A DNA stretch of 64,000 nucleotides. It comes from Streptomyces sp. NBC_01571. GTDB lineage: Bacteria > Actinomycetota > Actinomycetes > Streptomycetales > Streptomycetaceae. Positions 1 through 64,000 of this stretch are shown in pieces. The DNA is taken from positions 1,860,001 to 1,924,000 of the forward strand of contig NZ_JAPEPZ010000001.1 of NCBI RefSeq assembly GCF_026339875.1, read 5' to 3'. The notes under the pieces were generated by a model, which made no database searches, had not been told where the DNA came from, and saw nothing but the letters and a program-made list of their open reading frames with translations. Each line of letters starts with the position of its first letter. The stretch's first letter is position 1. The position numbers and the translations under genes are program-made.

Positions 1-212
1 AGTGGATCACTCCCGTCTACAGCGCCTTGCGATCATTTTTCGCCTTACCGAGCGTGACCAACTGCCACTGAGGGAACGGGCAAGACGGTCATTCGTGCAG
101 CACACACCGAAGAATGCCGGGACCCCCACTACCCACCTCGTGAGTCGAATTTGGAGGATGCAGTGGACAAGACTTGCGACATTCGTCATACCGAGCAAGC
201 GGGTGGTCACCC

Positions 213-908
213 GTGATCGCCGGAGCCGACGGCACCGGATTGCTGAACGCCCTCCTTCCATCCGGTGTCGCCGTTTCCGAGCTGTTCACCGACCCACTGC
301 ACATCCACCTGCACCCACAGGAGGCGGCCGTCGTGGCCCGCGCAGTCGACAAGCGCCGCCGCGAGTTCGCCGCCGTCCGTCTCTGCGCACGCACCGCGCT
401 GAGACGGATTGGAGTGACCCCCGGACCGATCCTGCCGGGGCCCAAGGGTGCACCGCAGTGGCCGGACGGAGTGATCGGCAGCATGACGCACTGTGACGGC
501 TACCGGGCGGCAGCGGTAGCTCATCGCGCCACGTTCGCCTCGATCGGGATCGACGCCGAGCCGCACGCCGCTCTGCCCGACGGCGTGGAAAAGCTGACTG
601 CGCTGCCCGAGGAGCGAGTGGCCCTGACCCGGCTGGCCGTCACCCACCCTCGTATCCACTGGGACCGGCTGCTGTTCAGCGCGAAAGAGAGTGTTTACAA
701 AGCGTGGTTCCCATTGACCGGCCGCTGGCTGGACTTCACGGAATGCATCATCACGCCCGATCCGGAACGTCACACCTTCACGGCCGACCTGACCGTGCCC
801 GGACCAGTCGTCGCCGGAAACCGGATCAGCCGGTTCACCGGACGCTGGCACGCCGGGGGTGACGCTCGACACGTCGTTACCGTTGTCACCGTGCCGTGGC
901 CCGCATGA
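213..908 (+). CDS. 4'-phosphopantetheinyl transferase (Sfp/EntD type)
   Basis: A 231-residue protein with the signature of the Sfp/EntD superfamily, which moves the 4'-phosphopantetheine arm of coenzyme A onto the serine of carrier-protein domains of polyketide and nonribosomal peptide synthases or siderophore systems. Visible motifs are GIDAEP (D114 and E116, the Mg-binding acidic pair) and the later FSAKESVYKAW block (K158, E159, K163), at the spacing expected for the family; SMTHC precedes them. The GTG at 213 was chosen because the protein then begins close to the conserved LLPSGVAVSE stretch. A TTG at 174 would add 13 residues, and neither start has a strong ribosome binding site. No carrier-protein or synthase gene lies in the window, so its substrate cannot be told. 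Length is normal and the frame is intact. Confidence 0.85.
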   Translation: MIAGADGTGLLNALLPSGVAVSELFTDPLHIHLHPQEAAVVARAVDKRRREFAAVRLCARTALRRIGVTPGPILPGPKGAPQWPDGVIGSMTHCDGYRAAAVAHRATFASIGIDAEPHAALPDGVEKLTALPEERVALTRLAVTHPRIHWDRLLFSAKESVYKAWFPLTGRWLDFTECIITPDPERHTFTADLTVPGPVVAGNRISRFTGRWHAGGDARHVVTVVTVPWPA

Positions 909-974
909 CGGACCCCACCGGCCACGCCGGAAAACCCCCGACGTGATCGCTCGCGACCCTCAGTCGTGTCGGCC

Positions 975-1429
975 AGGGCGGGTACGTGCTCGGCCGGTTG
1001 ATCCGCTCCAGCGGGTTCGTCGACTGGATCAGCCAAGGTGGTCTGGTCGTCCTTGGCTTCCAGCAGCATCTGTTTGCCCGTGGGGAACTGGCTGCCGAGC
1101 ATGTCGGTGACGGTATCGACCTGGGCCCTCACCGCGCTCTGGCTGAGCTGGGTGATCGTGCGGATCGTCGCGGCGACCATCTCACCGGCGTCCTTCAGGA
1201 CCACGCCGAGGACCTCCCGGCCGCCGTCCTCGGTGATGCCGGTCGCGAAAACCACGGCCCGGGAGGCGATCTGGTGGTGGCCCCGAGCCTTGCAGTAGGT
1301 GACGCCGAGGTAGCTGTAGGGGAAACGGGTGCGGAACGCGGTCAACGGCTCGTCCGGGGCAGCGCAGATCCGGGAGACCTCGCTCTTGGACATCCCCGTG
1401 TCCAACCCCAGAACTTTGACCAGGTCGTT
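975..1429 (-). pseudogene. IS256-family (mutator) transposase remnant
   Basis: Leftward reading gives NDLVKVLGLDTGMSKSEVSR followed by a stretch like the DDE core of IS256 transposases (TYCKARGHHQ, SRAVVFATGI, GREVLG) and then, after an apparent internal deletion, a helical stretch (VRAQVDTVTDMLG) of the kind found near the C-terminus. The middle of the enzyme with the second catalytic Asp is missing, and the downstream part is out of frame. The 5' side stops exactly at 1430, where the terminal repeat of the IS1182-family element begins, so that element truncated it. The fragment cannot encode an active enzyme. Confidence 0.7.
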
Positions 1430-3686
1430 GACTCTGCTGCGCAATTCGCTGCGGGGGTGAGGGCGGGGCGGCGATGATCGTTCCAGAGGCCGCTTCCTCT
1501 GTCGTGCGGCCGTGGAGGCGGTAGGACGTGTCGATGCGGCCGGTGGGGCTGTCGGAGGTCCCGGAGCAGACCGTGATGGTGGCCCGGGCGGCGTTCCCGA
1601 AGGGGAGCCTGGCGATACGGGTGCGGGACCGCCTCGCGGAGGTCTTCGCTGATGAGCCGTTCGCGGAGGCGTTCGGGGTGCGCGGGGCGCCGGGACTTCG
1701 CCGGGGGCGTTGTCGCTGGTGACGGTGTTGCAGTTCACGGAGGATCTGACGGACCGGCAAGCCGCGGCGATGGCGGTGCGGGCGATCGACTGGAAGTACG
1801 CGCTCGGGATGGAACTGACGGACATCGGCTTCGACGCCAGTGTGCTGTGCCGGTTCCGGGCACGGCTCGCGGACAACGGCATGGAACGGGTGGTCTTCGA
1901 CCGGCTCCTGGAGCACTGTAAGGACGCCGGTCTGGTGGCGGCCGGGGGTAAGCAGCGAACCGACTCCACCCATGTGATCAGCGCGGTGCGGGACTTGAAC
2001 CGCCTGGAGTTGGCCGGCGAGAGTGTGCGGGCGGCTCTGGAGGCCCTCGCGGTCGCGGCCCCGGCCTGGCTGGCCGGGCAGATCGACGTGACGGAGTTCG
2101 CCGAGCGGTACGGGCCCAGGATCGACGGCTGGAAGATGCCTCCCTCGCAGACCAGGCGCGATCGCCTCGCCCAGGTCTTCGGCCAGGACGCCCTCGCCCT
2201 GTGCCGGGCCGCTTGGGCTGCTGACGCCCCGGCGTGGATCCGTGAGATCGAGGCCGTGGCCCTGCTGCGGCAGGTCCTGGTGCAGACCTACATCATTCGC
2301 AGCGACGCCCGGGGACGGCAGGTGATCAGGAAGCGGGACGCCGACGACGGCGTCCCGCCCGGTCAACTCCGCCTGGCTTCCCCCTACGACGGGGACGCAC
2401 GCTGGGCGGCCAAGGGTAACGATCTCTTCTGGTGCGGCTACAAGATCCATCTCACGGAAACCTGCACCACCGACACCGACACCGACACCGACGCGGACAC
2501 CGGGACAGGGGTGATGCCGAACCTGATCACCGATGTGCACACCACCGACGCGACGGTGCCGGACGTGCAGGCGACCGCGCCGATCCAGCACAAGCTCACC
2601 GAGCACGGGGTGAATCCGGCCGAGCACTACCTCGACTCCGGCTACCCGTCGGCCGACCTGATCACCAAGGCCATGAAGCAGGGCGTCCACATGGTCACCC
2701 CGGTCCTCCTGGACCGCTCCGCGCAGGCCAAGGCCGACGCCGGCTTCGACAAGACCGCCTTCACCATCAACTGGAAGACCCGCCAGGTCCGCTGCCCCGC
2801 CGGCCGGACCAGCTCCCACTGGAACCCCGTCAAGCAGCATGGCAAGGACGCCATCGTGATCACCTTCAGCGTCCTGACCTGCCGCGAGTGCCCCTTCCAG
2901 CAGCAGTGCACCGCCTCGAAACTCGGACGCCGCATGCTCACCCTGCGGCCCGAGGAACTCCACGAGAACCTCGCCCGGGCCCGCGCCGAACAGAAGACCG
3001 ACACCTGGAAGAACAAGTACACCCTGCGCGCCGGCGTCGAGGGCACCATCAACCGTGCGACACGAAGGCGCACGATACGAGTGAACTCACCGTTGGAGGT
3101 TCGATGTTGAAGGTGTAGTTCCGGACCAGTGTCCAGGGTCTGTCCTCACCCTGACGTGCGTCGCGGGTAACTGCGGGGTGCGGAGCTCAGGGGGTCAAGC
3201 CCAAGGGTGCCCATGCCATCTGGGGACCACAGGTGAAGGGGAAGGCTGGACGGGCGAACGATGAGTGAACCCCTGGTTGATGTCTCGTCAGGTATCAGCT
3301 CCGGACGATGGATCGCTTTGCCGGAGTCCAGGAACCGGCCGTTGAGAGGCGGCAAGCGGCGGCTGTAAGAGGTGAGTTGCAGTCGTAGGACACCGCTGTT
3401 CCCGGGGCATAGGGGGCGCCCATCCCAGTCGGATCTCGTACGTGTGCAACGCGGAAACCCCGTCGGGGTCCGGGGGCCGGTCATCCGGTGCCCGGTCGGC
3501 CGACCGCGAGGAGAGCTCAACTCCCTGGCGGGAACAGGAGGACCCAAGAAGCGAATGCCGGCGGCCGAAAGGTAGCGGGAAAGCGGGACACGATGACCGG
3601 CCCCTCCGCTGGTCGTCTCGTATAACCGGCCGGATACGGGCCGTTGCCTGGACCTGAAAGGGTGCTGACGTGGGTCTGGTGGGCCT

Positions 3687-5554
3687 GTGGAGTGCAAACG
3701 ACCGAAGACGACGGAACCGAGGGACAAGTTGGACACCAAGGCGGTGAAGGAGGCCGGGGCGGCAGATGCCGCTCCGGTTGTCGTCGCGGCGGTGAACGGA
3801 CCCGAGGGCGACGTCACCGACTGGCTGTCGATCGACTGGCAGCAAGTGGATGACGACGTACGGCGGCTGCGGCAGAGAATCTTCACGGCATCACAGGCAG
3901 GGGACCTGAAGAAGGTCCGCAACTTGCAGAAGCTAATGCTCCGTTCCCGCGCCAACGCACTGCACGCGGTGCGGCGGGTGACGGAGGTCAACGCTGGCCG
4001 CGAGACGGCGGGCGTCGACGGCAAGGTGGTGCTGACCGCGCCCGGCAAGGCCGAGGTGGCCGACTGGGTGCAGCACCGCTCCAGGTCGTGGACGGTCCGG
4101 CCCGTCAGACGGGTGTACGTGCCGAAGCCTGACGGGCGTCGGCGGCCGCTCGGTATTCCCGTGATCTTGGACCGCTGTCTTCAGGCTGTGGTCCTTGGGG
4201 CACTGGAGCCCGAGTGGGAAGCACGGTTCGAGCCGAGATCCTACGGATTTAGGCCCGGCCGTGGCTGCCATGACGCGATCGAGTCCATCTTTCTGACCTG
4301 CCGGGGCCCCAACCCTGGTCGGCCGTGGGTACTTGATGCGGACCTGGCGGCGGCATTCGACCGAATCGACCATGATCACTTGCTCCGGCAGCTCGGCACG
4401 TTTCCCGCACGGGAACTGGTCGCGCAGTGGCTGCGGGCCGGTGTGGTCGAGAACGGTCGGCTCACCGCGACCAGGAAGGGAACTCCCCAGGGCGGTGTGA
4501 TCAGCCCCGCGCTGATGAACGTGGCTCTGCACGGAATGGAGGAGGCCGCCGGGGTGCGATATCACGCGAGCGGCATCCACGCCGGGACCGTGATGCGCAA
4601 GAGCCCCGTGCTGGTCAGGTACGCAGACGATCTGGTGGCGATGTGCTACAGCCGTGAGCAGGCCGAAGAAGTCAAGCAGCGGCTCGCCGCCTGGCTGGAA
4701 CCCAGAGGGCTCGCCTTCAACGAGGACAAGACGCGCATCGTCCACCTCACTGAGGGCTTCTGCTTCCTGGGCTTCCACGTCCGGCTGTATCGCAACCGGA
4801 AACTGCTGATCAAACCCACCGGAAACTGCTGATCAAACCCAGCAAGGCGTCCGTGAAACGGATCCGGAAACGGCTCGCCGCCGAGATGTGGGACCTGCGC
4901 GGGTCCAACGCCGAGGCGGTGATCAGGACCCTGGCCCCGATCATTAGGGGCTGGTCCGCCTACTTCCGGATCGGGGTGTCCAGCCGGGTCTTCAGCTCGC
5001 TGGACTTCTATGTGTGGCAGCTCGCCTACAAGTGGGCCAAGCACGAACACGCGAACAAGCCGAGGGACTGGATCGTGCACCGCTATTTCGGAGCGTTCAA
5101 CCCCCGCCGGGGTGACCGGTGGGTCTTCGGAGACCGCGGCAGTGGACGGTTCCTCCCCAAGTTCGCGTGGACGAAGATCGTCCGGCACCAGCTGGTCAAG
5201 CTCGGGGCGTCTCCGGACGACCCGGCACTGACCGAGTACTGGGCCCGGCGGCGCCGCAAAGAAGTGATCCCGCTGATCGACAAGACCGACTGGCAACTGC
5301 TCAACCGCCAGAACGGCCACTGTCCGCACTGCGGGACTCTCCTGCTGCACGCCGACCACCCGCCCACCAGCCCCACCGAGTGGGAGCAGTGGATACGGGC
5401 GACCCGCAAAGCGATCACCCGCAAGGCGATCGTCACCACCGGGCCGGGCAAGCCGGACGAACCACCCGCCCAACTCCTGCACGCCCACTGCCGACGACAG
5501 CTCATCGCCGACACCGGCAATGGGACCGTACTTCTGCCTGCCAGTGAGCCATAG
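3687..5554 (+). pseudogene. Group II intron reverse transcriptase/maturase with HNH-like C-terminus, frameshifted
   Basis: The first open segment (3687-4832, GTG start) contains the reverse transcriptase fingers and palm: RPLGIPVILDR, FRPGRGCHDA, GTPQGGVISPAL and the catalytic RYADDLV. The second segment (to 5554) contains the maturase X/thumb region (IRGWSAYFRIG) and a C-terminal Cys/His cluster (HCPHCGTL, HAHCRR) typical of the HNH endonuclease domain of these proteins. The two halves are thrown out of frame by a perfect 23-base tandem duplication at 4795-4840. Removing one copy gives a continuous protein reading LLIKPSKASVKRIRK. The break therefore looks recent, as the rest of the protein is undamaged. 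Confidence 0.85.
4795..4840 (+). repeat. 23-base tandem duplication that breaks the intron reverse transcriptase
   Basis: The 23 bases at 4795-4817 (beginning ACCGGAAACTG) are repeated exactly at 4818-4840. Since 23 is not a multiple of three, the second copy shifts the frame and a stop follows at 4830-4832. This is the only lesion seen in the reverse transcriptase. Confidence 0.9.
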
Positions 5555-5563
5555 GGCCTGCTT

Positions 5564-5638
5564 GAGCCGTGTGCGGGGCCAACCCGCCCGCACGGTTCTT
5601 AGGGGCGGCGGCGCGGCAACGCGCCGCCGCTACCCGAC
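5564..5638 (+). ncRNA. Group II intron domains V and VI
   Basis: Bases 5564-5598 form the domain V hairpin: GAGCCGTGTGCGGGG pairs with CCCGCACGGTTC and carries the AGC catalytic triad at its base. Bases 5599-5638 form domain VI, a long GC stem (GGCGGCGCG/CGCGCCGCC) with an unpaired A at 5632 as the likely lariat branch point. Confidence 0.8.
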
Positions 5639-5861
5639 AGGCCCTCGACATCACCGGCATCCGCCGGGCCCGCTACCGCGGCCTGCCGAAAGTCCGCCTC
5701 CAACACGCCTTCTCCGCCACCGCACTCAACATCGTCAGACTCGACGCCCACTGGACCACCGGCCCCCTCGACCGCACCCGCCGCAGCAGCAGGCTCGAAC
5801 AACTCAGCTACCGACTCTCCGCCTGAACGAATTACGCAGCAGAGTCCCCGACGCCATGCCA

Positions 5862-7610
5862 GGGGCCTGCCGATCAATAACTCGTCGATCTTGGTGGGGA
5901 TTAGGGGAGGGTGGGGTCGTGCCCGGCGATCGCGGCGAGTTGGTGTGCTGTGGTCACGGTGATGGCGCCGGCCGGGATCTTGTGCCCGAGCGCGGTGAGC
6001 ACGGGGGTGACCTCCTGGAGGGTCGCGCCGATTCTGCTCTTGGCCAGGCTGGTCGCCTCGGCGAGAACGGCGTTCGTCATGGACCAGCGCCTCTTGAGGA
6101 GGAAGACGACAAGCTGGTCGGAGACGGAGAGCCGTCTGCCGCCGGCGCCGGGGCCGCCGTCGGGGCGTTTCCCGGGCAGGAAGATCGGCGGGTGCTCGGC
6201 ACACCAGGCTCGGTAGCGGACGGCGAGATCGTCGAAGGCGGCGGGCTCGAGTCCGGTGAGGCTGGGGTGCCGCAGCCAGATGGGGAGCTTGTCCCCGGTG
6301 GGGAAGCGTCCGAACTCGGCGCTGGGCGGGGGTGGTTCGGGAGCGAGCGGTTCGGGGCGCAACGTGTAGTTCCACGTGCCGTGCCACTCGTGCGGCGTCA
6401 GGGGCAGGCGCTCCATGACGGTGTCGGGGACGGTGATGCCGGTGGGGTAGGCGCCGGGGTCGAGCTCGGCGTGGACGGACAGCCCGCTGCGTGTCGTGGT
6501 CGCTCCGATGGTGCTGACGACGACTTCGTGGCTGGTCAGGGGCCTGCCACGCCAGTTGATGCTGATCTGCGAGAACAGCCTGTGCTCCATTTTGTTCCAT
6601 TTCGATGTTCCCGGCGGAAAGTGACAGACAGTCACATCAAGGCCCGACTCGTAGGCGAAGTCCGCGAGTTCCTTCTTCCAGGCACGCACGCGGTAGCCGT
6701 TGGAGCCTCCGGCGTCGGCGGTGACCAACAGGCGAGAAGCGTGCGGGTAGCGGCGGCGCCCCTCACCGTTCCACCAGCGGCGCAAAGTGGCCACCGCGAA
6801 GGCAGAGGTGTCCCCGTCGCAGCCCACCGACACCCAGCCGGTATCCGCGCCGATGTCGTAGATCCCGTACGGCACCGCTTTCTGGGAACCCTTCTCGGGG
6901 AAGTCGTGCGCGCGGACCTGCACCGGCTGCCCGGCGCGATGCCACTCGCGTCCGATGACCGCGTAGTTGCCCAGCGTCTCCTTCTTCTTGGCATCCACGC
7001 TGATGACCGGCTGTCCATCGGCGAGGTACGCCGTGACCTGGTCGTTGATGTAGCGGAACTGGGCGTCCCGGTCCGGATGCCGGGCCCCCTCGGTGGTCCT
7101 CGAGGTGCCCTGCAGGGAGAAGCCCTCCGCCTTCAACAGCGCGGCCACCGTGTCCGAAGCGACCCGGTGCCCCCGGCGCGTCAGCTCGGCCGCCAGATTC
7201 CGGGTGGACTTCACCGTCCACAGCAGCGGAGATTCCGGGTCGCCGCGCTGGTCCGGCTCGACCAGCGCCAGCAACGCGGGCACCAGCCCCGGATCGGCCT
7301 CCCGCAAGGGCTTCCGACCCGCGCCCGGTGCCCGGACCCGGCCAGCGGGCTCCTCCGCGTGCTCCAGCTCCCGCTTCCCGCGCGACACCGTGGACTCCGC
7401 CACCCCAGCCGCTCCGGCCACCATGCGGATCCCGCCGTGGCCCAGAACGCGGGCCGCGGCGCCCAGCGTCAGGCGCTGCTGCCGCTCATCGAGATGCGGC
7501 AACAACAGCCCCAACACGTCCACCAGCTCTGCCTTCGTCCCCTCCGACACCCCCGCATCCTACGACCCAACAGCCCACGAAAACCGAAGAGTTATTGATC
7601 GGCAGGCCCC
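5862..7610 (-). mobile_element. ISAzo13-family insertion sequence
   Basis: Perfect 22-base terminal inverted repeats at 5862-5883 (GGGGCCTGCCGATCAATAAC and on) and 7589-7610 flank a single leftward transposase gene. The left end lies only 15 bases from the end of the neighbouring IS1182-family element, and the right end truncates a recombinase-linked gene. No clear target-site duplication is visible, which suggests rearrangement after insertion. Confidence 0.85.
5901..7550 (-). CDS. ISAzo13-family transposase
   Basis: A full-length 549-residue DDE transposase. After an N-terminal helix-turn-helix region (GHGGIRMVAGAAGVAESTVSRG) come the blocks typical of the family: VISVDAKKKETLGNY with the first catalytic Asp, TADAGGSNGYRVRAWKKEL with the second, and FPPGTSKWNKMEHRLFSQI with the catalytic Glu. 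The frame is intact and the gene fills the space between its terminal repeats, so it may be active. Confidence 0.85.
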   Translation of the reverse strand: MSEGTKAELVDVLGLLLPHLDERQQRLTLGAAARVLGHGGIRMVAGAAGVAESTVSRGKRELEHAEEPAGRVRAPGAGRKPLREADPGLVPALLALVEPDQRGDPESPLLWTVKSTRNLAAELTRRGHRVASDTVAALLKAEGFSLQGTSRTTEGARHPDRDAQFRYINDQVTAYLADGQPVISVDAKKKETLGNYAVIGREWHRAGQPVQVRAHDFPEKGSQKAVPYGIYDIGADTGWVSVGCDGDTSAFAVATLRRWWNGEGRRRYPHASRLLVTADAGGSNGYRVRAWKKELADFAYESGLDVTVCHFPPGTSKWNKMEHRLFSQISINWRGRPLTSHEVVVSTIGATTTRSGLSVHAELDPGAYPTGITVPDTVMERLPLTPHEWHGTWNYTLRPEPLAPEPPPPSAEFGRFPTGDKLPIWLRHPSLTGLEPAAFDDLAVRYRAWCAEHPPIFLPGKRPDGGPGAGGRRLSVSDQLVVFLLKRRWSMTNAVLAEATSLAKSRIGATLQEVTPVLTALGHKIPAGAITVTTAHQLAAIAGHDPTLP

Positions 7611-7670
7611 AGGGCCGCTTCAAGTTCCCGGTAGGAGCGAACTGTCGATGATGCACCAGATTCAGATGGC

Positions 7671-8485
<815 letters not shown>

Positions 8486-8539
8486 CCACTCCGCCTACAG
8501 AGCCGCCCCGGCCACCGTCACACCGGGGCGGCTCCTCTG

Positions 8540-8695
8540 CGTCTGGCACGTTGGAGGATTCCGAGGTCGATACCTAGGGCGGCTGCGTGCTCGACGAAGT
8601 GCTTGCGGTAGCCGCCGTCGACCCAGATTTGCGAAGGCTGGGGTGGTCGGCGGCGGCCTGCTCCAGGAGGGTGCGGCCGGCGGTGGAGTCCTGGT
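8540..8695 (-). pseudogene. IS5-family transposase fragment (leftward)
   Basis: The reverse strand reads LLEQAAADHPSLRK, then after a one-base frameshift IWVDGGYRKHFVEHAAALGID, the second DDE Asp region of IS5-type transposases. Only about 50 residues remain. It is joined head to head with a second IS5-type fragment on the other strand near 8690. Confidence 0.6.
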
Positions 8696-9051
8696 CACCG
8701 CCGCCAGCGCCTCCGACACCGCGGCCGGTGTCACCTTACTCACCCGCATCGCCGCCGCCCACCCGCGCGTCACCAAGGTCTGGGTGGACGGCAGCTACCG
8801 CACCACCGCCATCGACCACGGCGCCCGCCTGGGCATCCACGTCCACCCCGTCTAACGCCCCGGGGCGCGTCAAGGGGTTCACGGTCATTCCCAGACGCTG
8901 GACGATCGAGAGGAGCATCGGGTGGCTCATGCACCACCGCCGACTCGCCCGCGACTACGAAACCCACCCGCACCGGTTCGAAGCCATGGTCCACTTCGCG
9001 ATGATCGACCTCATGGCCCGCCGCCTCACCGGCGAAGCCACCCCCAACTAA
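8690..9051 (+). pseudogene. IS5-family transposase C-terminal fragment (rightward)
   Basis: Reads VLVTAASASDTAAGVTLLTR, then KVWVDGSYRTTAIDHGARLG. After a stop and frameshift at about 8855 it continues as FTVIPRRWTIERSIGWLMHH and ends ARRLTGEATPN at 9051. This covers the second Asp and the catalytic Glu region (the Glu of the TIERSIGW motif) but lacks the first third of the protein. Confidence 0.7.
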
Positions 9052-9097
9052 CGCGGAACCTGACCTGGGATCAAACACACCTCACAGGGCGAAACGC

Positions 9098-10609
9098 TCA
9101 GTCAGTCATCCGCGAGCGGATGTCGCCTCCGTCGGGTTCAGCGATGGTTCCTTGGCCGTCCGAAGCATCGTTCACGCTGCTGCGGGAGTCGTAGTAATGA
9201 ACTCGCCAGGTGGCGTTGGAGTAGTTCCTACTGCCCCCGTAGACGTTGTCCCTGTTACCGGTCTCACAGTAGAGATAAAGCTCCTTGTTGTGGCTGTTGA
9301 CCTCCAGCTTGATGCGGTCACCGGCGCGGATAGCCCGCTTGCCGCCGACGGTGAGATTGTCAGTGATGGTGACGTTGTTGCCGGGCAAGACGTTGATGTG
9401 GCTGTTGATTTTGAGCGGTTCGCCGTACGGGCCGCGGAGGTCGGCGATTCGGACGGTCCCTGTCCCGACGGCGTTGAGGTTGCCGTTGGCGGTGAGCGTG
9501 CCCCCGACGGTGACGTCGCCGATGGTCGTGATGCTGTTGTTGAAGGTGCTCGCCCCGGTGACGTTCAGGACCGCGTCGACCTTCAGGCCCGCGGGCTGGC
9601 TGACCCGCAGCGGGTTGCTGCCCGCGCCGCGCACCGATCCGGCGACCGTCAGGTCCTTGGCGGCGTTGGTGAGGCTGACGCTGTTGGCGAACGTACTCGC
9701 CCCGGTGACGTTCAGGGCCGCGTCGACCTTCAGGCCCGCGTTCTGGCTGACCCGCAGCGGGTTGCTGCCCGCGCCGCGCACCGATCCGGCGACTGTCAGG
9801 TCCTTGGCGGTGTTGCTGAGACTGACGCTGTCGGCGAATGTGGCCGGGCCCTGGACGGTGAGGTTCCTGACGACGAGGTCAGGAATGCGTACGGTGACCG
9901 CCGTGGTCAGGGTGTGGGTGAGGGTGACGCCGCCGGCTGTGACTTCGGCGCGGAGCATGAAGCCGGTGACGGTGGTCAGACCGCGCGGGGTGGGCCAGAC
10001 ACGTTCCTTGTCGAGGGAGACTCCGGCGGGGGTGTCGCCCCAGTGCATCGTGTACTTCGCGTCCGAGCCCTCCCAGCGGAGCACGGCGACCTCACCGTTC
10101 TCCACCATGATCTTCTCGGGCGCGAAATTCCGGAACACGAACCCGGCCGGGAACTTGTCCACCACGACCTCGGCGTCCTTGTTGGTGAAGCTCCCGTTCG
10201 TCCTTGACGAACTCTCGACGATGGCGATGGAGACCTGACCCGCCGTGCGGTTGACCGCGATGTTGGACAGGGTGAGGGTGACGATCTGCCCGGTGAACTG
10301 CACCGCGCGGGCCGGGGTGAAGGTGATGACCGCGAAGCCGCCGGAGACGGTGGGGGCGGACGGCGTCCAGCCGGTGCTGGCACCGGTCTTGATGTCGGCG
10401 CCCTCGGTGGTGAGGTGCTCGGCCCCCGCTCCGACCGGTACCCGGACGGTGATCTTGTTGCACCAGGCCGACGTGGTGATTCCGCCGCCGACATTGATGT
10501 TGACGGAGCCGTACTCGGTTTCCTCGGCGGAGCTCACCCGCAACGGCGTCGGGTCGGTCGACGGTTCGTACGGCAGCAGGTTGGTGGCGTTCACCATGAC
10601 AACGCTCAT
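9098..10609 (-). CDS. Repeat-containing fibre-like protein, last gene of the leftward operon
   Basis: A 503-residue protein with no recognised enzyme motif. Residues 1-250 look like beta-sandwich modules (ITVRVPVGAGAEHL, FTPARAVQFTGQIVTLTLSN). Residues about 255-400 are short repeats of the LTVxGxxxFxxSVSL type, including two nearly identical 49-residue units (SVRGAGSNPLRVSQ, AGLKVDA, LNVTGASTF) encoded by a 147-base direct repeat. Such Val/Thr/Asn-rich repeats are common in beta-helical fibres. The C-terminus (KINSHINVLPGNN, HNKELYLYCETG) could be a knob or cap. No signal peptide is seen. It follows the 1213-residue gene by about 30 bases and is probably co-transcribed with it. Function unknown; export or a particle surface role is only a guess. 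Confidence 0.7.
   Translation of the reverse strand: MSVVMVNATNLLPYEPSTDPTPLRVSSAEETEYGSVNINVGGGITTSAWCNKITVRVPVGAGAEHLTTEGADIKTGASTGWTPSAPTVSGGFAVITFTPARAVQFTGQIVTLTLSNIAVNRTAGQVSIAIVESSSRTNGSFTNKDAEVVVDKFPAGFVFRNFAPEKIMVENGEVAVLRWEGSDAKYTMHWGDTPAGVSLDKERVWPTPRGLTTVTGFMLRAEVTAGGVTLTHTLTTAVTVRIPDLVVRNLTVQGPATFADSVSLSNTAKDLTVAGSVRGAGSNPLRVSQNAGLKVDAALNVTGASTFANSVSLTNAAKDLTVAGSVRGAGSNPLRVSQPAGLKVDAVLNVTGASTFNNSITTIGDVTVGGTLTANGNLNAVGTGTVRIADLRGPYGEPLKINSHINVLPGNNVTITDNLTVGGKRAIRAGDRIKLEVNSHNKELYLYCETGNRDNVYGGSRNYSNATWRVHYYDSRSSVNDASDGQGTIAEPDGGDIRSRMTD
9551..9844 (-). repeat. 147-base tandem direct repeat inside the fibre-like gene
   Basis: Two adjacent 147-base units (9551-9697 and 9698-9844) are nearly identical and each encodes a 49-residue repeat. 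The low divergence against the rest of the gene suggests recent duplication or gene conversion, a possible way of changing fibre length. Confidence 0.8.
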
Positions 10610-10641
10610 GCAACAGCCCTTCTGTTAACGGAGGTTCAGGA

Positions 10642-13600
10642 CTACTTCTCGGTCGCGTCGAGCAGCAGGTATCCATAGCGGGCCTCCGCCTGCGGATCCC
10701 CGAAGTGCGCCCCGGAATCAGCAGGAACGATCGGCAGCTCCACCCACTCGGTCTCCGACCCGCGCGGCTCGGCCCAGCTCCACGCTCCGTGCCACGACGC
10801 GGGCTGCGGCAGCACCACACCCGCCTCCGTCGGCTCCTCCCCCGCCCGTGCCCGCCGGGCTTCTTCGGCCTTGTCGACCCGCTCGGCCGCGAGCAGTGGG
10901 CCGAGCCGGAAGGACGCCCGGATCCGCCGCATCGCCTCGGACACCAGGTCGTCGGGCAGCTGGACCTTGGTCACCGGGAGGATGTCCGTGGTGGCATGCA
11001 CCGCCGCGTACGGATCCATCAGCAGCGTCAGGTGGTGCGTCACCGGCTGGTCCGGGGTGCGCGCGGGCACGGCCAGGCCGTGGCCTTTGTCGATCGGGGT
11101 CAGGTAGCCCCCGCCGCCCTTCGGCATGACCGCGTGGAAGCGCTCGTACGAAGTCTCCTGGTCGGGTCCGGTCGCCCCGGCGAAGTATCCGATGAGGCCG
11201 TCGCCGAGCCGCTTCTCGTTGCCGAGCCGGACCGGCCAGCGGTAGCCGTCGTACTCCTCCTCGGACACCCCGAGCACCTGGTCCCAGCTCGGATTGCTCA
11301 GCAGCGGTCCTTCGAGCTCGACGCCCAGATCGGCGCGCACCAGGGCGAGCGGACGGCCGATGAGCCGTAGCGGGGAGCCGTCCTCCTGGGCCGCGTCGTC
11401 GTGGATGGTGTCGAGGGTCTGGTCGATGGTGTCGAGCAGACCGGTCAGTGCGGCGGCGGGTTTGTCCTTCAGGGTGCGGACGAACCGGGCCAGGTGCGGC
11501 ATGGCGTCCTCGAACTCCGTGGCGTCGACGTCGGGATGGGGCGAGCCGGGGAGCGGTAGCCACACGCTGTCGTCCGCGCCGTCGATGTCCTTGACGACGC
11601 GGAGTTCGCCGAGACAGACGCCGTCGGGTCCGTGGACGACGAGGGTCTGGTCGAGATGGTTGAGCAGCAACCAGCCGGCCAGGGGGTTTTCCGTCGTGGC
11701 CGCGCGGGCCATCGGTGAGAGCCGCTGTCCGTCCATGGCACGTACGGTCTCCAGCCGCAGGCGGGCTCCCTGGAGGAGACGCGGGCCGAGCTGGACGAAG
11801 CGGGCCGTGCCGATGAGGTCCTCGTGCAGGACCTCATCAGGGGCAACGCTCTCCGCGAGGGTGAGGGAGACCTGTTCGTAGTTGCCGCTGTTGACGATGT
11901 CGTAGGTGCGGCCGAAGCGGTCGACGATGCGCAGGTCGTGAAAGGTGAACTGGCCGGCGCGGACGGGCTGGAACGGTGTTCCGGGGTCGTCGGCGGGCGG
12001 TTCGAGCGGGCCGCCTTCCGGGACGCTCTGGATGTCGCCGACGAGCCTGGCGGTGGCCTCGGGGACGTGCACGGTGGTCCTGGCGGCGCCGTCCTGCTGG
12101 ACGAGCCAGTCGTGGAAGCCGTCGAGGCGCTGGGAGAGCATTCCGGGGTGGCCGAGTTCCTCGCGCAGGGCGAGGAGGCCTTCGGTGGGGGCGCCGGAGT
12201 AGGTGTCGAGGTAGCGGTCGATCTGCTTCTGCAGGACGAACGGCGCGCTCGGGGTGAGGAACGCCCGGTTCTTGAAGGTGAGCCAGCGCAGGTCGGCTTC
12301 GCCGCCGCCGGGCTGGGCTCCCCGGCCGGACCATTCGTAGCGGCTGCCGTTGAAGGTCCAGTAGGTGGTGTCGTCGGCCTGGAAGGGTGTGGGGCAGTAC
12401 TTCAGTTCGTATTCGAGGTGCATGGGCAGCCAGGGCTGCCGCCACGGCGCGGTGTGCTCGGGGACGGGCCCGGTGACGGCGGCAGGGTCCTTCAGCGCCG
12501 CGTCGAGAGCGCCGGGGACCCGGGCCACCTGGTCCAGGAGGGCGAACTCCGCGAGGAGCGGGGCGCAGGCGTCGGGGAGTCCGGCCAGTCCCGGGCTGGG
12601 CGGAGTCGTGGGCCGGTCGTAGGTCGTGCCTCCGACGGTGATCCGGGTGATCAGGGCCTCGGGAAGGCGGCAGGGCAGCGGTGTGTCCCGGGTGAGGGGT
12701 TCCTTGGCGCCGGTGTCCTTGATGAGCACGACCGGGTCGGCGGGGCGGTAGTAGGACTCGCGGGCGGTGCGCTCCAGCTGGTAGCGCGGGTCGAGTCCGC
12801 GTTCGGTCGCGTACTTCCCGATGGCGGCCGCGAGTTCCTCCGGGATGCCGCCGGTGGGCAGTTGCCTCGACAGCACGAACTGTTCGTCGAGCAGAGCCTT
12901 GGTCCGCCCGGCCAGACTCGTCGCATCGCTCTCGTTGAGCTGGACATCAGCTGCGGCGTCGAACCCGGCGGGGTGCTCAGGGGTGAACGGGGGAACCGGC
13001 TTGTTGCGCAGCCACCAGATGTTCCACAGGCGCTGCTGGGAGCGGCGGAGCCTGGGCGTGAGGTCGTCGTACTGCCGTTGGACCTCGTTGAGTTCGGTCA
13101 GCCATCCGGGTTCCGGCGGCGGGGGCGGCAGCTCGTCGTCGCCTTCGACGGGGCGCGCGGTCACCTTCCACACGTAGCCGCCGTCGGAGCCGGAGAACCA
13201 GGAGTGATGGGTGAGGGTGTCAAGGTCCTCTTCGCCGTCGGCGGTGTCGAGTGTTTCGAGGGTGCCGTGGAAGAGCGAGCGTACGAGGTCTCCGGTGCGC
13301 GCGGACCGGGTCTGGCGGGCGGCCAGCCGGCTGAGGGCTTCGGCACTGCTGCTGCCCAGCGTGAGGATCTTGCTGAGCTCGATGTTGCTCGGTTTGTCGG
13401 ACTCGTGGGTGCCGCCTTCGCGCTGCCAGTCGACTCCCAGCGCCGAGCCGCTGTAGAGGGTGCGGTCCAGGGCATCGGCGGCGGTGCCTTCGGGGGTGGC
13501 CCAGCCGAGGGCTTCGAGGAGGTCGGCCGTCCCGTCCGCGTCCGGCGGGAGCAGGCCGGGCACGGACGCGGCGCGGTTGAGGTAGTCGAGGGCGTCGTCG

Positions 13601-14283
13601 CTGTACCAGCCGACGACGAAGTAGCTCAGCGTCGCGTCGGGCGGGTAGTTGTCCAGGTCGCCTTTGAGGTCCTCAAGGGTGTCGTGGAGGGAGAACACGT
13701 CTTTGTTGTACGGCTGGTAGGCCGCGAAGCCGGGCAGTCCGGGCCCGGCCGCGGTCAGGTGCGGTTTCTGGGCGGGTGGTTCGGTCCACGGCGCCTGGGC
13801 GAGGTCGTGGCGGCGGCCGAGGAAGGTCAGCTCCAGCGGAGCGCCCGCCGGTGAATCGGGGTTCGGGTGCTTGTTGGTGCCGTAGATGTCGTTGCCGTCG
13901 GCGTCCTGGACCGGGCGGCTCTCAAGGTAGTCGCTCTGCACGATCCAGCCGACGGCCTTGCGGTCCGCCGCCGCCGCCGCTGTGGTGCTGTAGCGCACGA
14001 CCAGCCAGCGGTTGGGGACAAAGGGGAAGGTCGTCTCCCCCGTTGTCTGGTCGTAGTGCCCGTTGGCCAGCGCTTCGGGCAGCTGCCACTGGACGTAGAC
14101 ACCTTCGCTGTCCGGGCCCATGGTCTCGGTGCCGACGCCGGGGGGCGGTTCCGCGCCCGTGCCCTCCTCGATCATGGCGTCGAAGTTCGGTGTCCACCGG
14201 TTGAACGTCTCGGCGGCGCGGGTCAGCCGGTTGACGACAAGGGCGTTCACCTTGACGGGGACGATCAGGTCCGTGGCGCTCAT
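10642..14283 (-). CDS. Very large cytoplasmic-type protein of unknown function (1213 aa)
   Basis: A 1213-residue protein without recognisable catalytic motifs, signal peptide or membrane segment. It starts MSATDLIVPVKVNALVVN and is rich in Trp, Pro and acidic residues; its C-terminal part contains a segment (ESVAPDEVLHEDLIGTARFV) that reads like beta structure. The ATG at 14283 overlaps the stop of the upstream gene (ATGA), so the two are translationally coupled and probably made in fixed ratio. Together with the 743- and 1092-residue neighbours it forms a unit of giant proteins. I do not recognise a family and assign no function. Confidence 0.75.
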   Translation of the reverse strand: MSATDLIVPVKVNALVVNRLTRAAETFNRWTPNFDAMIEEGTGAEPPPGVGTETMGPDSEGVYVQWQLPEALANGHYDQTTGETTFPFVPNRWLVVRYSTTAAAAADRKAVGWIVQSDYLESRPVQDADGNDIYGTNKHPNPDSPAGAPLELTFLGRRHDLAQAPWTEPPAQKPHLTAAGPGLPGFAAYQPYNKDVFSLHDTLEDLKGDLDNYPPDATLSYFVVGWYSDDALDYLNRAASVPGLLPPDADGTADLLEALGWATPEGTAADALDRTLYSGSALGVDWQREGGTHESDKPSNIELSKILTLGSSSAEALSRLAARQTRSARTGDLVRSLFHGTLETLDTADGEEDLDTLTHHSWFSGSDGGYVWKVTARPVEGDDELPPPPPEPGWLTELNEVQRQYDDLTPRLRRSQQRLWNIWWLRNKPVPPFTPEHPAGFDAAADVQLNESDATSLAGRTKALLDEQFVLSRQLPTGGIPEELAAAIGKYATERGLDPRYQLERTARESYYRPADPVVLIKDTGAKEPLTRDTPLPCRLPEALITRITVGGTTYDRPTTPPSPGLAGLPDACAPLLAEFALLDQVARVPGALDAALKDPAAVTGPVPEHTAPWRQPWLPMHLEYELKYCPTPFQADDTTYWTFNGSRYEWSGRGAQPGGGEADLRWLTFKNRAFLTPSAPFVLQKQIDRYLDTYSGAPTEGLLALREELGHPGMLSQRLDGFHDWLVQQDGAARTTVHVPEATARLVGDIQSVPEGGPLEPPADDPGTPFQPVRAGQFTFHDLRIVDRFGRTYDIVNSGNYEQVSLTLAESVAPDEVLHEDLIGTARFVQLGPRLLQGARLRLETVRAMDGQRLSPMARAATTENPLAGWLLLNHLDQTLVVHGPDGVCLGELRVVKDIDGADDSVWLPLPGSPHPDVDATEFEDAMPHLARFVRTLKDKPAAALTGLLDTIDQTLDTIHDDAAQEDGSPLRLIGRPLALVRADLGVELEGPLLSNPSWDQVLGVSEEEYDGYRWPVRLGNEKRLGDGLIGYFAGATGPDQETSYERFHAVMPKGGGGYLTPIDKGHGLAVPARTPDQPVTHHLTLLMDPYAAVHATTDILPVTKVQLPDDLVSEAMRRIRASFRLGPLLAAERVDKAEEARRARAGEEPTEAGVVLPQPASWHGAWSWAEPRGSETEWVELPIVPADSGAHFGDPQAEARYGYLLLDATEK

Positions 14284-16514
14284 CAGGCGGTCTCCGTCCG
14301 GGCAGCGGTGCCGGTGGGGCTGAGGATTTCCTGTTCCAGCGGGGCGTTGACGAGTTCCAGGGCCAGTTGTCCGGGGTCCAGGTCGGTGAGCCCGAACTCC
14401 CGGGCCAGGGCGGGCACCAGGCCGCCGGTGCCGAACATCTGGAGCACCGCGGGTCCGGTGTCCGGGTCGGAGCGCAGGTGGAGGTCAAAGAGGCTGCCGG
14501 TGGCGGGGTAGAAGGTCTCCAGCGGGGTGCCGATCGGCGGGTCGGCGGCCAGGCTGCGCAGGCCGAGGCGGTTCCCGGTGTCGATGCCGTAGTGGATGCC
14601 CTGTCCCGGTTCGCGGATGACGACCTTGTCGGGAACGCCGTCCCAGAGGACGAGCAGGATCCTCTCGTCCGGTGTGGCGCGGCGCAGCTCGGTGAGGACG
14701 GTGCCGTCCTTGAGGTAGGCATTGACCTTGATGTCCGGCCAGGCGGGAATGAGTTCGGAGTGGATGAGCAGCCCGCCGGCGGCCCGCTTCGTGCTGCCCG
14801 ACCGGGCGGTGGCCCGGTTGAGTTCGGGGGCGAGGCGGCTGTCGACGGAGGTGTGCACGCCGACGTCGGCGGCTCCGGCGACGAGCGCGTCCAGCCAGCC
14901 CTGGTCGAGGCGGAACATCCGCAGGGATTCCAGAGGAAGCATGCGCGGGTCGGGCACGAGGTGGTGAAACGGCACGCCCTGGAGCAGGCCGAGGCGGGCC
15001 TGCCAGGCGGCGATGGCCCCGGCGTTGCGTTCCGCGGTGGTCCGCAGCAGGGAGACAGCGCGTTCTTCTGCGAGCACGGACCTTGACTGTGTACGTGTCA
15101 CTCTCGGCTGCGGCATCCTGCGTCCGGCGCCGTCCGGGAGCTGGGGGCTCTTGAGCCCGGTGCTGAGCCGCTCGCGGAAGCCGGCGGAGGCGAGTTCGCG
15201 CAGCGCGCCGAGGGCGGGCGGGGCATCCGGGTCGACCGAGGCGCGCTCCGGATCTCCGGCCAGCGCCATCAGCGTCGTCGCCCGGTTGGCGAGTTCGCGG
15301 CGGGCCCGGCCGACGGCGGTGGTGTATTCGGGGTCGGCCAGGCCGATGGTGCGACCGAGAGTCCAGGCGACGGCATAGCTGACGTCGAAGATCCCGTGCT
15401 CGGGCTCGTAGATGAGCGCGTGGTCGGAGGTGGTGTGCGGGCCGGGGCTGTGCTCGGTGGGCACGTCGAAAGCGGTGACCGGGGTGGCCGGGCCGCGGTA
15501 CCAGGCGAAGGTGCGTTCACCGGAGAGGGCCAGCTGCGGAACGGCGGTGTAGCCGCGGGCAAGGCGGTCGCGGACGTAGTCGTCCTCGGGATCGTCGGTG
15601 ACCGGTGCCGTCACCGGCAGCCGCAGGGCGAGCTCTTCCGGGTCCTCGGCACCAGGGGCGACGAGGTTCTCCAGCAGCGCTCCGGGGTCGGCGGCAGGCC
15701 CTTCGCTGCTGGTGAAGCTCCAGCTGTGCAGCGAGCACAGGCGAACGGCCGTGGTGCCGCCGGGCAGGGTGCCGGACAAGCGGCCCTCGAAGCCTTCGAG
15801 GGAGACGAGGTGGACGGCGTAGTTACCGGGGTTGTGAGGGAAGCGGTTGGCGTTGACGACAGCATACTCCCCTTCTACGAAGACTTCGCCGTCGGCCGCC
15901 CGGGGCTTGTTCGCGTCGACGACCTTGCGGACGTGGGCGAGGTAGTACATCTCGTCGTCGCGTGGGGCGATCGCGTTGAAGAGGTCTGCCGGGACGTCGA
16001 TGGTCCGGCACTTGCTCCGGGCCTCGGCCTCGTCGACGCCGCCGGACGGCAGGTTCGGGCCCTTGACCCCCGCCTCGGCAGGGTTGCGGAGCTCCTCGAC
16101 GGTGCGCAGCACGGTGTCCCCGGACGCGGCGGGGTCGTCGGGCAGTTCGTTCTCGCCGAAGACGAGCAGGGCGAGCCAGGGCGGGCGGGCCGGGGGCTGC
16201 TCGGCGCGGGTTCCGGCGAGGTTGCGTTCCCAGGGCAGGATCGACCGGCTGAGGGTGATGTGCGGCAGGGTCCTGGTGTAGGCGCCGGTGCTCTCGCGCG
16301 GCGGGTAGTGGGCGTGGACGGACGCTTCGCTGAGCACGAAGCGGACGGCCTTGATCTCGAAGGTCTCCTCGGACGGGAGCAGCTTGTCCTGGGCGTCCAG
16401 TTCGCCGCCGGGGTCGCTGAGGGTGTTCTTGACCACGACCCGGTAGTCGCCGGGGGTGGCACGCGGGATCAGGTGGTCGAGGAAGTGGATGCGCAGATCC
16501 GGTTCAGCGGGCAC
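14283..16514 (-). CDS. Large protein of unknown function (743 aa)
   Basis: Starts with GTG at 16514, six bases after the stop of the DUF6603-like gene, and overlaps the next gene by four bases at its end. The N-terminus (DLRIHFLDHLIPRATPGDYRVVVKN) looks like a beta-sandwich, followed by ITLSRSILPWERNL and WLALLVFGENEL. The central part (LARGYTAVPQLALSGERTFAWYRGP) and the C-terminus (DIKVNAYLKDGTVLTELRRAT) are also rich in beta structure. No enzyme motif or transmembrane helix is apparent. Tight coupling to both neighbours suggests a shared complex. Confidence 0.75.
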   Translation of the reverse strand: MPAEPDLRIHFLDHLIPRATPGDYRVVVKNTLSDPGGELDAQDKLLPSEETFEIKAVRFVLSEASVHAHYPPRESTGAYTRTLPHITLSRSILPWERNLAGTRAEQPPARPPWLALLVFGENELPDDPAASGDTVLRTVEELRNPAEAGVKGPNLPSGGVDEAEARSKCRTIDVPADLFNAIAPRDDEMYYLAHVRKVVDANKPRAADGEVFVEGEYAVVNANRFPHNPGNYAVHLVSLEGFEGRLSGTLPGGTTAVRLCSLHSWSFTSSEGPAADPGALLENLVAPGAEDPEELALRLPVTAPVTDDPEDDYVRDRLARGYTAVPQLALSGERTFAWYRGPATPVTAFDVPTEHSPGPHTTSDHALIYEPEHGIFDVSYAVAWTLGRTIGLADPEYTTAVGRARRELANRATTLMALAGDPERASVDPDAPPALGALRELASAGFRERLSTGLKSPQLPDGAGRRMPQPRVTRTQSRSVLAEERAVSLLRTTAERNAGAIAAWQARLGLLQGVPFHHLVPDPRMLPLESLRMFRLDQGWLDALVAGAADVGVHTSVDSRLAPELNRATARSGSTKRAAGGLLIHSELIPAWPDIKVNAYLKDGTVLTELRRATPDERILLVLWDGVPDKVVIREPGQGIHYGIDTGNRLGLRSLAADPPIGTPLETFYPATGSLFDLHLRSDPDTGPAVLQMFGTGGLVPALAREFGLTDLDPGQLALELVNAPLEQEILSPTGTAARTETA

Positions 16515-16520
16515 GGCCGG

Positions 16521-19500
16521 TCACCTCGTCGCGGTGGTGGTCAGGGGCGGGGTGGTCAGGCTGCGGCCGGCGAGTGCGGCGTAGCCGGTGAGCGGGCTGT
16601 CGGTGTCGGCGCCGGGTCCCGCGCCGAGCCGGGCGAGGGCGCTGAGCACGGCGGTGCGGCGGCCCCTGACGGTGGGGGCGGCGACGGTGTCGACGATGGT
16701 CCGGACGCTCTGGTCGTCGGGCCGCGGCTCGGGCCCGGCGGGGTCGGACACGCGCAGAGGCATGCGACCGTCAGGGAGTCCGTCGTACGAAAGCGCTTTT
16801 GAGGTGACGGGCCCGGTGTCGGTGCCGTAGTCCGGCTCGGGGAGGGTGATCCTCAGTCCGGTGAGGCGGTTTTCGAGCAGCTGGTCGCCGTCGAGCGCAT
16901 CACCGGGTTTGGCCAGGGGCTTGCCCCACAGGCCGGGGGCGACCGTGCCGGTGACCGGCTTGACCACCCAGTGGTGGTCGGTGGGGTGGAAGGTCGTGCC
17001 GTCCTTGGTGATGGTGACCCGGTGGGCGGAGGTGACACCGGTCCTCCGCATGGGGCGGATGTCGATGGTCCCCTCGTCGGACTGCTTGATCAGCCGTTCG
17101 TTGATGTACAGGTGCGAGGCGGGGATGCCGGATTCGGTGGTGAAGGTGAATCCGGCCGAGGAGACGAGGGTCGGTTCCTTGGCGGCCGCACGCCGGGCGA
17201 TCTCACCCTGATCGGCGTCGGCGAGCAGGCCCTCGTTGGGGATGACCCGGGCGGGTGCGGGGATCTGGGTGCGGAACTCGGGCCAGTCCACGGTGGGGGT
17301 GTTGTCGCGGGAGGAGCCGAAGCCGAAGCTGAAGGAGATGAACCAGAGTTTGACGGTGGCCCGGCCCCCGAAGGGCGGCAGCCACAGGTGGAGGTCGATG
17401 CCGACCTCGACGGAGATGCGGACCCGGACGAACCACACCTTGATGGTGGCCGCGACACCGATACTGATGCCGAGCCGGACATCGAGGTAGAAGGGTTTCC
17501 ACTGGACCAGCACGTCGAGGTGTGCGGTGAACCACGCGGAGAAGATGCCCTTGTCGTAGACGGCGGCCAGGCGCCCGCCGAACATGAACGCGGCGGGGGT
17601 GATCGCGGCGTAGGCCTCGGCCCGCACGGTGATGTCACTGGCCGGCGACCACACGAACCCGAGGCGCTTGGGCCGGGGGTAGTGGGCGGGGACGTTGTAG
17701 TCGGGGTGGTAGCCGCCGAGGCTGATGGCGAAGTCCCCGGCGCGGCCGCCGCCGGTCCAGACGTAGACGGCGATGCCACCGGTGAGCTCGATGGACGGAT
17801 CGAGCACATAGCTGCCGGGCAGCAGAGCCACGTCCATGGACAGGCAGTGCTCGGCGGAGCTGAAGCCGAGGCTCAGACCAATGTTCACCCTGGCGATGGC
17901 CCGGGCTTTCGGGTCGAGGGTGCGCGGCAGGCTGACGGAGGTGCGGCCGAGCAGCATGGCCTTGACGGAGTCGCCGAATTCGATGACGGCGAGGGCTTTG
18001 GTCTCGATGAAGCCGAAGCTGGTGAACTTCACTCCGGCGGCGATCCAGTACTGGCCCTCGGCGGGGCGGATCCAGCCGGTGGGTCCGGTGAGGGCCTTGA
18101 GCGCGTCTTCGGGGGTGTACGGCGTCGGGGCCGGCATGCCGGGCAGGGCCTGGGCCGCGTCCAGCCGTGCCACCAGAGGGAATTCGGCGATCTCGGCACC
18201 GGTGGGGACCTTCTTGAAGGAGCTGTTGATACCGAATCCGGCGGAGAAGCCGGTGACGGTGAAGGGCGGCGGGCCGAAGACGGAGGCGCCGCCGAGGAGG
18301 GAGATCTCGCCGTAGATGAAGACTGAGTGCCAGCCTTCGACGCTGCGTGCCCACACGGCCTGGGCACCGAGTTCCACCGCCATCGCCTGGACCAGGACCA
18401 GCCCGGCGAGTTCGAAGTCGAGGGCGGGGTCGTCGGGTGTCTTGTTGAGCAGGCCGCCCTTGAAACCGATGAGCCCGTCGGCGGCGGAGGCTTCGATGTT
18501 CATGCCGTGCAGGAAGGGCAGCAGCGGGAAGCCGCCGCTCATGCCGACGTAGAAGCCGAGTCCGGCGACCTGCCAGGTGAGAGAACCGATCGTGACCTGG
18601 CCCTGGAGCTCGATCAGCAAGCCTTTTTTGCGGTCGTAGCGGAAGACGATCGACGAGAGGTAGACCGGCCCGAACTGCTTGCCGATCACGAACTCGTATT
18701 CGAGCTTCGGCTTCTCCGGGCTCTCCGGAGCCGGTCCGAACTTCGGCGGGACGGTGATCACCAGTGCCGGCGTCGGATCGCCCATGACGGCGAGGTAGAC
18801 CGCCGCACTCACGTTCTTGCCCAGCGGGACCCCTGCCGCCGCGTTCACCACGGGCAACTGCTGGAGCGGACCGAGGTTGTACTCCGTGACGACCCGGTTG
18901 ATCTTGATGACGTCTTCGGCGCTGAGGTTCTCGGAGACGTACATGATCTGGAGCGCGGGCAGGGACAGCAGCCCGTTGCCGAGCATGGGTCCGACGACCG
19001 GCAGCCCGGAACCGTCCCAGTCCGTGCGGGCCCGGACCATGGCGACGGTGGTGGCCTTGGGTTTGCCGTCCTGGCCGGTGCGGCCGAGCGCCGTGGTCCG
19101 CAGTACCAGCAGTTCCACGGGGTTCGCGCCGGTGCCGTGGTCCACCGGCGCTTCGGCGGTGACCATCAGGTTGTCCGTCTTGCCCATCGGGTGCTGGTGC
19201 AGCTGGACCCGCTCCAGCCAGTCGACCAGCGGTCCGGGCAGTTCGACGCCGTACTCGCCGAGGGCTTCGAGCAGCGGGGTGATCAGCAGCGGCGGTCCGT
19301 CGAGGGGCTGGGCCGTGCCGATGGACTCCTTGCGCAGTTCGGCGCGGAACTCCAGCGGGTCGGCGACCGCCCCGCCGAGCTGGAAGCCCACCCAGGGCCC
19401 GGTGCCGGGGCACCGTCCGGCCGCGGCCGCGGCCTGTCCGGCGGCCAGCAGGACCCGCAGTGACCGGCCGCCGGACAGTCCGGACAGGTCGACGCGGGCG

Positions 19501-19799
19501 ACGGCGGTCTGGAGCAGCCAGGTCGCCGGGCTCGCCTCGAAGAGCAGCGCGTCGACCGCCGTGCCGGTGGCGAAGAACCGGGCGCTGGCCGGCATCTCCT
19601 CACCGGCCAAAGTGACTTTGCCGGTCACCGTCAGAGCGGCGCTGTCGGCAGTCGCCTCAGTGAGGGTCAGAATGCCGCTGGGCAGGTGCTCCAGAGACTC
19701 GGCCTCGCCGGTCAGCCCGAGCCGCCCGGTGTCGAGCTCGAACGTACCGGCACCCCCTGCCGGGAACAGTGCAACCAGTTCGTTGACCGTCAGCGCCAT
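16521..19799 (-). CDS. DUF6603-like giant beta-rich protein, first gene of the operon
   Basis: The ATG at 19799 gives a 1092-residue protein (MALTVNELVALFPAGG). Starts further upstream would add residues out of character and overlap the promoter. The C-terminal 500 residues carry the Gly- and aromatic-rich alternating pattern I associate with DUF6603 proteins (LGISIGVAATIKVWFVRVRI, HLWLPPFGGRATVKLWFISF). The pattern looks like a large beta-barrel or beta-solenoid. No signal peptide is obvious despite the outer-membrane-like look. The family has no known function. It heads the four-gene leftward operon under the promoter at 19876-19904. The family assignment rests on memory of the pattern. Confidence 0.7.
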   Translation of the reverse strand: MALTVNELVALFPAGGAGTFELDTGRLGLTGEAESLEHLPSGILTLTEATADSAALTVTGKVTLAGEEMPASARFFATGTAVDALLFEASPATWLLQTAVARVDLSGLSGGRSLRVLLAAGQAAAAAGRCPGTGPWVGFQLGGAVADPLEFRAELRKESIGTAQPLDGPPLLITPLLEALGEYGVELPGPLVDWLERVQLHQHPMGKTDNLMVTAEAPVDHGTGANPVELLVLRTTALGRTGQDGKPKATTVAMVRARTDWDGSGLPVVGPMLGNGLLSLPALQIMYVSENLSAEDVIKINRVVTEYNLGPLQQLPVVNAAAGVPLGKNVSAAVYLAVMGDPTPALVITVPPKFGPAPESPEKPKLEYEFVIGKQFGPVYLSSIVFRYDRKKGLLIELQGQVTIGSLTWQVAGLGFYVGMSGGFPLLPFLHGMNIEASAADGLIGFKGGLLNKTPDDPALDFELAGLVLVQAMAVELGAQAVWARSVEGWHSVFIYGEISLLGGASVFGPPPFTVTGFSAGFGINSSFKKVPTGAEIAEFPLVARLDAAQALPGMPAPTPYTPEDALKALTGPTGWIRPAEGQYWIAAGVKFTSFGFIETKALAVIEFGDSVKAMLLGRTSVSLPRTLDPKARAIARVNIGLSLGFSSAEHCLSMDVALLPGSYVLDPSIELTGGIAVYVWTGGGRAGDFAISLGGYHPDYNVPAHYPRPKRLGFVWSPASDITVRAEAYAAITPAAFMFGGRLAAVYDKGIFSAWFTAHLDVLVQWKPFYLDVRLGISIGVAATIKVWFVRVRISVEVGIDLHLWLPPFGGRATVKLWFISFSFGFGSSRDNTPTVDWPEFRTQIPAPARVIPNEGLLADADQGEIARRAAAKEPTLVSSAGFTFTTESGIPASHLYINERLIKQSDEGTIDIRPMRRTGVTSAHRVTITKDGTTFHPTDHHWVVKPVTGTVAPGLWGKPLAKPGDALDGDQLLENRLTGLRITLPEPDYGTDTGPVTSKALSYDGLPDGRMPLRVSDPAGPEPRPDDQSVRTIVDTVAAPTVRGRRTAVLSALARLGAGPGADTDSPLTGYAALAGRSLTTPPLTTTATR

Positions 19800-19875
19800 G
19801 GGTGACCCCCGCCTGTGGACACGGTTGGGTGAGGCGCCCGCGGAAATGCGGGGCCCCTGTGCCGTTACGGAAAAT

Positions 19876-19904
19876 AAAGTAGGCGTGGGGCACGGAAACA
19901 TCAA
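19876..19904 (-). promoter_or_regulatory. Sigma-70-type promoter of the leftward giant-protein operon
   Basis: On the reverse strand TTGATG (19899-19904) and TACTTT (19876-19881) are separated by exactly 17 bases, a good match to the housekeeping actinomycete promoter. Transcription would start near 19869, leaving a leader of about 70 bases before the ATG at 19799. Confidence 0.65.
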
Positions 19905-20193
19905 TACGGAACGTGCGTGTGGCACAGCCATCCGGCCATAATGTCCGGAAAACACCGACCAGGAACCTGGAAATGGTCACCTCTCGCCCGTCAAACGCGC
20001 TTTCATGTGCGGGGATTCAGGTATTTTACGGGCCGCCGAAAGCGGACACCTAATCGAAGGGCCATTCGGAGAATCGATTTAGCCGGCGCATTTGTAGACG
20101 ACCGAGCCCGCTGCCCGCAGCCCGCTCCACTTCGCCATCCGCCGTCTCGACTGAATAGCCGAATCGCGGAATTCGGCCATGTGCCCCCAGGGC
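19905..20193. other. Intergenic region without recognised gene
   Basis: Between the operon promoter and the left end of the IS1182-family element (20194) I see no gene. The stretch is noticeably less GC-rich than its surroundings (for example around 20000-20090), but no clear hairpin or RNA could be made out. Its last six bases (CAGGGC, 20188-20193) form the target duplication of the neighbouring element. Confidence 0.5.
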
Positions 20194-22031
20194 GACCCTG
20201 TTGCCCATTCGGTTACGCGGCGAGGCTGAGTTCGAGTCGGGCGAGGTGGCTGGTGTGGCGGCGGTCGAGTGGCCTGCCGTTCCACCAGGCGTTCAGGCGG
20301 ATAAGGTTGAGGGCGACGGCGCTGTGGACGTGCTCGAGGTGGGTCTTGGCCAGGCCGCGGTAGCGGGCCCGGCGGCTGTCGGTTACGGCGATCGCTTGTC
20401 GCATGGTGCCCTCGACACCGGCGCGTAGGGCGTATGCGTCCTGCCAGTCCCGGTCGGCCTGTTCGGCGCGTGCGGTGCGCAGGGCCTCGGTCAGCGGGCG
20501 AGGGTTCAAGGTGAGCTGCCGGAAGCCCCGGCGGCTGGTGGTGCATAACTCGCGGACCGGGCAGGGGCCGCAGGTCGGCTTGGTGAAGGCGACCACGATC
20601 ATCGGGTGGCCGTGCTGGGTGCACGGGCTCCAGGAGGAGCTGGTCTGTCCCTGGGGGCATGTGACCTGCTGGTACTTCCAGTCGATGGTGAACGCGTCGG
20701 CCTGGAAGCTCTGGGCGGCGCGGGTCTGGCGGGACTGGTCGAGCAGAACCGGGGTGATCAGCGTGATGCCGTAGGTCTTGCGGGACTTCACGATCAGTTC
20801 GGCGCTGGGGTAGCCGGAGTCGAGGTAGTGCTCGCCCGGAGGCAGGCCGCGGCGCTGAAGCTGCTGGTGGATGCCGTCCAGGGCCTTGGTGTCGGGGACG
20901 GTGGAGGCGGTGGTGGCCACGTTCGTGATCAGGTTCGGGGCGGTGCGCTCCTTCTCGGGCGCATCCGTGCAGCTCTCACTCACATGCAGCTTGAACCCGT
21001 TCCAGAAGGTGTCGCGCTTGGCGGACCAGCGGGCGTCGAGGTCGTAGGGGGAAGCGATGCGCAGATGGCCGGGCGGCAGCCCGTCACCGCCCTCCTCGGT
21101 CCTGGTGCGGCGGGCCACCGCCTCGCGTCCGTTCTGCGCGGTGGTGCGGGTGTAGTTCTGCAGCAGCACGGTGCGCAGGGTCTGCACCGCGGGCAGCTCG
21201 CGCAGCCAGGGTTCGGAGCGCGGATCGTAGACGGAGCTGAGCAGGGCGAGGCCGTCGCGGGCGTAGGTCAGCGCGAGCTGGTCGCGCTTGGTGGCGGAGG
21301 AGGGCATGCGCCAGGTGTCGATGCGGGTGTCGTAGCGACGCGACCAGCCGGGCACGTCCAGCACGCCGGCGACCCAGTGCGGGGCCGCCACCGTCAACGC
21401 CTCCACTGCCGCGCGTACCGACTCACCCGCCAGCTCCAGGCGGTTCAGGTCCCGCACCGCGGAGACGATACGGGTGGAGTCGGTGCGCTGCTTGCCCCCG
21501 GCCCCGACCAGACCCTGCGCTTTCAGACGGGTCAGCAGCAGGTCCAGGACCTTCTCCTCCAGACCGTGCTCAACTACCCGAGTGCGGAACTGGGACAGCA
21601 CGGTGAAGTCGAAGCCGGTGTCTTCCAGCCCCAGCCCCAACGCGTAGGCCCACGAGAGCCGGTCACGCACCGCCTCAGCGGCCTGGCGGTCCGTCAAGTT
21701 CTCCGCCATCTGGAACACCGTCACCAACGCCAGGCGCCCCGGAGACCAACCCGCCGGCCCCGTCTTGCCGAATGCAGCCGCGAACTCCTCGTCCGGGAAC
21801 AGTTCCCCGAGCCGGTCGCGCACCGCCACCGGCAACGGCACCGCGCGTCCGTAGTTCTTCGCCCGGACCGCCCGCGTCACCACGGGATCCGGCTCCGGCC
21901 ACGACCGCGGCTCCAACGACACGACCACTCCCACCCCGCGACCGGGGATCAGGAAGGAACCGGCCGCAGCACCAACCGTGCCAGCACAATCAAGCCGCTG
22001 TCAGCCCACAACCCGAATGGGCAACAGGGTC
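20194..22031 (-). mobile_element. Intact IS1182-family insertion sequence with target duplication
   Basis: Perfect 19-base inverted repeats (GACCCTGTTGCCCATTCGG) at 20194-20212 and 22013-22031 enclose one leftward transposase gene. The six bases CAGGGC lie directly outside both ends (20188-20193 and 22032-22037), a perfect target duplication, so the insertion is recent and undisturbed. Confidence 0.9.
20213..21934 (-). CDS. IS1182-family transposase
   Basis: An intact 573-residue DDE transposase starting MGVVVSLEPRSW. Typical blocks in order are FPDEEFAAAFGKTGPAGWSP, NLTDRQAAEAVRDRLSWAYAL, DSTRIVSAVRDLNRLE with the first catalytic Asp, ASPYDLDARWSAKR, EHYLDSGYPSAE with a second Asp, a four-Cys segment (CGPCPVRELC), and LRAGVEGTMRQAI with the catalytic Glu near the C-terminus. 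It is a good template for repairing the damaged relative at 1528-5826. Confidence 0.9.
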   Translation of the reverse strand: MGVVVSLEPRSWPEPDPVVTRAVRAKNYGRAVPLPVAVRDRLGELFPDEEFAAAFGKTGPAGWSPGRLALVTVFQMAENLTDRQAAEAVRDRLSWAYALGLGLEDTGFDFTVLSQFRTRVVEHGLEEKVLDLLLTRLKAQGLVGAGGKQRTDSTRIVSAVRDLNRLELAGESVRAAVEALTVAAPHWVAGVLDVPGWSRRYDTRIDTWRMPSSATKRDQLALTYARDGLALLSSVYDPRSEPWLRELPAVQTLRTVLLQNYTRTTAQNGREAVARRTRTEEGGDGLPPGHLRIASPYDLDARWSAKRDTFWNGFKLHVSESCTDAPEKERTAPNLITNVATTASTVPDTKALDGIHQQLQRRGLPPGEHYLDSGYPSAELIVKSRKTYGITLITPVLLDQSRQTRAAQSFQADAFTIDWKYQQVTCPQGQTSSSWSPCTQHGHPMIVVAFTKPTCGPCPVRELCTTSRRGFRQLTLNPRPLTEALRTARAEQADRDWQDAYALRAGVEGTMRQAIAVTDSRRARYRGLAKTHLEHVHSAVALNLIRLNAWWNGRPLDRRHTSHLARLELSLAA

Positions 22032-22037
22032 CAGGGC

Positions 22038-22433
22038 AGCGTCAAAGTCAGTTGATCAGGTAGCGGGGCAGTCCAGACCGACGAGCGGATGATCCGACCG
22101 GGAACGCTCGGTTTGGACGTGCTCCTCCGCTTCGGGGACCGCGGGTGGCAGAACTGCGTGGACCCAGGCGAGCGGGGCCGCCTGGTCGCCCTTGGCCGAC
22201 AGGGCGCAGTCGGCGTGACGCTGTTCCAGCAGGTAGACGACGGTGCCGCGCAGGTGGTGGGCGGGGTCGACGTTCTGGAACCTCCGTCGGGGTGCTGCTA
22301 CAGGTCAAACTCCAGGTGCTCGATGCCCGTGAACCGGAACCTCGTCCACGCTGTCAGCACTACCTTGGGTGCGAGAGATGCGACAGGCGCGTGGGAGGTA
22401 AGTAGCCCGCAGCGAACCGTGCCTGACAGGCAT
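22038..22433. other. Degenerate stretch between two insertion sequences
   Basis: No intact gene is supported. The reverse strand can be read as about 65 residues ending GLDCPAT (for example LRGTVVYLLEQRHAD and GDQAAPLAWVHAVLPPA), which looks like the C-terminus of a real but truncated protein. I cannot identify it. Confidence 0.4.
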
Positions 22434-22553
22434 CTACTGATTGATCAGGGGTTCTGCAGTACTCGACTTTCGACGTTTTCGCGGGTCGCTCTGGCGAGTG
22501 TGGCTGTTGGCGTTTGGGTCCTGCGGTCTTGGCGGCGGTCGTAGGGTGAGGCT

Positions 22554-23285
22554 GTGGATGAGCGGCTTGTAGAGCAGGTACGGCAACTGGACCAGCAGGG
22601 TCGGTCGGTGAAGGCGATTGCCAGGACGTTGGGGGTGGGCGTCAGGGATGTTGGCGGGGTGCTCAACGGTGCCGTGCAGGTCTCGGCGTCGGTGCGTGAC
22701 GAGCCGCGTTGCTGGGTGAACGCCGGCTGGAGCCGCAGCGTGGATCTTGAGGGCGCGCCGCAGTGGGCGGCCTTGGACCCTGGGGCTTCTGACGCCGAGG
22801 AGGTGCGTGGCCTTGTCGCCGTGCTCGTCGCCGCGGACAGTACGCGCTCCGCGAAGGCGCAGGTCGCCGGGTTCCTGCTGGATGTGTGGTGTCTGGGGGT
22901 GAAGAACGCGCTTGCCCCGGAGTCGATGGGCGAGAGGCAACTGAGCGGGCACCGGGCGGTTTACTTCGGCGCCTTCGAGGGGCATGTGCCGGTTCCTGCC
23001 GAGCTTGCCCGCGCCCTGGTGTTCGGTGCCGCCGCCTACGCTCGCGGCCTCGGGTTCGATCCCGAGGCGGACTTCGAGGCCGCCGCCGCTGTCCTCGGTG
23101 AGCCCGCCGGTCCCTGCCCGATCCGCTTCGGCCGCGATGGCAAGCCCTTCTACGTCAACGGCCCCTATGACGATCCCGAGGCGGTGGCGCGGACGTTGCG
23201 GCGCGCCGTAGGTGACGACGGCTTCCACTGTGCCATTGCCTTCCCCGAGCAGCCGCGGCGTCGGTTGTCCTGGTCGCGCCGGTAG
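22554..23285 (+). CDS. Helix-turn-helix passenger protein of the IS701-like element
   Basis: A 243-residue protein starting MDERLVEQVRQLDQQGRSVK. Residues 1-40 form a resolvase-like helix-turn-helix (SVKAIARTLGVGVRDV). The rest is a domain I do not recognise (WAALDPGASDAEEVRGLVAV, AGFLLDVWCLGVKNALAP, AYARGLGFDPEADF, CPIRFGRDGKPFYVNGPYDD). It lies inside the element's terminal repeats, about 130 bases before the transposase and in the same direction, so it could control or assist transposition, or be selfish cargo. The frame is intact and codon use matches the transposase. The start is ATG in the track, but a GTG a few codons away would also serve. Confidence 0.65.
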   Translation: MDERLVEQVRQLDQQGRSVKAIARTLGVGVRDVGGVLNGAVQVSASVRDEPRCWVNAGWSRSVDLEGAPQWAALDPGASDAEEVRGLVAVLVAADSTRSAKAQVAGFLLDVWCLGVKNALAPESMGERQLSGHRAVYFGAFEGHVPVPAELARALVFGAAAYARGLGFDPEADFEAAAAVLGEPAGPCPIRFGRDGKPFYVNGPYDDPEAVARTLRRAVGDDGFHCAIAFPEQPRRRLSWSRR

Positions 23286-23418
23286 GCCGGACCCCGGGGC
23301 GGGGGAGCCCGGTGGCTATCACCTTGACGGGTGAGGCACCGGGTGTCCGGGCCCGTGGTGGGCGGGGCCGCGGCAGCATCGGTGGTGTGGCGACCGCGCC
23401 CGGGGAGGGATACCTGCG

Positions 23419-24735
23419 ATGCCGACTGTGCCCGCTTCGCTGTTCGCCGTACTGGAGTTGGTACGGGGCAACTTCACCGCGCCGACGTTTCGAACCTTCA
23501 CGGCGCTGGTCACGGGTCTGATCGCGCAGACCGGGCGGTGCACGGTGACCGGGATGCTCACCGGTGTCGGGTTGACGCGCGCATGGTCCCACGACCGCGC
23601 CCACACCTTCTTCTCCCGCGCCCCGTGGAACCCGGACATCCTGGGCATCTCCCTGTCCCACCTGGTCGTGCGCCAACTCCTGCCCGCAGGTGCGGTGTTG
23701 ACGGTGGCGGTGGACGACACGCTGTTCAAGCGGCGCGGGAAGAAGGTCTTCGGTGCGGCCTGGCAGCACGACGGCGCGGCCACCGGACCCCGGGGTGTCG
23801 GGCGCGGGACCTGCTTCGTCGTCATCGGCCTGGTCGTCGACCTGCCCTTCCTGGCCCGGCCGGTGTGCCTTCCTGTCATGGCCCGGCTGTGGCGACCCGG
23901 GCAGGAAGGCAGCAAAGTCGACATCGCCGCGTCCATGATCCGCCTGCTGGCCGCCTGCCACCACGGCCGGCGCGTTCATGTCGTCGCGGACGCCGCCTAC
24001 CACGGCAAAGCCTTACGCGATCTGCCCGCGACCTGCACCTTCACCACCCGACTGCCCGCACCCTCGGTCCTGTTCGCCCAGGCCCCGCCCAGGACCGGCA
24101 AACGCGGGCGCCCCGCGCTCAAGGGCGCGCGACTGGGCACGCCCGCCCAGCTCGCGGCCACCGCCGACTTCGCTCCCGTACAGGTCACGCGCTACCAACG
24201 TACCGAGCAGGTGCATCTGGCCGAGGTCACCTGCCTGTGGTACGGCTCCTTCCACACCCGCACCGTGCGCGTGATCCTGCTCCGCGACGACACCACCGAC
24301 ACCGGCTACGACCTGGCCCTGGTCACCACCGACCTGACCAGCAGCCCGGCCGAGCTGATCACCCGTTACGCGCGGCGCTGGTCGATCGAGGTCACCTTCG
24401 CCGAGGCCCGCGGCCTGCTCGGAGCCGGCCAGGCCCACAACCGCACCCGGGCCGCGGTGGAACGCACCGTGCCCTTCGCCCTGTACTGCTACACGATCAC
24501 GGTCGTCTGGTACGCACTGCACGGCCACCAGCCCGGCGACGTGGCCGAGCACCGCGAGCGCGCCCCCTGGTACACCACCAAGACCGACCCGTCACTGTCC
24601 GACATGGTCGCCAAGCTCCGACGGGTGATCATCGCCGCCCGATTTATGCCCACCCGCCCAGGTCAGCCCACCGAGCAGGAAATCCGCACCGTCCAGCAGG
24701 CATGGGCCGCGGCCAGCACCGACGCCGCCGCGTGA
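23419..24735 (+). CDS. IS701-family transposase
   Basis: An intact 438-residue transposase. Catalytic regions visible are LTVAVDDTLFKRRGKKVFGA with the first Asp, RRVHVVADAAYHGKAL with the second, and RWSIEVTFAEARGLLGAGQA with the catalytic Glu. The Arg-Arg-Trp-Ser-Ile-Glu block is typical of the IS4/IS701 superfamily. With complete ends and a target duplication the element may be mobile. Confidence 0.85.
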   Translation: MPTVPASLFAVLELVRGNFTAPTFRTFTALVTGLIAQTGRCTVTGMLTGVGLTRAWSHDRAHTFFSRAPWNPDILGISLSHLVVRQLLPAGAVLTVAVDDTLFKRRGKKVFGAAWQHDGAATGPRGVGRGTCFVVIGLVVDLPFLARPVCLPVMARLWRPGQEGSKVDIAASMIRLLAACHHGRRVHVVADAAYHGKALRDLPATCTFTTRLPAPSVLFAQAPPRTGKRGRPALKGARLGTPAQLAATADFAPVQVTRYQRTEQVHLAEVTCLWYGSFHTRTVRVILLRDDTTDTGYDLALVTTDLTSSPAELITRYARRWSIEVTFAEARGLLGAGQAHNRTRAAVERTVPFALYCYTITVVWYALHGHQPGDVAEHRERAPWYTTKTDPSLSDMVAKLRRVIIAARFMPTRPGQPTEQEIRTVQQAWAAASTDAAA

Positions 24736-25312
24736 CTCCCCGAGCCTGTCAGAACGTCGAAAGTCGAGTGCAGTATCCGCGGCGATCAACCGGCCGTTCT
24801 CGACCATCAGCCGCTGGTTGACGTTACGGAGTGCCTGCATGGCAGTCTCTGCTTGACGGCCGGTTGCGAGTGCTGCGTCTCGTTGCGCGCGCAGTTCCTC
24901 CATCTCCGAGTCCCGCGGCGAGGGGGCGTTCATGCCGTCGCGGAGGCGGGCACCTAGGTCGTTGGCGCGTAGCGTACGTAGCTCGTTCTGGATCTCGTGA
25001 AGGGTCCGTTGCAGGGCGGCGTTCTGTTCCAACAGCATGCGGTTTTCGACTTCGAGTGCTGTCTCCTTACGGGCGGTTGCAGTTGCCGCAGCTCGTGACG
25101 GGTCCTGAGCGAGATGGGCGCGGACGGCCTCGGCTGCGACTTTAGCCTCGATCGTTCATGAGCCCGGATCCACCGGCCTACTTCGTGAGTGATCGTTTTC
25201 GGTGATCGGGGCGATGCGTCTGGCGGCGGGCATGGGGTGGCCGCTGGTCTGCCCAGCTTTTCCACATGTCGACAGCTCTCGGGCCCCGGCGGGCGGGTTG
25301 GATACGACCTGG

Positions 25313-26704
25313 TCAGGCTGATTGGGGCGGGGTATGCACGGCGTGGAAGAGGGCTTCGAAGGCGTCGTGCCAGGGCCAGTGTTCCGGCAGGTGCAGGGTG
25401 AGCCGCCGGGCCGAACGGGCCAGCCGGGCGGGCACGTTGATGAGGTGGTCGCGGATGGTCGCGCATGTCGCGCGGGTGTGGACGGTGCCGGCGAGCGTCC
25501 CGCAGGCGCGGGTCAGGTTGAAGGCGAGGGCGGCCAGCGCGAGCCAGGCCGCGTTCGCCTGGAAGTTGCCCGAGGGGGCGTGCGCGAACGGTCCGTTCTT
25601 CAGCTCACAGATCACCTGTTCCACGATCGCGTGCTGCCGGTGGTCACGCTCGGCGTCGATGAGCGGCAGCGTGCTGTCGGTGAATGCGGCGTGGTAGCGC
25701 CAGGTGGTGAACAGCTCACCCTGGCCCTCGGGCACCGCCGCCGGGTTGAGCCGTTTCACGCGGCGCACGATGAGGCGGGCGGTGACCTGCTGCTTCTTCG
25801 GTTTCGAGGTGAAGGCGGTGTAGGGGATCTCGGCGATTTCGGCGTCCGATATCCAGCGTTCCTCCTCATCGTCCCAGACCGCCTGGGGATACTTGATCGC
25901 TCTCCAGGCCGTCTCGTCGATGGCGGCGATGGCCTGCTTGATGGAGGCGTTCATCCGCACGGTGACCGAGAAGCGGGCGCCGGCGGCCCGGCAGGCGGCG
26001 ATCACCTCGGCGGCGTAGTAGGCCGAGTCGGCCCGCACGATCAGCATGCCCCTCGCACCTGATGCGCGGGCGGTGCGGATCGCCTCGGCGGCGAACGACC
26101 CGGCTCCGCGCACCGAGTTCACGCTGCCCTTGCGCAGCCGCGTTGCGGCGATCACCGGGGCGGCCAGCGGCGTGCACAGTGTCGCGATCAGCGCGTTCAG
26201 GCCCTTGACCGTGTTGTAGCCGTAGCCCACGCCCTGCTTGGCATAGCCGTGGACTGGCTTGATCGTGTCGTCCAGATCGAGGTAGGCGACCGTTCCCACG
26301 CCGGGCAGCAGCGGAGTGCGCGAGGCCAGCCGGGGCAGGAACCGTCGGGCCACGGCGGCCAGTTGGCGGACATGCCCGTGGGTGAAAGAGCGCAGGAAGC
26401 TGCCCAGCGTGGACGGGGCGCGCACCCCGGTGAACAGTCGCCGCATCGCGCCGTGCCGCAGCCGGTCCATGTCGTCGATGCTGTCCGCGCCCGCGGCCAT
26501 GCCCGCGATCAGCGCCATCGCCTTGGCGGACGGGAAAGCGCCGGTGCCGTTCTTCGAGGCCGGCAGCCGCACCAGTTCGCCGATCAGACCCGGCAACCCG
26601 CACCGCTCGGCCAGGCGCACCAGCGGCGCGAGCCCGCCGTACGCGACCAGATTCGGATCATCGAACCGTGCGGAGACCTTCGCCGCGGCATGGGAAGATT
26701 GCAT
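25313..26704 (-). CDS. IS1380-family transposase (copy 1)
   Basis: An intact 463-residue protein. IS1380 hallmarks are TVAYLDLDDTIKPVHGYAKQ with the first catalytic Asp, MLIVRADSAYYAAEVIAACR with the second, and ERDHRQHAIVEQVICELKNG with the catalytic Glu, followed by the aromatic-rich NFQANAAWLALAALAFNL. The start is at 26704, four bases before a perfect 11-base-pair inverted repeat that may regulate it. Confidence 0.9.
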   Translation of the reverse strand: MQSSHAAAKVSARFDDPNLVAYGGLAPLVRLAERCGLPGLIGELVRLPASKNGTGAFPSAKAMALIAGMAAGADSIDDMDRLRHGAMRRLFTGVRAPSTLGSFLRSFTHGHVRQLAAVARRFLPRLASRTPLLPGVGTVAYLDLDDTIKPVHGYAKQGVGYGYNTVKGLNALIATLCTPLAAPVIAATRLRKGSVNSVRGAGSFAAEAIRTARASGARGMLIVRADSAYYAAEVIAACRAAGARFSVTVRMNASIKQAIAAIDETAWRAIKYPQAVWDDEEERWISDAEIAEIPYTAFTSKPKKQQVTARLIVRRVKRLNPAAVPEGQGELFTTWRYHAAFTDSTLPLIDAERDHRQHAIVEQVICELKNGPFAHAPSGNFQANAAWLALAALAFNLTRACGTLAGTVHTRATCATIRDHLINVPARLARSARRLTLHLPEHWPWHDAFEALFHAVHTPPQSA

Positions 26705-26707
26705 CTC

Positions 26708-26777
26708 AGAAGTGCCTTGCTGATCGTGCGTGCTGGAAGCCTAGAGAACTCCCATCATCGCAGGTCACAAGGCACTT
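26708..26777 (-). promoter_or_regulatory. Inverted repeat upstream of IS1380 transposase, copy 1
   Basis: GAAGTGCCTTG at 26708-26718 pairs perfectly with CAAGGCACTTC at 26767-26777. The 48-base loop contains CCTAGAGAACTCCCATC and GCAGGTCA, which recur in the same place upstream of the second IS1380 gene. Possibly a transcription or translation control element. Confidence 0.6.
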
Positions 26778-26986
26778 CCTCGTTCCCGGCGGTATCACGG
26801 CCGGACATCAACCGGTGGATCCAGGATGAGTCCTCGTCGGTTCGCTGACGGGGACTCTGTGCTTGCGAGGTGCGGAATTTCGTGGGCTGGGGCAGGTTGG
26901 CGGCCCGGCTGTCGCGTCGGGTGGGCGCCGGGGTTCCACGGCTCCGGGATGTTGCTGTGGCTCGTCGGGACGGTCGGAGTCACTGG

Positions 26987-28366
26987 TCAGCCGGGGTTCG
27001 GCAGGGCTGCGAGTCGCTGGACCGCGTGGGTGATCACATCCGTCCAGGGCCATCGGGCGGTGAAGCGGAGCCAGCGGCGGCGGCCGGTGGTGACCAGCTG
27101 AGCGGCGGCAGAGAACAGGCGCAGGCGAAGCCGTTTGGGCTCCCAGCGGCGGCTTTCTGCAGTCAGGGCGAGCATCGGCATCCAGACGAGGAGGTCGAGT
27201 GCGATCTGGACGATCTCCAGCCAGATCCGGTTCTGGGCGGTGTCGTGCAGGGGCAGGTTGCGCAGGCCGGTGTCGCGGGCGTTTCGGATGCGGTCCTCGC
27301 AGCGGGCCCGGCGGCGGTGACGTAGTTCCAGGTCGGCGAGCTGGCCGCCTTGGGTGTTGGTCGCGAAGCAGGTGAGTCGTAGTCCGTCGAGGTCGGTGAA
27401 TCGCAACTGGGCGCCGGGGTGCGGTCGTTCTTTGCGGACGATCAGCCGCATACCCTTGGGCCACGTGCTCAGGTCGGGGATGTCGGTGATCTCCGCGACC
27501 CAGGCGCCGGGCCGCTCGGTGCCGTCGGCGTCGTAGCCCGGCGTCCATGCCTTCTTCGGAATCTTCAGGACGGCCTGGTGGATGGCGTCGGTAATGGTCA
27601 TTCCGACGGAATACGACAGCCACCGGCCCCGGCGGGAGAGCCAGTCGAGGAAGGCATGGGTCCCGCCGGCGGAGTCGGTGCGGATCAGCGTCTTCCGGCC
27701 CCGCCGCAGGTGCTTGGGGAGTTGGGCCAGGGCGAGTTGGGCTGTTTCGATGTGATCGCTCGCGGTGTTGGAGCCGGCGTTGCCGGGCCGCAGCAGCGCG
27801 GCGACCGGCTCTCCGGAACCGGCCTGGCCGTGGTCGACGAACGCGACGAGCGGATGATGACCGAAGGTTTTCTTCCAGGTCGCGGTGGCGTCCTGCTTCT
27901 CGGAGTGCGCGAGGACCAGCACGCCGTCGATGTCCACGATCACGTGACCGTCGGCGGCCGGACTTCTCACCCCGGCCAGTTCCCAGACCCGCGACCGTAC
28001 TTCTGCCCGCGCCGACCGGATCGCGGTGAGCGCCTTCGGCCCGGCTGCGGCGAGGACGTCGATGAGCCGGGAGACCGTGGGATCGGATGCCACCGGGCCG
28101 AACACGTCGGGCTCGGACCGCAACATGGCGACATCGGCGAGGCAGTCCCCGCCCAGAGCCGTCGCGAGCGCGACATCCAGCAGGACCTTGCCCGGGTCGT
28201 GCACTGTCCGCGGCTTGCGCCACGGCGCCAGCGCCGCCGATATCGCGGTGTCCAGGCCGGACTTGCGGACCGACTCGACCAGCAGCACCGCCCCGGCCTG
28301 CGAGACCACCCCACCGCCACCGCCCTCGACGCGGACACGCGGGTACAACCCGATACGCTTGCTCAC
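26987..28366 (-). CDS. IS1380-family transposase (copy 2, divergent)
   Basis: An intact 459-residue IS1380-type transposase, only distantly similar to copy 1. Motifs: HVIVDIDGVLVLAHSEKQDA with the first Asp, KTLIRTDSAGGTHAFLDWLS with the second, and RARCEDRIRNARDTGLRNL with the Glu near the C-terminus. A 12-base-pair inverted repeat lies directly upstream of the start at 28366. The element's outer ends could not be defined with confidence; the right end probably lies near 28450. Confidence 0.85.
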   Translation of the reverse strand: MSKRIGLYPRVRVEGGGGGVVSQAGAVLLVESVRKSGLDTAISAALAPWRKPRTVHDPGKVLLDVALATALGGDCLADVAMLRSEPDVFGPVASDPTVSRLIDVLAAAGPKALTAIRSARAEVRSRVWELAGVRSPAADGHVIVDIDGVLVLAHSEKQDATATWKKTFGHHPLVAFVDHGQAGSGEPVAALLRPGNAGSNTASDHIETAQLALAQLPKHLRRGRKTLIRTDSAGGTHAFLDWLSRRGRWLSYSVGMTITDAIHQAVLKIPKKAWTPGYDADGTERPGAWVAEITDIPDLSTWPKGMRLIVRKERPHPGAQLRFTDLDGLRLTCFATNTQGGQLADLELRHRRRARCEDRIRNARDTGLRNLPLHDTAQNRIWLEIVQIALDLLVWMPMLALTAESRRWEPKRLRLRLFSAAAQLVTTGRRRWLRFTARWPWTDVITHAVQRLAALPNPG

Positions 28367-28369
28367 CTG

Positions 28370-28440
28370 GAGAGTGCTTCTTTCCGTGCAGCCAACAGGA
28401 CCCTAGACAAGTCCCATCGTTGCAGGTCAGAAGCACTCTC
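28370..28440 (-). promoter_or_regulatory. Inverted repeat upstream of IS1380 transposase, copy 2
   Basis: GAGAGTGCTTCT at 28370-28381 pairs perfectly with AGAAGCACTCTC at 28429-28440. The loop has CCTAGACAAGTCCCATC and GCAGGTCA, matching copy 1 in order and spacing although stems differ. Confidence 0.6.
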
Positions 28441-28633
28441 TGCTTATTTGATCAAGGCATGGACAGGTCCACTCGTGAAAGCGCGAGGCTAGGCCGCGAC
28501 CCTCGCCACGAGGGAAACGCAGCCGGTCATCCAACGTGTCCCAGGCATCGCCGGTGAGGTCGTCCAGCACGGCGGCGGCCGTGAGGACGAGCCGGCCGAG
28601 GCGCGCTTCCACGTCCTCCCACGTGTGTGTCAC
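28427..28633 (-). pseudogene. Small helical protein, 3' end replaced by IS1380 sequence
   Basis: A GTG start at 28633 overlaps the stop of the upstream MazG-like gene (GTGA). It reads VTHTWEDVEARLGRLVLTAA then VLDDLTGDAWDTLDDRLRF. After that the reading passes into sequence adjoining the IS1380 element, so the true C-terminus is probably lost. No function is assigned. Confidence 0.45.
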
Positions 28634-29047
28634 CTCGGTCGCCTCGCCCCGCGGGCCATGCCCAGCGCCCCGTACACGGCGGTGGCGACCTGCCTCATGT
28701 CCCCGCTGATCGCGAGGACCTGGACGATACCCCCGGCCGCTGCCGGCTCGTCCACCGTGTGGTCCTGGAGCTGCTGCTTCACCACAGCCGCGGCGTCCCC
28801 GCTGACCGTGTCCAGCGCGATCATGGCCGTCACGATGACGTCCGCGCTCCTTCGCCACGTCCCCCCACCCGTGTGACGCGCCCTTCCTCGGGTTCGCGCC
28901 GAGCACGCCGTGCAGGGCCTCCGCCCCCAGCTCCTCGCTGATCTTGAGCACTCGCACGAGCCGGGCGTCTTCCAGCGTCGTCGGCGCCGCGTCCGTGTCG
29001 AGCCACTTCCGCAGCAGCGTCACGTAGTCCCAGGTGTCAACCTTCAT
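28630..29047 (-). pseudogene. MazG-like nucleotide pyrophosphohydrolase, frameshifted
   Basis: Starts at 29047 (MKVDTWDYVTLLRKWLD) and contains the helical MazG-like core (LVRVLKISEELGAEALHGVL, NPRKGASH, GWGDVAKE) with the family's EE and metal-binding pattern. Near 28848 one base is missing and the frame continues as DVIVTAMIALDTVSGDAAAV. MazG-like enzymes hydrolyse (d)NTPs to monophosphates. The lesion destroys the second half of the metal site. Confidence 0.6.
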
Positions 29048-29079
29048 ACCGTCCTCCTCGGGCGGTTCCTGCATCAGGG

Positions 29080-29580
29080 TCAGAACAGCGCTGGCGCCGA
29101 GTGCTCCACGGCGGCCGGGTCGGTCACGTCCAGGGGCGCCGTGGCATTGAGCGCCAGGGCGACCGTCAGGGCGGAGTGGTCCGTGAGCAGCCGGTCCTCG
29201 TCGGTGCGCGGCTCGTGCACGTACCGGGAACCCGTCACGTGGCGCGTGAAAGGCCCGGAGACGTGGGCGTGGTCGTAGCGGTAGCCGTCGCCGGTACGCC
29301 CCACCCAGGAATACTCCAGGGCGTCCGGGGCCAGGAGGCGGAAGGCGTCCTGGTACCCGGCCGTGGCGAGCCCGGTATAGAACTCGTACCCCCAGGCCTG
29401 GAAGGTCCGGTATCGCGGGACGTGGGTGGACTCCAGGATGTTGAAGCCCCCGAGGACCAGGCGGTGGCCAGCCTTCCCGGTGGGGAGCGCGGCGGCCAGG
29501 CCCTCCAGGAACGTGCGCTTCCTGGTGACCTTCGCCTCCGTCTGGTCGCGGGACGGGGAGCGGGCTTGTGGCGAGGCGGG
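29080..29580 (-). pseudogene. Endonuclease/exonuclease/phosphatase-family C-terminal fragment
   Basis: The reverse strand reads without a stop from about 29580: RKRTFLEGLAAALP, HRLVLGGFNILE (the GD/GGFN-type metal-binding block), YQDAFRLLAPDALEYSWVGR, YRYDHAHVS, and TDHSALTVALALN, the C-terminal DH catalytic motif (here TDHSA). The N-terminal half is missing, replaced by hemB/hemC remnants on the other strand. Confidence 0.6.
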
Positions 29581-29584
29581 ACAC

Positions 29585-30578
29585 GATCATCACGCCCCCC
29601 TCCCGGGTGCCGTGCGGCGGCCGGGGACGTCCGCGTACGGCTCCGCGACGAGCAGAAAGTTCCGATCGTCGCCTACTCGACCTCCGGGGAGTGGGCCGCG
29701 CTCCAGGCCCTCGGCACGGCCGGAATGGTCGAGTACCTGGCGAGTCCGCGCCGAGCTGGCCGCGCTCCACCCGGACGTGCAGACGACGGTGCTTCCCGTG
29801 AAGACGACCGGCGAAGGTGGAGGGGAAAGGCGCCTTCACGAAGGAGGTTGACGCCGCGCTCCTGGCCGGTGACGCCGATCTCGTGGTGCACTGTGTGAAG
29901 GACGTCCCCGCGGACCGGCCGCTCCTGGCCGGGACCGTGTTCGCCGCCTTCCTCAAGCGCGACGACATCCGGGACGCCCTCATCCACCCCGGCGGCGTCA
30001 CCCTTGACGAGCTCCCGGCCGGCACGCGGATCGGCACCTCCTCCGTCCGCAAGATCGCCCAGCTCCCCGTATACCACCCGCACCTGGAGTGCGTCCCGAT
30101 GCGCGGTAACGCGAACCGCCGCCTGGAGAAGCTGGGCGCCGGCGAAGCAGACGGGCTCATCCTGGCCGTCGCTGGCCTGGAGCGGATCGGCCGGCGCGAA
30201 CGGAGACCCTGGCCACCGACGTGATGATGCCGCCCATCGGCGCCGGAGTCCTCGCGCTCCAGTGTCGCCAGCACGACACGGAGCTGATCGACCTCGTCAG
30301 CGGGCTCGGCGACCGCGACGCCTACCGGGAGACCGAGGCGGAGCGCATGTTCCTCCACGTCCTCCAGGGGCACTGCGACTCCCCCATCGCCGGGTACGCC
30401 CAGGTTGAGCGCGGCGGGGAGCTCTCGCTCCGCGCCACGGTGTTCTCCCCGGACGGGAAGGTCATGATCTACGCCCACGAGTGGGCGGGCCGCCTGGACC
30501 CGGCCACGCTCGGCACCTCCGTGGCCGTCTCCCTTCTTCGTCAGCGCCCGCGAGTTGATCGACGGCATCCCGTATTGA
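29585..30578 (+). pseudogene. hemB-hemC fusion remnant (porphobilinogen deaminase-like)
   Basis: A short stretch KVPIVAYSTSGEWAALQALG matches the C-terminal active-site region of porphobilinogen synthase (HemB, VAAYxVSGEYA). It is followed at about 29745 by hydroxymethylbilane synthase (HemC) sequence: [84 protein letters not shown]. HemC makes the linear tetrapyrrole precursor of haem and corrinoids. Frameshifts near 29810, 30210 and 30530 break the gene, which would have ended with ELIDGIPY at 30578. The join looks like a deletion between adjacent hemB and hemC paralogues. Confidence 0.7.
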
Positions 30579-30720
30579 GCCCTCCGCGAGGGCGTAGCGG
30601 CGAGCCTCGCCTGCCCGTCCGCGCCCTCGCCGGGACCTCCCTGCCGAGGAGTCGGCCGAGTTACGTCATCGGGGGCGGAGCTCGGCGGCCGTTGTCGGTG
30701 CGGGCCCGTACGATTTGTCC

Positions 30721-30894
30721 ATGCCCTCCCCCTCCAGGCCTCACGGTCGGCTGCAGCCTGCTGCTGCGCGGATCAACACGGCGATCCGACGACTCATGGA
30801 GGAGCCCAACACGCCCCGGCGCGCGGTGGAGTACCAACGGCTCCTGGTCGAGTGGGAGAAAGCCACCCGGGCCGATATGGTCAAGGCGGCGTAG
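30721..30894 (+). CDS. Small conserved-looking protein (57 aa)
   Basis: ATG at 30721, stop at 30892-30894. The protein has an Arg-rich start and a helical core ([34 protein letters not shown]). Its amphipathic pattern and good codon use suggest a real gene of unknown function, too short for most ORF callers. It stands alone between remnants. Confidence 0.45.
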
Positions 30895-31009
30895 CGCACG
30901 AGCACCCCGCCGACTGGGCGGGTCCTACCGGTAGTTCGTTAAACCCGCCGGTAGCCGTGGGTTGACGGCTGGGTGGTTCGGCCGCAAAGCGGTGGGTACG
31001 AGTCAACTG

Positions 31010-31475
31010 CCGTGCTGGAGATGACTGCCCGCCGTTCGTGTCCGCCCGCGCCAGGTCCATTGGAAGAGTACGCGAGCCGGTTCGACGACCTCTTTGCCAG
31101 CCTCGCCCAGCGGCGGGGGTTACTTGACCCTAGAGCGGAACAAGACGATCACCTGTCTGGCCGGAGCGGAGACGGTTGTCGGTGCGCGAACAGCTGCGGC
31201 GCAGCGATTGCAGTACTTTCTGTCCGAGTCCGTCTGGGACACCGAGCAGGTCAACGGCCGACGGCTTGACCTGATGCGCGGTCAGACTGCGACCGCTCCG
31301 CACGCCGACGGAGTGATCGTGATCGACGACTCCGGGGACCCAGGGACGGCACGGCCACCGCACATGTGGGTTGGCAGTAGCTGGGCCGGTTGGGCAAGAC
31401 CGACAACGGCGTCGTCACGGTGACCACGGTGTGGACCGACGGCCGTGTGTACTCGCTTGACCACCGGTTCACTCC
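31010..31475 (+). pseudogene. IS701-family transposase N-terminal remnant
   Basis: Three frames together give YASRFDDLFASLAQRRG, then LERNKTITCLAGAETVVGAR, AAAQRLQYFLSESVWDTEQV and VIVIDDSGDPG with the first catalytic Asp, then KTDNGVVTVTTVWTDGRVY. This is the first half of an IS701-type transposase with at least two frameshifts; the second half is absent. It is not a copy of the element at 22461-24769. Confidence 0.6.
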
Positions 31476-31659
31476 GGGGCCCGAAGCCTCTGATCTCCAA
31501 TGTCCATCAAAGCGGACCGGGCAGTTTCTGTGTGTGCCCTCAGGTCAGCGCAGGCCGTCTGTGTCGTCGCACTCTTCACCGACTGGGAGTGGCCGATGGT
31601 CGCCCCCCAGGCTCTCGCTGTAGATGACCGAGGAGACCGCCCTGTCGTATGCATCGTTG

Positions 31660-32345
31660 AGGCCGTTCCCGCTTGTGCCGAGCATGTTCTCCCAGTCAAT
31701 TCCCATACCTACGAGCCTATCCGCACCGCTCGAGACACTGCGGCCCTGCGGCTGAACAGCCTGGAGCTGCATCCGATCGAGGGCATCTATGTGCACGTGG
31801 GCGAGTCGAAGGCCAACCGGGACAATGTGCTGCCCGACATCGTCGTCCTGCCTTTCAGGCGGACGTCATCGAGCTGTGCGCTGTGCGGCACCGGATCACC
31901 GATGGGTCTGGTGGCGCCTCTACGACGGAAGACGCCCGTAAGCGTCGGCGGACGATCATGCGGCAGCTGCACAGGTACCAACTCGACGCGCATGTCTTCG
32001 GTGTCGGCGGCCGTACGAGGCTGATCAGCGGCGCGGACCTCGCCTCGCCCGCTCCCCTGCTGCGAGCGACGTACCGCAACAGGAGGGACGTACGGATTCA
32101 GGAAGCCGGTGTGAGCGGCGACGCGCTGCACGCGATGCTGCACAGGCGCATAGAAGAGGCCGGGATGGATCCGTCGGCATCCGGCTTTTACCGTCTGTGA
32201 GCAGGGCACGTCGCTCAGGGAAGACGAAACGGCGCGAGCACCGGGGGAATCATGCGGGCCGGCCGGTGGAGGAAGCCCGAGACGGCGTCTACGACCGGGA
32301 ATTCAACCCGGCCGCCCGCAACAGCGTCATGCGCCTGGGTCGGTG
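31660..32345 (+). pseudogene. Tyrosine recombinase (integrase), catalytic domain, inactivated
   Basis: Frames joined: IRTARDTAALRLNSLELHPI, YVHVGESKANRDNVLPDIVV (the beta-hairpin Lys region, usually SKTDQ), then VSGDALHAMLHRRIEEAGMD. The HxLRxGH segment reads FYRL, stop, AGHVAQ: a TGA at 32198-32200 replaces what would be CGA, the second catalytic Arg. Downstream, NGASTGGIMRAGRW and, after one more frameshift, VYDREFNPAARNSVMRLG contains the nucleophilic Tyr. It ends tail to tail with the Xre regulator gene, whose stop lies at 32327. Confidence 0.6.
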
Positions 32346-32836
32346 ATCTCTCCGGCCGGCTTGTTGCGGACATCACGCATCCGGGCGTCGAGAGCGGCCT
32401 GGGTCTCAGGGTCGAGCTCGTAGTCGCCGGCGGTTTCCGGCTTGACGTCCAGCGCGTGAGAGCGGAATGCCTCCCGCTCGGCGGACAGATGCTGGATGGT
32501 CTGGGTGATCCGGTGGATCTTCTGGCGCAGCCTCTCCCATTCCTGCTCGGCAAGGGCGAGTTCGGCGAGCTGGTTCTGGATCTCGGCTTCGTTTTCGCGG
32601 GCGTAATTGTCGCTGACCAGTGTGATCAGAGGGACCCCGAGAGCTTCGGCAGCGGTGACCGCCTCGTCGAGCCTGACCGCGCGGGTCTGCTGCTCGATGC
32701 GTGTGATGGCGGTGGAGTCAACGTTCGTGCCGAGCAGGGCGGCCATACGGCGCGCTAGCTCTGCCTGGCTGATGCCGAGGCGTTCGCGTTCTTGACGAAG
32801 TCGGCGGGCGAAAAGGTCGCCGGGCAGTGGATTCAT
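32327..32836 (-). CDS. Xre-family helix-turn-helix regulator with coiled-coil C-terminus
   Basis: The ATG at 32836 gives a 169-residue protein. Residues 9-60 are a lambda-repressor-type helix-turn-helix (ARRLRQERERLGISQAELAR then TAITRIEQ) followed by LDEAVTAAEALGVPL. Residues 75-130 form a coiled coil (EAEIQNQLAELALAEQEWER). It is the only leftward gene at the edge of the conjugative block, and its upstream region (32837-33258) is shared with the rightward pilin-like gene. It is therefore a good candidate for the element's master repressor. Confidence 0.8.
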   Translation of the reverse strand: MNPLPGDLFARRLRQERERLGISQAELARRMAALLGTNVDSTAITRIEQQTRAVRLDEAVTAAEALGVPLITLVSDNYARENEAEIQNQLAELALAEQEWERLRQKIHRITQTIQHLSAEREAFRSHALDVKPETAGDYELDPETQAALDARMRDVRNKPAGEITDPGA

Positions 32837-33258
32837 GGCGGTTTGGCACTTCCTGGTCAAGATCGCGATCGGGTGTGTGAGGGTGGCCCGCCTCGAAATC
32901 GAGCAGGCCAGCGCCGCAGCAGTGCTGGAGCGGCACATTACACATCTCACACTGCGGATTCCACAGGCTTCCGCCGCGACCCTGCGGTCGCGCGTCGCGA
33001 TGCCGATTCGCCTCGTTTCCGAGCCCCTTTTGGGTCTTTATCAATAGACCCTTTCACGGTCCATATGACTAGCCATACGAATGAGGTAGATTAGTCACTG
33101 CAGATGCGCACGTATACGAGCCAGCGGGGGGAGCCGACAGCATGTCTACCGACCACCCCGGCTTCTATCACTGCCCGACCGGGCGGATGAGCTGCGCTTG
33201 TTGCTTTGTGACTCACTGTCATGCCACCGAATGATTCGAAAGGCGAGAGGAAAGATCC
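32837..33258. promoter_or_regulatory. Divergent control region between the regulator and the transfer block
   Basis: This 420-base region has an AT-rich core at 33030-33095, including CCTTTCAC (33050-33057), TATGAC and TAGATT (33087-33092), which could be -10 elements for rightward transcription. It also holds one short Cys-rich reading frame (33142-33234). No perfect operator palindrome was found by eye. Confidence 0.4.
33142..33234 (+). CDS. Possible 30-residue Cys/His-rich leader peptide
   Basis: ATG at 33142 after a purine-rich GGGGGGAG (33125-33132). The peptide contains five Cys and four His, in the pattern FYHCPTGRMSCACCFVTHCH, then ATE. It ends 25 bases before the pilin-like gene. 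A tiny metal-binding protein or a translated leader is conceivable; chance cannot be excluded. Confidence 0.3.
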   Translation: MSTDHPGFYHCPTGRMSCACCFVTHCHATE

Positions 33259-33651
33259 ATGACGAAGATCTACGAGGCAGCCGTCCTCACACAGGCTTCC
33301 CTGCCGAGTGCAGCCTGGGACCTGACCAGCTTCCTGCAGAACGCCAAGTCCCAGATCCAGCTCTGGGGCGGTCTTCTGCTCATGCTGCTCGGTGCTGCCG
33401 GCCTGGTCTGGGGCGGTGTGCTCCTGATCAAGAAGCTGATGGCCAACCCGCAGTCCGCGGGTCAGCAGCAGGGCTGGGGCACGATCGCGCTCCTCATTCT
33501 CGTCGGCGGAGCCCTGGGCACCGGCGGGTGGTCGCTGATCTCGACGATCGGTTCCGGCGGCCAGCAGACCATCACGGACCTCGGCGGCGGCACGGTGATC
33601 GTCCAGACCACCGATCAGTTCAGCGGGTTCCTGAGCGGCCCTTCCAAGTAA
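33259..33651 (+). CDS. Two-helix pilin-like membrane protein (VirB2/TrbC-like)
   Basis: A 130-residue protein with a Shine-Dalgarno (GAGAGGAAAG) before the ATG. Two hydrophobic helices at about residues 36-58 (LWGGLLLMLLGAAGLVWGG) and 73-95 (WGTIALLILVGGALGTGGW) are separated by a short polar loop with Lys. This topology and size match type IV secretion pilins of the VirB2/TrbC kind, although no sequence motif proves it and the usual long signal peptide is missing. It heads the rightward transfer block and is followed by membrane and cell-wall proteins. Role inferred from topology and position. Confidence 0.55.
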   Translation: MTKIYEAAVLTQASLPSAAWDLTSFLQNAKSQIQLWGGLLLMLLGAAGLVWGGVLLIKKLMANPQSAGQQQGWGTIALLILVGGALGTGGWSLISTIGSGGQQTITDLGGGTVIVQTTDQFSGFLSGPSK

Positions 33652-33788
33652 GAGGCCGTCACAGACGTGCACACGACCGGGGACAGAGGCGTCGAGCGAA
33701 CCGGGTCGGTTGAGGTGCAAGGCCTCATCCGACCCGGTTCGCCATATCCGGGCCCGCAGCACGGTGCAGGCACGAAAGAGAGCAGAAC

Positions 33789-35093
33789 ATGGGGATCAAG
33801 GACAAGGCACTGGCCTTCAGCAGGAAGTTCAAGCTCGACTCGCACCACGCGATCGAGCGGTTTGGGGTGTTCTTCGGCATCTTCGCGGTCACGGGCGCGA
33901 TCGTGATCAGCGCATCGGGTGCCTCGGCGTACCAGGCGGGGCGTGACTCGCTGTCGCAGACGGCGCTGTACACCAGCGACTTCAAGACGTCGAAGACGAA
34001 TCTCGACGGCACCGTCGACGGGGTCTACACCAACGAGAGCGGCAGCAAGGCGCTCGTGATGATGCACTTCAGTCCGACCGCTCAGATCTCGTACAACGCC
34101 GCGGACTACAGGGCGTTCCTGCTCGGGTCGGACACCTCGCTGAACAGCGAGCCGGTCAGCACCAGCGGGATCAAGGGCTCCTTCTTCGCCTTCGGTTCGA
34201 CCGGCTACGTCGGGGTCCTCCTCAACGCCGACCGGCCCTTCGACCGTCAGGTGTTGAACCTGACGGTCCGTGCGAATGCCGAACTCACCACGCCCGGAGC
34301 GGAGCAGGCGCATAGCAGCGGCAAGCTGGCCGGCGACGAGACCTTCTCCAAGTACGACCAGTGGCGGGTCTTCTTCAACCCCGGCGCGTCCGGGGTCCAG
34401 AAGATCGCGGCGCTCGACGCTCTGACCTTCGACCCTGCGCAGGCCTACTACGAGGTCGCGCTCAAGGAGATGGAGGCCGAGGCCAGGGATGCCCTGGACC
34501 AGAAGCTCGTCGAGATGCGCACGAATCTGACGCAGATTCAGTCGTATACCTCCGACCTGCAGACGACGAAGATCGACGGCCTGTTCCTGCGTCCGCCGAC
34601 CGTCCCGGTCTCGATTGCCACCGACAAGATCACGGGCGTCTCCGCGGCCGCGGCCAAGGACGGCGTCTCGACGCTGGCGCTGCAGACCAAGCATGTCGTC
34701 CCCGGCGGCTTCGACCTCAACTGGCGTGCAGGCAACGTCTACGACGGCTACCTCGACGCCCTGGTGCCGGCCGGTCAGAGCTACGCCCAGTTCTTCACCA
34801 AGAAGCGTGACGAGGGCTCGGATCTGACGAGCCAGCAGATCTCGGACATGCAGTGGATCCTCTCGGACGGCACCAGCCTCACCAAGGACTACCAGTCCTC
34901 TGACGTGACGATGCGCCCGCTCATGAACATCATGAACAACCTTTCACAGGCGTATCAGGACTACTCCCGAAACAAGTCGCAGTACGAGTCTGATCTGTCG
35001 CTCGATCTGCTCCGACTGGACGTGAGTCTGCGGGACGTGCAGTCCAACAGCACCATTCGAGACGACAAGGACTTCCTCACCACGCTCCATTGA
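33789..35093 (+). CDS. Bitopic membrane protein with large extracytoplasmic region
   Basis: A 434-residue protein with one transmembrane helix at about residues 26-46 (FGVFFGIFAVTGAIVISAS) and a long outside part. The first 200 outside residues look like mixed beta structure (VYTNESGSKALVMMHFSPTA, FGSTGYVGVLLNADRPFD); residues about 215-290 include a helical stretch (YYEVALKEMEAEARDALDQK). I do not recognise a family. Its position after the pilin-like gene and before the wall hydrolase suggests a structural part of the transfer channel. It is spaced about 60 bases from the next gene and is likely in the same operon. Confidence 0.7.
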   Translation: MGIKDKALAFSRKFKLDSHHAIERFGVFFGIFAVTGAIVISASGASAYQAGRDSLSQTALYTSDFKTSKTNLDGTVDGVYTNESGSKALVMMHFSPTAQISYNAADYRAFLLGSDTSLNSEPVSTSGIKGSFFAFGSTGYVGVLLNADRPFDRQVLNLTVRANAELTTPGAEQAHSSGKLAGDETFSKYDQWRVFFNPGASGVQKIAALDALTFDPAQAYYEVALKEMEAEARDALDQKLVEMRTNLTQIQSYTSDLQTTKIDGLFLRPPTVPVSIATDKITGVSAAAAKDGVSTLALQTKHVVPGGFDLNWRAGNVYDGYLDALVPAGQSYAQFFTKKRDEGSDLTSQQISDMQWILSDGTSLTKDYQSSDVTMRPLMNIMNNLSQAYQDYSRNKSQYESDLSLDLLRLDVSLRDVQSNSTIRDDKDFLTTLH

Positions 35094-35151
35094 GTACGGC
35101 GATGAAGTGACGCATCCCGCTGCCTGACATTGACCCGGAAAGGAAAACGAC

Positions 35152-37341
35152 ATGGCCACCGACAAGCCGAATCGGAGTCCCAAGAAGGGGACGACGAAGG
35201 ATCAGCCGAGCACGTCGGTGAGTCAGGGGATGCCCCGGCAAGGTCGCGGGACCAAGAGCCTCGGCCCTGAGGAGGGCATCGAGAAGCCTCCCGAGGGCAA
35301 GGCCAGCGTGCCCAAGCAGCTCCCGGCCCCGGGAGCTGCTTCTTCTGGTCCTTCTGGCGCGGCAAACACTGCGCCGAAGATGCCGGACGCGGCAGACACC
35401 GCAGAAACCGCAGGCAAGGCAGCCGGTGCCGCGAATGCTGGGTCGAAGATCAAGCATGGCATGAACGGCGTTGCCGGGAACATGGCCGGAGGCGCGGCCC
35501 AGAAGGCGATCGAGGGAGATGGCAGCAGCGCGACCCGCCGTAACGCCGGGCGTTACGCGGGAGCTGCCGTCTCCGGTGCCGTGGCCGGCGCACAGGCTGG
35601 CGGGCTTCCGGGAGCTGCCGTTGGCGCAGCGAAGAACGTCGGCGTCGAAGGGGCCCAGGACGCGGTCAAGGGCGTGTCCAAGGTCACCGGTGGCAGCCCG
35701 GACGCCAAGCCGGCCGACCAGCGCATGCTGGGTGCCGGCGGCACGGGCTACGAGCAGGGTGCGCCGAAGGACGACGAGGGCCTGGGCTCGAAGGCGGCCA
35801 AGGGCGTCGCCGTCGGCGGTGGCGCGGCTGCTGTTCCGCCGGCCATGGGTGTGGTCATGGCCATGGCCTTCCTGAACTGGCTCAAGTCCATGTTCTTCGC
35901 CGCCATGGCGATGGCCGTCAACGCCGGGAAGCTGCTGTGGACGCTCATCGTCAGCATTGTCAAGGCGGTTGGTCATGCGATCGCTGCGCCGTTCATGGCG
36001 ATCGGCAGCTTTATAGCCAAGGGGGCCGGCGCGGTCCTGGGCGTCGCTGTCACGGCGACGATGGCCCCTGTAGCGGCAGCGATGTCGGGTGCGGTCGCGA
36101 TGACCGCCACCGTGGCCCTGCTGGGCACGGTCTTGACCGGCGTCCTCAACTCGACGGCGCTGACCGAAGGCAGCATCAACACGAACGGGACGGCGTGCGT
36201 CGTCAACGCGGGTAGCGTCGGCAACGGTTCCGGGGCCACCGTCCCGGCGGACGTGGAGAAGAACGCCAAGGAGATCTACTCGGTACTCAGCAGCTGGGGG
36301 ATGCCGAAGGAGAACATCGCGGGCATCCTCGGCAACTGGTCGCAGGAGTCTGGGATCGACCCGACGAGCGTGGAGAACTTCCCCTCGGGGACGTATGCCA
36401 TGACCGCCGAGAAGGCCAGCGCCGCACAGAACACGGACAACGGCATCGGTCTCGGGCAGTGGACGTTCGGCCGCAACACGTTGCTGCGCCAGTACGCGAA
36501 GAGCAAGGGCGTCGACTGGTTCACGATCAAGGCCCAGCTGGCCTTCATGGTCGATGGTGACAACCCCGGCGATGTCACGGTCTTCAAGGACATGCTCAAG
36601 ACGTCGCAGGGCTCGCCGCGTACGGCGGCGCTGCACTTCCACGAGAACTGGGAGCGCTCCACTGACGGCGCGGCCGGGCTCACCGCACGAGGCGACAACG
36701 CCGAGATGTGGTTCGGCAAGATGAGCGGCTGGTCGGTCGACAGCTCGATCGTGGGCGACGTCAAGGACATCGTCGGCGGGATCATCGAGAACATCGTCAA
36801 CGGCATCAACACGATCCTGGGCAACTGCACCTCCAAGGGCGGCAGTTCCGTCTCGCTGAAGGACGGCGGGATGACCCAGGAAGAGGCTCAGGCCCTCGTC
36901 GACCTCTTCAACAAGGAGGGTGACAAGTTCCTCGACGACCGCTACGGCGACCAGGGTGGTCCTGGCTCGTGCGGGAGCAATCACGCTGAGAACTGCGTGT
37001 CGTTCTCGACCTACTTCGTGAACAAGTACACGACGTTCCAGACCTACCCGGCCGGTGACGGCAAGGAGACGGCGTACACGATCGCGGGGGAGGCCGGCAA
37101 GCAGTTGTCTTCGACTCCGACGGCGTATTCGGTGGGTTCCGGCCCGGGCTCCGGTCCTGCCGGCCACACCCTCGTGGTGCTCGGCGTCCAGGGCGACAAG
37201 GTCATCCTCGGCGAGGCCGGCTACTGCGCCTTCATGGGCCGGATCCGTGTCGACAGCGCGGCGCGGATGGCGGCCGAGGGCTGGAAGTTCGTGGACATGT
37301 CGGATTCGATGCTCCCCTCCGGCAAGATCAAGACGGTCTGA
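35152..37341 (+). CDS. Membrane-anchored cell-wall hydrolase: lysozyme-like plus CHAP-like domains
   Basis: A 729-residue protein. Residues 1-220 are Gly/Ala/Pro-rich and cytoplasmic in character; several hydrophobic helices lie at about 227-345. A phage-tail-lysozyme-like domain follows at about 368-530 (KNAKEIYSVLSSWGMPKENI, GILGNWSQESGIDP with the likely catalytic Glu; GLGQWTFGRNTLL). A CHAP/NlpC-like domain spans 575-725 with Cys615 (ENCVSFSTYFV) and His672 (AGHTLVVLGVQGDKVILGEA). Together these cut glycan strands and peptide cross-links, the job of VirB1- or TcpG/VirB1-type proteins that open the peptidoglycan for a transfer channel. A strong terminator follows at 37367-37400. Confidence 0.75.
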   Translation: MATDKPNRSPKKGTTKDQPSTSVSQGMPRQGRGTKSLGPEEGIEKPPEGKASVPKQLPAPGAASSGPSGAANTAPKMPDAADTAETAGKAAGAANAGSKIKHGMNGVAGNMAGGAAQKAIEGDGSSATRRNAGRYAGAAVSGAVAGAQAGGLPGAAVGAAKNVGVEGAQDAVKGVSKVTGGSPDAKPADQRMLGAGGTGYEQGAPKDDEGLGSKAAKGVAVGGGAAAVPPAMGVVMAMAFLNWLKSMFFAAMAMAVNAGKLLWTLIVSIVKAVGHAIAAPFMAIGSFIAKGAGAVLGVAVTATMAPVAAAMSGAVAMTATVALLGTVLTGVLNSTALTEGSINTNGTACVVNAGSVGNGSGATVPADVEKNAKEIYSVLSSWGMPKENIAGILGNWSQESGIDPTSVENFPSGTYAMTAEKASAAQNTDNGIGLGQWTFGRNTLLRQYAKSKGVDWFTIKAQLAFMVDGDNPGDVTVFKDMLKTSQGSPRTAALHFHENWERSTDGAAGLTARGDNAEMWFGKMSGWSVDSSIVGDVKDIVGGIIENIVNGINTILGNCTSKGGSSVSLKDGGMTQEEAQALVDLFNKEGDKFLDDRYGDQGGPGSCGSNHAENCVSFSTYFVNKYTTFQTYPAGDGKETAYTIAGEAGKQLSSTPTAYSVGSGPGSGPAGHTLVVLGVQGDKVILGEAGYCAFMGRIRVDSAARMAAEGWKFVDMSDSMLPSGKIKTV

Positions 37342-37366
37342 TGCGCTGCATCTGATCTGGGAGTGA

Positions 37367-37400
37367 GAAGCCGGTGCCGGGCGATCTGGGCACCGGCTTC
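37367..37400 (+). terminator. Factor-independent-type terminator after the wall hydrolase
   Basis: GAAGCCGGTGCC (37367-37378) pairs perfectly with GGCACCGGCTTC (37389-37400) around a 10-base loop, followed by TTCATG. It closes the pilin/hydrolase operon. Confidence 0.75.
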
Positions 37401-37445
37401 TTCATGTCCGGTGCAGGCCCTGCGTGCCGGCTTCGCTTTTCGGAG

Positions 37446-37496
37446 CCCTTATCGAATGGATTCAAGGTCTATTCTCAATGCCTTTCGAGATAGACT
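37446..37496 (+). promoter_or_regulatory. Recurrent CCTTTCGA-type promoter box before the first VirB8-like gene
   Basis: Two boxes: CTTATCGA (37448-37455), with TATTCT 14 bases later (37470-37475), and CCTTTCGA (37481-37488), followed closely by TAGACT (37491-37496), a good actinomycete -10. The second box lies 50 bases before the start at 37539. The same box recurs before five other units of this block. Confidence 0.5.
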
Positions 37497-37538
37497 TGAG
37501 TCGTTTATGAGGGCAACGTGGAGTGAGGAGTGTGTTCC

Positions 37539-38522
37539 GTGACGAAAGTCCATGACGAGTCCGAGAGCTCGGGCCCCGATCAGGAGACCGGGTCGATACC
37601 CGAGGAGAAGCCCGCGGCACCGAAGACGCGCAAGAAGGTCACCGGAGCCGAGCTCGAGGAGCGCTTCGCGGGCTGGACGATGCGCCAGCGCGAGAAGGTC
37701 CAGGTGCGCACCCCTGAGGGCAACGCACGTTTGATCCGGCGCAGCGTGACCGCGGTGATGGGCATGGGGATCCTCGCCCTGGCCGTCGCCACGGGCGTGG
37801 TCGGCGAGAGCTTCAAGGCGAGCACGGCGGACAACGACGCCCAGATTGTCCGGCTCAAGGGGCAGCTGGACGATGCCCAGTCCACGCCCGTAAAGGCTGA
37901 CGCCGGCGCGCAGTTGTCCAAGCTCACCGAGGCGGCAGCCGCTGATGCGAAGAAGGTCGCGTCCGGGGAGCAGACTTTCGCCACGTTGTACCACCAAGCC
38001 GGCGTCCAGCCCAGCCCGGACAACGGGTCCCCGAACAAGGCCACGTTGGAGATCATCAAGCACCGCCGAGACATGGCACCGCTGTTCAGCAAGGACTCCT
38101 TCCTGGTCAGTGACAAGGAGGCGTACAGCACCTCGTCGCTGACGCCGTTCGATGCGACCACCGAGATCGATCCGCGCCACGCCTGGTACATCCGCTACGA
38201 CGGCCAGAACGCGGCTGCCCCGAGCACGTACGCGTGGAAGGTCGAGACGGTGATGCCCGATCTGAGCGTGAAGGACGGCTCGGGCGCGACGAACCAGGCA
38301 AAGGTCGTCTGGCTGTGCCGGGACACAAAGAGCGGTGAGGTGCTCGCCTGGGCGAGCGCGCGCTACGTGCGCAACGGCTCGACGGGGGCCTTCAGCGACC
38401 TGGCGCTCGTGGTGACGGCCACCGGTGCTCAGTACGAGAACCCCGCGATCAAGCAGCCGACCGGGTCCGGAGTCCCTGAACTCAGCGGCTCGGGCGCACA
38501 GAAGAAGGGTGGGAAGCGATGA
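37539..38522 (+). CDS. VirB8-like bitopic membrane protein, type A (first copy)
   Basis: The GTG at 37539 is preferred over the GTG at 37530 because GTGAGGAG lies at the right distance; 327 residues. A charged cytoplasmic N-terminus is followed by one transmembrane helix (about 70-88, MGMGILALAVATGVVG), a coiled coil, and a compact outside domain. That domain shares AWKVETVMPDLSV and VVWLCRDTKSGEVLAWASAR with the type A partner at 39295. Topology and size match VirB8/TcpC assembly factors with an NTF2-like fold; this is inferred, not shown by a motif. Its stop overlaps the next start (ATGA). Confidence 0.6.
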   Translation: MTKVHDESESSGPDQETGSIPEEKPAAPKTRKKVTGAELEERFAGWTMRQREKVQVRTPEGNARLIRRSVTAVMGMGILALAVATGVVGESFKASTADNDAQIVRLKGQLDDAQSTPVKADAGAQLSKLTEAAAADAKKVASGEQTFATLYHQAGVQPSPDNGSPNKATLEIIKHRRDMAPLFSKDSFLVSDKEAYSTSSLTPFDATTEIDPRHAWYIRYDGQNAAAPSTYAWKVETVMPDLSVKDGSGATNQAKVVWLCRDTKSGEVLAWASARYVRNGSTGAFSDLALVVTATGAQYENPAIKQPTGSGVPELSGSGAQKKGGKR

Positions 38523-39220
38523 CGGAGCAGACGGCAGTACCCACGCGGCGGGGGTTCTTCCGGCGCAATCTCTCGGTCCTGGTGACGGCAGCGGTCCTCA
38601 CGGTCGTCGCGACGGCTGCCGGTGTGACCTGGGGCAGCCAGCACGCGGCCCTGGCTGAGCAGGAAGCCCAGATCAACGACGCCGAGGGACATCTAGCAGG
38701 CATCCAGAAGAAGAACGCCGAGCAGGTGAACGCGGACGTTATGGCGGCCCTGGGGGTCAGTCAGAACCGGCTGAGCACCGACGGTGGGCGCATCAAGTTG
38801 CTGCTCCCGATGGCCTTCACGTGGGACTCGGGACAGAGCTACGAGGCGGCGCGCGAGAGCCTGAAGAGCCGGTTCGGCCTCACCGAGAACGAGACGTTCC
38901 TGAAGTCGTTCATGCCTTCGTCGAGGTTCAACGAGGACTCCCAGGGGCGGCGTTACTACTACATCGACACGGTCGGCCTGAACTCGGCCCTCGGCGCGGA
39001 TCCGGACATCGAGGTCGTCGACGTCAAGGCGGGCGTCTACACCTACGCCGTCCTGGCCGACGTCGAGGTCACCTCCGACGCGGTGTCCCAGAACAAAGCG
39101 AGCAAAGCCAGTGTCACGGCGCACCGGCGCGCGCTGCTCTTCGTCACGGTCGACGCCCAGGGCAAGGTCTCGAATCTCTCCGGCGTCCCGGCGAGTGGCG
39201 AGACCCGCTATTCCGGATAA
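38519..39220 (+). CDS. VirB8-like bitopic membrane protein, type B (first copy)
   Basis: A 233-residue protein coupled by ATGA overlap to the preceding gene. One transmembrane helix at about residues 17-38 (LSVLVTAAVLTVVATAAG), a short coiled coil, then an outside domain containing LKSRFGLTENETFLKSFMPS and DIEVVDVKAGVYTYAVLADV. Both segments align with YGFLDHKSRVLTEFVPEWM and DIGVSRVQGLNYSYTGVARL of the gene at 40080, so these two are paralogues. The pair A-B would form a heteromeric scaffold for the transfer channel (inference). Confidence 0.6.
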   Translation: MTEQTAVPTRRGFFRRNLSVLVTAAVLTVVATAAGVTWGSQHAALAEQEAQINDAEGHLAGIQKKNAEQVNADVMAALGVSQNRLSTDGGRIKLLLPMAFTWDSGQSYEAARESLKSRFGLTENETFLKSFMPSSRFNEDSQGRRYYYIDTVGLNSALGADPDIEVVDVKAGVYTYAVLADVEVTSDAVSQNKASKASVTAHRRALLFVTVDAQGKVSNLSGVPASGETRYSG

Positions 39221-39229
39221 CCAAGACTC

Positions 39230-39256
39230 CCTTTCGACTCGTCTCATTGATAGAGT
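39230..39256 (+). promoter_or_regulatory. CCTTTCGA-type promoter box before the second VirB8-like pair
   Basis: CCTTTCGA at 39230-39237, then TAGAGT (39251-39256), preceded by TGA as in an extended -10, 13 bases further. The start codon is at 39295. Confidence 0.5.
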
Positions 39257-39294
39257 TGCCCTGGTATTCGAGTGAAACGGTGAGTTGAGGACTA

Positions 39295-40083
39295 ATGGCA
39301 TCGACACAGACCGATGAGTCGGGTGGGGGCGCAATGCGCAAGACGCGCTTCGTCGCGACGTCCGCGTCCTCACAGGAGGGCGCGGACACTCCTGCGCAGA
39401 CGGAGCCCGCGGGCGGCCTGCGCAAGCGCACCCTCGTGGCCGGCGTGAGCATGGGTGTGGGCGCACTGCTGTGCTTCGTACTCTCTGCGGGGTTCTCCGG
39501 CGGTGAGAGCGCGGTGAGCGATAGGGCTGCGCCGGAGATCTCCTCTCTGCAGGAGCAGATCAGGATCACCGAGGCGAAAACGGCGGCGCTGCCGAAGGCC
39601 GACGACGCCGAGCGTGGTCTGATCGCGGCCCTGACGGCGGCTGGACAGGTCGTGAAGCTGCAGAACGACTACCGCTACCTGACGCCCAGCGTGGCGGCAG
39701 ATGGCGGCACGCTCGTCACGGCGACGTCTCAGTCGACGCTGCGCAACCTCATCCCCTACTTCGCCCCCTCGGTGCACCAGGCGGACCTGGGGCCGTGGTA
39801 TCTGCTCGCCGGTGACAAGGACGTGGCGGCCGGCGTCGGGATCCCGATGAGCTTCAGCTCCGGCTTTGAGTGGGTCGCCCAGGTGCCCTACCTGGTCAAC
39901 GACGACAGCACCATCACGGTGACCTGGCTGGCGATGGAGACCAGGACGGGTGCGGGCGAGAGGCCGGCGGTGCTGGCCTGGGCCCGCGCCGATTACGACC
40001 TGGTCCGCAAGGCGTTCGTGAACATCCAGACCGGCACAACGGCCACCGGCGAGGCCTTGAGGCAGGAGGTGAAAGCACCGTGA
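39295..40083 (+). CDS. VirB8-like bitopic membrane protein, type A (second copy)
   Basis: A 262-residue protein with a cytoplasmic N-terminus, a transmembrane helix at about 46-66 (LVAGVSMGVGALLCFVLSA), a coiled coil and an outside domain (FEWVAQVPYLVNDDSTITVT, AVLAWARADYDLV) related to the type A protein at 37539. Its stop overlaps the next start (GTGA). It carries its own promoter box 58 bases upstream, so the second pair can be transcribed independently of the first. Confidence 0.6.
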   Translation: MASTQTDESGGGAMRKTRFVATSASSQEGADTPAQTEPAGGLRKRTLVAGVSMGVGALLCFVLSAGFSGGESAVSDRAAPEISSLQEQIRITEAKTAALPKADDAERGLIAALTAAGQVVKLQNDYRYLTPSVAADGGTLVTATSQSTLRNLIPYFAPSVHQADLGPWYLLAGDKDVAAGVGIPMSFSSGFEWVAQVPYLVNDDSTITVTWLAMETRTGAGERPAVLAWARADYDLVRKAFVNIQTGTTATGEALRQEVKAP

Positions 40084-40790
40084 AGGAGGAGATCAAGGAC
40101 AAGCTGCGCCAGCACGCCGGGAAGATCCTGCTCGGCGGTACTGGGGCGCTGCTCGCGCTCTCGGTGGTCACGCTCGGAGCCAGCCTGCTCAGCGACGGCC
40201 CGGCCTCGTCGGACACTCAGGCCGATGCGGTTGTTCAGAAGCTCGAAGGCAACCTCGGCGACGCCCAGGCCAAGCTCGCAACACAGCACACGGCGCTGCT
40301 GGTTCAGCTGCCGGGCATGGACATCGAGCGGGTGAACCGTGACAGGGCGACGGGCCGGTCCCTCCTGCTCAGCCTCACCGACAGCTCGGCGTCGACCCGG
40401 ACCGTCAAGGAGCAGCAGGTACTGCTCGACGCGCGCTACGGCTTCCTCGACCACAAGTCCCGGGTGCTCACCGAGTTCGTGCCGGAGTGGATGACGGCGA
40501 CCGGAGCCACGAAGGGCGCTAGGACGACGTACACGCTCGCTGATCTGGACATCGGTGTGAGTCGGGTGCAGGGCCTGAACTACTCCTACACGGGGGTGGC
40601 CCGGCTCGATCCGGTCCGCGTCGGGCCGGATCAGAACAGCGCTGCCAAGAGCGAGTTCACGGTCTTCACCTACTCCACCTCTCAGGACGGCACGGTGACG
40701 TCGCTGGACGCCTATCGGGCCTCCAGCAAGACCCGCGACGCCCTCGCTGCCGCCAGCGAGGAACAGCCCTCCCTCAAGCCGACCGGGTGA
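40080..40790 (+). CDS. VirB8-like bitopic membrane protein, type B (second copy)
   Basis: The GTG at 40080 overlaps the upstream stop and gives 236 residues. A transmembrane helix lies at about 14-36 (KILLGGTGALLALSVVTLGA), then a coiled coil (VVQKLEGNLGDAQAKLATQH), then the outside domain related to the type B protein at 38519. Longer starts upstream lie within the preceding gene and are unlikely. Confidence 0.6.
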   Translation: MKEEIKDKLRQHAGKILLGGTGALLALSVVTLGASLLSDGPASSDTQADAVVQKLEGNLGDAQAKLATQHTALLVQLPGMDIERVNRDRATGRSLLLSLTDSSASTRTVKEQQVLLDARYGFLDHKSRVLTEFVPEWMTATGATKGARTTYTLADLDIGVSRVQGLNYSYTGVARLDPVRVGPDQNSAAKSEFTVFTYSTSQDGTVTSLDAYRASSKTRDALAAASEEQPSLKPTG

Positions 40791-40853
40791 GCAAAGCGCC
40801 CACCGCTGCAGCACGCGTCCCAGAAGACCCCGACGAGACGTAAGGACACGAAC

Positions 40854-41378
40854 ATGTCGACCCAGACTCTGGAGAAGACCGAGACGACCGCCCCGACGAG
40901 CACGGCCGCGACGGCGAAGAAGACCACGGTGAAGCCCGTGAAGGAGCAGAAGGACTCGAAGCTGCGCACTGGATGGCGGCGTCTGGCCCCGAAGAAGGAG
41001 ACCGGCAGGTTCTCCGTCGTGGTGTGGGCGGGGTTCTTCCGGGCCATCGTTCTTCTCGCCGACTACCTGCTGGCGTTCATCACAGCCCGGGTCATCATCC
41101 CGCTGCTGGGCGCATGGCTGCACCAGCGGTCGGGCGCATCCCGGGGTGCGCTCAGTGCGGACGGAACCATCGCCATGTGGCTGATGCCGCTTCTCTTCCT
41201 GGTCGCACTGCTCGCCGCGGGCGAGATCGTCGTGATGCGCGGCATGTGGCGCTGGGCAACGCGGATGATCGCGAAGAACCGGGACGCCCGGGGCGAGGCG
41301 ACCGGCGCCGACGTCACACCGAAGTCCAGGACCAGGATCACCAACCAGAGCAAGACCAACCGCAAGAGGAGCACGTGA
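40854..41378 (+). CDS. Membrane protein with two transmembrane helices
   Basis: A 174-residue protein: a Thr/Lys-rich cytoplasmic N-terminus, helices at about 62-90 (VVVWAGFFRAIVLLADYLLA) and 103-130 (AMWLMPLLFLVALLAAGE), and a basic C-terminal tail. No motif is recognised. Its stop overlaps the ATG of the next gene (ATGATG, 41375-41380), and it follows the VirB8-like genes, so a role in the same membrane complex is likely. Confidence 0.65.
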   Translation: MSTQTLEKTETTAPTSTAATAKKTTVKPVKEQKDSKLRTGWRRLAPKKETGRFSVVVWAGFFRAIVLLADYLLAFITARVIIPLLGAWLHQRSGASRGALSADGTIAMWLMPLLFLVALLAAGEIVVMRGMWRWATRMIAKNRDARGEATGADVTPKSRTRITNQSKTNRKRST

Positions 41379-42427
41379 TGCGCACCGCAGGACTGACGAT
41401 GAACGACGTATGGGCCCACCGTGTCCTGCGTGAACGAGGAGTGGAGACGTACCGGCTGGAGGGGGTGACCGCCGAGCTCGGCGTCATGGTCGCATCGCTC
41501 GACCTCAAGCACCGGGGCAAGGAGGAGAACTACCGCCCGTATCTGCACATGACGGGCGAACTGCGCTCGGTCACTCCGGCCAAGGCCCTGCCGTTCGGCA
41601 TCTCCCAGGTGACCTACTCCCCCGGCCAGGGCGAGAAGGTAGACGCCTTCTACGAGTTCGACGACCAGCAGCTGGTCGTGCTCGCCAGCAAGGGCTACTT
41701 CACGAGCGGCTTCGCCGTGCCCGAGCAGGTCACCGGGATCGAGTGGGAGCTGCCGGCCACGGCGGACATGCTTGTCCTCGCTCCGTCGGGGGCGCAGACC
41801 GAAGGCGATGCGCCCGTGGTCTTCACCCAGATCCACGACATCGGAGGCCTGGAGATCGATCTCGAGTCCAGCGGCTACGACCTCGCCGGCTACTTCGCCG
41901 ACCACTCCAAGGACGGCGTCCCGCGGGCTGAGGCCGTAGTCGATACACGTGGGCTGAAGGCGCGCTCGGACGCGATCAACTCGTTGTTCACCGAGGACGA
42001 GCTGGGCCTGGACACCGAGGTCAAGCAGGTCGTCGGATCGCCCGTGCCTGAGGCAGCGCCGGTCGCTGACGGCATGAGCGCGCGTCTGCAGCAGATCGAG
42101 GCGGAGATCGCCGCCGAACGGGAGCAGTACCAGACCGAGCGCGCGAGCACCGAGGGCACCACGGAGAACCTCTACCGGGAGCGCGTGGCTGGGGCTCTGC
42201 ACCCGGCCGAGGAGCAGGAGGAGCCGTTCGCTCCCCCGATTTCGGCCCGTGAGGCGCAGCGCGACCCGAACCTGGATCTCGACCTGGAGCTGGAGGAGCA
42301 GGAACAGGAGACCCGACGACGTGAGGTCAAGCCCGTCCCGAGCCTGGACAAGCGCAAGCGCCAGGTGGCCCAGCGTGCGGCCGATCTGGACTTCGGCGAG
42401 GACGGCGAGCAGAGCCTGGGGTCCTGA
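41378..42427 (+). CDS. Cytoplasmic protein of unknown function in the transfer operon
   Basis: The ATG at 41378 overlaps the previous stop; 349 residues. Residues 1-190 look globular (RTAGLTMNDVWAHRVLRERG, LPFGISQVTYSPGQGEKVDA). Residues 225-349 are acidic and helical (ARLQQIEAEIAAEREQYQTE), with a Glu-rich segment and a final basic patch. No membrane segment is seen. It ends 24 bases before a strong terminator, so it is the last gene of its operon. Confidence 0.7.
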   Translation: MRTAGLTMNDVWAHRVLRERGVETYRLEGVTAELGVMVASLDLKHRGKEENYRPYLHMTGELRSVTPAKALPFGISQVTYSPGQGEKVDAFYEFDDQQLVVLASKGYFTSGFAVPEQVTGIEWELPATADMLVLAPSGAQTEGDAPVVFTQIHDIGGLEIDLESSGYDLAGYFADHSKDGVPRAEAVVDTRGLKARSDAINSLFTEDELGLDTEVKQVVGSPVPEAAPVADGMSARLQQIEAEIAAEREQYQTERASTEGTTENLYRERVAGALHPAEEQEEPFAPPISAREAQRDPNLDLDLELEEQEQETRRREVKPVPSLDKRKRQVAQRAADLDFGEDGEQSLGS

Positions 42428-42450
42428 GGACGGATCAGGCATGACGAGCG

Positions 42451-42485
42451 CGGCCCCGGTTGCTGGCGAACAGCAGCCGGGGCCG
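42451..42485 (+). terminator. Strong hairpin terminator before the relaxase gene
   Basis: CGGCCCCGGTTGCTG (42451-42465) pairs with CAGCAGCCGGGGCCG (42471-42485), one G-T pair, with a five-base loop. No T-tract follows, as is common in actinomycetes. Confidence 0.7.
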
Positions 42486-42521
42486 TAGTGCATCGGTACC
42501 GAGACAGGAAAGGGAGCGACG

Positions 42522-44765
42522 ATGGGCCTGAAGCAGGACATCATCGTGGTCAACGAATTCAGCGTGCCGCTGCCCGGCGGCAGGGGATCGCGCGGTGCGA
42601 CGCCGGGCGACTACGTCACTCGGTACATGGCCCGCGAGCAGGCGACCGAGTCGCTGGCTCCCATCCAGCGCCTGCGCACCGACGACTTCATCATGCGCTA
42701 CATGGCGCGGGAGTCTGCCGTTGAGCGCGCCGGTATCTCGCGGGGCGCGGCGAAGCATGAGATGCGCCAGGCCCAGGGCGACGGCGGCGTGGCCTTCGGC
42801 TACGGCTCGGTCTCACTCTCCGACGAGCAGCTGCGCGCGGCCGGCAACGACATCCAGCAGCACTTCGAGAACGGCAAGACCGTGCTCAAGACGGTGCTGT
42901 CCTTCGACGAGGAGTACCTGAGGAAGCACCGCATCGTCGATCAGGACTTCCACTGCGAGGCACGCGGCGACTACCGCGGCCACATCGACCAGATGAAGCT
43001 GCGCATGGCGATCATGCACGGTCTGGAGCGGATGAGCTCGGGCACCAGCGGCTTCGACGACCTGCGCTACGTCGGGGTCATCCAGGTCGACACCGAGCAC
43101 GTGCACTGCCACCTGGCCATGGTCGACGGCGGCCGGGGCCAGGTGACGAAGAACGGTACGCAGCGCGGCAAGCTCCTGGACCGGCACAAGTCCAGGCTCC
43201 GCCGCGGTGTTGACGCCTGGCTCGATGAGAAGCATGCGGTGGCTCATCTCTCCAGCGCCGTCGGCTACGAGCGGCGCAACGTCACCACCTTCATCAAGCG
43301 GTGGGCGCACGAGCGGATCCGCGCCGAGTCCCTGCCGCAGTTCCTGCTCGCCTGCCTGCCTGCAGACCGATCGTTGTGGCGCGCCGGCTCGCATGACGCC
43401 CGCATGCGCAAGGCGAACCAACTGGTGACCGAGGTCGTGAAGGAGCAACTCGACCGTGCCGGGTCCCCGATGCCGGAGGCCATGGAACGCATCGTCGACT
43501 ACGCCAACGAGCGCCGCGCGAAGGAGTCTCTGAGCACGGAGGAATGGCAGAAGCTGGTCGAGCAGGGACGTACGCAGATCATGGAGCGCGCCGTCAACGG
43601 CATCTACCAGATGCTGCGGGCCATGCCGGAGTGGGAGCTGCGGGTGCGCACGCCGATGCTCGAAGTCATGGGGATGGACTACCAGCAGATGGCGGTGCTC
43701 GCTGCGGACCGGCAGGGCGAAGACGAGAATAGGGAGGCCGACTTGGTCTCCTTCGGCTTCCGGCTGCGCAGTTACGCCTCACGCTTGCAGCACCACCGGG
43801 AGAAGGCCGGGGTCTACCGCGACCTCGCGCACCAGTGGGAACAGGCCGAGAAGGCCGACGTCGCCGCCGAGGACTCGCGCCCGCTCTACGACTTCTACCG
43901 CTTCGAGGAGAACTACCACCGGCGGCTGATGAGCAAGTACCGGCACTTCCTGCCCTTCCCCGGGGACGGCGGCCAGTGGTACGAGCAGGAGCAGGACGTG
44001 GCGACCTACGGCCAGCGGCTGCTCTCGCTCATGGCGCTGCGCGCGGATGCCTCCCTGCAGCGGATGAAAGACCCCGAGGAGGCCGAGAACCTGGGCCGGA
44101 CGATCTACGATCAGCCCGGCGGCAGGCTCCTGACCGAGGGCAAGCGCGGCCGGGCGGTGCTGGACGCGCGTATCCGGACAATGAAGCAGTCCTATGACCA
44201 GAAGCTGAATAACCTGCGGGCCGATCTCGCTTCCTCCGGCCTGGTGCTGCGCGTGGGGTCGAGCGCCGAGGATCAGGCGAGTACGGAGACCGACGCGGTC
44301 AGCACGGACTTCAAGATCGTCGCCGGTGCCGCGTATGACTTCGACGAGGTCAAGGCCCTGGACCTGCACCACCTGGGCTACGACTTCGTCACCGACGTCG
44401 AGATCGGGCCGCACGCACACCAGACCTTCGTCGAGACGACCAGGGACCGCCGGCGGCTGCTGCTGGCGGCGATGGACTACCTGGACCAGTCCGGCCAGGC
44501 CGAGGCAATTCCCGATCTGCCGGTGGACGATGTCGCGGCGATGACACGGGTCTCCCGGGAGCTGGCACCTCAGCAGACGGACGAAAAATCCAGCACCCTC
44601 GTGTTGCGCTCCCGGATCGTGGAGCTGCGCGCCGAGCGCGAGCAGGCCGAGCGGATGCGGCGGTCCAAGGCTTCGTCACTGGACGCCGGCCTCGTCGTGC
44701 GGGTCCAGGCCCAGGTCGATCAGGCTGTGACCACAGCGGATGCCGGAATGGTATTCGACTCGTAG
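42522..44765 (+). CDS. MobL-type relaxase
   Basis: A 747-residue protein. The N-terminus contains two copies of a [DF]xxxRYMAR element (GDYVTRYMAREQA, DDFIMRYMARESA), each with a Tyr that could be the nucleophile. The segment VLSFDEEYLRKHRIVDQDF, and the three-His metal motif H193-V-H195-C-H197 in DTEHVHCHLAMVDGG, match relaxases of the MobL (MOB-L) family. Relaxases nick the origin of transfer and pilot one strand into the recipient. Residues beyond 330 are mostly helical, including a probable coiled coil. It has its own ribosome binding site after a terminator. No oriT could be identified by eye; the AT-rich region after the gene (44766-44900) is a candidate. Family assignment rests on these motifs. 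Confidence 0.8.
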   Translation: MGLKQDIIVVNEFSVPLPGGRGSRGATPGDYVTRYMAREQATESLAPIQRLRTDDFIMRYMARESAVERAGISRGAAKHEMRQAQGDGGVAFGYGSVSLSDEQLRAAGNDIQQHFENGKTVLKTVLSFDEEYLRKHRIVDQDFHCEARGDYRGHIDQMKLRMAIMHGLERMSSGTSGFDDLRYVGVIQVDTEHVHCHLAMVDGGRGQVTKNGTQRGKLLDRHKSRLRRGVDAWLDEKHAVAHLSSAVGYERRNVTTFIKRWAHERIRAESLPQFLLACLPADRSLWRAGSHDARMRKANQLVTEVVKEQLDRAGSPMPEAMERIVDYANERRAKESLSTEEWQKLVEQGRTQIMERAVNGIYQMLRAMPEWELRVRTPMLEVMGMDYQQMAVLAADRQGEDENREADLVSFGFRLRSYASRLQHHREKAGVYRDLAHQWEQAEKADVAAEDSRPLYDFYRFEENYHRRLMSKYRHFLPFPGDGGQWYEQEQDVATYGQRLLSLMALRADASLQRMKDPEEAENLGRTIYDQPGGRLLTEGKRGRAVLDARIRTMKQSYDQKLNNLRADLASSGLVLRVGSSAEDQASTETDAVSTDFKIVAGAAYDFDEVKALDLHHLGYDFVTDVEIGPHAHQTFVETTRDRRRLLLAAMDYLDQSGQAEAIPDLPVDDVAAMTRVSRELAPQQTDEKSSTLVLRSRIVELRAEREQAERMRRSKASSLDAGLVVRVQAQVDQAVTTADAGMVFDS

Positions 44766-44818
44766 TCATCCCCTATCCCGACCGACTTCGAACGCGGACA
44801 GAAAGACTAGTCTCCAGT

Positions 44819-44846
44819 CTTGTCGAATGCTCTATGAGAGTATTAG
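44819..44846 (+). promoter_or_regulatory. CTTGTCGA promoter box upstream of the 44948 gene
   Basis: CTTGTCGA at 44819-44826 is followed 14 bases later by TATTAG (44841-44846). It is a weaker match to the recurrent box, and the start codon is further away (about 120 bases) than in the other cases. Confidence 0.4.
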
Positions 44847-44947
44847 CGTGAAGAGCGTTCGGCGGGACTCAATGCCTTGCCCGGACGATGTGACTGATCA
44901 CGGCCGACTTGTCAGAGGGCAGTCGGAACAAGCGGAAGGAAGAGATC

Positions 44948-45496
44948 ATGGCACTTCTCAAGGGCAAGGGCGCGATGACCGGAGTCAACCTCATCGCGAA
45001 GGTCTACAAGAACGGCGTCACCAAGGACGGCAAGTCCCAGTACGCCGACGTCCAGCTCGACGCTCGAGATCCGCGCGGTCCGGAGCAGACGAACCTACAT
45101 CTGAAGTCCGATCGGGTTCAGGGTGAGGACGGCAAGGTCCGCTACAACAACGGCGCTCCGTACTCCACCGGTCAGATGGAGGAGATCATCAAGGCCGCGG
45201 GTCCGAACACCGAGCCGATCCTGAACAAGGACGGCAACGAGGTCGGCACCATCTACGGCTTCAAGGGCAACGTGATGCCCGCGACGCGCGGCACTGGCCT
45301 GGTGGTCAACACCAAGTCCGTCGAGGCCTCCGAGTTCAAGGTCGACGACAAGACGCTGGACAACCAGTTCGCGTCCATGCGCGCCGCCCGCGAGGCACGG
45401 GCGGCGGCCAAGGAGTCGCAGGCTCAGGCCCCGGCTCCCGAGGCCAAGCAGGAGCAGGCAGCTGAGGTCGAGGTCGACGAGCCGGCGGTCGGCTGA
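44948..45496 (+). CDS. Small basic/acidic protein of unknown function
   Basis: The ATG at 44948 follows GGAAGGAAGAG; a longer start upstream is not needed. The 182-residue protein has a beta-rich first half (TGVNLIAKVYKNGVTKDGKS, NLHLKSDRVQGEDGKVRY) that might be an OB-like nucleic-acid-binding fold, and a low-complexity Ala/Glu/Gln tail (AKESQAQAPAPEAKQEQAAE). Such a layout is seen in single-strand-binding proteins, but no SSB motif can be claimed. It sits between the relaxase and the SH3b-like genes. Confidence 0.6.
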   Translation: MALLKGKGAMTGVNLIAKVYKNGVTKDGKSQYADVQLDARDPRGPEQTNLHLKSDRVQGEDGKVRYNNGAPYSTGQMEEIIKAAGPNTEPILNKDGNEVGTIYGFKGNVMPATRGTGLVVNTKSVEASEFKVDDKTLDNQFASMRAAREARAAAKESQAQAPAPEAKQEQAAEVEVDEPAVG

Positions 45497-45500
45497 GACC

Positions 45501-45539
45501 GAGGTCGAGGTCGAGGTCGAGGTCGAGGTCGAGGTCGAG
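45501..45539 (+). repeat. Hexanucleotide tandem repeat (GAGGTC)6.5
   Basis: Six and a half perfect copies of GAGGTC lie directly after the stop codon of the 44948 gene, preceded by one degenerate copy. It would be slippage-prone. A further copy of the recurrent box, CCTATTCGA, follows at 45546-45554. Confidence 0.85.
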
Positions 45540-45788
45540 TTAAGCCCTATTCGAAAAGCCCCTGGATGTCACTTGGTGAACTCGCCGTCGTCGCAAGCGG
45601 AATGCTCGCTGTCGGCCTCGCTGCCGTGGGTGCCTCGACGTACTCACGGCGCCGCTCCCGTCAGGGCGATCAGCCAGCTTCGCACGGCTGATCCACAGAT
45701 CCCCAGCGCGTCCGCCGCGCTGGGCGGGGGCCGCGTCTCCAGCGTCCCCCGCACCTCGACGAACACCTCCAACCGAAGGTTTCTTCTC

Positions 45789-46127
45789 ATGCGATCCGCC
45801 ATCCGCAACGCCGTCATGACGACGACGGCCACCGCGGTCCTGCTCGGCGGCCTCGCCGCCGTCGCCACGCCCGCGTCCGCCGTCGGCTCGTCCGCCTGCA
45901 CCCGCAACGACCGCAACCACTCCGTGTGGGGCCCCAACCTGGAGTGGCCGAACATTCGCACCGGCCCCGGCGTGGCATACAAGTCCAAGGGCCACCTCGA
46001 CTCCGCCGGCGAGTTCTGGGTGGAGTGCTCCGCCGTCAACAAGTACGGCAACCGCTGGTACTACGGGGAGAGTCTCTCCTCCAGCTCGTACGGCACGAAG
46101 GGCTGGGTCGCCGCCAGCTGGTTCTAG
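45789..46127 (+). CDS. Small secreted SH3b-like protein (first)
   Basis: The ATG at 45789 begins a 112-residue preprotein with a classical signal peptide (RNAVMTTTATAVLLGGLAAV then ATPASA and the cleavage site). The mature part contains the bacterial SH3 pattern: NIRTGPGVAYKSKGHL, KYGNRWYYGES, and GTKGWVAASWF at the end, and two Cys that could form a disulfide. SH3b domains often bind cell wall. It sits between transfer genes in the same direction, so it is probably element cargo. Confidence 0.7.
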   Translation: MRSAIRNAVMTTTATAVLLGGLAAVATPASAVGSSACTRNDRNHSVWGPNLEWPNIRTGPGVAYKSKGHLDSAGEFWVECSAVNKYGNRWYYGESLSSSSYGTKGWVAASWF

Positions 46128-46334
46128 CACCACCGCGCGACGCCGACGCGACGCGCCCCCAGACCGCTCCCTCCTGGAGCGACCTGGCAGAAACGCCCTG
46201 ACCTGACCACGGCCAGGCCCGCCTTCCAGGCCCCTGGCGACGCCGGTGACACGACACCCCGCCAGCGCCTGCCCACCAACCTCTCGCCGAGGCACACCCC
46301 TACCCAACCACACCCCTTTTATGGAGGTTTGCAC

Positions 46335-46694
46335 ATGTCTGCACGTCGCATAGCCGTACTCGCGGCCACCGCGGCCGCCGTCGCCCTGCCGCTGCTGTCC
46401 GCCCCGGCGGCCACCGCCGCGCCGCAGTCGGTCGCCACCGCGGTGCCCGCCTCGTCCTGCACCACCAACCCCTACCTTCCGTGGGCGGTGCACGGCACCA
46501 GCGCGGTGACCATCCGCTCGAAGGCGACCACCAAGTCGACCGCAGTCGGGGTCCTCTACAAGTCGCACAAGTTCACGGTGCACAAGACCACCAAGGGCGC
46601 GACCTGGGTGTACATCACCGACAAGAACACCAAGAAGACGGGCTGGGTCTCCGGCAAGTACGTCTACCGCGACGTGCGCATGTGCCTGGACTGA
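46335..46694 (+). CDS. Small secreted SH3b-like protein (second)
   Basis: The ATG at 46335 has GGAGG seven bases upstream; a TTG at 46329 is less likely. The 119-residue preprotein has a signal peptide (VLAATAAAVALPLLSAPAAT then AA) and a mature SH3b-like domain: VTIRSKATTKSTAVGVLY, TTKGATWVYITDK, TGWVSGKYVYRD, ending with a Cys-containing tail. It is a divergent partner of the protein at 45789. No obvious promoter lies between them. Confidence 0.7.
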   Translation: MSARRIAVLAATAAAVALPLLSAPAATAAPQSVATAVPASSCTTNPYLPWAVHGTSAVTIRSKATTKSTAVGVLYKSHKFTVHKTTKGATWVYITDKNTKKTGWVSGKYVYRDVRMCLD

Positions 46695-46854
46695 GGCACC
46701 GCCTCACTTCCGTGCCCCGGGCCGCCCGGCCCGGGGCACCTCCACCTGGCCTGCCCCCTCGGCGCCGCGCTTCCACTCCAGCCCTCACCCCAGTCCGGCA
46801 GGGTTCCGCGAGTCCGAATACGGCGGGTGAGCGACCCGCGACCAGTGCATGGAA

Positions 46855-46888
46855 CGAAAGGCCCCGGAGTTCACTCCGGGGCCTTTCG
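46855..46888 (+). terminator. Perfect bidirectional hairpin terminator
   Basis: CGAAAGGCCCCGGAGT (46855-46870) pairs perfectly with ACTCCGGGGCCTTTCG (46873-46888) around a two-base gap. It separates the SH3b-like genes from the Clp-type gene. Confidence 0.8.
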
Positions 46889-46904
46889 CATTCTCCATTC
46901 AATG

Positions 46905-46932
46905 CCCTATCGAATGCTACCCGTGATAGGGT
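46905..46932 (+). promoter_or_regulatory. CCTATCGA-type promoter box before the Clp-type gene
   Basis: CCTATCGA at 46906-46913 and TAGGGT at 46927-46932, preceded by TGA, are separated by 13 bases. This is the same layout as at 39230. The start codon is at 46986. Confidence 0.5.
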
Positions 46933-46985
46933 TTCGACTGATTTTCCAGTTAAATCTTCAGTCCAGTCGAGAGGTCTTGCGCGGC

Positions 46986-49895
46986 ATGTTCCACGAGGCA
47001 CAGCTCAACGAGCGCTACCCACTCCTGTCCAAGCTCTCGGAGCCACTGAAGAAGGCCGAGCGCGACATCGTCGGCCGTGAGCACGAGACGATGCAGCTGC
47101 TGGCCTCGATGAGCCGCCCTGAGCTGTGCAATGCGCTTCTACTGGCCGAGGCCGGAACGGGAAAGACCGCATTGGTCCAGGCCACGATGCTCGTGGATCC
47201 GGGCCGCCTCTACCTGGAGGTGGACCCGGCGCGCATGATCTCCGAGGCGGGCAACGCCGAGAACATGGCCTCGAAGCTCAAGGGCTTCTTCGACGAGGCC
47301 GAGGACTTCGTCAAGGACGAGAAGCACGAAGTGGTGCTCTTCATCGACGAGTTCCACCAGATCATCCAGCTCTCCGACGCCGCTGTCGAGGCCATCAAGC
47401 CGGTCCTCGCGGCTTCGGGAACCCGAGGCATCAGGATCATCGCGGCGACGACCTACGAGGAGTTCCACAAGCACATCTCGCCGAACCAGCCGCTCGTCGA
47501 GCGCCTGCAGCGCATCAACCTCAACCCGCCGGACCAGGCGACGACCATCAAGATCCTGCAGGGCATGGCCGAACGGTACGGGGTGGCCGACGAGTTCTAC
47601 GACGACCACGTCTTCCAGCAGATCTACGAGTACACCCAGCGCTACATGCCGGCCAGCGCCCAGCCGCGCAAGTCGATCCTCGTGCTCGACTCCATGGTCG
47701 GCTGGCATCGCCTGACGCACCGACCGATGGACCGGGACCTGCTCTCGGACGTGCTCATGGAGTCCCTGAACGTGAACGTCGCATTCCGGGTCGACGGCGC
47801 GAAGATCAAGAAGCAGCTGGACGCCAAGGTGTTCAGCCAGGACTGGGCGACCGGCGCGGTGGCGCGTCGTCTGCAGTTGTCGGTGGCGGACCTCAACGAC
47901 AAGGGGAAGCCGATGGCGAGCCTGCTGTTCACGGGATCGACGGGAACGGGGAAATTCTGCGTCGACTCGACGCAGGTTCCTGTCTACTCGAGCGACGGCG
48001 AGACCACCTGGAAGCTGCACGGCGACCTGGTCCCGGGCGACAGAGTGTTCGGTCGCCAAGGTCACCCGGTCGAGGTGCTCGGACACTTCCCGCAGGGCAT
48101 GCAGGACGTCTACCGGGTCACGCTCTGGGACGGCCGGACTCTCGACGTTGGAGGACCGCACTTGTGGACGGTCTACACAGCCAAGCAGCGGTCGAAGAAG
48201 CATGCGGGCAAGGACGTCGCGCCGATGGTCCTGAGCACGCAGGAAATGGTCGAGCGTGGCGTCGTGCGGACCTACCCCGGCGACTCTCGGGAAGATCTGA
48301 AGTTCTTCATCCCGGCGAACGGACCGGTGCACTGGCCGGAGCAGGACTTCGACGTCGACCCGTACGTCTTGGGCGTCCTCATCGGTAACGGGTGCCTCAC
48401 TGAGAGGCAGCTGACGCTCTCGTCTGACGGGGACGACGCCGACCACACCGTGTGGATGGTGGGCGAATGGCTGGGGTCGGCACCGAAGTCGTACGGACGC
48501 AACTACAGCTGGGTTTTCCCTGTCGGTGTTGGCCCGGTGGAGGACCGCCGCGATTCGCTGTACCAGACGAAGGACGTGCTTGCCTCGGTTCCCGATCTGA
48601 TCGGTGCGCGCTCGGCGGAGCGCCGTATCCCGGAGAGGTACAAACACGGATCGGTACAGCAGCGGTGGGCGCTGGTGCGGGGCCTTTTCGACACCGACGG
48701 ATCGATCGGTGCCTCGAACGACCGCTTCAACGTCTCGTACTCGACGTTCTCCAAGGGGCTCACGGAGGACCTTAGGGAGGTGCTGTTCTCGCTCGGCGTC
48801 TCGAACACGATCAAATCGTGGACACGCACGAAGGAGGACGGGCGCGAACTGGTCGAGTACGGCGTGCACGTGAAGGTCGGCAACGAGGATAAGGCCCGGT
48901 TCTTCTCCCTGCCCCGCAAGCAGGAGATCGCACGGCGCGCGGCCATCGAGACCTCGGGTCGTAAGCGCGTGAAGAAGTTCGACATGGTCGGCATCGCGTC
49001 GATCGAGAAGCTGCCGGAGCAGCAGAGCTCGTCGTGCATCTACGTCAACGACGAGGAGCACCTCTACCAGGCTGGTCAGTTCGTGGTCACGCACAACACG
49101 GAGCTCACGAAGCAGCTGGCACGACTGCTGTTCGGTGACGACCAGCGGCACCTGATCCGGTTCGACATGACGGAGTACGCCGAGGACTCGTCGTTCGCGG
49201 CGTTCCGTTCTGAGCTCACCAAGCGCGTGTGGGCCCTCTCCCACGCTGTGCTGCTTTTCGACGAGGTCGAGAAGGCCTCGGCGATGGTGACACGCGTGCT
49301 GCTGCAGGTGCTCGACGACGGCCGGCTCAACGACGCCAACAACCGCGAGGTGAGCTTCCTCAACACCTACATCGTGCTGACGACGAACGCCGGCTCGGAG
49401 ATCTACAAGGACATCGCGCAGTACGCGGCGGACGACACCGGGTCGGGCAAGCAGCTGCTGGAGTACGAGAAGCTCATCCGCCGCTCGATCTCCTCGACGA
49501 CGGGCGACAACCGATTTCCGCCCGAGCTGCTGGGCCGTATCGACGCGATCGTGCCTTTCCAGCCGCTGTCGCTGCTGACGCAGCAAAAGATCGTGCGGAA
49601 GAAGCTGCGCCAGATGGTGCAGGAGGTGTTCGTCAAGCACAACGTGCGCATCGACGTCGATGCGAGGGTCCTGCAGTACCTCATCGAGGACAAGGGCGAT
49701 ACCGCCTCTGATGCCGGCGGTGCGCGTGCGGCTGTGGCGAAGCTGACCGACGAGGTCACCACCGCGGTGGCGACCTTCCTCAACGAGCACCCCTCGGAAC
49801 GGCGTATCCGCATCGACGTCGTCGGCGACCTGGTCAGCGACGACAAGAACCTGCTGAGTTCCGACGCCTACGTCGAGGTCAGCGCGGTGCGATGA
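46986..49895 (+). CDS. Clp/HSP100-type double AAA+ ATPase containing an intein
   Basis: The ATG at 46986 follows GTCGAGAGG and gives a 969-residue precursor (588 after splicing). AAA+ domain 1 has Walker A AEAGTGKT (K60) and Walker B LFIDEFHQI (D121, E122). AAA+ domain 2 has Walker A GSTGTGK|TEL, split after K323 by a 381-residue intein (residues 324-704), and Walker B LLFDEVEKA (D759, E760), the ClpB/ClpA pattern. No N-terminal Clp repeat domain is present, and the protein begins near the first AAA+ domain. HSP100 proteins unfold or disassemble protein complexes. Here it lies among transfer genes, so it may remodel the relaxosome or channel (inference). No peptidase partner is seen nearby. 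Confidence 0.85.
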   Translation: MFHEAQLNERYPLLSKLSEPLKKAERDIVGREHETMQLLASMSRPELCNALLLAEAGTGKTALVQATMLVDPGRLYLEVDPARMISEAGNAENMASKLKGFFDEAEDFVKDEKHEVVLFIDEFHQIIQLSDAAVEAIKPVLAASGTRGIRIIAATTYEEFHKHISPNQPLVERLQRINLNPPDQATTIKILQGMAERYGVADEFYDDHVFQQIYEYTQRYMPASAQPRKSILVLDSMVGWHRLTHRPMDRDLLSDVLMESLNVNVAFRVDGAKIKKQLDAKVFSQDWATGAVARRLQLSVADLNDKGKPMASLLFTGSTGTGKFCVDSTQVPVYSSDGETTWKLHGDLVPGDRVFGRQGHPVEVLGHFPQGMQDVYRVTLWDGRTLDVGGPHLWTVYTAKQRSKKHAGKDVAPMVLSTQEMVERGVVRTYPGDSREDLKFFIPANGPVHWPEQDFDVDPYVLGVLIGNGCLTERQLTLSSDGDDADHTVWMVGEWLGSAPKSYGRNYSWVFPVGVGPVEDRRDSLYQTKDVLASVPDLIGARSAERRIPERYKHGSVQQRWALVRGLFDTDGSIGASNDRFNVSYSTFSKGLTEDLREVLFSLGVSNTIKSWTRTKEDGRELVEYGVHVKVGNEDKARFFSLPRKQEIARRAAIETSGRKRVKKFDMVGIASIEKLPEQQSSSCIYVNDEEHLYQAGQFVVTHNTELTKQLARLLFGDDQRHLIRFDMTEYAEDSSFAAFRSELTKRVWALSHAVLLFDEVEKASAMVTRVLLQVLDDGRLNDANNREVSFLNTYIVLTTNAGSEIYKDIAQYAADDTGSGKQLLEYEKLIRRSISSTTGDNRFPPELLGRIDAIVPFQPLSLLTQQKIVRKKLRQMVQEVFVKHNVRIDVDARVLQYLIEDKGDTASDAGGARAAVAKLTDEVTTAVATFLNEHPSERRIRIDVVGDLVSDDKNLLSSDAYVEVSAVR
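47955..49097 (+). mobile_element. Class 3 intein with LAGLIDADG-type endonuclease domain
   Basis: Removing these 381 residues restores a perfect Walker A motif (GSTGTGK-TEL). The intein begins with Phe, not Cys/Ser, but has the W-C-T signature of class 3 inteins: Trp71 (GGPHLWTV, block B), Cys361 (SSCIYV, block F) and Thr379 before the terminal His380-Asn381 (VVTHN). A LAGLIDADG homing endonuclease domain lies between (YVLGVLIGNGCL and LVRGLFDTDGSI). The first endonuclease motif has Asn (residue 468 of the precursor) where catalytic Asp is expected, so splicing is probably intact but cutting may be lost. Confidence 0.85.
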
Positions 49896-49961
49896 ACCGG
49901 TCCGAGGACGGCGGGAACGAGTCGACTCATGAGTCGATAGCCCATCGATGCCCCATGATTG

Positions 49962-49988
49962 CCTATCGCGATAGAGAGGCGATAAGAT
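49962..49988 (+). promoter_or_regulatory. CCTATCGC-type promoter box before the coiled-coil gene
   Basis: CCTATCGC at 49962-49969 and TAAGAT at 49983-49988, 13 bases apart, in an AT-rich stretch. A related CCCATCGA lies at 49941-49948. The start codon is at 50039. Confidence 0.5.
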
Positions 49989-50038
49989 ACTCATAAACCA
50001 GGTGAACTGTGTTTTATTAGCGGAGGGATCGTGCATCA

Positions 50039-52105
50039 ATGGGCATTCTGGGTACGGCAACGGGAAGCCGCAGGAAGGAGCGGAAGAAGAAGCCCGACGA
50101 GCTTCTGGCCTCCGTGGTGAGAGAAACGGCAATCCCGGCGGCGGTAGAGCTGCTGCGGTCGAACACGCAGTTCGTCTTTCCCAGCGGTACGGCCTGGGTG
50201 ATGCTCGTGCTCGCAGCCGACTCGATCGGTGGCTTGAGCAAGCGGCACGGCCGGGACGAGGCGAAGGGCTCGATCATCGAGCTCATCAGCTCCGACCAGA
50301 TCCGCACGGTGGCCACGGCGGAGATGCTCGAAGAGGAGGTCTTCGGCATCATCCCCACCGACGAGACTCTCGCGCGCATGGAGGAGTACTCGCTGCTCAC
50401 CGGTGCCACCTACGCCTGGGCCGTCGTGTGGCAGAAGCCCAGCGGCGATCTGCTCGTCGATCTCGTGAACGATGCGACCTTCGCGCAGGCACGCTTTGTC
50501 GCTGCAGGTACCACGAGCCTCGAAGAAGCCGTGGGCAAGAAGGCATGGGAGGAGCACAGCGGCCTGGTCGCCGAGGCTGGAGCCACTGCCCCCGCGGTCC
50601 TCGGGGAGGACGAGGGGGATGCGATCTTCGACGGAATCCCCGGTGACGAGGGGGCTGCCGAGGGCCTGGACGACGAGCCGCTCTTCAGCGACGTCGTCGA
50701 CGCGGATGAAGGGGCGGACGCATCCATGCTCGGCGAGGACGCCGCAGGTATCGACGACGCGGGCGCCGTCTCGGTCGAGTCGGAGCCGGACTACGACGGC
50801 GACGAGGTGGCCGGCTACGAGGGTTTCGACGAGACCGACGCCGGCTACGGCGTCGAGGGCGACTACCAGGAGGCCGGCGACACTGTGCTGCTGGCCGATC
50901 AGGCCCAGGTGCGCGACGTCATCGCCCGTCGGTTCCTCTCCGAGGAGCTGGACCTGGACGTCCGGCTCGATGAGTTCAACGCAACCTTCGCCATCGGCGC
51001 GCCGGTCGTGCAGATCGCTGTGCCCGAGGGCGCGACGGAGTGGCTCGGGGACCAGGTCGCCCAGCTCAACCGGCAGGCCAACGCAGACCTGATGCAGCTC
51101 CGTTCCGCGCATGAGGATGAGCTGCGTGCGCTCTACGTCAACCTCATGTCGGCGCACACCGAGCAGGTCATCCGCGATGTGGCCACCGACCGCGCGGGCT
51201 CCCGGTACAAGCTGCTGAAGGACGCCGCCGAGGCCGAGCACCAGCAGCGGCAGACGGAGAAGGATGAGAAGATCCGGGCCCGCCGGGCGGAGATCGCCAA
51301 GGACTACGAGTCTCAGGCCTCCAAGGTGGCCCAGCAGGCGGCGCTCTCGGCGGAACTGCAGTACAAGGAGCGCAACCGCTCGAAGATGGAGCGCGAGCAG
51401 ACCGACTCCATCGCCGGGATCGAGCGGGACATCGAGGACACCCACGCGCACAACCAGCAGGAGATCCTGCGGGTCCGGCGTTCGGACGCGACGCTGAAGA
51501 TGCAGACCGGGCAGACGCGGATCTTCGAGGTGCTGGCCGAGCAGCAGTCAAAATACCTGGCGGCCGAGGAAGAGCGCCTGAACCAGTGGAAGTCCGAGAT
51601 CCAGCGGATCGTCGACGACAACCGCAAGGCCGACATCGCCCAGTCCGAGGCGCTGGCCGAGCACCTGCGGACCACGGACGAGATCGGCGCCCTGCGCCGG
51701 GAGCAGCAGGACCTCCTGGAGTCGGTGCGCTCTGAGCACGCCGACCGGATCCGCCGGATGGAGGACGAGCTCGAACGCAACCGCAAGGACGCCATCACGC
51801 AGATGACGGCTCGGGACGCCGAGTGGCAGCACAACCTCGACCTGGAGAAGGAGAAGACCAACTCCCAGGTGGCACGGGTCACCGACCTGCTCCAGCAGCT
51901 GTCGACGGTCGAGGATTCAGTGGCCAGGCGGTATGAGGTGCGCCTGGCGGAGATGCAGGCCGACAAGGAGTCCTACGCCAACGAGCTGGCGCGGGCCTCC
52001 GAGATGCAAAGCCGCTCGAACAAGATCCTCGTCGTCATGATCGTCACGCTCTCGCTCCTGATGGGCGCGGCCGGCTTCATCGTCGGGGTGGTCTTGACCC
52101 GTTGA
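50039..52105 (+). CDS. Tail-anchored coiled-coil membrane protein
   Basis: A 688-residue protein with a globular N-terminus (residues 20-190, e.g. LLRSNTQFVFPSGTAWVML), an acidic Asp/Glu/Gly-rich linker (about 195-295), a long coiled coil (about 350-650, HQQRQTEKDEKIRARRAEIA, YLAAEEERLNQWKSEIQRIV), and a single C-terminal transmembrane helix (about 664-686, ILVVMIVTLSLLMGAAGFIV). The topology resembles tethers that hold a cytoplasmic platform to the membrane. No family is recognised. It has its own promoter box and is followed by a terminator. Confidence 0.7.
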   Translation: MGILGTATGSRRKERKKKPDELLASVVRETAIPAAVELLRSNTQFVFPSGTAWVMLVLAADSIGGLSKRHGRDEAKGSIIELISSDQIRTVATAEMLEEEVFGIIPTDETLARMEEYSLLTGATYAWAVVWQKPSGDLLVDLVNDATFAQARFVAAGTTSLEEAVGKKAWEEHSGLVAEAGATAPAVLGEDEGDAIFDGIPGDEGAAEGLDDEPLFSDVVDADEGADASMLGEDAAGIDDAGAVSVESEPDYDGDEVAGYEGFDETDAGYGVEGDYQEAGDTVLLADQAQVRDVIARRFLSEELDLDVRLDEFNATFAIGAPVVQIAVPEGATEWLGDQVAQLNRQANADLMQLRSAHEDELRALYVNLMSAHTEQVIRDVATDRAGSRYKLLKDAAEAEHQQRQTEKDEKIRARRAEIAKDYESQASKVAQQAALSAELQYKERNRSKMEREQTDSIAGIERDIEDTHAHNQQEILRVRRSDATLKMQTGQTRIFEVLAEQQSKYLAAEEERLNQWKSEIQRIVDDNRKADIAQSEALAEHLRTTDEIGALRREQQDLLESVRSEHADRIRRMEDELERNRKDAITQMTARDAEWQHNLDLEKEKTNSQVARVTDLLQQLSTVEDSVARRYEVRLAEMQADKESYANELARASEMQSRSNKILVVMIVTLSLLMGAAGFIVGVVLTR

Positions 52106-52136
52106 GCGGACCGGTCATGACCGACGGGGTGATCTG

Positions 52137-52167
52137 ACGGCGCATGGGCCCATTCCCCATGCGCCGT
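52137..52167 (+). terminator. Hairpin terminator after the coiled-coil gene
   Basis: ACGGCGCATGGG at 52137-52148 pairs with CCCATGCGCCGT ending at 52167. No T-tract follows. Confidence 0.65.
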
Positions 52168-52240
52168 CGTCGTCTGCGCAGGCAGGCGCACCGGACAGCA
52201 GGACAGCAGGACGAGCGAGGCTCGAGATTAAGGGATCACG

Positions 52241-55200
52241 ATGGCCACGAACAGGCGGAAGGCAACACGGCCGAAGGCGAGCAGCTGGGACAAGATCTCG
52301 GCGCGGACGCCCGGCGAGACGCTGACGAACCGAGACGTCCACGACAACCAGCAGCTGGACCGCAGCACGTTCCTGACTCTGAGGTCGACCAGACCGGGCA
52401 TCGTCGTCGCGGTGATTACCGGCGTGCTGGTGATGATCGTCGCCTGGGTCTTCTACTCCCTCATCGCCACGGCGGTGCTCTCGGTGGGCGCGTCCGTGGG
52501 TTCGGGCGTGCCCGGCAACGGCACCGGCAAGCCGAGCGTGTACTACGTCCAGGACACCACGACGGGTGCGGGCGGCTCGGTCGTGAAGTGCTACCGGCCC
52601 CTGGCCAAGGACGGCAACCCGGACGTGAAGGCGAAGTGCTACCACAGCGCTGAGGCTGTTCCGGTCCCCAGCTGGTACACCGCGGCGAAGGACGGCAAGC
52701 CCAGCGCCGAGAAGCCGGCTGAGCCCAAGAAGAGCGAGACGACGGTCGGCGAGCAGCTGGCCGACGTCTCGGGGTTCAAGCTCTTCATCACGCTCGGCTC
52801 GGGTCTGATGGTCGCCCTCATCATCGGTACGTGGTTCTCGCGGAAGGTCGCCGCGGCGAACCTGATGAACACCACGAGCGACATCAACCAGTACCAGAAC
52901 GACCAGCACATCTCCCTGCCGGAAGAGATCCAGCAGAACTACGACTGGTTCCCCGACGCCGGTGCTCACTCAAGCGTGCAGGTCAGCTCGATGCTCAGCC
53001 ACATGATGCTCAAGAAGAAGGGCCTGGGCACCGTCGAGGTCGCCCAGCGCGCCAAGAAGGACGTCATCGATGAGGAGGGGAACCTCGTCTACTACGCCGG
53101 CGAGGTCATGGACGACGACGAGGGCGATCCGCTGACGCAGACCCTGCCGATCATCGACGAAGACTTCGGCGACGAGCTGTTCGAGGCATCCGGGCTCCCC
53201 GATGACAAGACGCTGCGGCAGAAGTACGACACGGCACGGATCCCGTACAACCCTGACGGCAAGAACCGGGACAAGCTCGGCTTCGGATCGGACACGTACA
53301 AGACCGTCGCTGACCTGATCAAGAAGGACTGGGAGTTCCCGGCGTACGAGGTCCAGCGCCCGGCCGGGGCGTACGTGGTCGATACCGCGCCGGTGAACAC
53401 CATGGTGCTGGCCATCACCCGAGCCGGTAAGGGCCAGACGTACATCGAGCCGATCATCGACATGTGGTCGCGGGAGAAGAAGCCCTCGAACATGGTCATC
53501 AACGACCCCAAGGGCGAGTTGTTGGTGAAGAACTACGTGCCCCTGGTCACACGCGGGTTCGAGCCGGTGCAGTTCAACCTGATCAACTCCATGAAGACCG
53601 ACATCTACAACCCCCTGGGACTGGCGGCCGACGCGGCGCGTGAGGGCAACTTCACCAAGTGCGCGCTGTACGTGGAGAACATCGCCGGGATCTTCTTTCC
53701 GCTCGACGGCGGCGAGGACCCGGTCTGGCCCAACGCCGCCAACAACGCCTTCAAGCGCGCGGCCTACGGACTCATCGACTTCTATCTGGAGGAGGAGCGG
53801 GAGCTGCGCAGCGCCGCAGCCGTGCTGAATATGGACCCGGCGCTGCTGGAGCAGAAGCTCGATGACCTCTGGGGCAAGGCCACGCTCTACAACTGCTACC
53901 AGCTCTTCGTGCAGATGAGCTCGAAGAAGATCAAGAACCCTGAGGCCGAGCTGGAGAAGCGGGTCAAGGCCGGCGAGTTCGAGAACAACGAGGACGCCCT
54001 GGCCGAGGAGCAGGAGAAGGCTGCGGCCCAGGCCTTCATGTGGGAGGGCAAGGCCGATCAGGACATGCTCAGCCTGTACTTCAACGCGAGCGAGGAGCTG
54101 CCCCGCAACAACATGCGCACGCTGGTGGGCAACGCCCACAACGCGCTGCGCTCGATGGCCGGGGCGGAGAAGATGCTGGCCTCGGTGTACGGAATCGCGA
54201 TCACCGCCATGTCGTTCTTCACCGACCCCACGATCTCGACGCTGACCTCGGGCAAGCCCTCGCAGAACACCGACCTGGCCGGCCTGAGCTTCCCGCGTCG
54301 CCTCGGCGTGCGCTTCGCGCCGAACTACGTCAAGCGCGACCACCTCGTCGGTCAGCAAGCCGTGTGGTCGGCCTACGCGGACCCGATGTTCACCGAGAAC
54401 CTGGGTGAGGACTTCGAGCACGAGGAGATCGTCGGCCGCGAGGGTTGGGCCCGGTACAACTTCAAGGGCAAGTTCCCTGACGACGAGGCCTGGCTCAAGC
54501 TGGAGCTGGTCAACCCGCAGACAAAGATGCTGGTGCGCACCTTCTACTTCAGCTTCACGAAGAACTACCAGGTCTCGCTCAACGGCCGGCACTACGTGGT
54601 CGAGCCGGTGACGGGCAATAAGATCGTGAAGAACGGCGTGATGCGTGAGCTGAAGCCGGTGCGTGAGGGCGGCACCCGGGACGGGAAGATCCTGTCCTTC
54701 CAGCCCGGGGACACGCTCTACCCGGACACGCGACTCGACTTCTCCGGCGTCGGCAACCCGGAGAAGGTCTCGTACCAGGCACGGGCGATCACGCAGACGC
54801 TGTCGCGCTACTCGGAGTCCCCCAAGGCGCTGTTCCTGGTGACTCCACCCCACCTGATGAAGTACGCGAAGCTGATCCTGATCCTGGTCAAGCAGCTGTT
54901 CGACGTGAGCGCCGACCAGGCGTACATGACGAAGTCGAACCAGAAGCCGCTCTACCGCACGCGGTTCATGCTCGACGAGCTCGGCAACCTGCAGTCCGAG
55001 GGCAAAGGCATCGACGGCTTCGAGACGATGCTCTCCATCGGCCTGGGCCAGGAGCAGCAGTTCACGCTCATCCTGCAGACCCTGCAGCAGCTGCGCGACG
55101 TCTACGGCGAGAGCGTCGACAAGATCGTACAGGGCAACACCTCGAACATCGTCTTCTTGAAGTCCACGGACGATTCGATGATCGAGACGCTGGAGAAGAT

Positions 55201-56287
55201 GAGCGGCAAGACGCACCGGTCGTACCGTGACAGCAAGCAGATCAGCCAGGATCTCGACAAGGTCATCGGCGGCAAGACCGAGGGCCGGGTCTCCTACACG
55301 ATGAACACCAAGGAAGAGCCGCTGATCAGCTACAACGACATGGCATTCCTCTCGCCGCGCAACTCGATCGTCTTCCGGGCCGGCGACGCGCCGATCTGGA
55401 ACCGCAACCAGACGATCCTGCCGATGTCGTTCCGGCTGCTGGGCAACACGATCAAGCACCCGGGGCACACGTACTCGCTGCAGACGATCCCGACGCTGTC
55501 CAGTGCCATGGACTTCGACGTGCGAATGAACCAGCCGGACTTCGTGAAGATGCTGGAGAAGCGCATGCGGCAGGCAGTCAAGGCCGCAGACGCGAAGGCG
55601 CAGTACAAGGAGATCTACAGCTACCAGGAGGTCGACATCGAGCGCCTGGATCCCGATGTCTACGCCGACGAGGTCATGGAGGTCATCACGACGATGACCA
55701 CGGTCGACGAGGGCCAGGACCCCAACGCTCCGGTGGTCGTCGACCCCGACGCGTACGAGGGGATGAGCATGTTCGACGAGGACCAGTTCATCGAGAACGT
55801 CGAGGTCGGGGTTGCGGTCGCCGAGAGTCAGGCGGTCAGCGTCGAGCGGCAGCGTCTGCTCTACGCCGAGGGGACGATCAGCAAGGAGATGCTGGTCAAC
55901 CCCGACGGCTCGGCGAAGGTCAAGAGCCTGGACATCGAGATCGGTGAGGCCTACAAGTCGGCGCAGACCGAGTTGGAACAGGATCGCGAGCACTTCTCGG
56001 TCGGCGGCGACGGCGAGCTGCGCAGCGCCGACGGGTCTCAGACGTACATCAGCCAGATCCGCTCGGACGCGTACGCCCATGCGGCCCGCCGGATCAACGG
56101 CCATGTGAACAACGAGGACTCGCGGGTGTTCGCGGAGGGGGACGTCACCGAGGAGGACCTGAAGTCCCTGGCGACGGTGATGGTCCACTCGGCCTTCTAC
56201 CAGTACCTGGCCTCACTGCCGAGCTGGGAGGTGCTGGCCGACGGCCGGTTCGACCGGGCCATGGCCATCGAGATGAACTCGAAGTAG
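52241..56287 (+). CDS. VirD4/TraG-type coupling ATPase
   Basis: A 1348-residue protein with two transmembrane helices near the N-terminus (about 48-72 and 183-200), enclosing an outside loop of about 110 residues. The nucleotide-binding site reads LAITRAGKGQTYIEP (K397; VirD4-type TRAGKGQT, lacking the first Gly of a canonical P-loop), followed by VINDPKGELL. The Walker B site is RFMLDELGNLQSEGKG (D912, E913), and LILQTLQQLRDVYGE is the sensor-like stretch of the family. Coupling proteins bring the relaxase-DNA complex to the channel and drive transfer. The protein is far longer than usual (about 600-700), because of insertions between Walker A and B and a long C-terminal acidic region. Confidence 0.85.
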   Translation: MATNRRKATRPKASSWDKISARTPGETLTNRDVHDNQQLDRSTFLTLRSTRPGIVVAVITGVLVMIVAWVFYSLIATAVLSVGASVGSGVPGNGTGKPSVYYVQDTTTGAGGSVVKCYRPLAKDGNPDVKAKCYHSAEAVPVPSWYTAAKDGKPSAEKPAEPKKSETTVGEQLADVSGFKLFITLGSGLMVALIIGTWFSRKVAAANLMNTTSDINQYQNDQHISLPEEIQQNYDWFPDAGAHSSVQVSSMLSHMMLKKKGLGTVEVAQRAKKDVIDEEGNLVYYAGEVMDDDEGDPLTQTLPIIDEDFGDELFEASGLPDDKTLRQKYDTARIPYNPDGKNRDKLGFGSDTYKTVADLIKKDWEFPAYEVQRPAGAYVVDTAPVNTMVLAITRAGKGQTYIEPIIDMWSREKKPSNMVINDPKGELLVKNYVPLVTRGFEPVQFNLINSMKTDIYNPLGLAADAAREGNFTKCALYVENIAGIFFPLDGGEDPVWPNAANNAFKRAAYGLIDFYLEEERELRSAAAVLNMDPALLEQKLDDLWGKATLYNCYQLFVQMSSKKIKNPEAELEKRVKAGEFENNEDALAEEQEKAAAQAFMWEGKADQDMLSLYFNASEELPRNNMRTLVGNAHNALRSMAGAEKMLASVYGIAITAMSFFTDPTISTLTSGKPSQNTDLAGLSFPRRLGVRFAPNYVKRDHLVGQQAVWSAYADPMFTENLGEDFEHEEIVGREGWARYNFKGKFPDDEAWLKLELVNPQTKMLVRTFYFSFTKNYQVSLNGRHYVVEPVTGNKIVKNGVMRELKPVREGGTRDGKILSFQPGDTLYPDTRLDFSGVGNPEKVSYQARAITQTLSRYSESPKALFLVTPPHLMKYAKLILILVKQLFDVSADQAYMTKSNQKPLYRTRFMLDELGNLQSEGKGIDGFETMLSIGLGQEQQFTLILQTLQQLRDVYGESVDKIVQGNTSNIVFLKSTDDSMIETLEKMSGKTHRSYRDSKQISQDLDKVIGGKTEGRVSYTMNTKEEPLISYNDMAFLSPRNSIVFRAGDAPIWNRNQTILPMSFRLLGNTIKHPGHTYSLQTIPTLSSAMDFDVRMNQPDFVKMLEKRMRQAVKAADAKAQYKEIYSYQEVDIERLDPDVYADEVMEVITTMTTVDEGQDPNAPVVVDPDAYEGMSMFDEDQFIENVEVGVAVAESQAVSVERQRLLYAEGTISKEMLVNPDGSAKVKSLDIEIGEAYKSAQTELEQDREHFSVGGDGELRSADGSQTYISQIRSDAYAHAARRINGHVNNEDSRVFAEGDVTEEDLKSLATVMVHSAFYQYLASLPSWEVLADGRFDRAMAIEMNSK

Positions 56288-56319
56288 CCGACGGCCACTT
56301 GGGGCCAGCCAAGGATCAC

Positions 56320-56371
56320 GGCCAGTGCCGAGGTCGTCTCTCGACTAAGGGAGACTGCCTCGGCACTGGCC
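56320..56371 (+). terminator. Long hairpin terminator after the coupling ATPase
   Basis: GGCCAGTGCCGAGG at 56320-56333 pairs with CCTCGGCACTGGCC ending at 56371, with an inner GTCTC/GAGAC stem, followed by TTTCTGG. Confidence 0.75.
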
Positions 56372-56392
56372 TTTCTGGATGATCCCTCACTT

Positions 56393-56422
56393 CCTTTCGA
56401 TAGGCAGAGTAGGCTCTATACA
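56393..56422 (+). promoter_or_regulatory. CCTTTCGA promoter box before the RNA polymerase-like gene
   Basis: CCTTTCGA at 56393-56400. Candidate -10 elements are TAGGCT (56410-56415) and TATACA (56417-56422), a near-perfect actinomycete pair. It lies 64 bases before the ATG at 56464. The spacing to the box is less regular here than at 39230, 46906 and 49962. Confidence 0.5.
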
Positions 56423-56463
56423 TGCTTATGTAACCCCGAGCGTCCGCAGGAGGCTGATTGACT

Positions 56464-59400
56464 ATGAAGAAGGCACACGGACTGCGCAGGTACTTCTATG
56501 AGTACGTCTACTACAAGGCAGTCGAGCAGGCCCGGGATCAGACCGGACAGGTCATCCCGATCTCCCAGGCCAAGGCGATCCGCGCCCGGGTCGACGAGAT
56601 CCTCGGACAGCGGGGCACCGCGCTGGCCGACCCGCGGCTGGGCGCCACGGACTGCCTCACCGCCATCGACCAGGCATTCGCGGAGAAGGTGTCCGACTAC
56701 GAGCCGCAGTTCGGTGACCATTCCCCGCAGAACGAGAGCTACCAGCAGTCGCAGCGGGAGTTCATCCGTGCCACCGGCGTCGGTGCCCAGGCCGACCCGA
56801 AGTCGGCCCGGCTGCCGATCAGCCCCTACGACCCCGACTGGTCCGAACGCGCGACCGTGAAGCGCGCCGGGACTGCGCTGGTGTACCTGCCGGACGAGAC
56901 GATCGCACGCGTGGCCGGCGGCGAGGTGGAGACCCTGGCCGATCCCCGTCGCGGGAACATGGTGCTCTGGCGCATCGACGACGAGGGCAAACCTTTCGAG
57001 GCCGGCCGAGCGATGACGAACGATGACGCCGCTGGGCTCACCGCGCTGATGGACAAGATGAGCCAGCAGGAGTACGACCAGGTCCGCGAGTGGGTCATCG
57101 ACGGCGGCCGGGATCCCCAGACGAACCGTGTCGACCGCAACCGCTTCATGTCCCGGCGCGCCGTGGCACGCTCGGCAGCACTGCTCGAAGAGCTGAAGGC
57201 CCAGGGCGTGTCCTACGAGGTGATGCGCGACCGCGAGCCCGGTCAGATCAAGGCGAAGATCGCCCAGACCGGCATGGAGATCCGCCTCACCGACACGCGC
57301 CAGGAGGAGTACGCCGGAGCCCGGATTTACGACAACGGCACCGTGCTGCGCTACTCGACGAACTACCGGGTCCCCGGCGGCATGGCGGTCTACTCCCCCT
57401 CGCCGACGGAAGCCGTTCAGCTGCTGCGCTTCGCCCAGGGCCACCGCATCGAGCGCACGGATCTTCCGGGGCACGCCGCCGGCGAGATGGGCACGACGCA
57501 CCAGGAGCGCGGCCGTGGCCGCACGCTGGTGGATGTGCCCGACAGCTACCACGTCGACCGGGAGTCGATGTTCGTGGTCGGCAACTATGTGGCCCCGGGC
57601 GAGTCCGGTCCCCGGCCCGGGTCGAAGGTGATGCTGCGCCGGGACGCGAAGAACCGCTCCCTGCCGACCTTCTTCATCGACGCCCAGCCCGCTGAGGCCT
57701 ACGCGAAGGCCGCCGTCGAGAGCGCGCGGCAGAACCTGCAGGCAGCTCTTGGCGTCGAAGACCTGATCGCTCGTGCTGAGGCCGAGCTGGAGCGAACCGG
57801 CGGACAGCTGGATGCGATCGAGCCGCCGGAGTACTCGGCTGACTCTGAGGTCGCTGCGATCCAGCGCTCCTACTGGGACGTCCTCACCGGCGCGCACAGC
57901 GATCTGCTGCGCCCGGGGGCGACCGAAGAGATGTACCAGGAAAGGCTGGAGGAGATCGGCGAGTTGCAGGCCGAGGAGGTGCCCGAGATGGGCAACCTCG
58001 TCTACGGCGGCACCGCCGTCGAGAAGGTCCGGCAGCACGCCGAGGACGTCCCCTTCGAACTCATCGGGACCTGGGAGGCGGAGCCCCACGACGTCGACGG
58101 CGAGTGGGTCGACCAGCGCTTCAACCCGGACCGGGTGGCGCGGTACATGACCAGCCCCACCGGGCAGTGGTCGAACCTCGACAACCTCGCCTCGGCGCTT
58201 CGTCGTTGCGGAATCTCCCCCGACGAGATGATGGGCTCGACCTTCCAGACGACCCGGTTCAAGGACCGGCTCGTCCGTTTCGACGCCGAGCGCTCCGTGC
58301 CGATCGCCGATCACGAATCTGCATTCATGCGGCGCATCGGGGCCACCGTGCGCGAGAGCATCGAGCGCAACGCGGCGACGGTCTCCGAGATCCTGGTCGA
58401 CGAGCAGGGCGTCATCCGCTGGAGCGGCGAGAAGCAGCGCCGTGACGGCAAGGGGACTCCGATCTCGGGTGAGATCGGCCAGGTCTTCGATGTCGGCGAG
58501 TACGGCGAGATCACCACCGCCTTCGCCAGCGGGGATAACGCCCTGGTCGTGCCGGGCTACGAGGCCACGATCACGGCCCAGACTCCGGGCGAGGCTCCGA
58601 CCTCGGTCGAGGAACGCACGCGCCTGCGCGGCTACGAGCAGCTCATGCACGAGCGCATCCAGTACCAGATCGCCGGCGACCTCATCGCCGGGCGCAGCGA
58701 GACCGGCGAGCCCTCCTCGCTCAACGCGGTCTACTCGCAGCTGTACGGCACGAAGCACCCGATCGACTTCATCGAGCGCGCCACCACGTACCAGCTCGAC
58801 GAGTCCACCGGCGAGATCAAGGAGCACCTGGACGAGTGGACGGCCGCGATCCTGCAGACCGAGGCGCGCCGTGTGCGCTACTCCAACGAAATCAAGGCCG
58901 GCTCGACGATCTACGCCGAGTACCGGGCCCAGCGCGACCAAACTGACCCGGCTGACGACAACCGCTTCGACGCCTGGCGGCTCACCGGCGGGCGGAACAT
59001 GACGGTACTCACCGGCAAGGACCGGAACAACGTCGCTGCGCCCAGCGGCTACTTCGACCCGGTGATGACCGGAGGCGCGACCAACCAGGGCATCGTGCGG
59101 TACCTGACCACTCAGGCCCAGGTCGACGCCGACGGCCGGATCGTGCCGGGCGACGAGAGCGTGGCCGGACAGCGTGCGCCGCTCATGGCTCTCCCCGAGC
59201 TCGAGACGCTGCGGTACGACCCGTTCGACCGCCAGCAGATGACGGCCTCGACGATCATGCAGTCTTCTGAGGTCACCGCGCCGGCGAAGACGGCGCTGAT
59301 GACCTTCGGCGGCTGGACGGCTGATGACCCGATCGTGGTGTCGAAGGAGTTCGCCGAGCGCCACCGCATCCGCGGCGCCGGCGGCCAGGAGCGCGATCTC

Positions 59401-62010
59401 GTCGTGGGCGACAAGATCTCGGATCTGCACGGCAACAAGGGCGTGATCTCGCTGATCGTCGACCGGGACATGCCGCTGCAGGACGCGCAGGAGCAGGATG
59501 TCGTCGAAGAGGTCAACTGGTTCCGGGCCAACCCGGGCCTGGACGTAGTGATGAGCCCGTTCAGCCTGATCTCCCGGCGCAACGCGGGCTCGGCGCGCGA
59601 GCTGATGAGCGGAAACGTCTCCGACCTGCGCTCCCCCAACGGAGAACTGCGGCCGAGTGCCCTGGGCGAGATGCGCTTCGTGGTCACCCACATGGCCGTC
59701 GACGAGAAGACAAAGATCTACGACGACGAGCAGGTGCGTGCTGGCAAGGGCCGCAAAGCCTCCTCGCAGCTGGCCTGGGCGCTGCAGTCTCAGGACTGCC
59801 CGGCGATCATGCGCGAGTTCTACGGCCACAACAGCGGGGCCGAGTCGAACCTGCGCGAGTACCTGCTGGTGACCGGCATGGACATGGAGGCTGACGGCAC
59901 ACTGCGGGTGGTCGGCCAGGCCGAGGGCATCGACGAGCGCCCCGAGCGCCGGTTCATCCCGATGCCCGAGCTGCTGCGCACTCAGCCGCGCAAGGAGGGC
60001 CAGCTCCCGGGACTGAACACCACGGCGATGCGCAAGTCCTTCGGCAATCTCATCGGCGACCGCGGCGGCGACATGGAGATCCCGTTCCCGCTCACGTATC
60101 CGACCGGTGAGCAGACCGAGACGGTGAGCGCGAGCTCGTGGAAGCTGCCGGTGATGTCCTCACATCTGCGCAGTGGCCAGGAGTTCGAGGACGGGTCCTC
60201 CGTCACGCACGACTACACCCGCAGCTACCAGGACGTCTTCGTCGAGGCCTGCCGCTACCGCTACATGACCGAGCAGCTGGACGGCCAGGGTCTGTCCGCG
60301 GAAAAGCGCTCCGAGGTGCGCCGCGGCATGAGCGAGTCGGTCTCGCGCGCTCAGCGCGCCTTCGAGGCGATCACGACCGACGTGCAGAACCGGGTGCTCA
60401 CGGGCAAGAACAACATCTTCAAGACCGGGCTGATGGCCTCGCGGTTGACCGACTCGGCGACGATGGTGTGGACTGCGGACCCGCGGCTGGACGTCGACCA
60501 GGTTGCGCTGAGCTCGGTCAAGGCCGAGCAGCTGGGGCTGGCCGAGGGTGACCACGCGCTGGTGTGGCGTGACCCGGTGCTCCGTGACGCCGGCGTGCGT
60601 TACATGCGGGTCGCGATCGACGACCGGCTCACCGGTGCCGCGATCAACCCGGTGATGGACGCCTGCTTCGACGGCGACTTCGACGGCGACTCGGTCGCCG
60701 TGGTGAAGCTGCACAGCGAGGCCGCCAAGGGGGAAGCCCTGGCGAAGCTCTCGGTGCCGGCCAACCTGCTGGACACCGGCGTGGTCAAGGGCGACGGCTC
60801 GCACCCGCTGGCCATGCAGGTCTCGCTGGACACCCAGGTCGCGCTCTCCAAGGACACTGCTCTGGCTGAGGAGCTGGAGAGCTCGCGCAGCGAGGCGAAC
60901 CGGCTCCGGCTGCAAGCGCTCACGGGCGCAGAGTCGCCTGAGGACATCAAGCTCGACCAGCAGGTCGTGACGGAGGAGCTGAGCGCGCTGTACCGCCAGG
61001 CGCAGCGTGGCGAGTTCGGCGCGGCACTGACGTTCTCGGACCGCGAGGCGCACCTGCAGAGCGTGCGCGAGGTCTGCGTCGAGACCGGTGCCAAGGGCAG
61101 CGAGAAGAAGCTCACCGACTACGCCCGGAACCTGGGCGATGCGCAGGGCACGCCCGGCATCACGCAGGCCGACCAGGAAGCCTCGATGTTCGCCACGGCG
61201 ATCAAGGCTCACGGCACCGGCCTGGGCGGCTCGTTCAGCCAGCGCGCCGTGCGCGCGCTGCGCGGCGAAGACCTCAAGGCCGTCCTGGAGGTCACCTACC
61301 CGGTGACCCAGTCGATCCTGCAGGCCAAGCACGACGCCGCCGAGGCCCGGCACAAGTATGCGATGCTCCAGGGCCCCGGCCGCGAGCTCTGGAGGGGCCG
61401 CAGCATCGAACACGTCGGCCCCGGTCAGTGGCGCACGGCATTCCTCGACGGTGAGCCCGTCCAGGCCACGGCCGAGGAGTGGGAGAAGAAGTTCATCGAG
61501 TTCTACGAGTCCAAGGAGGGCTTCGGCGTCACGGTCAACCCGGCCTACGTGGCCCGCGTGGCCAGTTCGCTGGAGGACCCGAAAACCGGGCTCATCCGCA
61601 ACCTCGAAGAGGACCCGTCGCTGCGGGGCACCGTCATGGACCGGATGGCCTACGGCGGTGGCTTCGAGGCGCTCGTGCAGGCGGCCAAGAACCGCGAGAG
61701 CGTCTACGACGGCGAGAAGAACGAGCAGTTCGCGTCCTCGGGGACCCGGAAGGCCCGTGCGGAGATGTCCCGGCAGCTCGAGCAGCTGAGCTCCGCCGAG
61801 GCGCAGGGCCTGGACAGCGCTGCGATCGCCGTCGATGACTCGGCGGTCAAGCGCGACGTGATCTCTCAGGACGCGGGGGCCTCCCGCACCCGCGGCTCGC
61901 ACCGCCGCTCTGCGCATGCCGTGGGCGTGGGCGCGTCGCGCCCGGTCTACACGCCGAGCATCGAGATCGATCAGCCGCAGGGCGACGACGACTACGGGGC
62001 GGGCTACTGA
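56464..62010 (+). CDS. Single-chain two-barrel RNA polymerase (fused beta/beta'-like)
   Basis: An ATG at 56464 follows AGGAGG; a TTG at 56458 is possible. The 1848-residue protein has the beta-type motif GDKISDLHGNKGVIS with K984 and K992, eight apart like the two NTP-contacting Lys of bacterial RpoB, then VMSPFSLISRRNAGSARELM, LGEMRFVVTHMAVDEKTK and SSQLAWALQSQ in RpoB order. Further on come VWRDPVLRDAGVRYM and ACFDGDFDGDSVAV with D1405, D1407 and D1409, the Mg-binding DFDGD of beta', and a trigger-loop-like TQSILQAKH (Q1616, H1623, the beta' spacing). The first 900 residues are novel. Two-barrel single-chain polymerases are known from phage (YonO) and killer plasmids. No sigma factor is nearby. 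Its stop is one base before the next gene. Confidence 0.85.
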   Translation: MKKAHGLRRYFYEYVYYKAVEQARDQTGQVIPISQAKAIRARVDEILGQRGTALADPRLGATDCLTAIDQAFAEKVSDYEPQFGDHSPQNESYQQSQREFIRATGVGAQADPKSARLPISPYDPDWSERATVKRAGTALVYLPDETIARVAGGEVETLADPRRGNMVLWRIDDEGKPFEAGRAMTNDDAAGLTALMDKMSQQEYDQVREWVIDGGRDPQTNRVDRNRFMSRRAVARSAALLEELKAQGVSYEVMRDREPGQIKAKIAQTGMEIRLTDTRQEEYAGARIYDNGTVLRYSTNYRVPGGMAVYSPSPTEAVQLLRFAQGHRIERTDLPGHAAGEMGTTHQERGRGRTLVDVPDSYHVDRESMFVVGNYVAPGESGPRPGSKVMLRRDAKNRSLPTFFIDAQPAEAYAKAAVESARQNLQAALGVEDLIARAEAELERTGGQLDAIEPPEYSADSEVAAIQRSYWDVLTGAHSDLLRPGATEEMYQERLEEIGELQAEEVPEMGNLVYGGTAVEKVRQHAEDVPFELIGTWEAEPHDVDGEWVDQRFNPDRVARYMTSPTGQWSNLDNLASALRRCGISPDEMMGSTFQTTRFKDRLVRFDAERSVPIADHESAFMRRIGATVRESIERNAATVSEILVDEQGVIRWSGEKQRRDGKGTPISGEIGQVFDVGEYGEITTAFASGDNALVVPGYEATITAQTPGEAPTSVEERTRLRGYEQLMHERIQYQIAGDLIAGRSETGEPSSLNAVYSQLYGTKHPIDFIERATTYQLDESTGEIKEHLDEWTAAILQTEARRVRYSNEIKAGSTIYAEYRAQRDQTDPADDNRFDAWRLTGGRNMTVLTGKDRNNVAAPSGYFDPVMTGGATNQGIVRYLTTQAQVDADGRIVPGDESVAGQRAPLMALPELETLRYDPFDRQQMTASTIMQSSEVTAPAKTALMTFGGWTADDPIVVSKEFAERHRIRGAGGQERDLVVGDKISDLHGNKGVISLIVDRDMPLQDAQEQDVVEEVNWFRANPGLDVVMSPFSLISRRNAGSARELMSGNVSDLRSPNGELRPSALGEMRFVVTHMAVDEKTKIYDDEQVRAGKGRKASSQLAWALQSQDCPAIMREFYGHNSGAESNLREYLLVTGMDMEADGTLRVVGQAEGIDERPERRFIPMPELLRTQPRKEGQLPGLNTTAMRKSFGNLIGDRGGDMEIPFPLTYPTGEQTETVSASSWKLPVMSSHLRSGQEFEDGSSVTHDYTRSYQDVFVEACRYRYMTEQLDGQGLSAEKRSEVRRGMSESVSRAQRAFEAITTDVQNRVLTGKNNIFKTGLMASRLTDSATMVWTADPRLDVDQVALSSVKAEQLGLAEGDHALVWRDPVLRDAGVRYMRVAIDDRLTGAAINPVMDACFDGDFDGDSVAVVKLHSEAAKGEALAKLSVPANLLDTGVVKGDGSHPLAMQVSLDTQVALSKDTALAEELESSRSEANRLRLQALTGAESPEDIKLDQQVVTEELSALYRQAQRGEFGAALTFSDREAHLQSVREVCVETGAKGSEKKLTDYARNLGDAQGTPGITQADQEASMFATAIKAHGTGLGGSFSQRAVRALRGEDLKAVLEVTYPVTQSILQAKHDAAEARHKYAMLQGPGRELWRGRSIEHVGPGQWRTAFLDGEPVQATAEEWEKKFIEFYESKEGFGVTVNPAYVARVASSLEDPKTGLIRNLEEDPSLRGTVMDRMAYGGGFEALVQAAKNRESVYDGEKNEQFASSGTRKARAEMSRQLEQLSSAEAQGLDSAAIAVDDSAVKRDVISQDAGASRTRGSHRRSAHAVGVGASRPVYTPSIEIDQPQGDDDYGAGY

Positions 62011-62011
62011 A

Positions 62012-63751
62012 ATGGCACAGCACAAGGAACTGGGAACGGGCCCTGCGGGCCGCCCGCGCGCGGCCAAGGAGCTTCCGGTGGACGACGATCGGCAGCAGGC
62101 CGACGAGCCGCAGAGCAGCGCATACGCCTACTGGGACTCGCGCTCGGACGAGCCGATCGACGCCGAGGTGATCGACGAGCCCGGACCGGAGGACGCAGAC
62201 GGTTCGCGCGCCTGGCGCGAGCGGCTCCGGGACCGCGCCCGCGGGTTCTTCGGCGCGAAGACACAGGATCGGATGGCCGACCGCGAGCGCGTGCACGGGA
62301 TCGACGTCGACCGGGCAGAGGACGAGACCGAGGGCCTGGAACAGCGCGAGCAGCTGCTCAAGCTTCGGGCGGAGACGCGGCTGGCCGGCGAGAAGTACAT
62401 GGCCTCGCTGCGTGACTCGAAGCTGCTGGTGCCCGGCTTCAACGACGAGGAACGGACGCAGGAGCTCGGCGTCATGCACCACGTCTACATGCAGATGATG
62501 ATGCAGTCGTGTCTCAAGCCGCTCTCGCGCGGAGTGAATGCCAACTCGATCATCCAGGCCGTCGGCATGGTGATGACGATGCGGATGCTCGCCCCGGACT
62601 TCAAGAAGGAGATGGACAGCTACCTTCAGCCCCTCAAGGACAAGATCCAGGAACGCATCGACACCAGGACCCGCGGCATGATCGCCTCTGCCGAGAGCGG
62701 CATCGCGCACCGGCAGAGGATCTTCAAGGACGTGCCGAGCGACGCCCGGCGCGAGCGCCTCATCGGCAGCACCGATCCGCGTGACCACCTGACGAAGAAG
62801 TGGCGCAAGCGCTTCGACGCCATGCAGCACCGTGAGCGCGGCCACCGGGAGATGTTCACCCCGGACTCGGCAGCCATGACCGAGGTCGCGCTCATGGAGA
62901 ACGCCTTCTGGAAGATGCGTGAGCCGGGCGCGGACGCCGGCCTGATCCGCGACAGCTACCGGGCGATGCGCAAGCGGCTGCACGAGCAGATGCGCGAAGA
63001 CGGCCTGGAGCGCCAGGAGGTCGTCCAGCGCGCGCGAATGATCATCGGCGAGCGGATGGAGTACGAGCCCGAGCTGCGCACGATGTTCAACGGCGTGGCC
63101 CACGGCCGGATCGTCAAGGCTCCCGCGCACGAGGAGCGGATCGCAGGCTCCGACCGGGTCCGCACGGTCTGGAGCGGGGAGTTCGACGACCAGCTGGGTC
63201 AGCGTCTGCCCGAGGACGGGATGTTCACGCTGCGCCGGCCCATGGATGCGGACGCCCACCAGGTCCAGCTCGCCGAGACGATGAAGACCTCGCTGCTCGA
63301 CGCGCTGGGCCGCAGCGACCAAGAGGGCTACGGGGGCAACATGCTCGGCTACCTGGTCGGCTTCGCGGCACAGAAGCAGGGCCTGGACACCAGCGGACTG
63401 CCCGACACGCTCCAGCACCGCCTGGACCAGTCCGAGGTGATGATCGCGAGCATGGACATCGACGGCCTGCCGCCCGAGGAGCAGCAGCGGGTCTACTCCA
63501 ACGCTTACGTCGACGCGATGGAGGCGGTGAACGAGAAGTACCCGGATCTTGAGGCCGAGCTGAAGCGGAGCCTCGGGGAGAACTGGCAGCAGACGCTGCA
63601 GACGGCGGTCGACGACCCGGGTGCCTTCTTCGAGGAGCAGCGGCTCAAGCCGCGGTCGCGCCCTACGGGTCCGTCGTCCGAGCAGGAGGCCGGCCCGCAG
63701 AACGAGAGCCCGAACGCTGAGGCCGATTCCGAGGACTACCAGCCCGCCTGA
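62012..63751 (+). CDS. Unknown helical protein translated with the RNA polymerase-like protein
   Basis: The ATG at 62012 lies two bases after the previous stop; 579 residues. An acidic, disordered N-terminus (about 1-75) is followed by a helical protein (LLKLRAETRLAGEKYMASLR, MHHVYMQMMMQSCLKPLSRG, VNANSIIQAVGMVMTMRMLA, FKKEMDSYLQPLKDKIQERI). No known domain is seen, and no Cys or His cluster, zinc site or helix-turn-helix that would identify a transcription factor. The tight coupling to the polymerase gene makes it the first candidate for an accessory subunit or template-recruiting factor (inference). It has no membrane segment. Confidence 0.7.
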   Translation: MAQHKELGTGPAGRPRAAKELPVDDDRQQADEPQSSAYAYWDSRSDEPIDAEVIDEPGPEDADGSRAWRERLRDRARGFFGAKTQDRMADRERVHGIDVDRAEDETEGLEQREQLLKLRAETRLAGEKYMASLRDSKLLVPGFNDEERTQELGVMHHVYMQMMMQSCLKPLSRGVNANSIIQAVGMVMTMRMLAPDFKKEMDSYLQPLKDKIQERIDTRTRGMIASAESGIAHRQRIFKDVPSDARRERLIGSTDPRDHLTKKWRKRFDAMQHRERGHREMFTPDSAAMTEVALMENAFWKMREPGADAGLIRDSYRAMRKRLHEQMREDGLERQEVVQRARMIIGERMEYEPELRTMFNGVAHGRIVKAPAHEERIAGSDRVRTVWSGEFDDQLGQRLPEDGMFTLRRPMDADAHQVQLAETMKTSLLDALGRSDQEGYGGNMLGYLVGFAAQKQGLDTSGLPDTLQHRLDQSEVMIASMDIDGLPPEEQQRVYSNAYVDAMEAVNEKYPDLEAELKRSLGENWQQTLQTAVDDPGAFFEEQRLKPRSRPTGPSSEQEAGPQNESPNAEADSEDYQPA

Positions 63752-63792
63752 GGGCGATCCGAGAACACGAACAAGGAGCAGGAGGAAGGGCC

Positions 63793-64000
63793 ATGAGCCA
63801 GGAACAGAATGAGGGACAGCAGGTCAGGTTCGGCTCACGTTTTGCGCGGATGTTCGGCTACGTCACGCCGGAGGACCGGAGCCGATGGGAGCAGCAGCGG
63901 GCGCAGAACAAGCCGAACGTCAACGCGATCAAGCAGGGCACGAAGTCGGCGCTGGGCTCGATGATGGAGTTCGGGGAGCGCAACATCGGCGCGAAGCTCG
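63793..64000 (+). CDS. Partial gene cut by the window edge
   Basis: ATG at 63793 after GGAGGAAGGG. The first 69 residues (FGSRFARMFGYVTPEDRSRW, NKPNVNAIKQGTKSALGSMM) continue past the end of the window. No identification is possible. It lies 41 bases after the previous stop and belongs to the same operon. Confidence 0.7.
   Translation, partial: MSQEQNEGQQVRFGSRFARMFGYVTPEDRSRWEQQRAQNKPNVNAIKQGTKSALGSMMEFGERNIGAKL

Follow-up and report, generated by a model that had tools for sequence, protein, structure and literature searches.

The locus raises the question of why a conjugative block should encode an RNA polymerase of its own, and in which cell such an enzyme would work. The stretch of DNA analyzed (64,000 nucleotides of a Streptomyces genome; hereafter, the window) contains the following features:

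35152-37341 (+): phage-tail-lysozyme-type wall hydrolase
42522-44765 (+): MobL relaxase (E 3.6e-114)
44948-45496 (+): 182-aa neighbor, found in 19/32 actinobacterial-group loci (in many, the available DNA begins after its position)
46986-49895 (+): AAA+ ATPase resembling ClpA/ClpB, carrying an intein-like insert
50039-52105 (+): 688-aa conserved neighbor (p688), no Pfam match, hydrophobic C-terminus
52241-56287 (+): VirD4/TraG-type coupling protein, 1348 aa
56464-62010 (+): single-chain beta/beta'-like RNA polymerase, 1848 aa
56464-59043 (+): its N-terminal region (about residues 1-860), for which no counterpart was recognized
59407-59439 (+): beta-type GDK...HGNK motif, residues 982-992
60670-60690 (+): beta'-type DGDFDGD metal-binding motif, residues 1403-1409
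61087-61101 (+): GAKGS motif (residues 1542-1546), corresponding to GARGS in RpoC
61306-61332 (+): trigger-loop-like TQ-x6-H, residues 1615-1623
61975-62007 (+): acidic tail formed by the last 11 residues at the C-terminus, a candidate signal for transfer or docking
62078-63751 (+): 557-aa conserved downstream neighbor
63793-64000 (+): 121-aa protein with a polymerase-family-like tail, extending to 64158 in the genome

The conjugative setting claimed by the first-pass annotation, made from the letters alone, was recovered: the MobL relaxase and the coupling ATPase (T4SS-DNA_transf) stand in one block, a combination expected of a VirD4-dependent module. Among the scanned proteins, no Pfam match to a VirB4-type ATPase was found, and several large neighbors matched no family. 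The coupling protein aligns with the 442 positions of the CD1115-type VirD4 family across residues 381-1056, a span that points to a large insert. The intein-like insert of the ClpA/ClpB-like ATPase holds a LAGLIDADG domain; in several relatives, the frame that was matched is far shorter. The block is flanked by two copies of a transposase-bearing stretch of 2310 bp, one at 22461-24770 and the other, 100% identical and in the same orientation, ∼700 bp beyond the window end. To the left of the block, a minus-strand cluster of large genes includes one for a 1092-aa protein (16521-19799) matching DUF6603 (E 5.4e-133).

A single-chain counterpart of cellular RNA polymerase

The ORF translation gave one frame of 1848 codons plus stop, which is also open from 56458 (start TTG). 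As had been claimed, both catalytic halves lie within it, and every residue quoted in the first-pass annotation could be placed: GDKISDLHGNK at 982 (K984 and K992), RDPVLRDAG at 1369, DGDFDGD at 1403 (D1405, D1407, and D1409), and TQSILQAKH at 1615 (Q1616 and H1623). The Escherichia coli yardsticks used there were also correct (RpoB GDKMAGRHGNK at 1063; RpoC TQLTMRTFH at 928). An additional motif, GAKGS at 1542, matches GARGS at 729 of RpoC. Residues 975-1055 matched Pfam Rpb2_6 (RNA polymerase Rpb2 domain 6; E 2.5e-8, 33.9 bits, cut-off 23.4), and residues 1358-1426 matched Rpb1_2 (Rpb1 domain 2) below the cut-off of 25.3 (22.3 bits, E 1.7e-4). No Pfam match to a T7-type polymerase domain was found at E≤0.1.

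Three protein searches, in each of which about 7990 candidates were scored, returned 585, 560, and 111 homologues at E≤0.001, of which at most the best 120 per search were examined; the weak end of the set of 111 carries ordinary RNA polymerase domains. In an alignment of the query with 72 relatives hand-picked for spread (n = 73), K984, K992, R1038, N1040, R1369, P1371, D1405, D1407, D1409, and K1544 were identical in all sequences, which includes the three aspartates and two lysines that the earlier reading had singled out for this check. Q1616 was kept in 72/73 and H1623 in 70/73. Judging by dN/dS (0.15-0.27 against five relatives), the gene is under purifying selection. The profile of the family matched both large subunits of the E. 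coli enzyme in hhalign (RpoC, probability 97, E 2.6e-11; RpoB, probability 94, E 9.4e-8), and a cellular beta' chain was matched by the 73-sequence profile over residues 239-513 of that chain (E 2.5e-21).

When compared with E. coli RpoB and RpoC (L124), the window polymerase carries GDK...HGNK, SRxNxG, RxPxLxxxG, DFDGD, GA[RK]GS, and TQ-x6-H in identical order, and cellular RNA polymerases match it by profile and by fold; in the cellular enzyme, however, beta and beta' are separate chains, whereas here they form one open frame. The window polymerase is shortened at the site of the RpoB flap: by residue count, the NGYNFEDSILVS strand lies 21 residues from GDK, compared with 243 in RpoB, a stretch that holds the flap. 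GA[RK]GS and TQ-x6-H are 73 residues apart, start to start, compared with 199 in RpoC. Before the LPV motif, RpoC has 241 residues, which include a zinc site, whereas the window polymerase has about 80 after the end of its beta part (placed by eye). No stretch similar to the RpoC N-terminus was found in the window polymerase, and its complete chain has six cysteines. The stretch that holds the clamp helices in RpoC is retained together with the segment after it, as seen in the profile match to residues 239-513 of a cellular beta' chain. A helical pair is predicted at the position of the clamp helices, so that contact with host factors is possible.

The first-pass annotation had expected two facing double-psi barrels. 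Its beta' half was borne out by fold: the beta'-type core was found in the polymerase model, with fold matches spanning model residues 503-1144. The beta-type barrel was matched by sequence (Rpb2_6 and RpoB, see above), not by fold. An AlphaFold model of residues 1-840 had a mean pLDDT of 89.3; searched as a single piece, in which form matches of single domains may be missed, it gave no PDB match at E≤0.001 (Foldseek). No bacterial chain, beta chain, YonO, QDE-1, or PolD stood among the 50 VIA-align entries listed, an absence that carries no weight because the comparison covered Foldseek's first 1000 chains only. Taken together, the sequence, its conservation, and a confident model make an element-borne two-barrel polymerase well supported, and the polymerase is predicted to be active because its active-site residues are invariant.

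Linkage to one clade of coupling proteins

Scanning GTDB contigs for the polymerase yielded 58 loci. L010-L059 (50 loci) were kept, with a family frame of at least 915 aa, some of them cut by contig ends or broken; L060-L067 were dropped, the match being confined to a short RpoB segment. L010-L041 constitute the actinobacterial group: genera of this phylum are named in 31 of the titles, and the remaining one, Candidatus Lumbricidophila (L040), is likewise actinobacterial. L042-L059 are mostly Bacillota by title, with a Muribaculaceae (L043) and a Bifidobacteriaceae MAG (L052) among them. Neighboring genes were located with iterated profiles. A VirD4-type gene was found on the same strand, at most 4 kb upstream of the polymerase, in every actinobacterial-group locus (32/32) and in 11/15 of those L042-L059 loci having at least 3 kb of upstream DNA (L042, L051, and L052, with shorter upstream DNA, stand outside this count). 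In 38/43 cases, the gap between the two genes was below 220 bp. In 32/32 actinobacterial-group loci, five genes follow one another as AAA ATPase, 688-aa protein, VirD4, polymerase, and 557-aa protein; the upstream part of this series also occurs in two Paenibacillus loci (L044 and L050), in Shouchella (L047), and in a genome of the Lachnospiraceae (L056). According to its annotation, the Staphylococcus plasmid pAYP1020 carries MobL, an AAA ATPase, the coupling protein, the polymerase (labeled hypothetical), a topoisomerase, and a lysozyme in this order, some of them separated by other genes.

The four loci without an upstream VirD4 gene are L043, L046, L053, and L057. In L043, the polymerase relative lies near a RecD2-type helicase. 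Shorter relatives in L046 (8753-15509; 1393-aa frame) and L053 (3750-9285; 915-aa frame) directly precede a DEAD-box helicase gene, and L046 has a coupling-protein gene on the opposite strand, about 7 kb off. These three loci possibly represent a second, helicase-linked type of polymerase outside the usual module.

The linkage also holds in the reverse direction. Among 72,556 plasmid records, 13 carry the polymerase and 12 a coupling protein of this clade (E≤1e-30), and all 12 are among the 13, the exception being Lactococcus pJM4A, which has the polymerase without the coupling protein; the records are partly non-independent (two from S. aureus are of equal length and four from Lactococcus look alike). 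In these four Lactococcus records, the two genes are about 35 kb apart; the link is therefore more than adjacency. In the Streptomycetaceae, the coupling protein was found in 5/394 genomes, and the polymerase adjoins it in all five, in one of them split between frames. In that genome, which belongs to the same genus, the split of the polymerase gene (G581:C1:149885-155454) lies near residue 271, and the adjoining coupling gene is unbroken. The polymerase itself (query P0001, E≤1e-20) was found in 1/394 genomes of the class of the window, the source genome only. In the classes to which L047 and L056 belong, the coupling protein occurred in 1/348 and 1/341 genomes, respectively, the center genome only in both.

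Across 24 loci and plasmids of actinobacteria, polymerase and coupling-protein distances correlated with r 0.93 (reached by 0/2000 permutations); near-identical loci had been left out, as had eight in which genes were broken, partial, or weak. The correlation was also high for the AAA ATPase (r 0.96) and p688 (r 0.97). Any gene passed on together with the block would be expected to show such linkage and correlated distances. The polymerase is tightly linked to one coupling-protein clade in both Actinomycetota and Bacillota. The connection with conjugation, being reciprocal and extending to Bacillota, is stronger than the first-pass annotation knew.

The C-terminal tail and candidate roles of the polymerase

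After a variable linker, the polymerases end in short tails that are DDYGMGY-like in the first two homologue sets (mainly Actinomycetota) and GFDLEM-like in the third (Staphylococcus relatives first). A pattern picked after inspecting the tails, hydrophobic-E/G/Q-hydrophobic at the end, was present in 82/209 and 26/81 distinct tails, compared with 0.9% of linker control positions; most distinct tails (127/209 and 55/81) do not strictly show it, and that of the window polymerase (GAGY) is outside it. The acidic fraction of the last eight residues was 0.29 and 0.28, compared with 0.10 and 0.18 further in. The 121-aa protein is present in 32/32 loci of the actinobacterial group, and 17 of its 20 distinct orthologues have a polymerase-like tail. 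The controls were VirD4 (0/30), p688 (0/31), the AAA ATPase (0/26), the 557-aa protein (0/29), the 182-aa protein (0/18), MobL (0/10), and HU (1/24). Among RNA polymerase entries in the control locus set, 14/55 fitted the tail, at least 8 of the 55 being from outside the family. Judged from its sequence, the tail is a candidate docking signal for the coupling protein; it could instead bind the AAA+ ATPase or another partner.

From the linkage and the conserved C-terminal tail we infer that the polymerase, predicted to be active, may be passed into the recipient cell by the adjacent VirD4-type coupling protein and would there synthesize RNA on the single strand that enters; a probability of roughly 0.46, slightly below even, is assigned to this reading. 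Such RNA would either prime second-strand synthesis or express early genes. Use on the incoming strand is suggested by analogy with injected virion polymerases and conjugation-moved proteins, and action on incoming DNA would fit both the coupling-protein linkage and the C-terminal tail. A fuller version, in which the coupling protein of a MobL-type system carries the two-barrel transcriptase into the recipient, with the acidic tail serving as its tag, and the arriving strand is transcribed before, and independently of, the host polymerase, is put forward more tentatively. Precedents are polymerases injected by phages (PMC10770324 and PMC5512222) and proteins moved by an F-type system (PMC8406263, which also describes conjugated DNA as entering as a single strand). 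The Gordonia plasmid pGKT2, which carries a member of the family, has been transferred in the laboratory, according to a review. A conjugated single strand must be copied or expressed in the new cell; if the proposal is true, a conjugation system with one coupling-protein clade would bring its own enzyme for this strand in two phyla.

The best surviving alternative, although considered rather unlikely, is a dedicated transcriptase with promoters of its own, from which it would express the transfer genes either in the donor or once the element is established, much as YonO transcribes late genes of its phage; YonO is a precedent for a one-chain two-barrel enzyme able to serve a single mobile element (PMC5467207). 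Consistent with this alternative, many transfer genes are set apart by an intergenic region, and hairpins resembling terminators were seen by eye in several of these; a 12-wide motif over 16 intergenic regions scored 39.9, compared with a maximum of 36.6 for the null, which was lenient (eight base shuffles with fewer seeds; three widths tried), so that a shared element is possible. This motif, however, is purine-rich, stands at variable distances, and resembles a ribosome-binding sequence, whereas the 18-wide motif (56.5) stayed below the null maximum (57.5) and the 26-wide one was level with it (82.8 and 82.5). Thus, no convincing polymerase-specific promoter emerged from the 16 intergenic regions at three motif widths. 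Host-type promoters (p≤0.05) scored before the 688-aa gene in 8/33 loci, the polymerase gene in 6/33, the 182-aa gene in 5/11, VirD4 in 2/33, and the AAA gene in 1/29, a minority of transfer units; the outcome of this test was mixed. Promoter support for donor-side transcription of the transfer genes is accordingly not clear. Delivery into the recipient is modestly preferred because the polymerase and one coupling-protein clade co-occur across phyla, the flap is absent, the tail resembles a peptide that is recognized by a partner, and the promoter results are as described; in cellular RNA polymerase, the flap holds sigma or TFIIB (PMC7824862).

Some features of the intergenic regions were recorded separately. 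In several of the 17 loci examined, enriched words vary by lineage, for instance CTATCGA in L015 (8 occurrences, 0.11 expected) and ATGATCA in L034 (6 occurrences, 0.06 expected), with p-values uncorrected for the number of words, and also TGACTCA in L030 and CGACTCG in L033; the other loci had nothing striking. These words are possibly sites of a fast-changing regulator. At 56439-56455, a small and weakly supported hairpin may, in actinobacterial relatives, mask the site where ribosomes bind ahead of the polymerase gene (RNAalifold, n = 22 sequences: four pairs, two with changes on both sides, only -0.25 kcal/mol).

Still less probable is a two-barrel primase-polymerase that primes or copies DNA, be it for second-strand synthesis or for vegetative replication of the element. 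No primase family was matched among the scanned neighbors (a subset of the genes of the element), the annotation of the complete plasmid pAYP1020 of Staphylococcus names none (many of its genes being hypothetical), and archaeal PolD demonstrates that a two-barrel fold can make DNA (PMC7281927). The closest matches are RNA polymerases, however, and the trigger-loop Gln and His are almost always retained; moreover, pGKT2 also carries a P4-family primase of its own, so that on this plasmid the polymerase does not simply stand in for an absent primase. That the polymerase is catalytically dead, acting as a scaffold or as a decoy interfering with the host polymerase, would fit the nearly half of its chain that has no recognized counterpart but is very improbable given the invariant catalytic residues and the dN/dS values.

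Comparison with known polymerases

A viral origin was considered and set aside on the following scans of viral contigs and phage records. The first scan of viral contigs with the polymerase query (P0001) gave no match. An alignment scan of viral contigs found 56 loci, of which L068 and L069 match most of the core and the other 54 shorter segments. With a Staphylococcus member as the sole query, matches in a phage collection came from 13/50,697 records and covered 3-9% of the query; where annotation exists, the names are RNA polymerase beta or rpoC, which look like host-type genes. PHROGs gave two weak matches, one named RNA polymerase beta subunit, and PADLOC gave no defense-system match for the polymerase.

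In the open-licence literature, no description of the conjugation-linked polymerase lineage was found beyond one mention of an "NCGL1702-like" group, nor were its link to coupling proteins, its tail, or a part in transfer found described there. Plasmid single-subunit RNA polymerases and fused derivatives of the cellular enzyme are mentioned in PMC10770324; two-barrel polymerases of mobile elements are therefore a known kind. The NCGL1702-like group resembles the window polymerase in being a two-barrel RNA polymerase of mobile elements in which the flap insert is absent (PMC7824862), and the two lineages may be the same.

The likening to YonO made in the first-pass annotation found no support in profile comparison (hhalign probability 0.5 against one 625-aa piece of phi3T YonO, compared with 94 for RpoB and 97 for RpoC), a weak test because the target was a single sequence. 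Both enzymes have two barrels in a single chain and are borne by mobile elements, but YonO is described in PMC5467207 as about 100 kDa, with trigger-loop homology undetectable, whereas the window polymerase has 1848 aa and keeps the Gln and His. As a one-chain version of the cellular enzyme without the flap, the latter would help show which parts transcription needs.

Conjugation-moved primases (RP4 TraC and Sog, as cited in PMC5512222) share the proposed logic of a synthesis enzyme that travels with the strand; they are, however, Toprim-type primases without the two-barrel motifs. Injected virion RNA polymerases (P23-45 gp96, those of crAss-like phages, and N4) likewise share the proposed logic, with a polymerase entering together with DNA, but are carried in the virion, whereas the window polymerase belongs to a conjugation module. 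N4 uses a T7-like enzyme (PMC5512222); the window polymerase gave no T7-type Pfam match (E≤0.1). In weak tests against single-sequence targets, the family did not match P23-45 gp64, a non-virion enzyme (probability 3.8), or a 1577-aa piece of the phi14:2 protein taken for its RNA polymerase (probability 0.2). If delivery into the recipient is true, the system would be the conjugative counterpart of the injected virion polymerases of phages, common to Actinomycetota and Bacillota.
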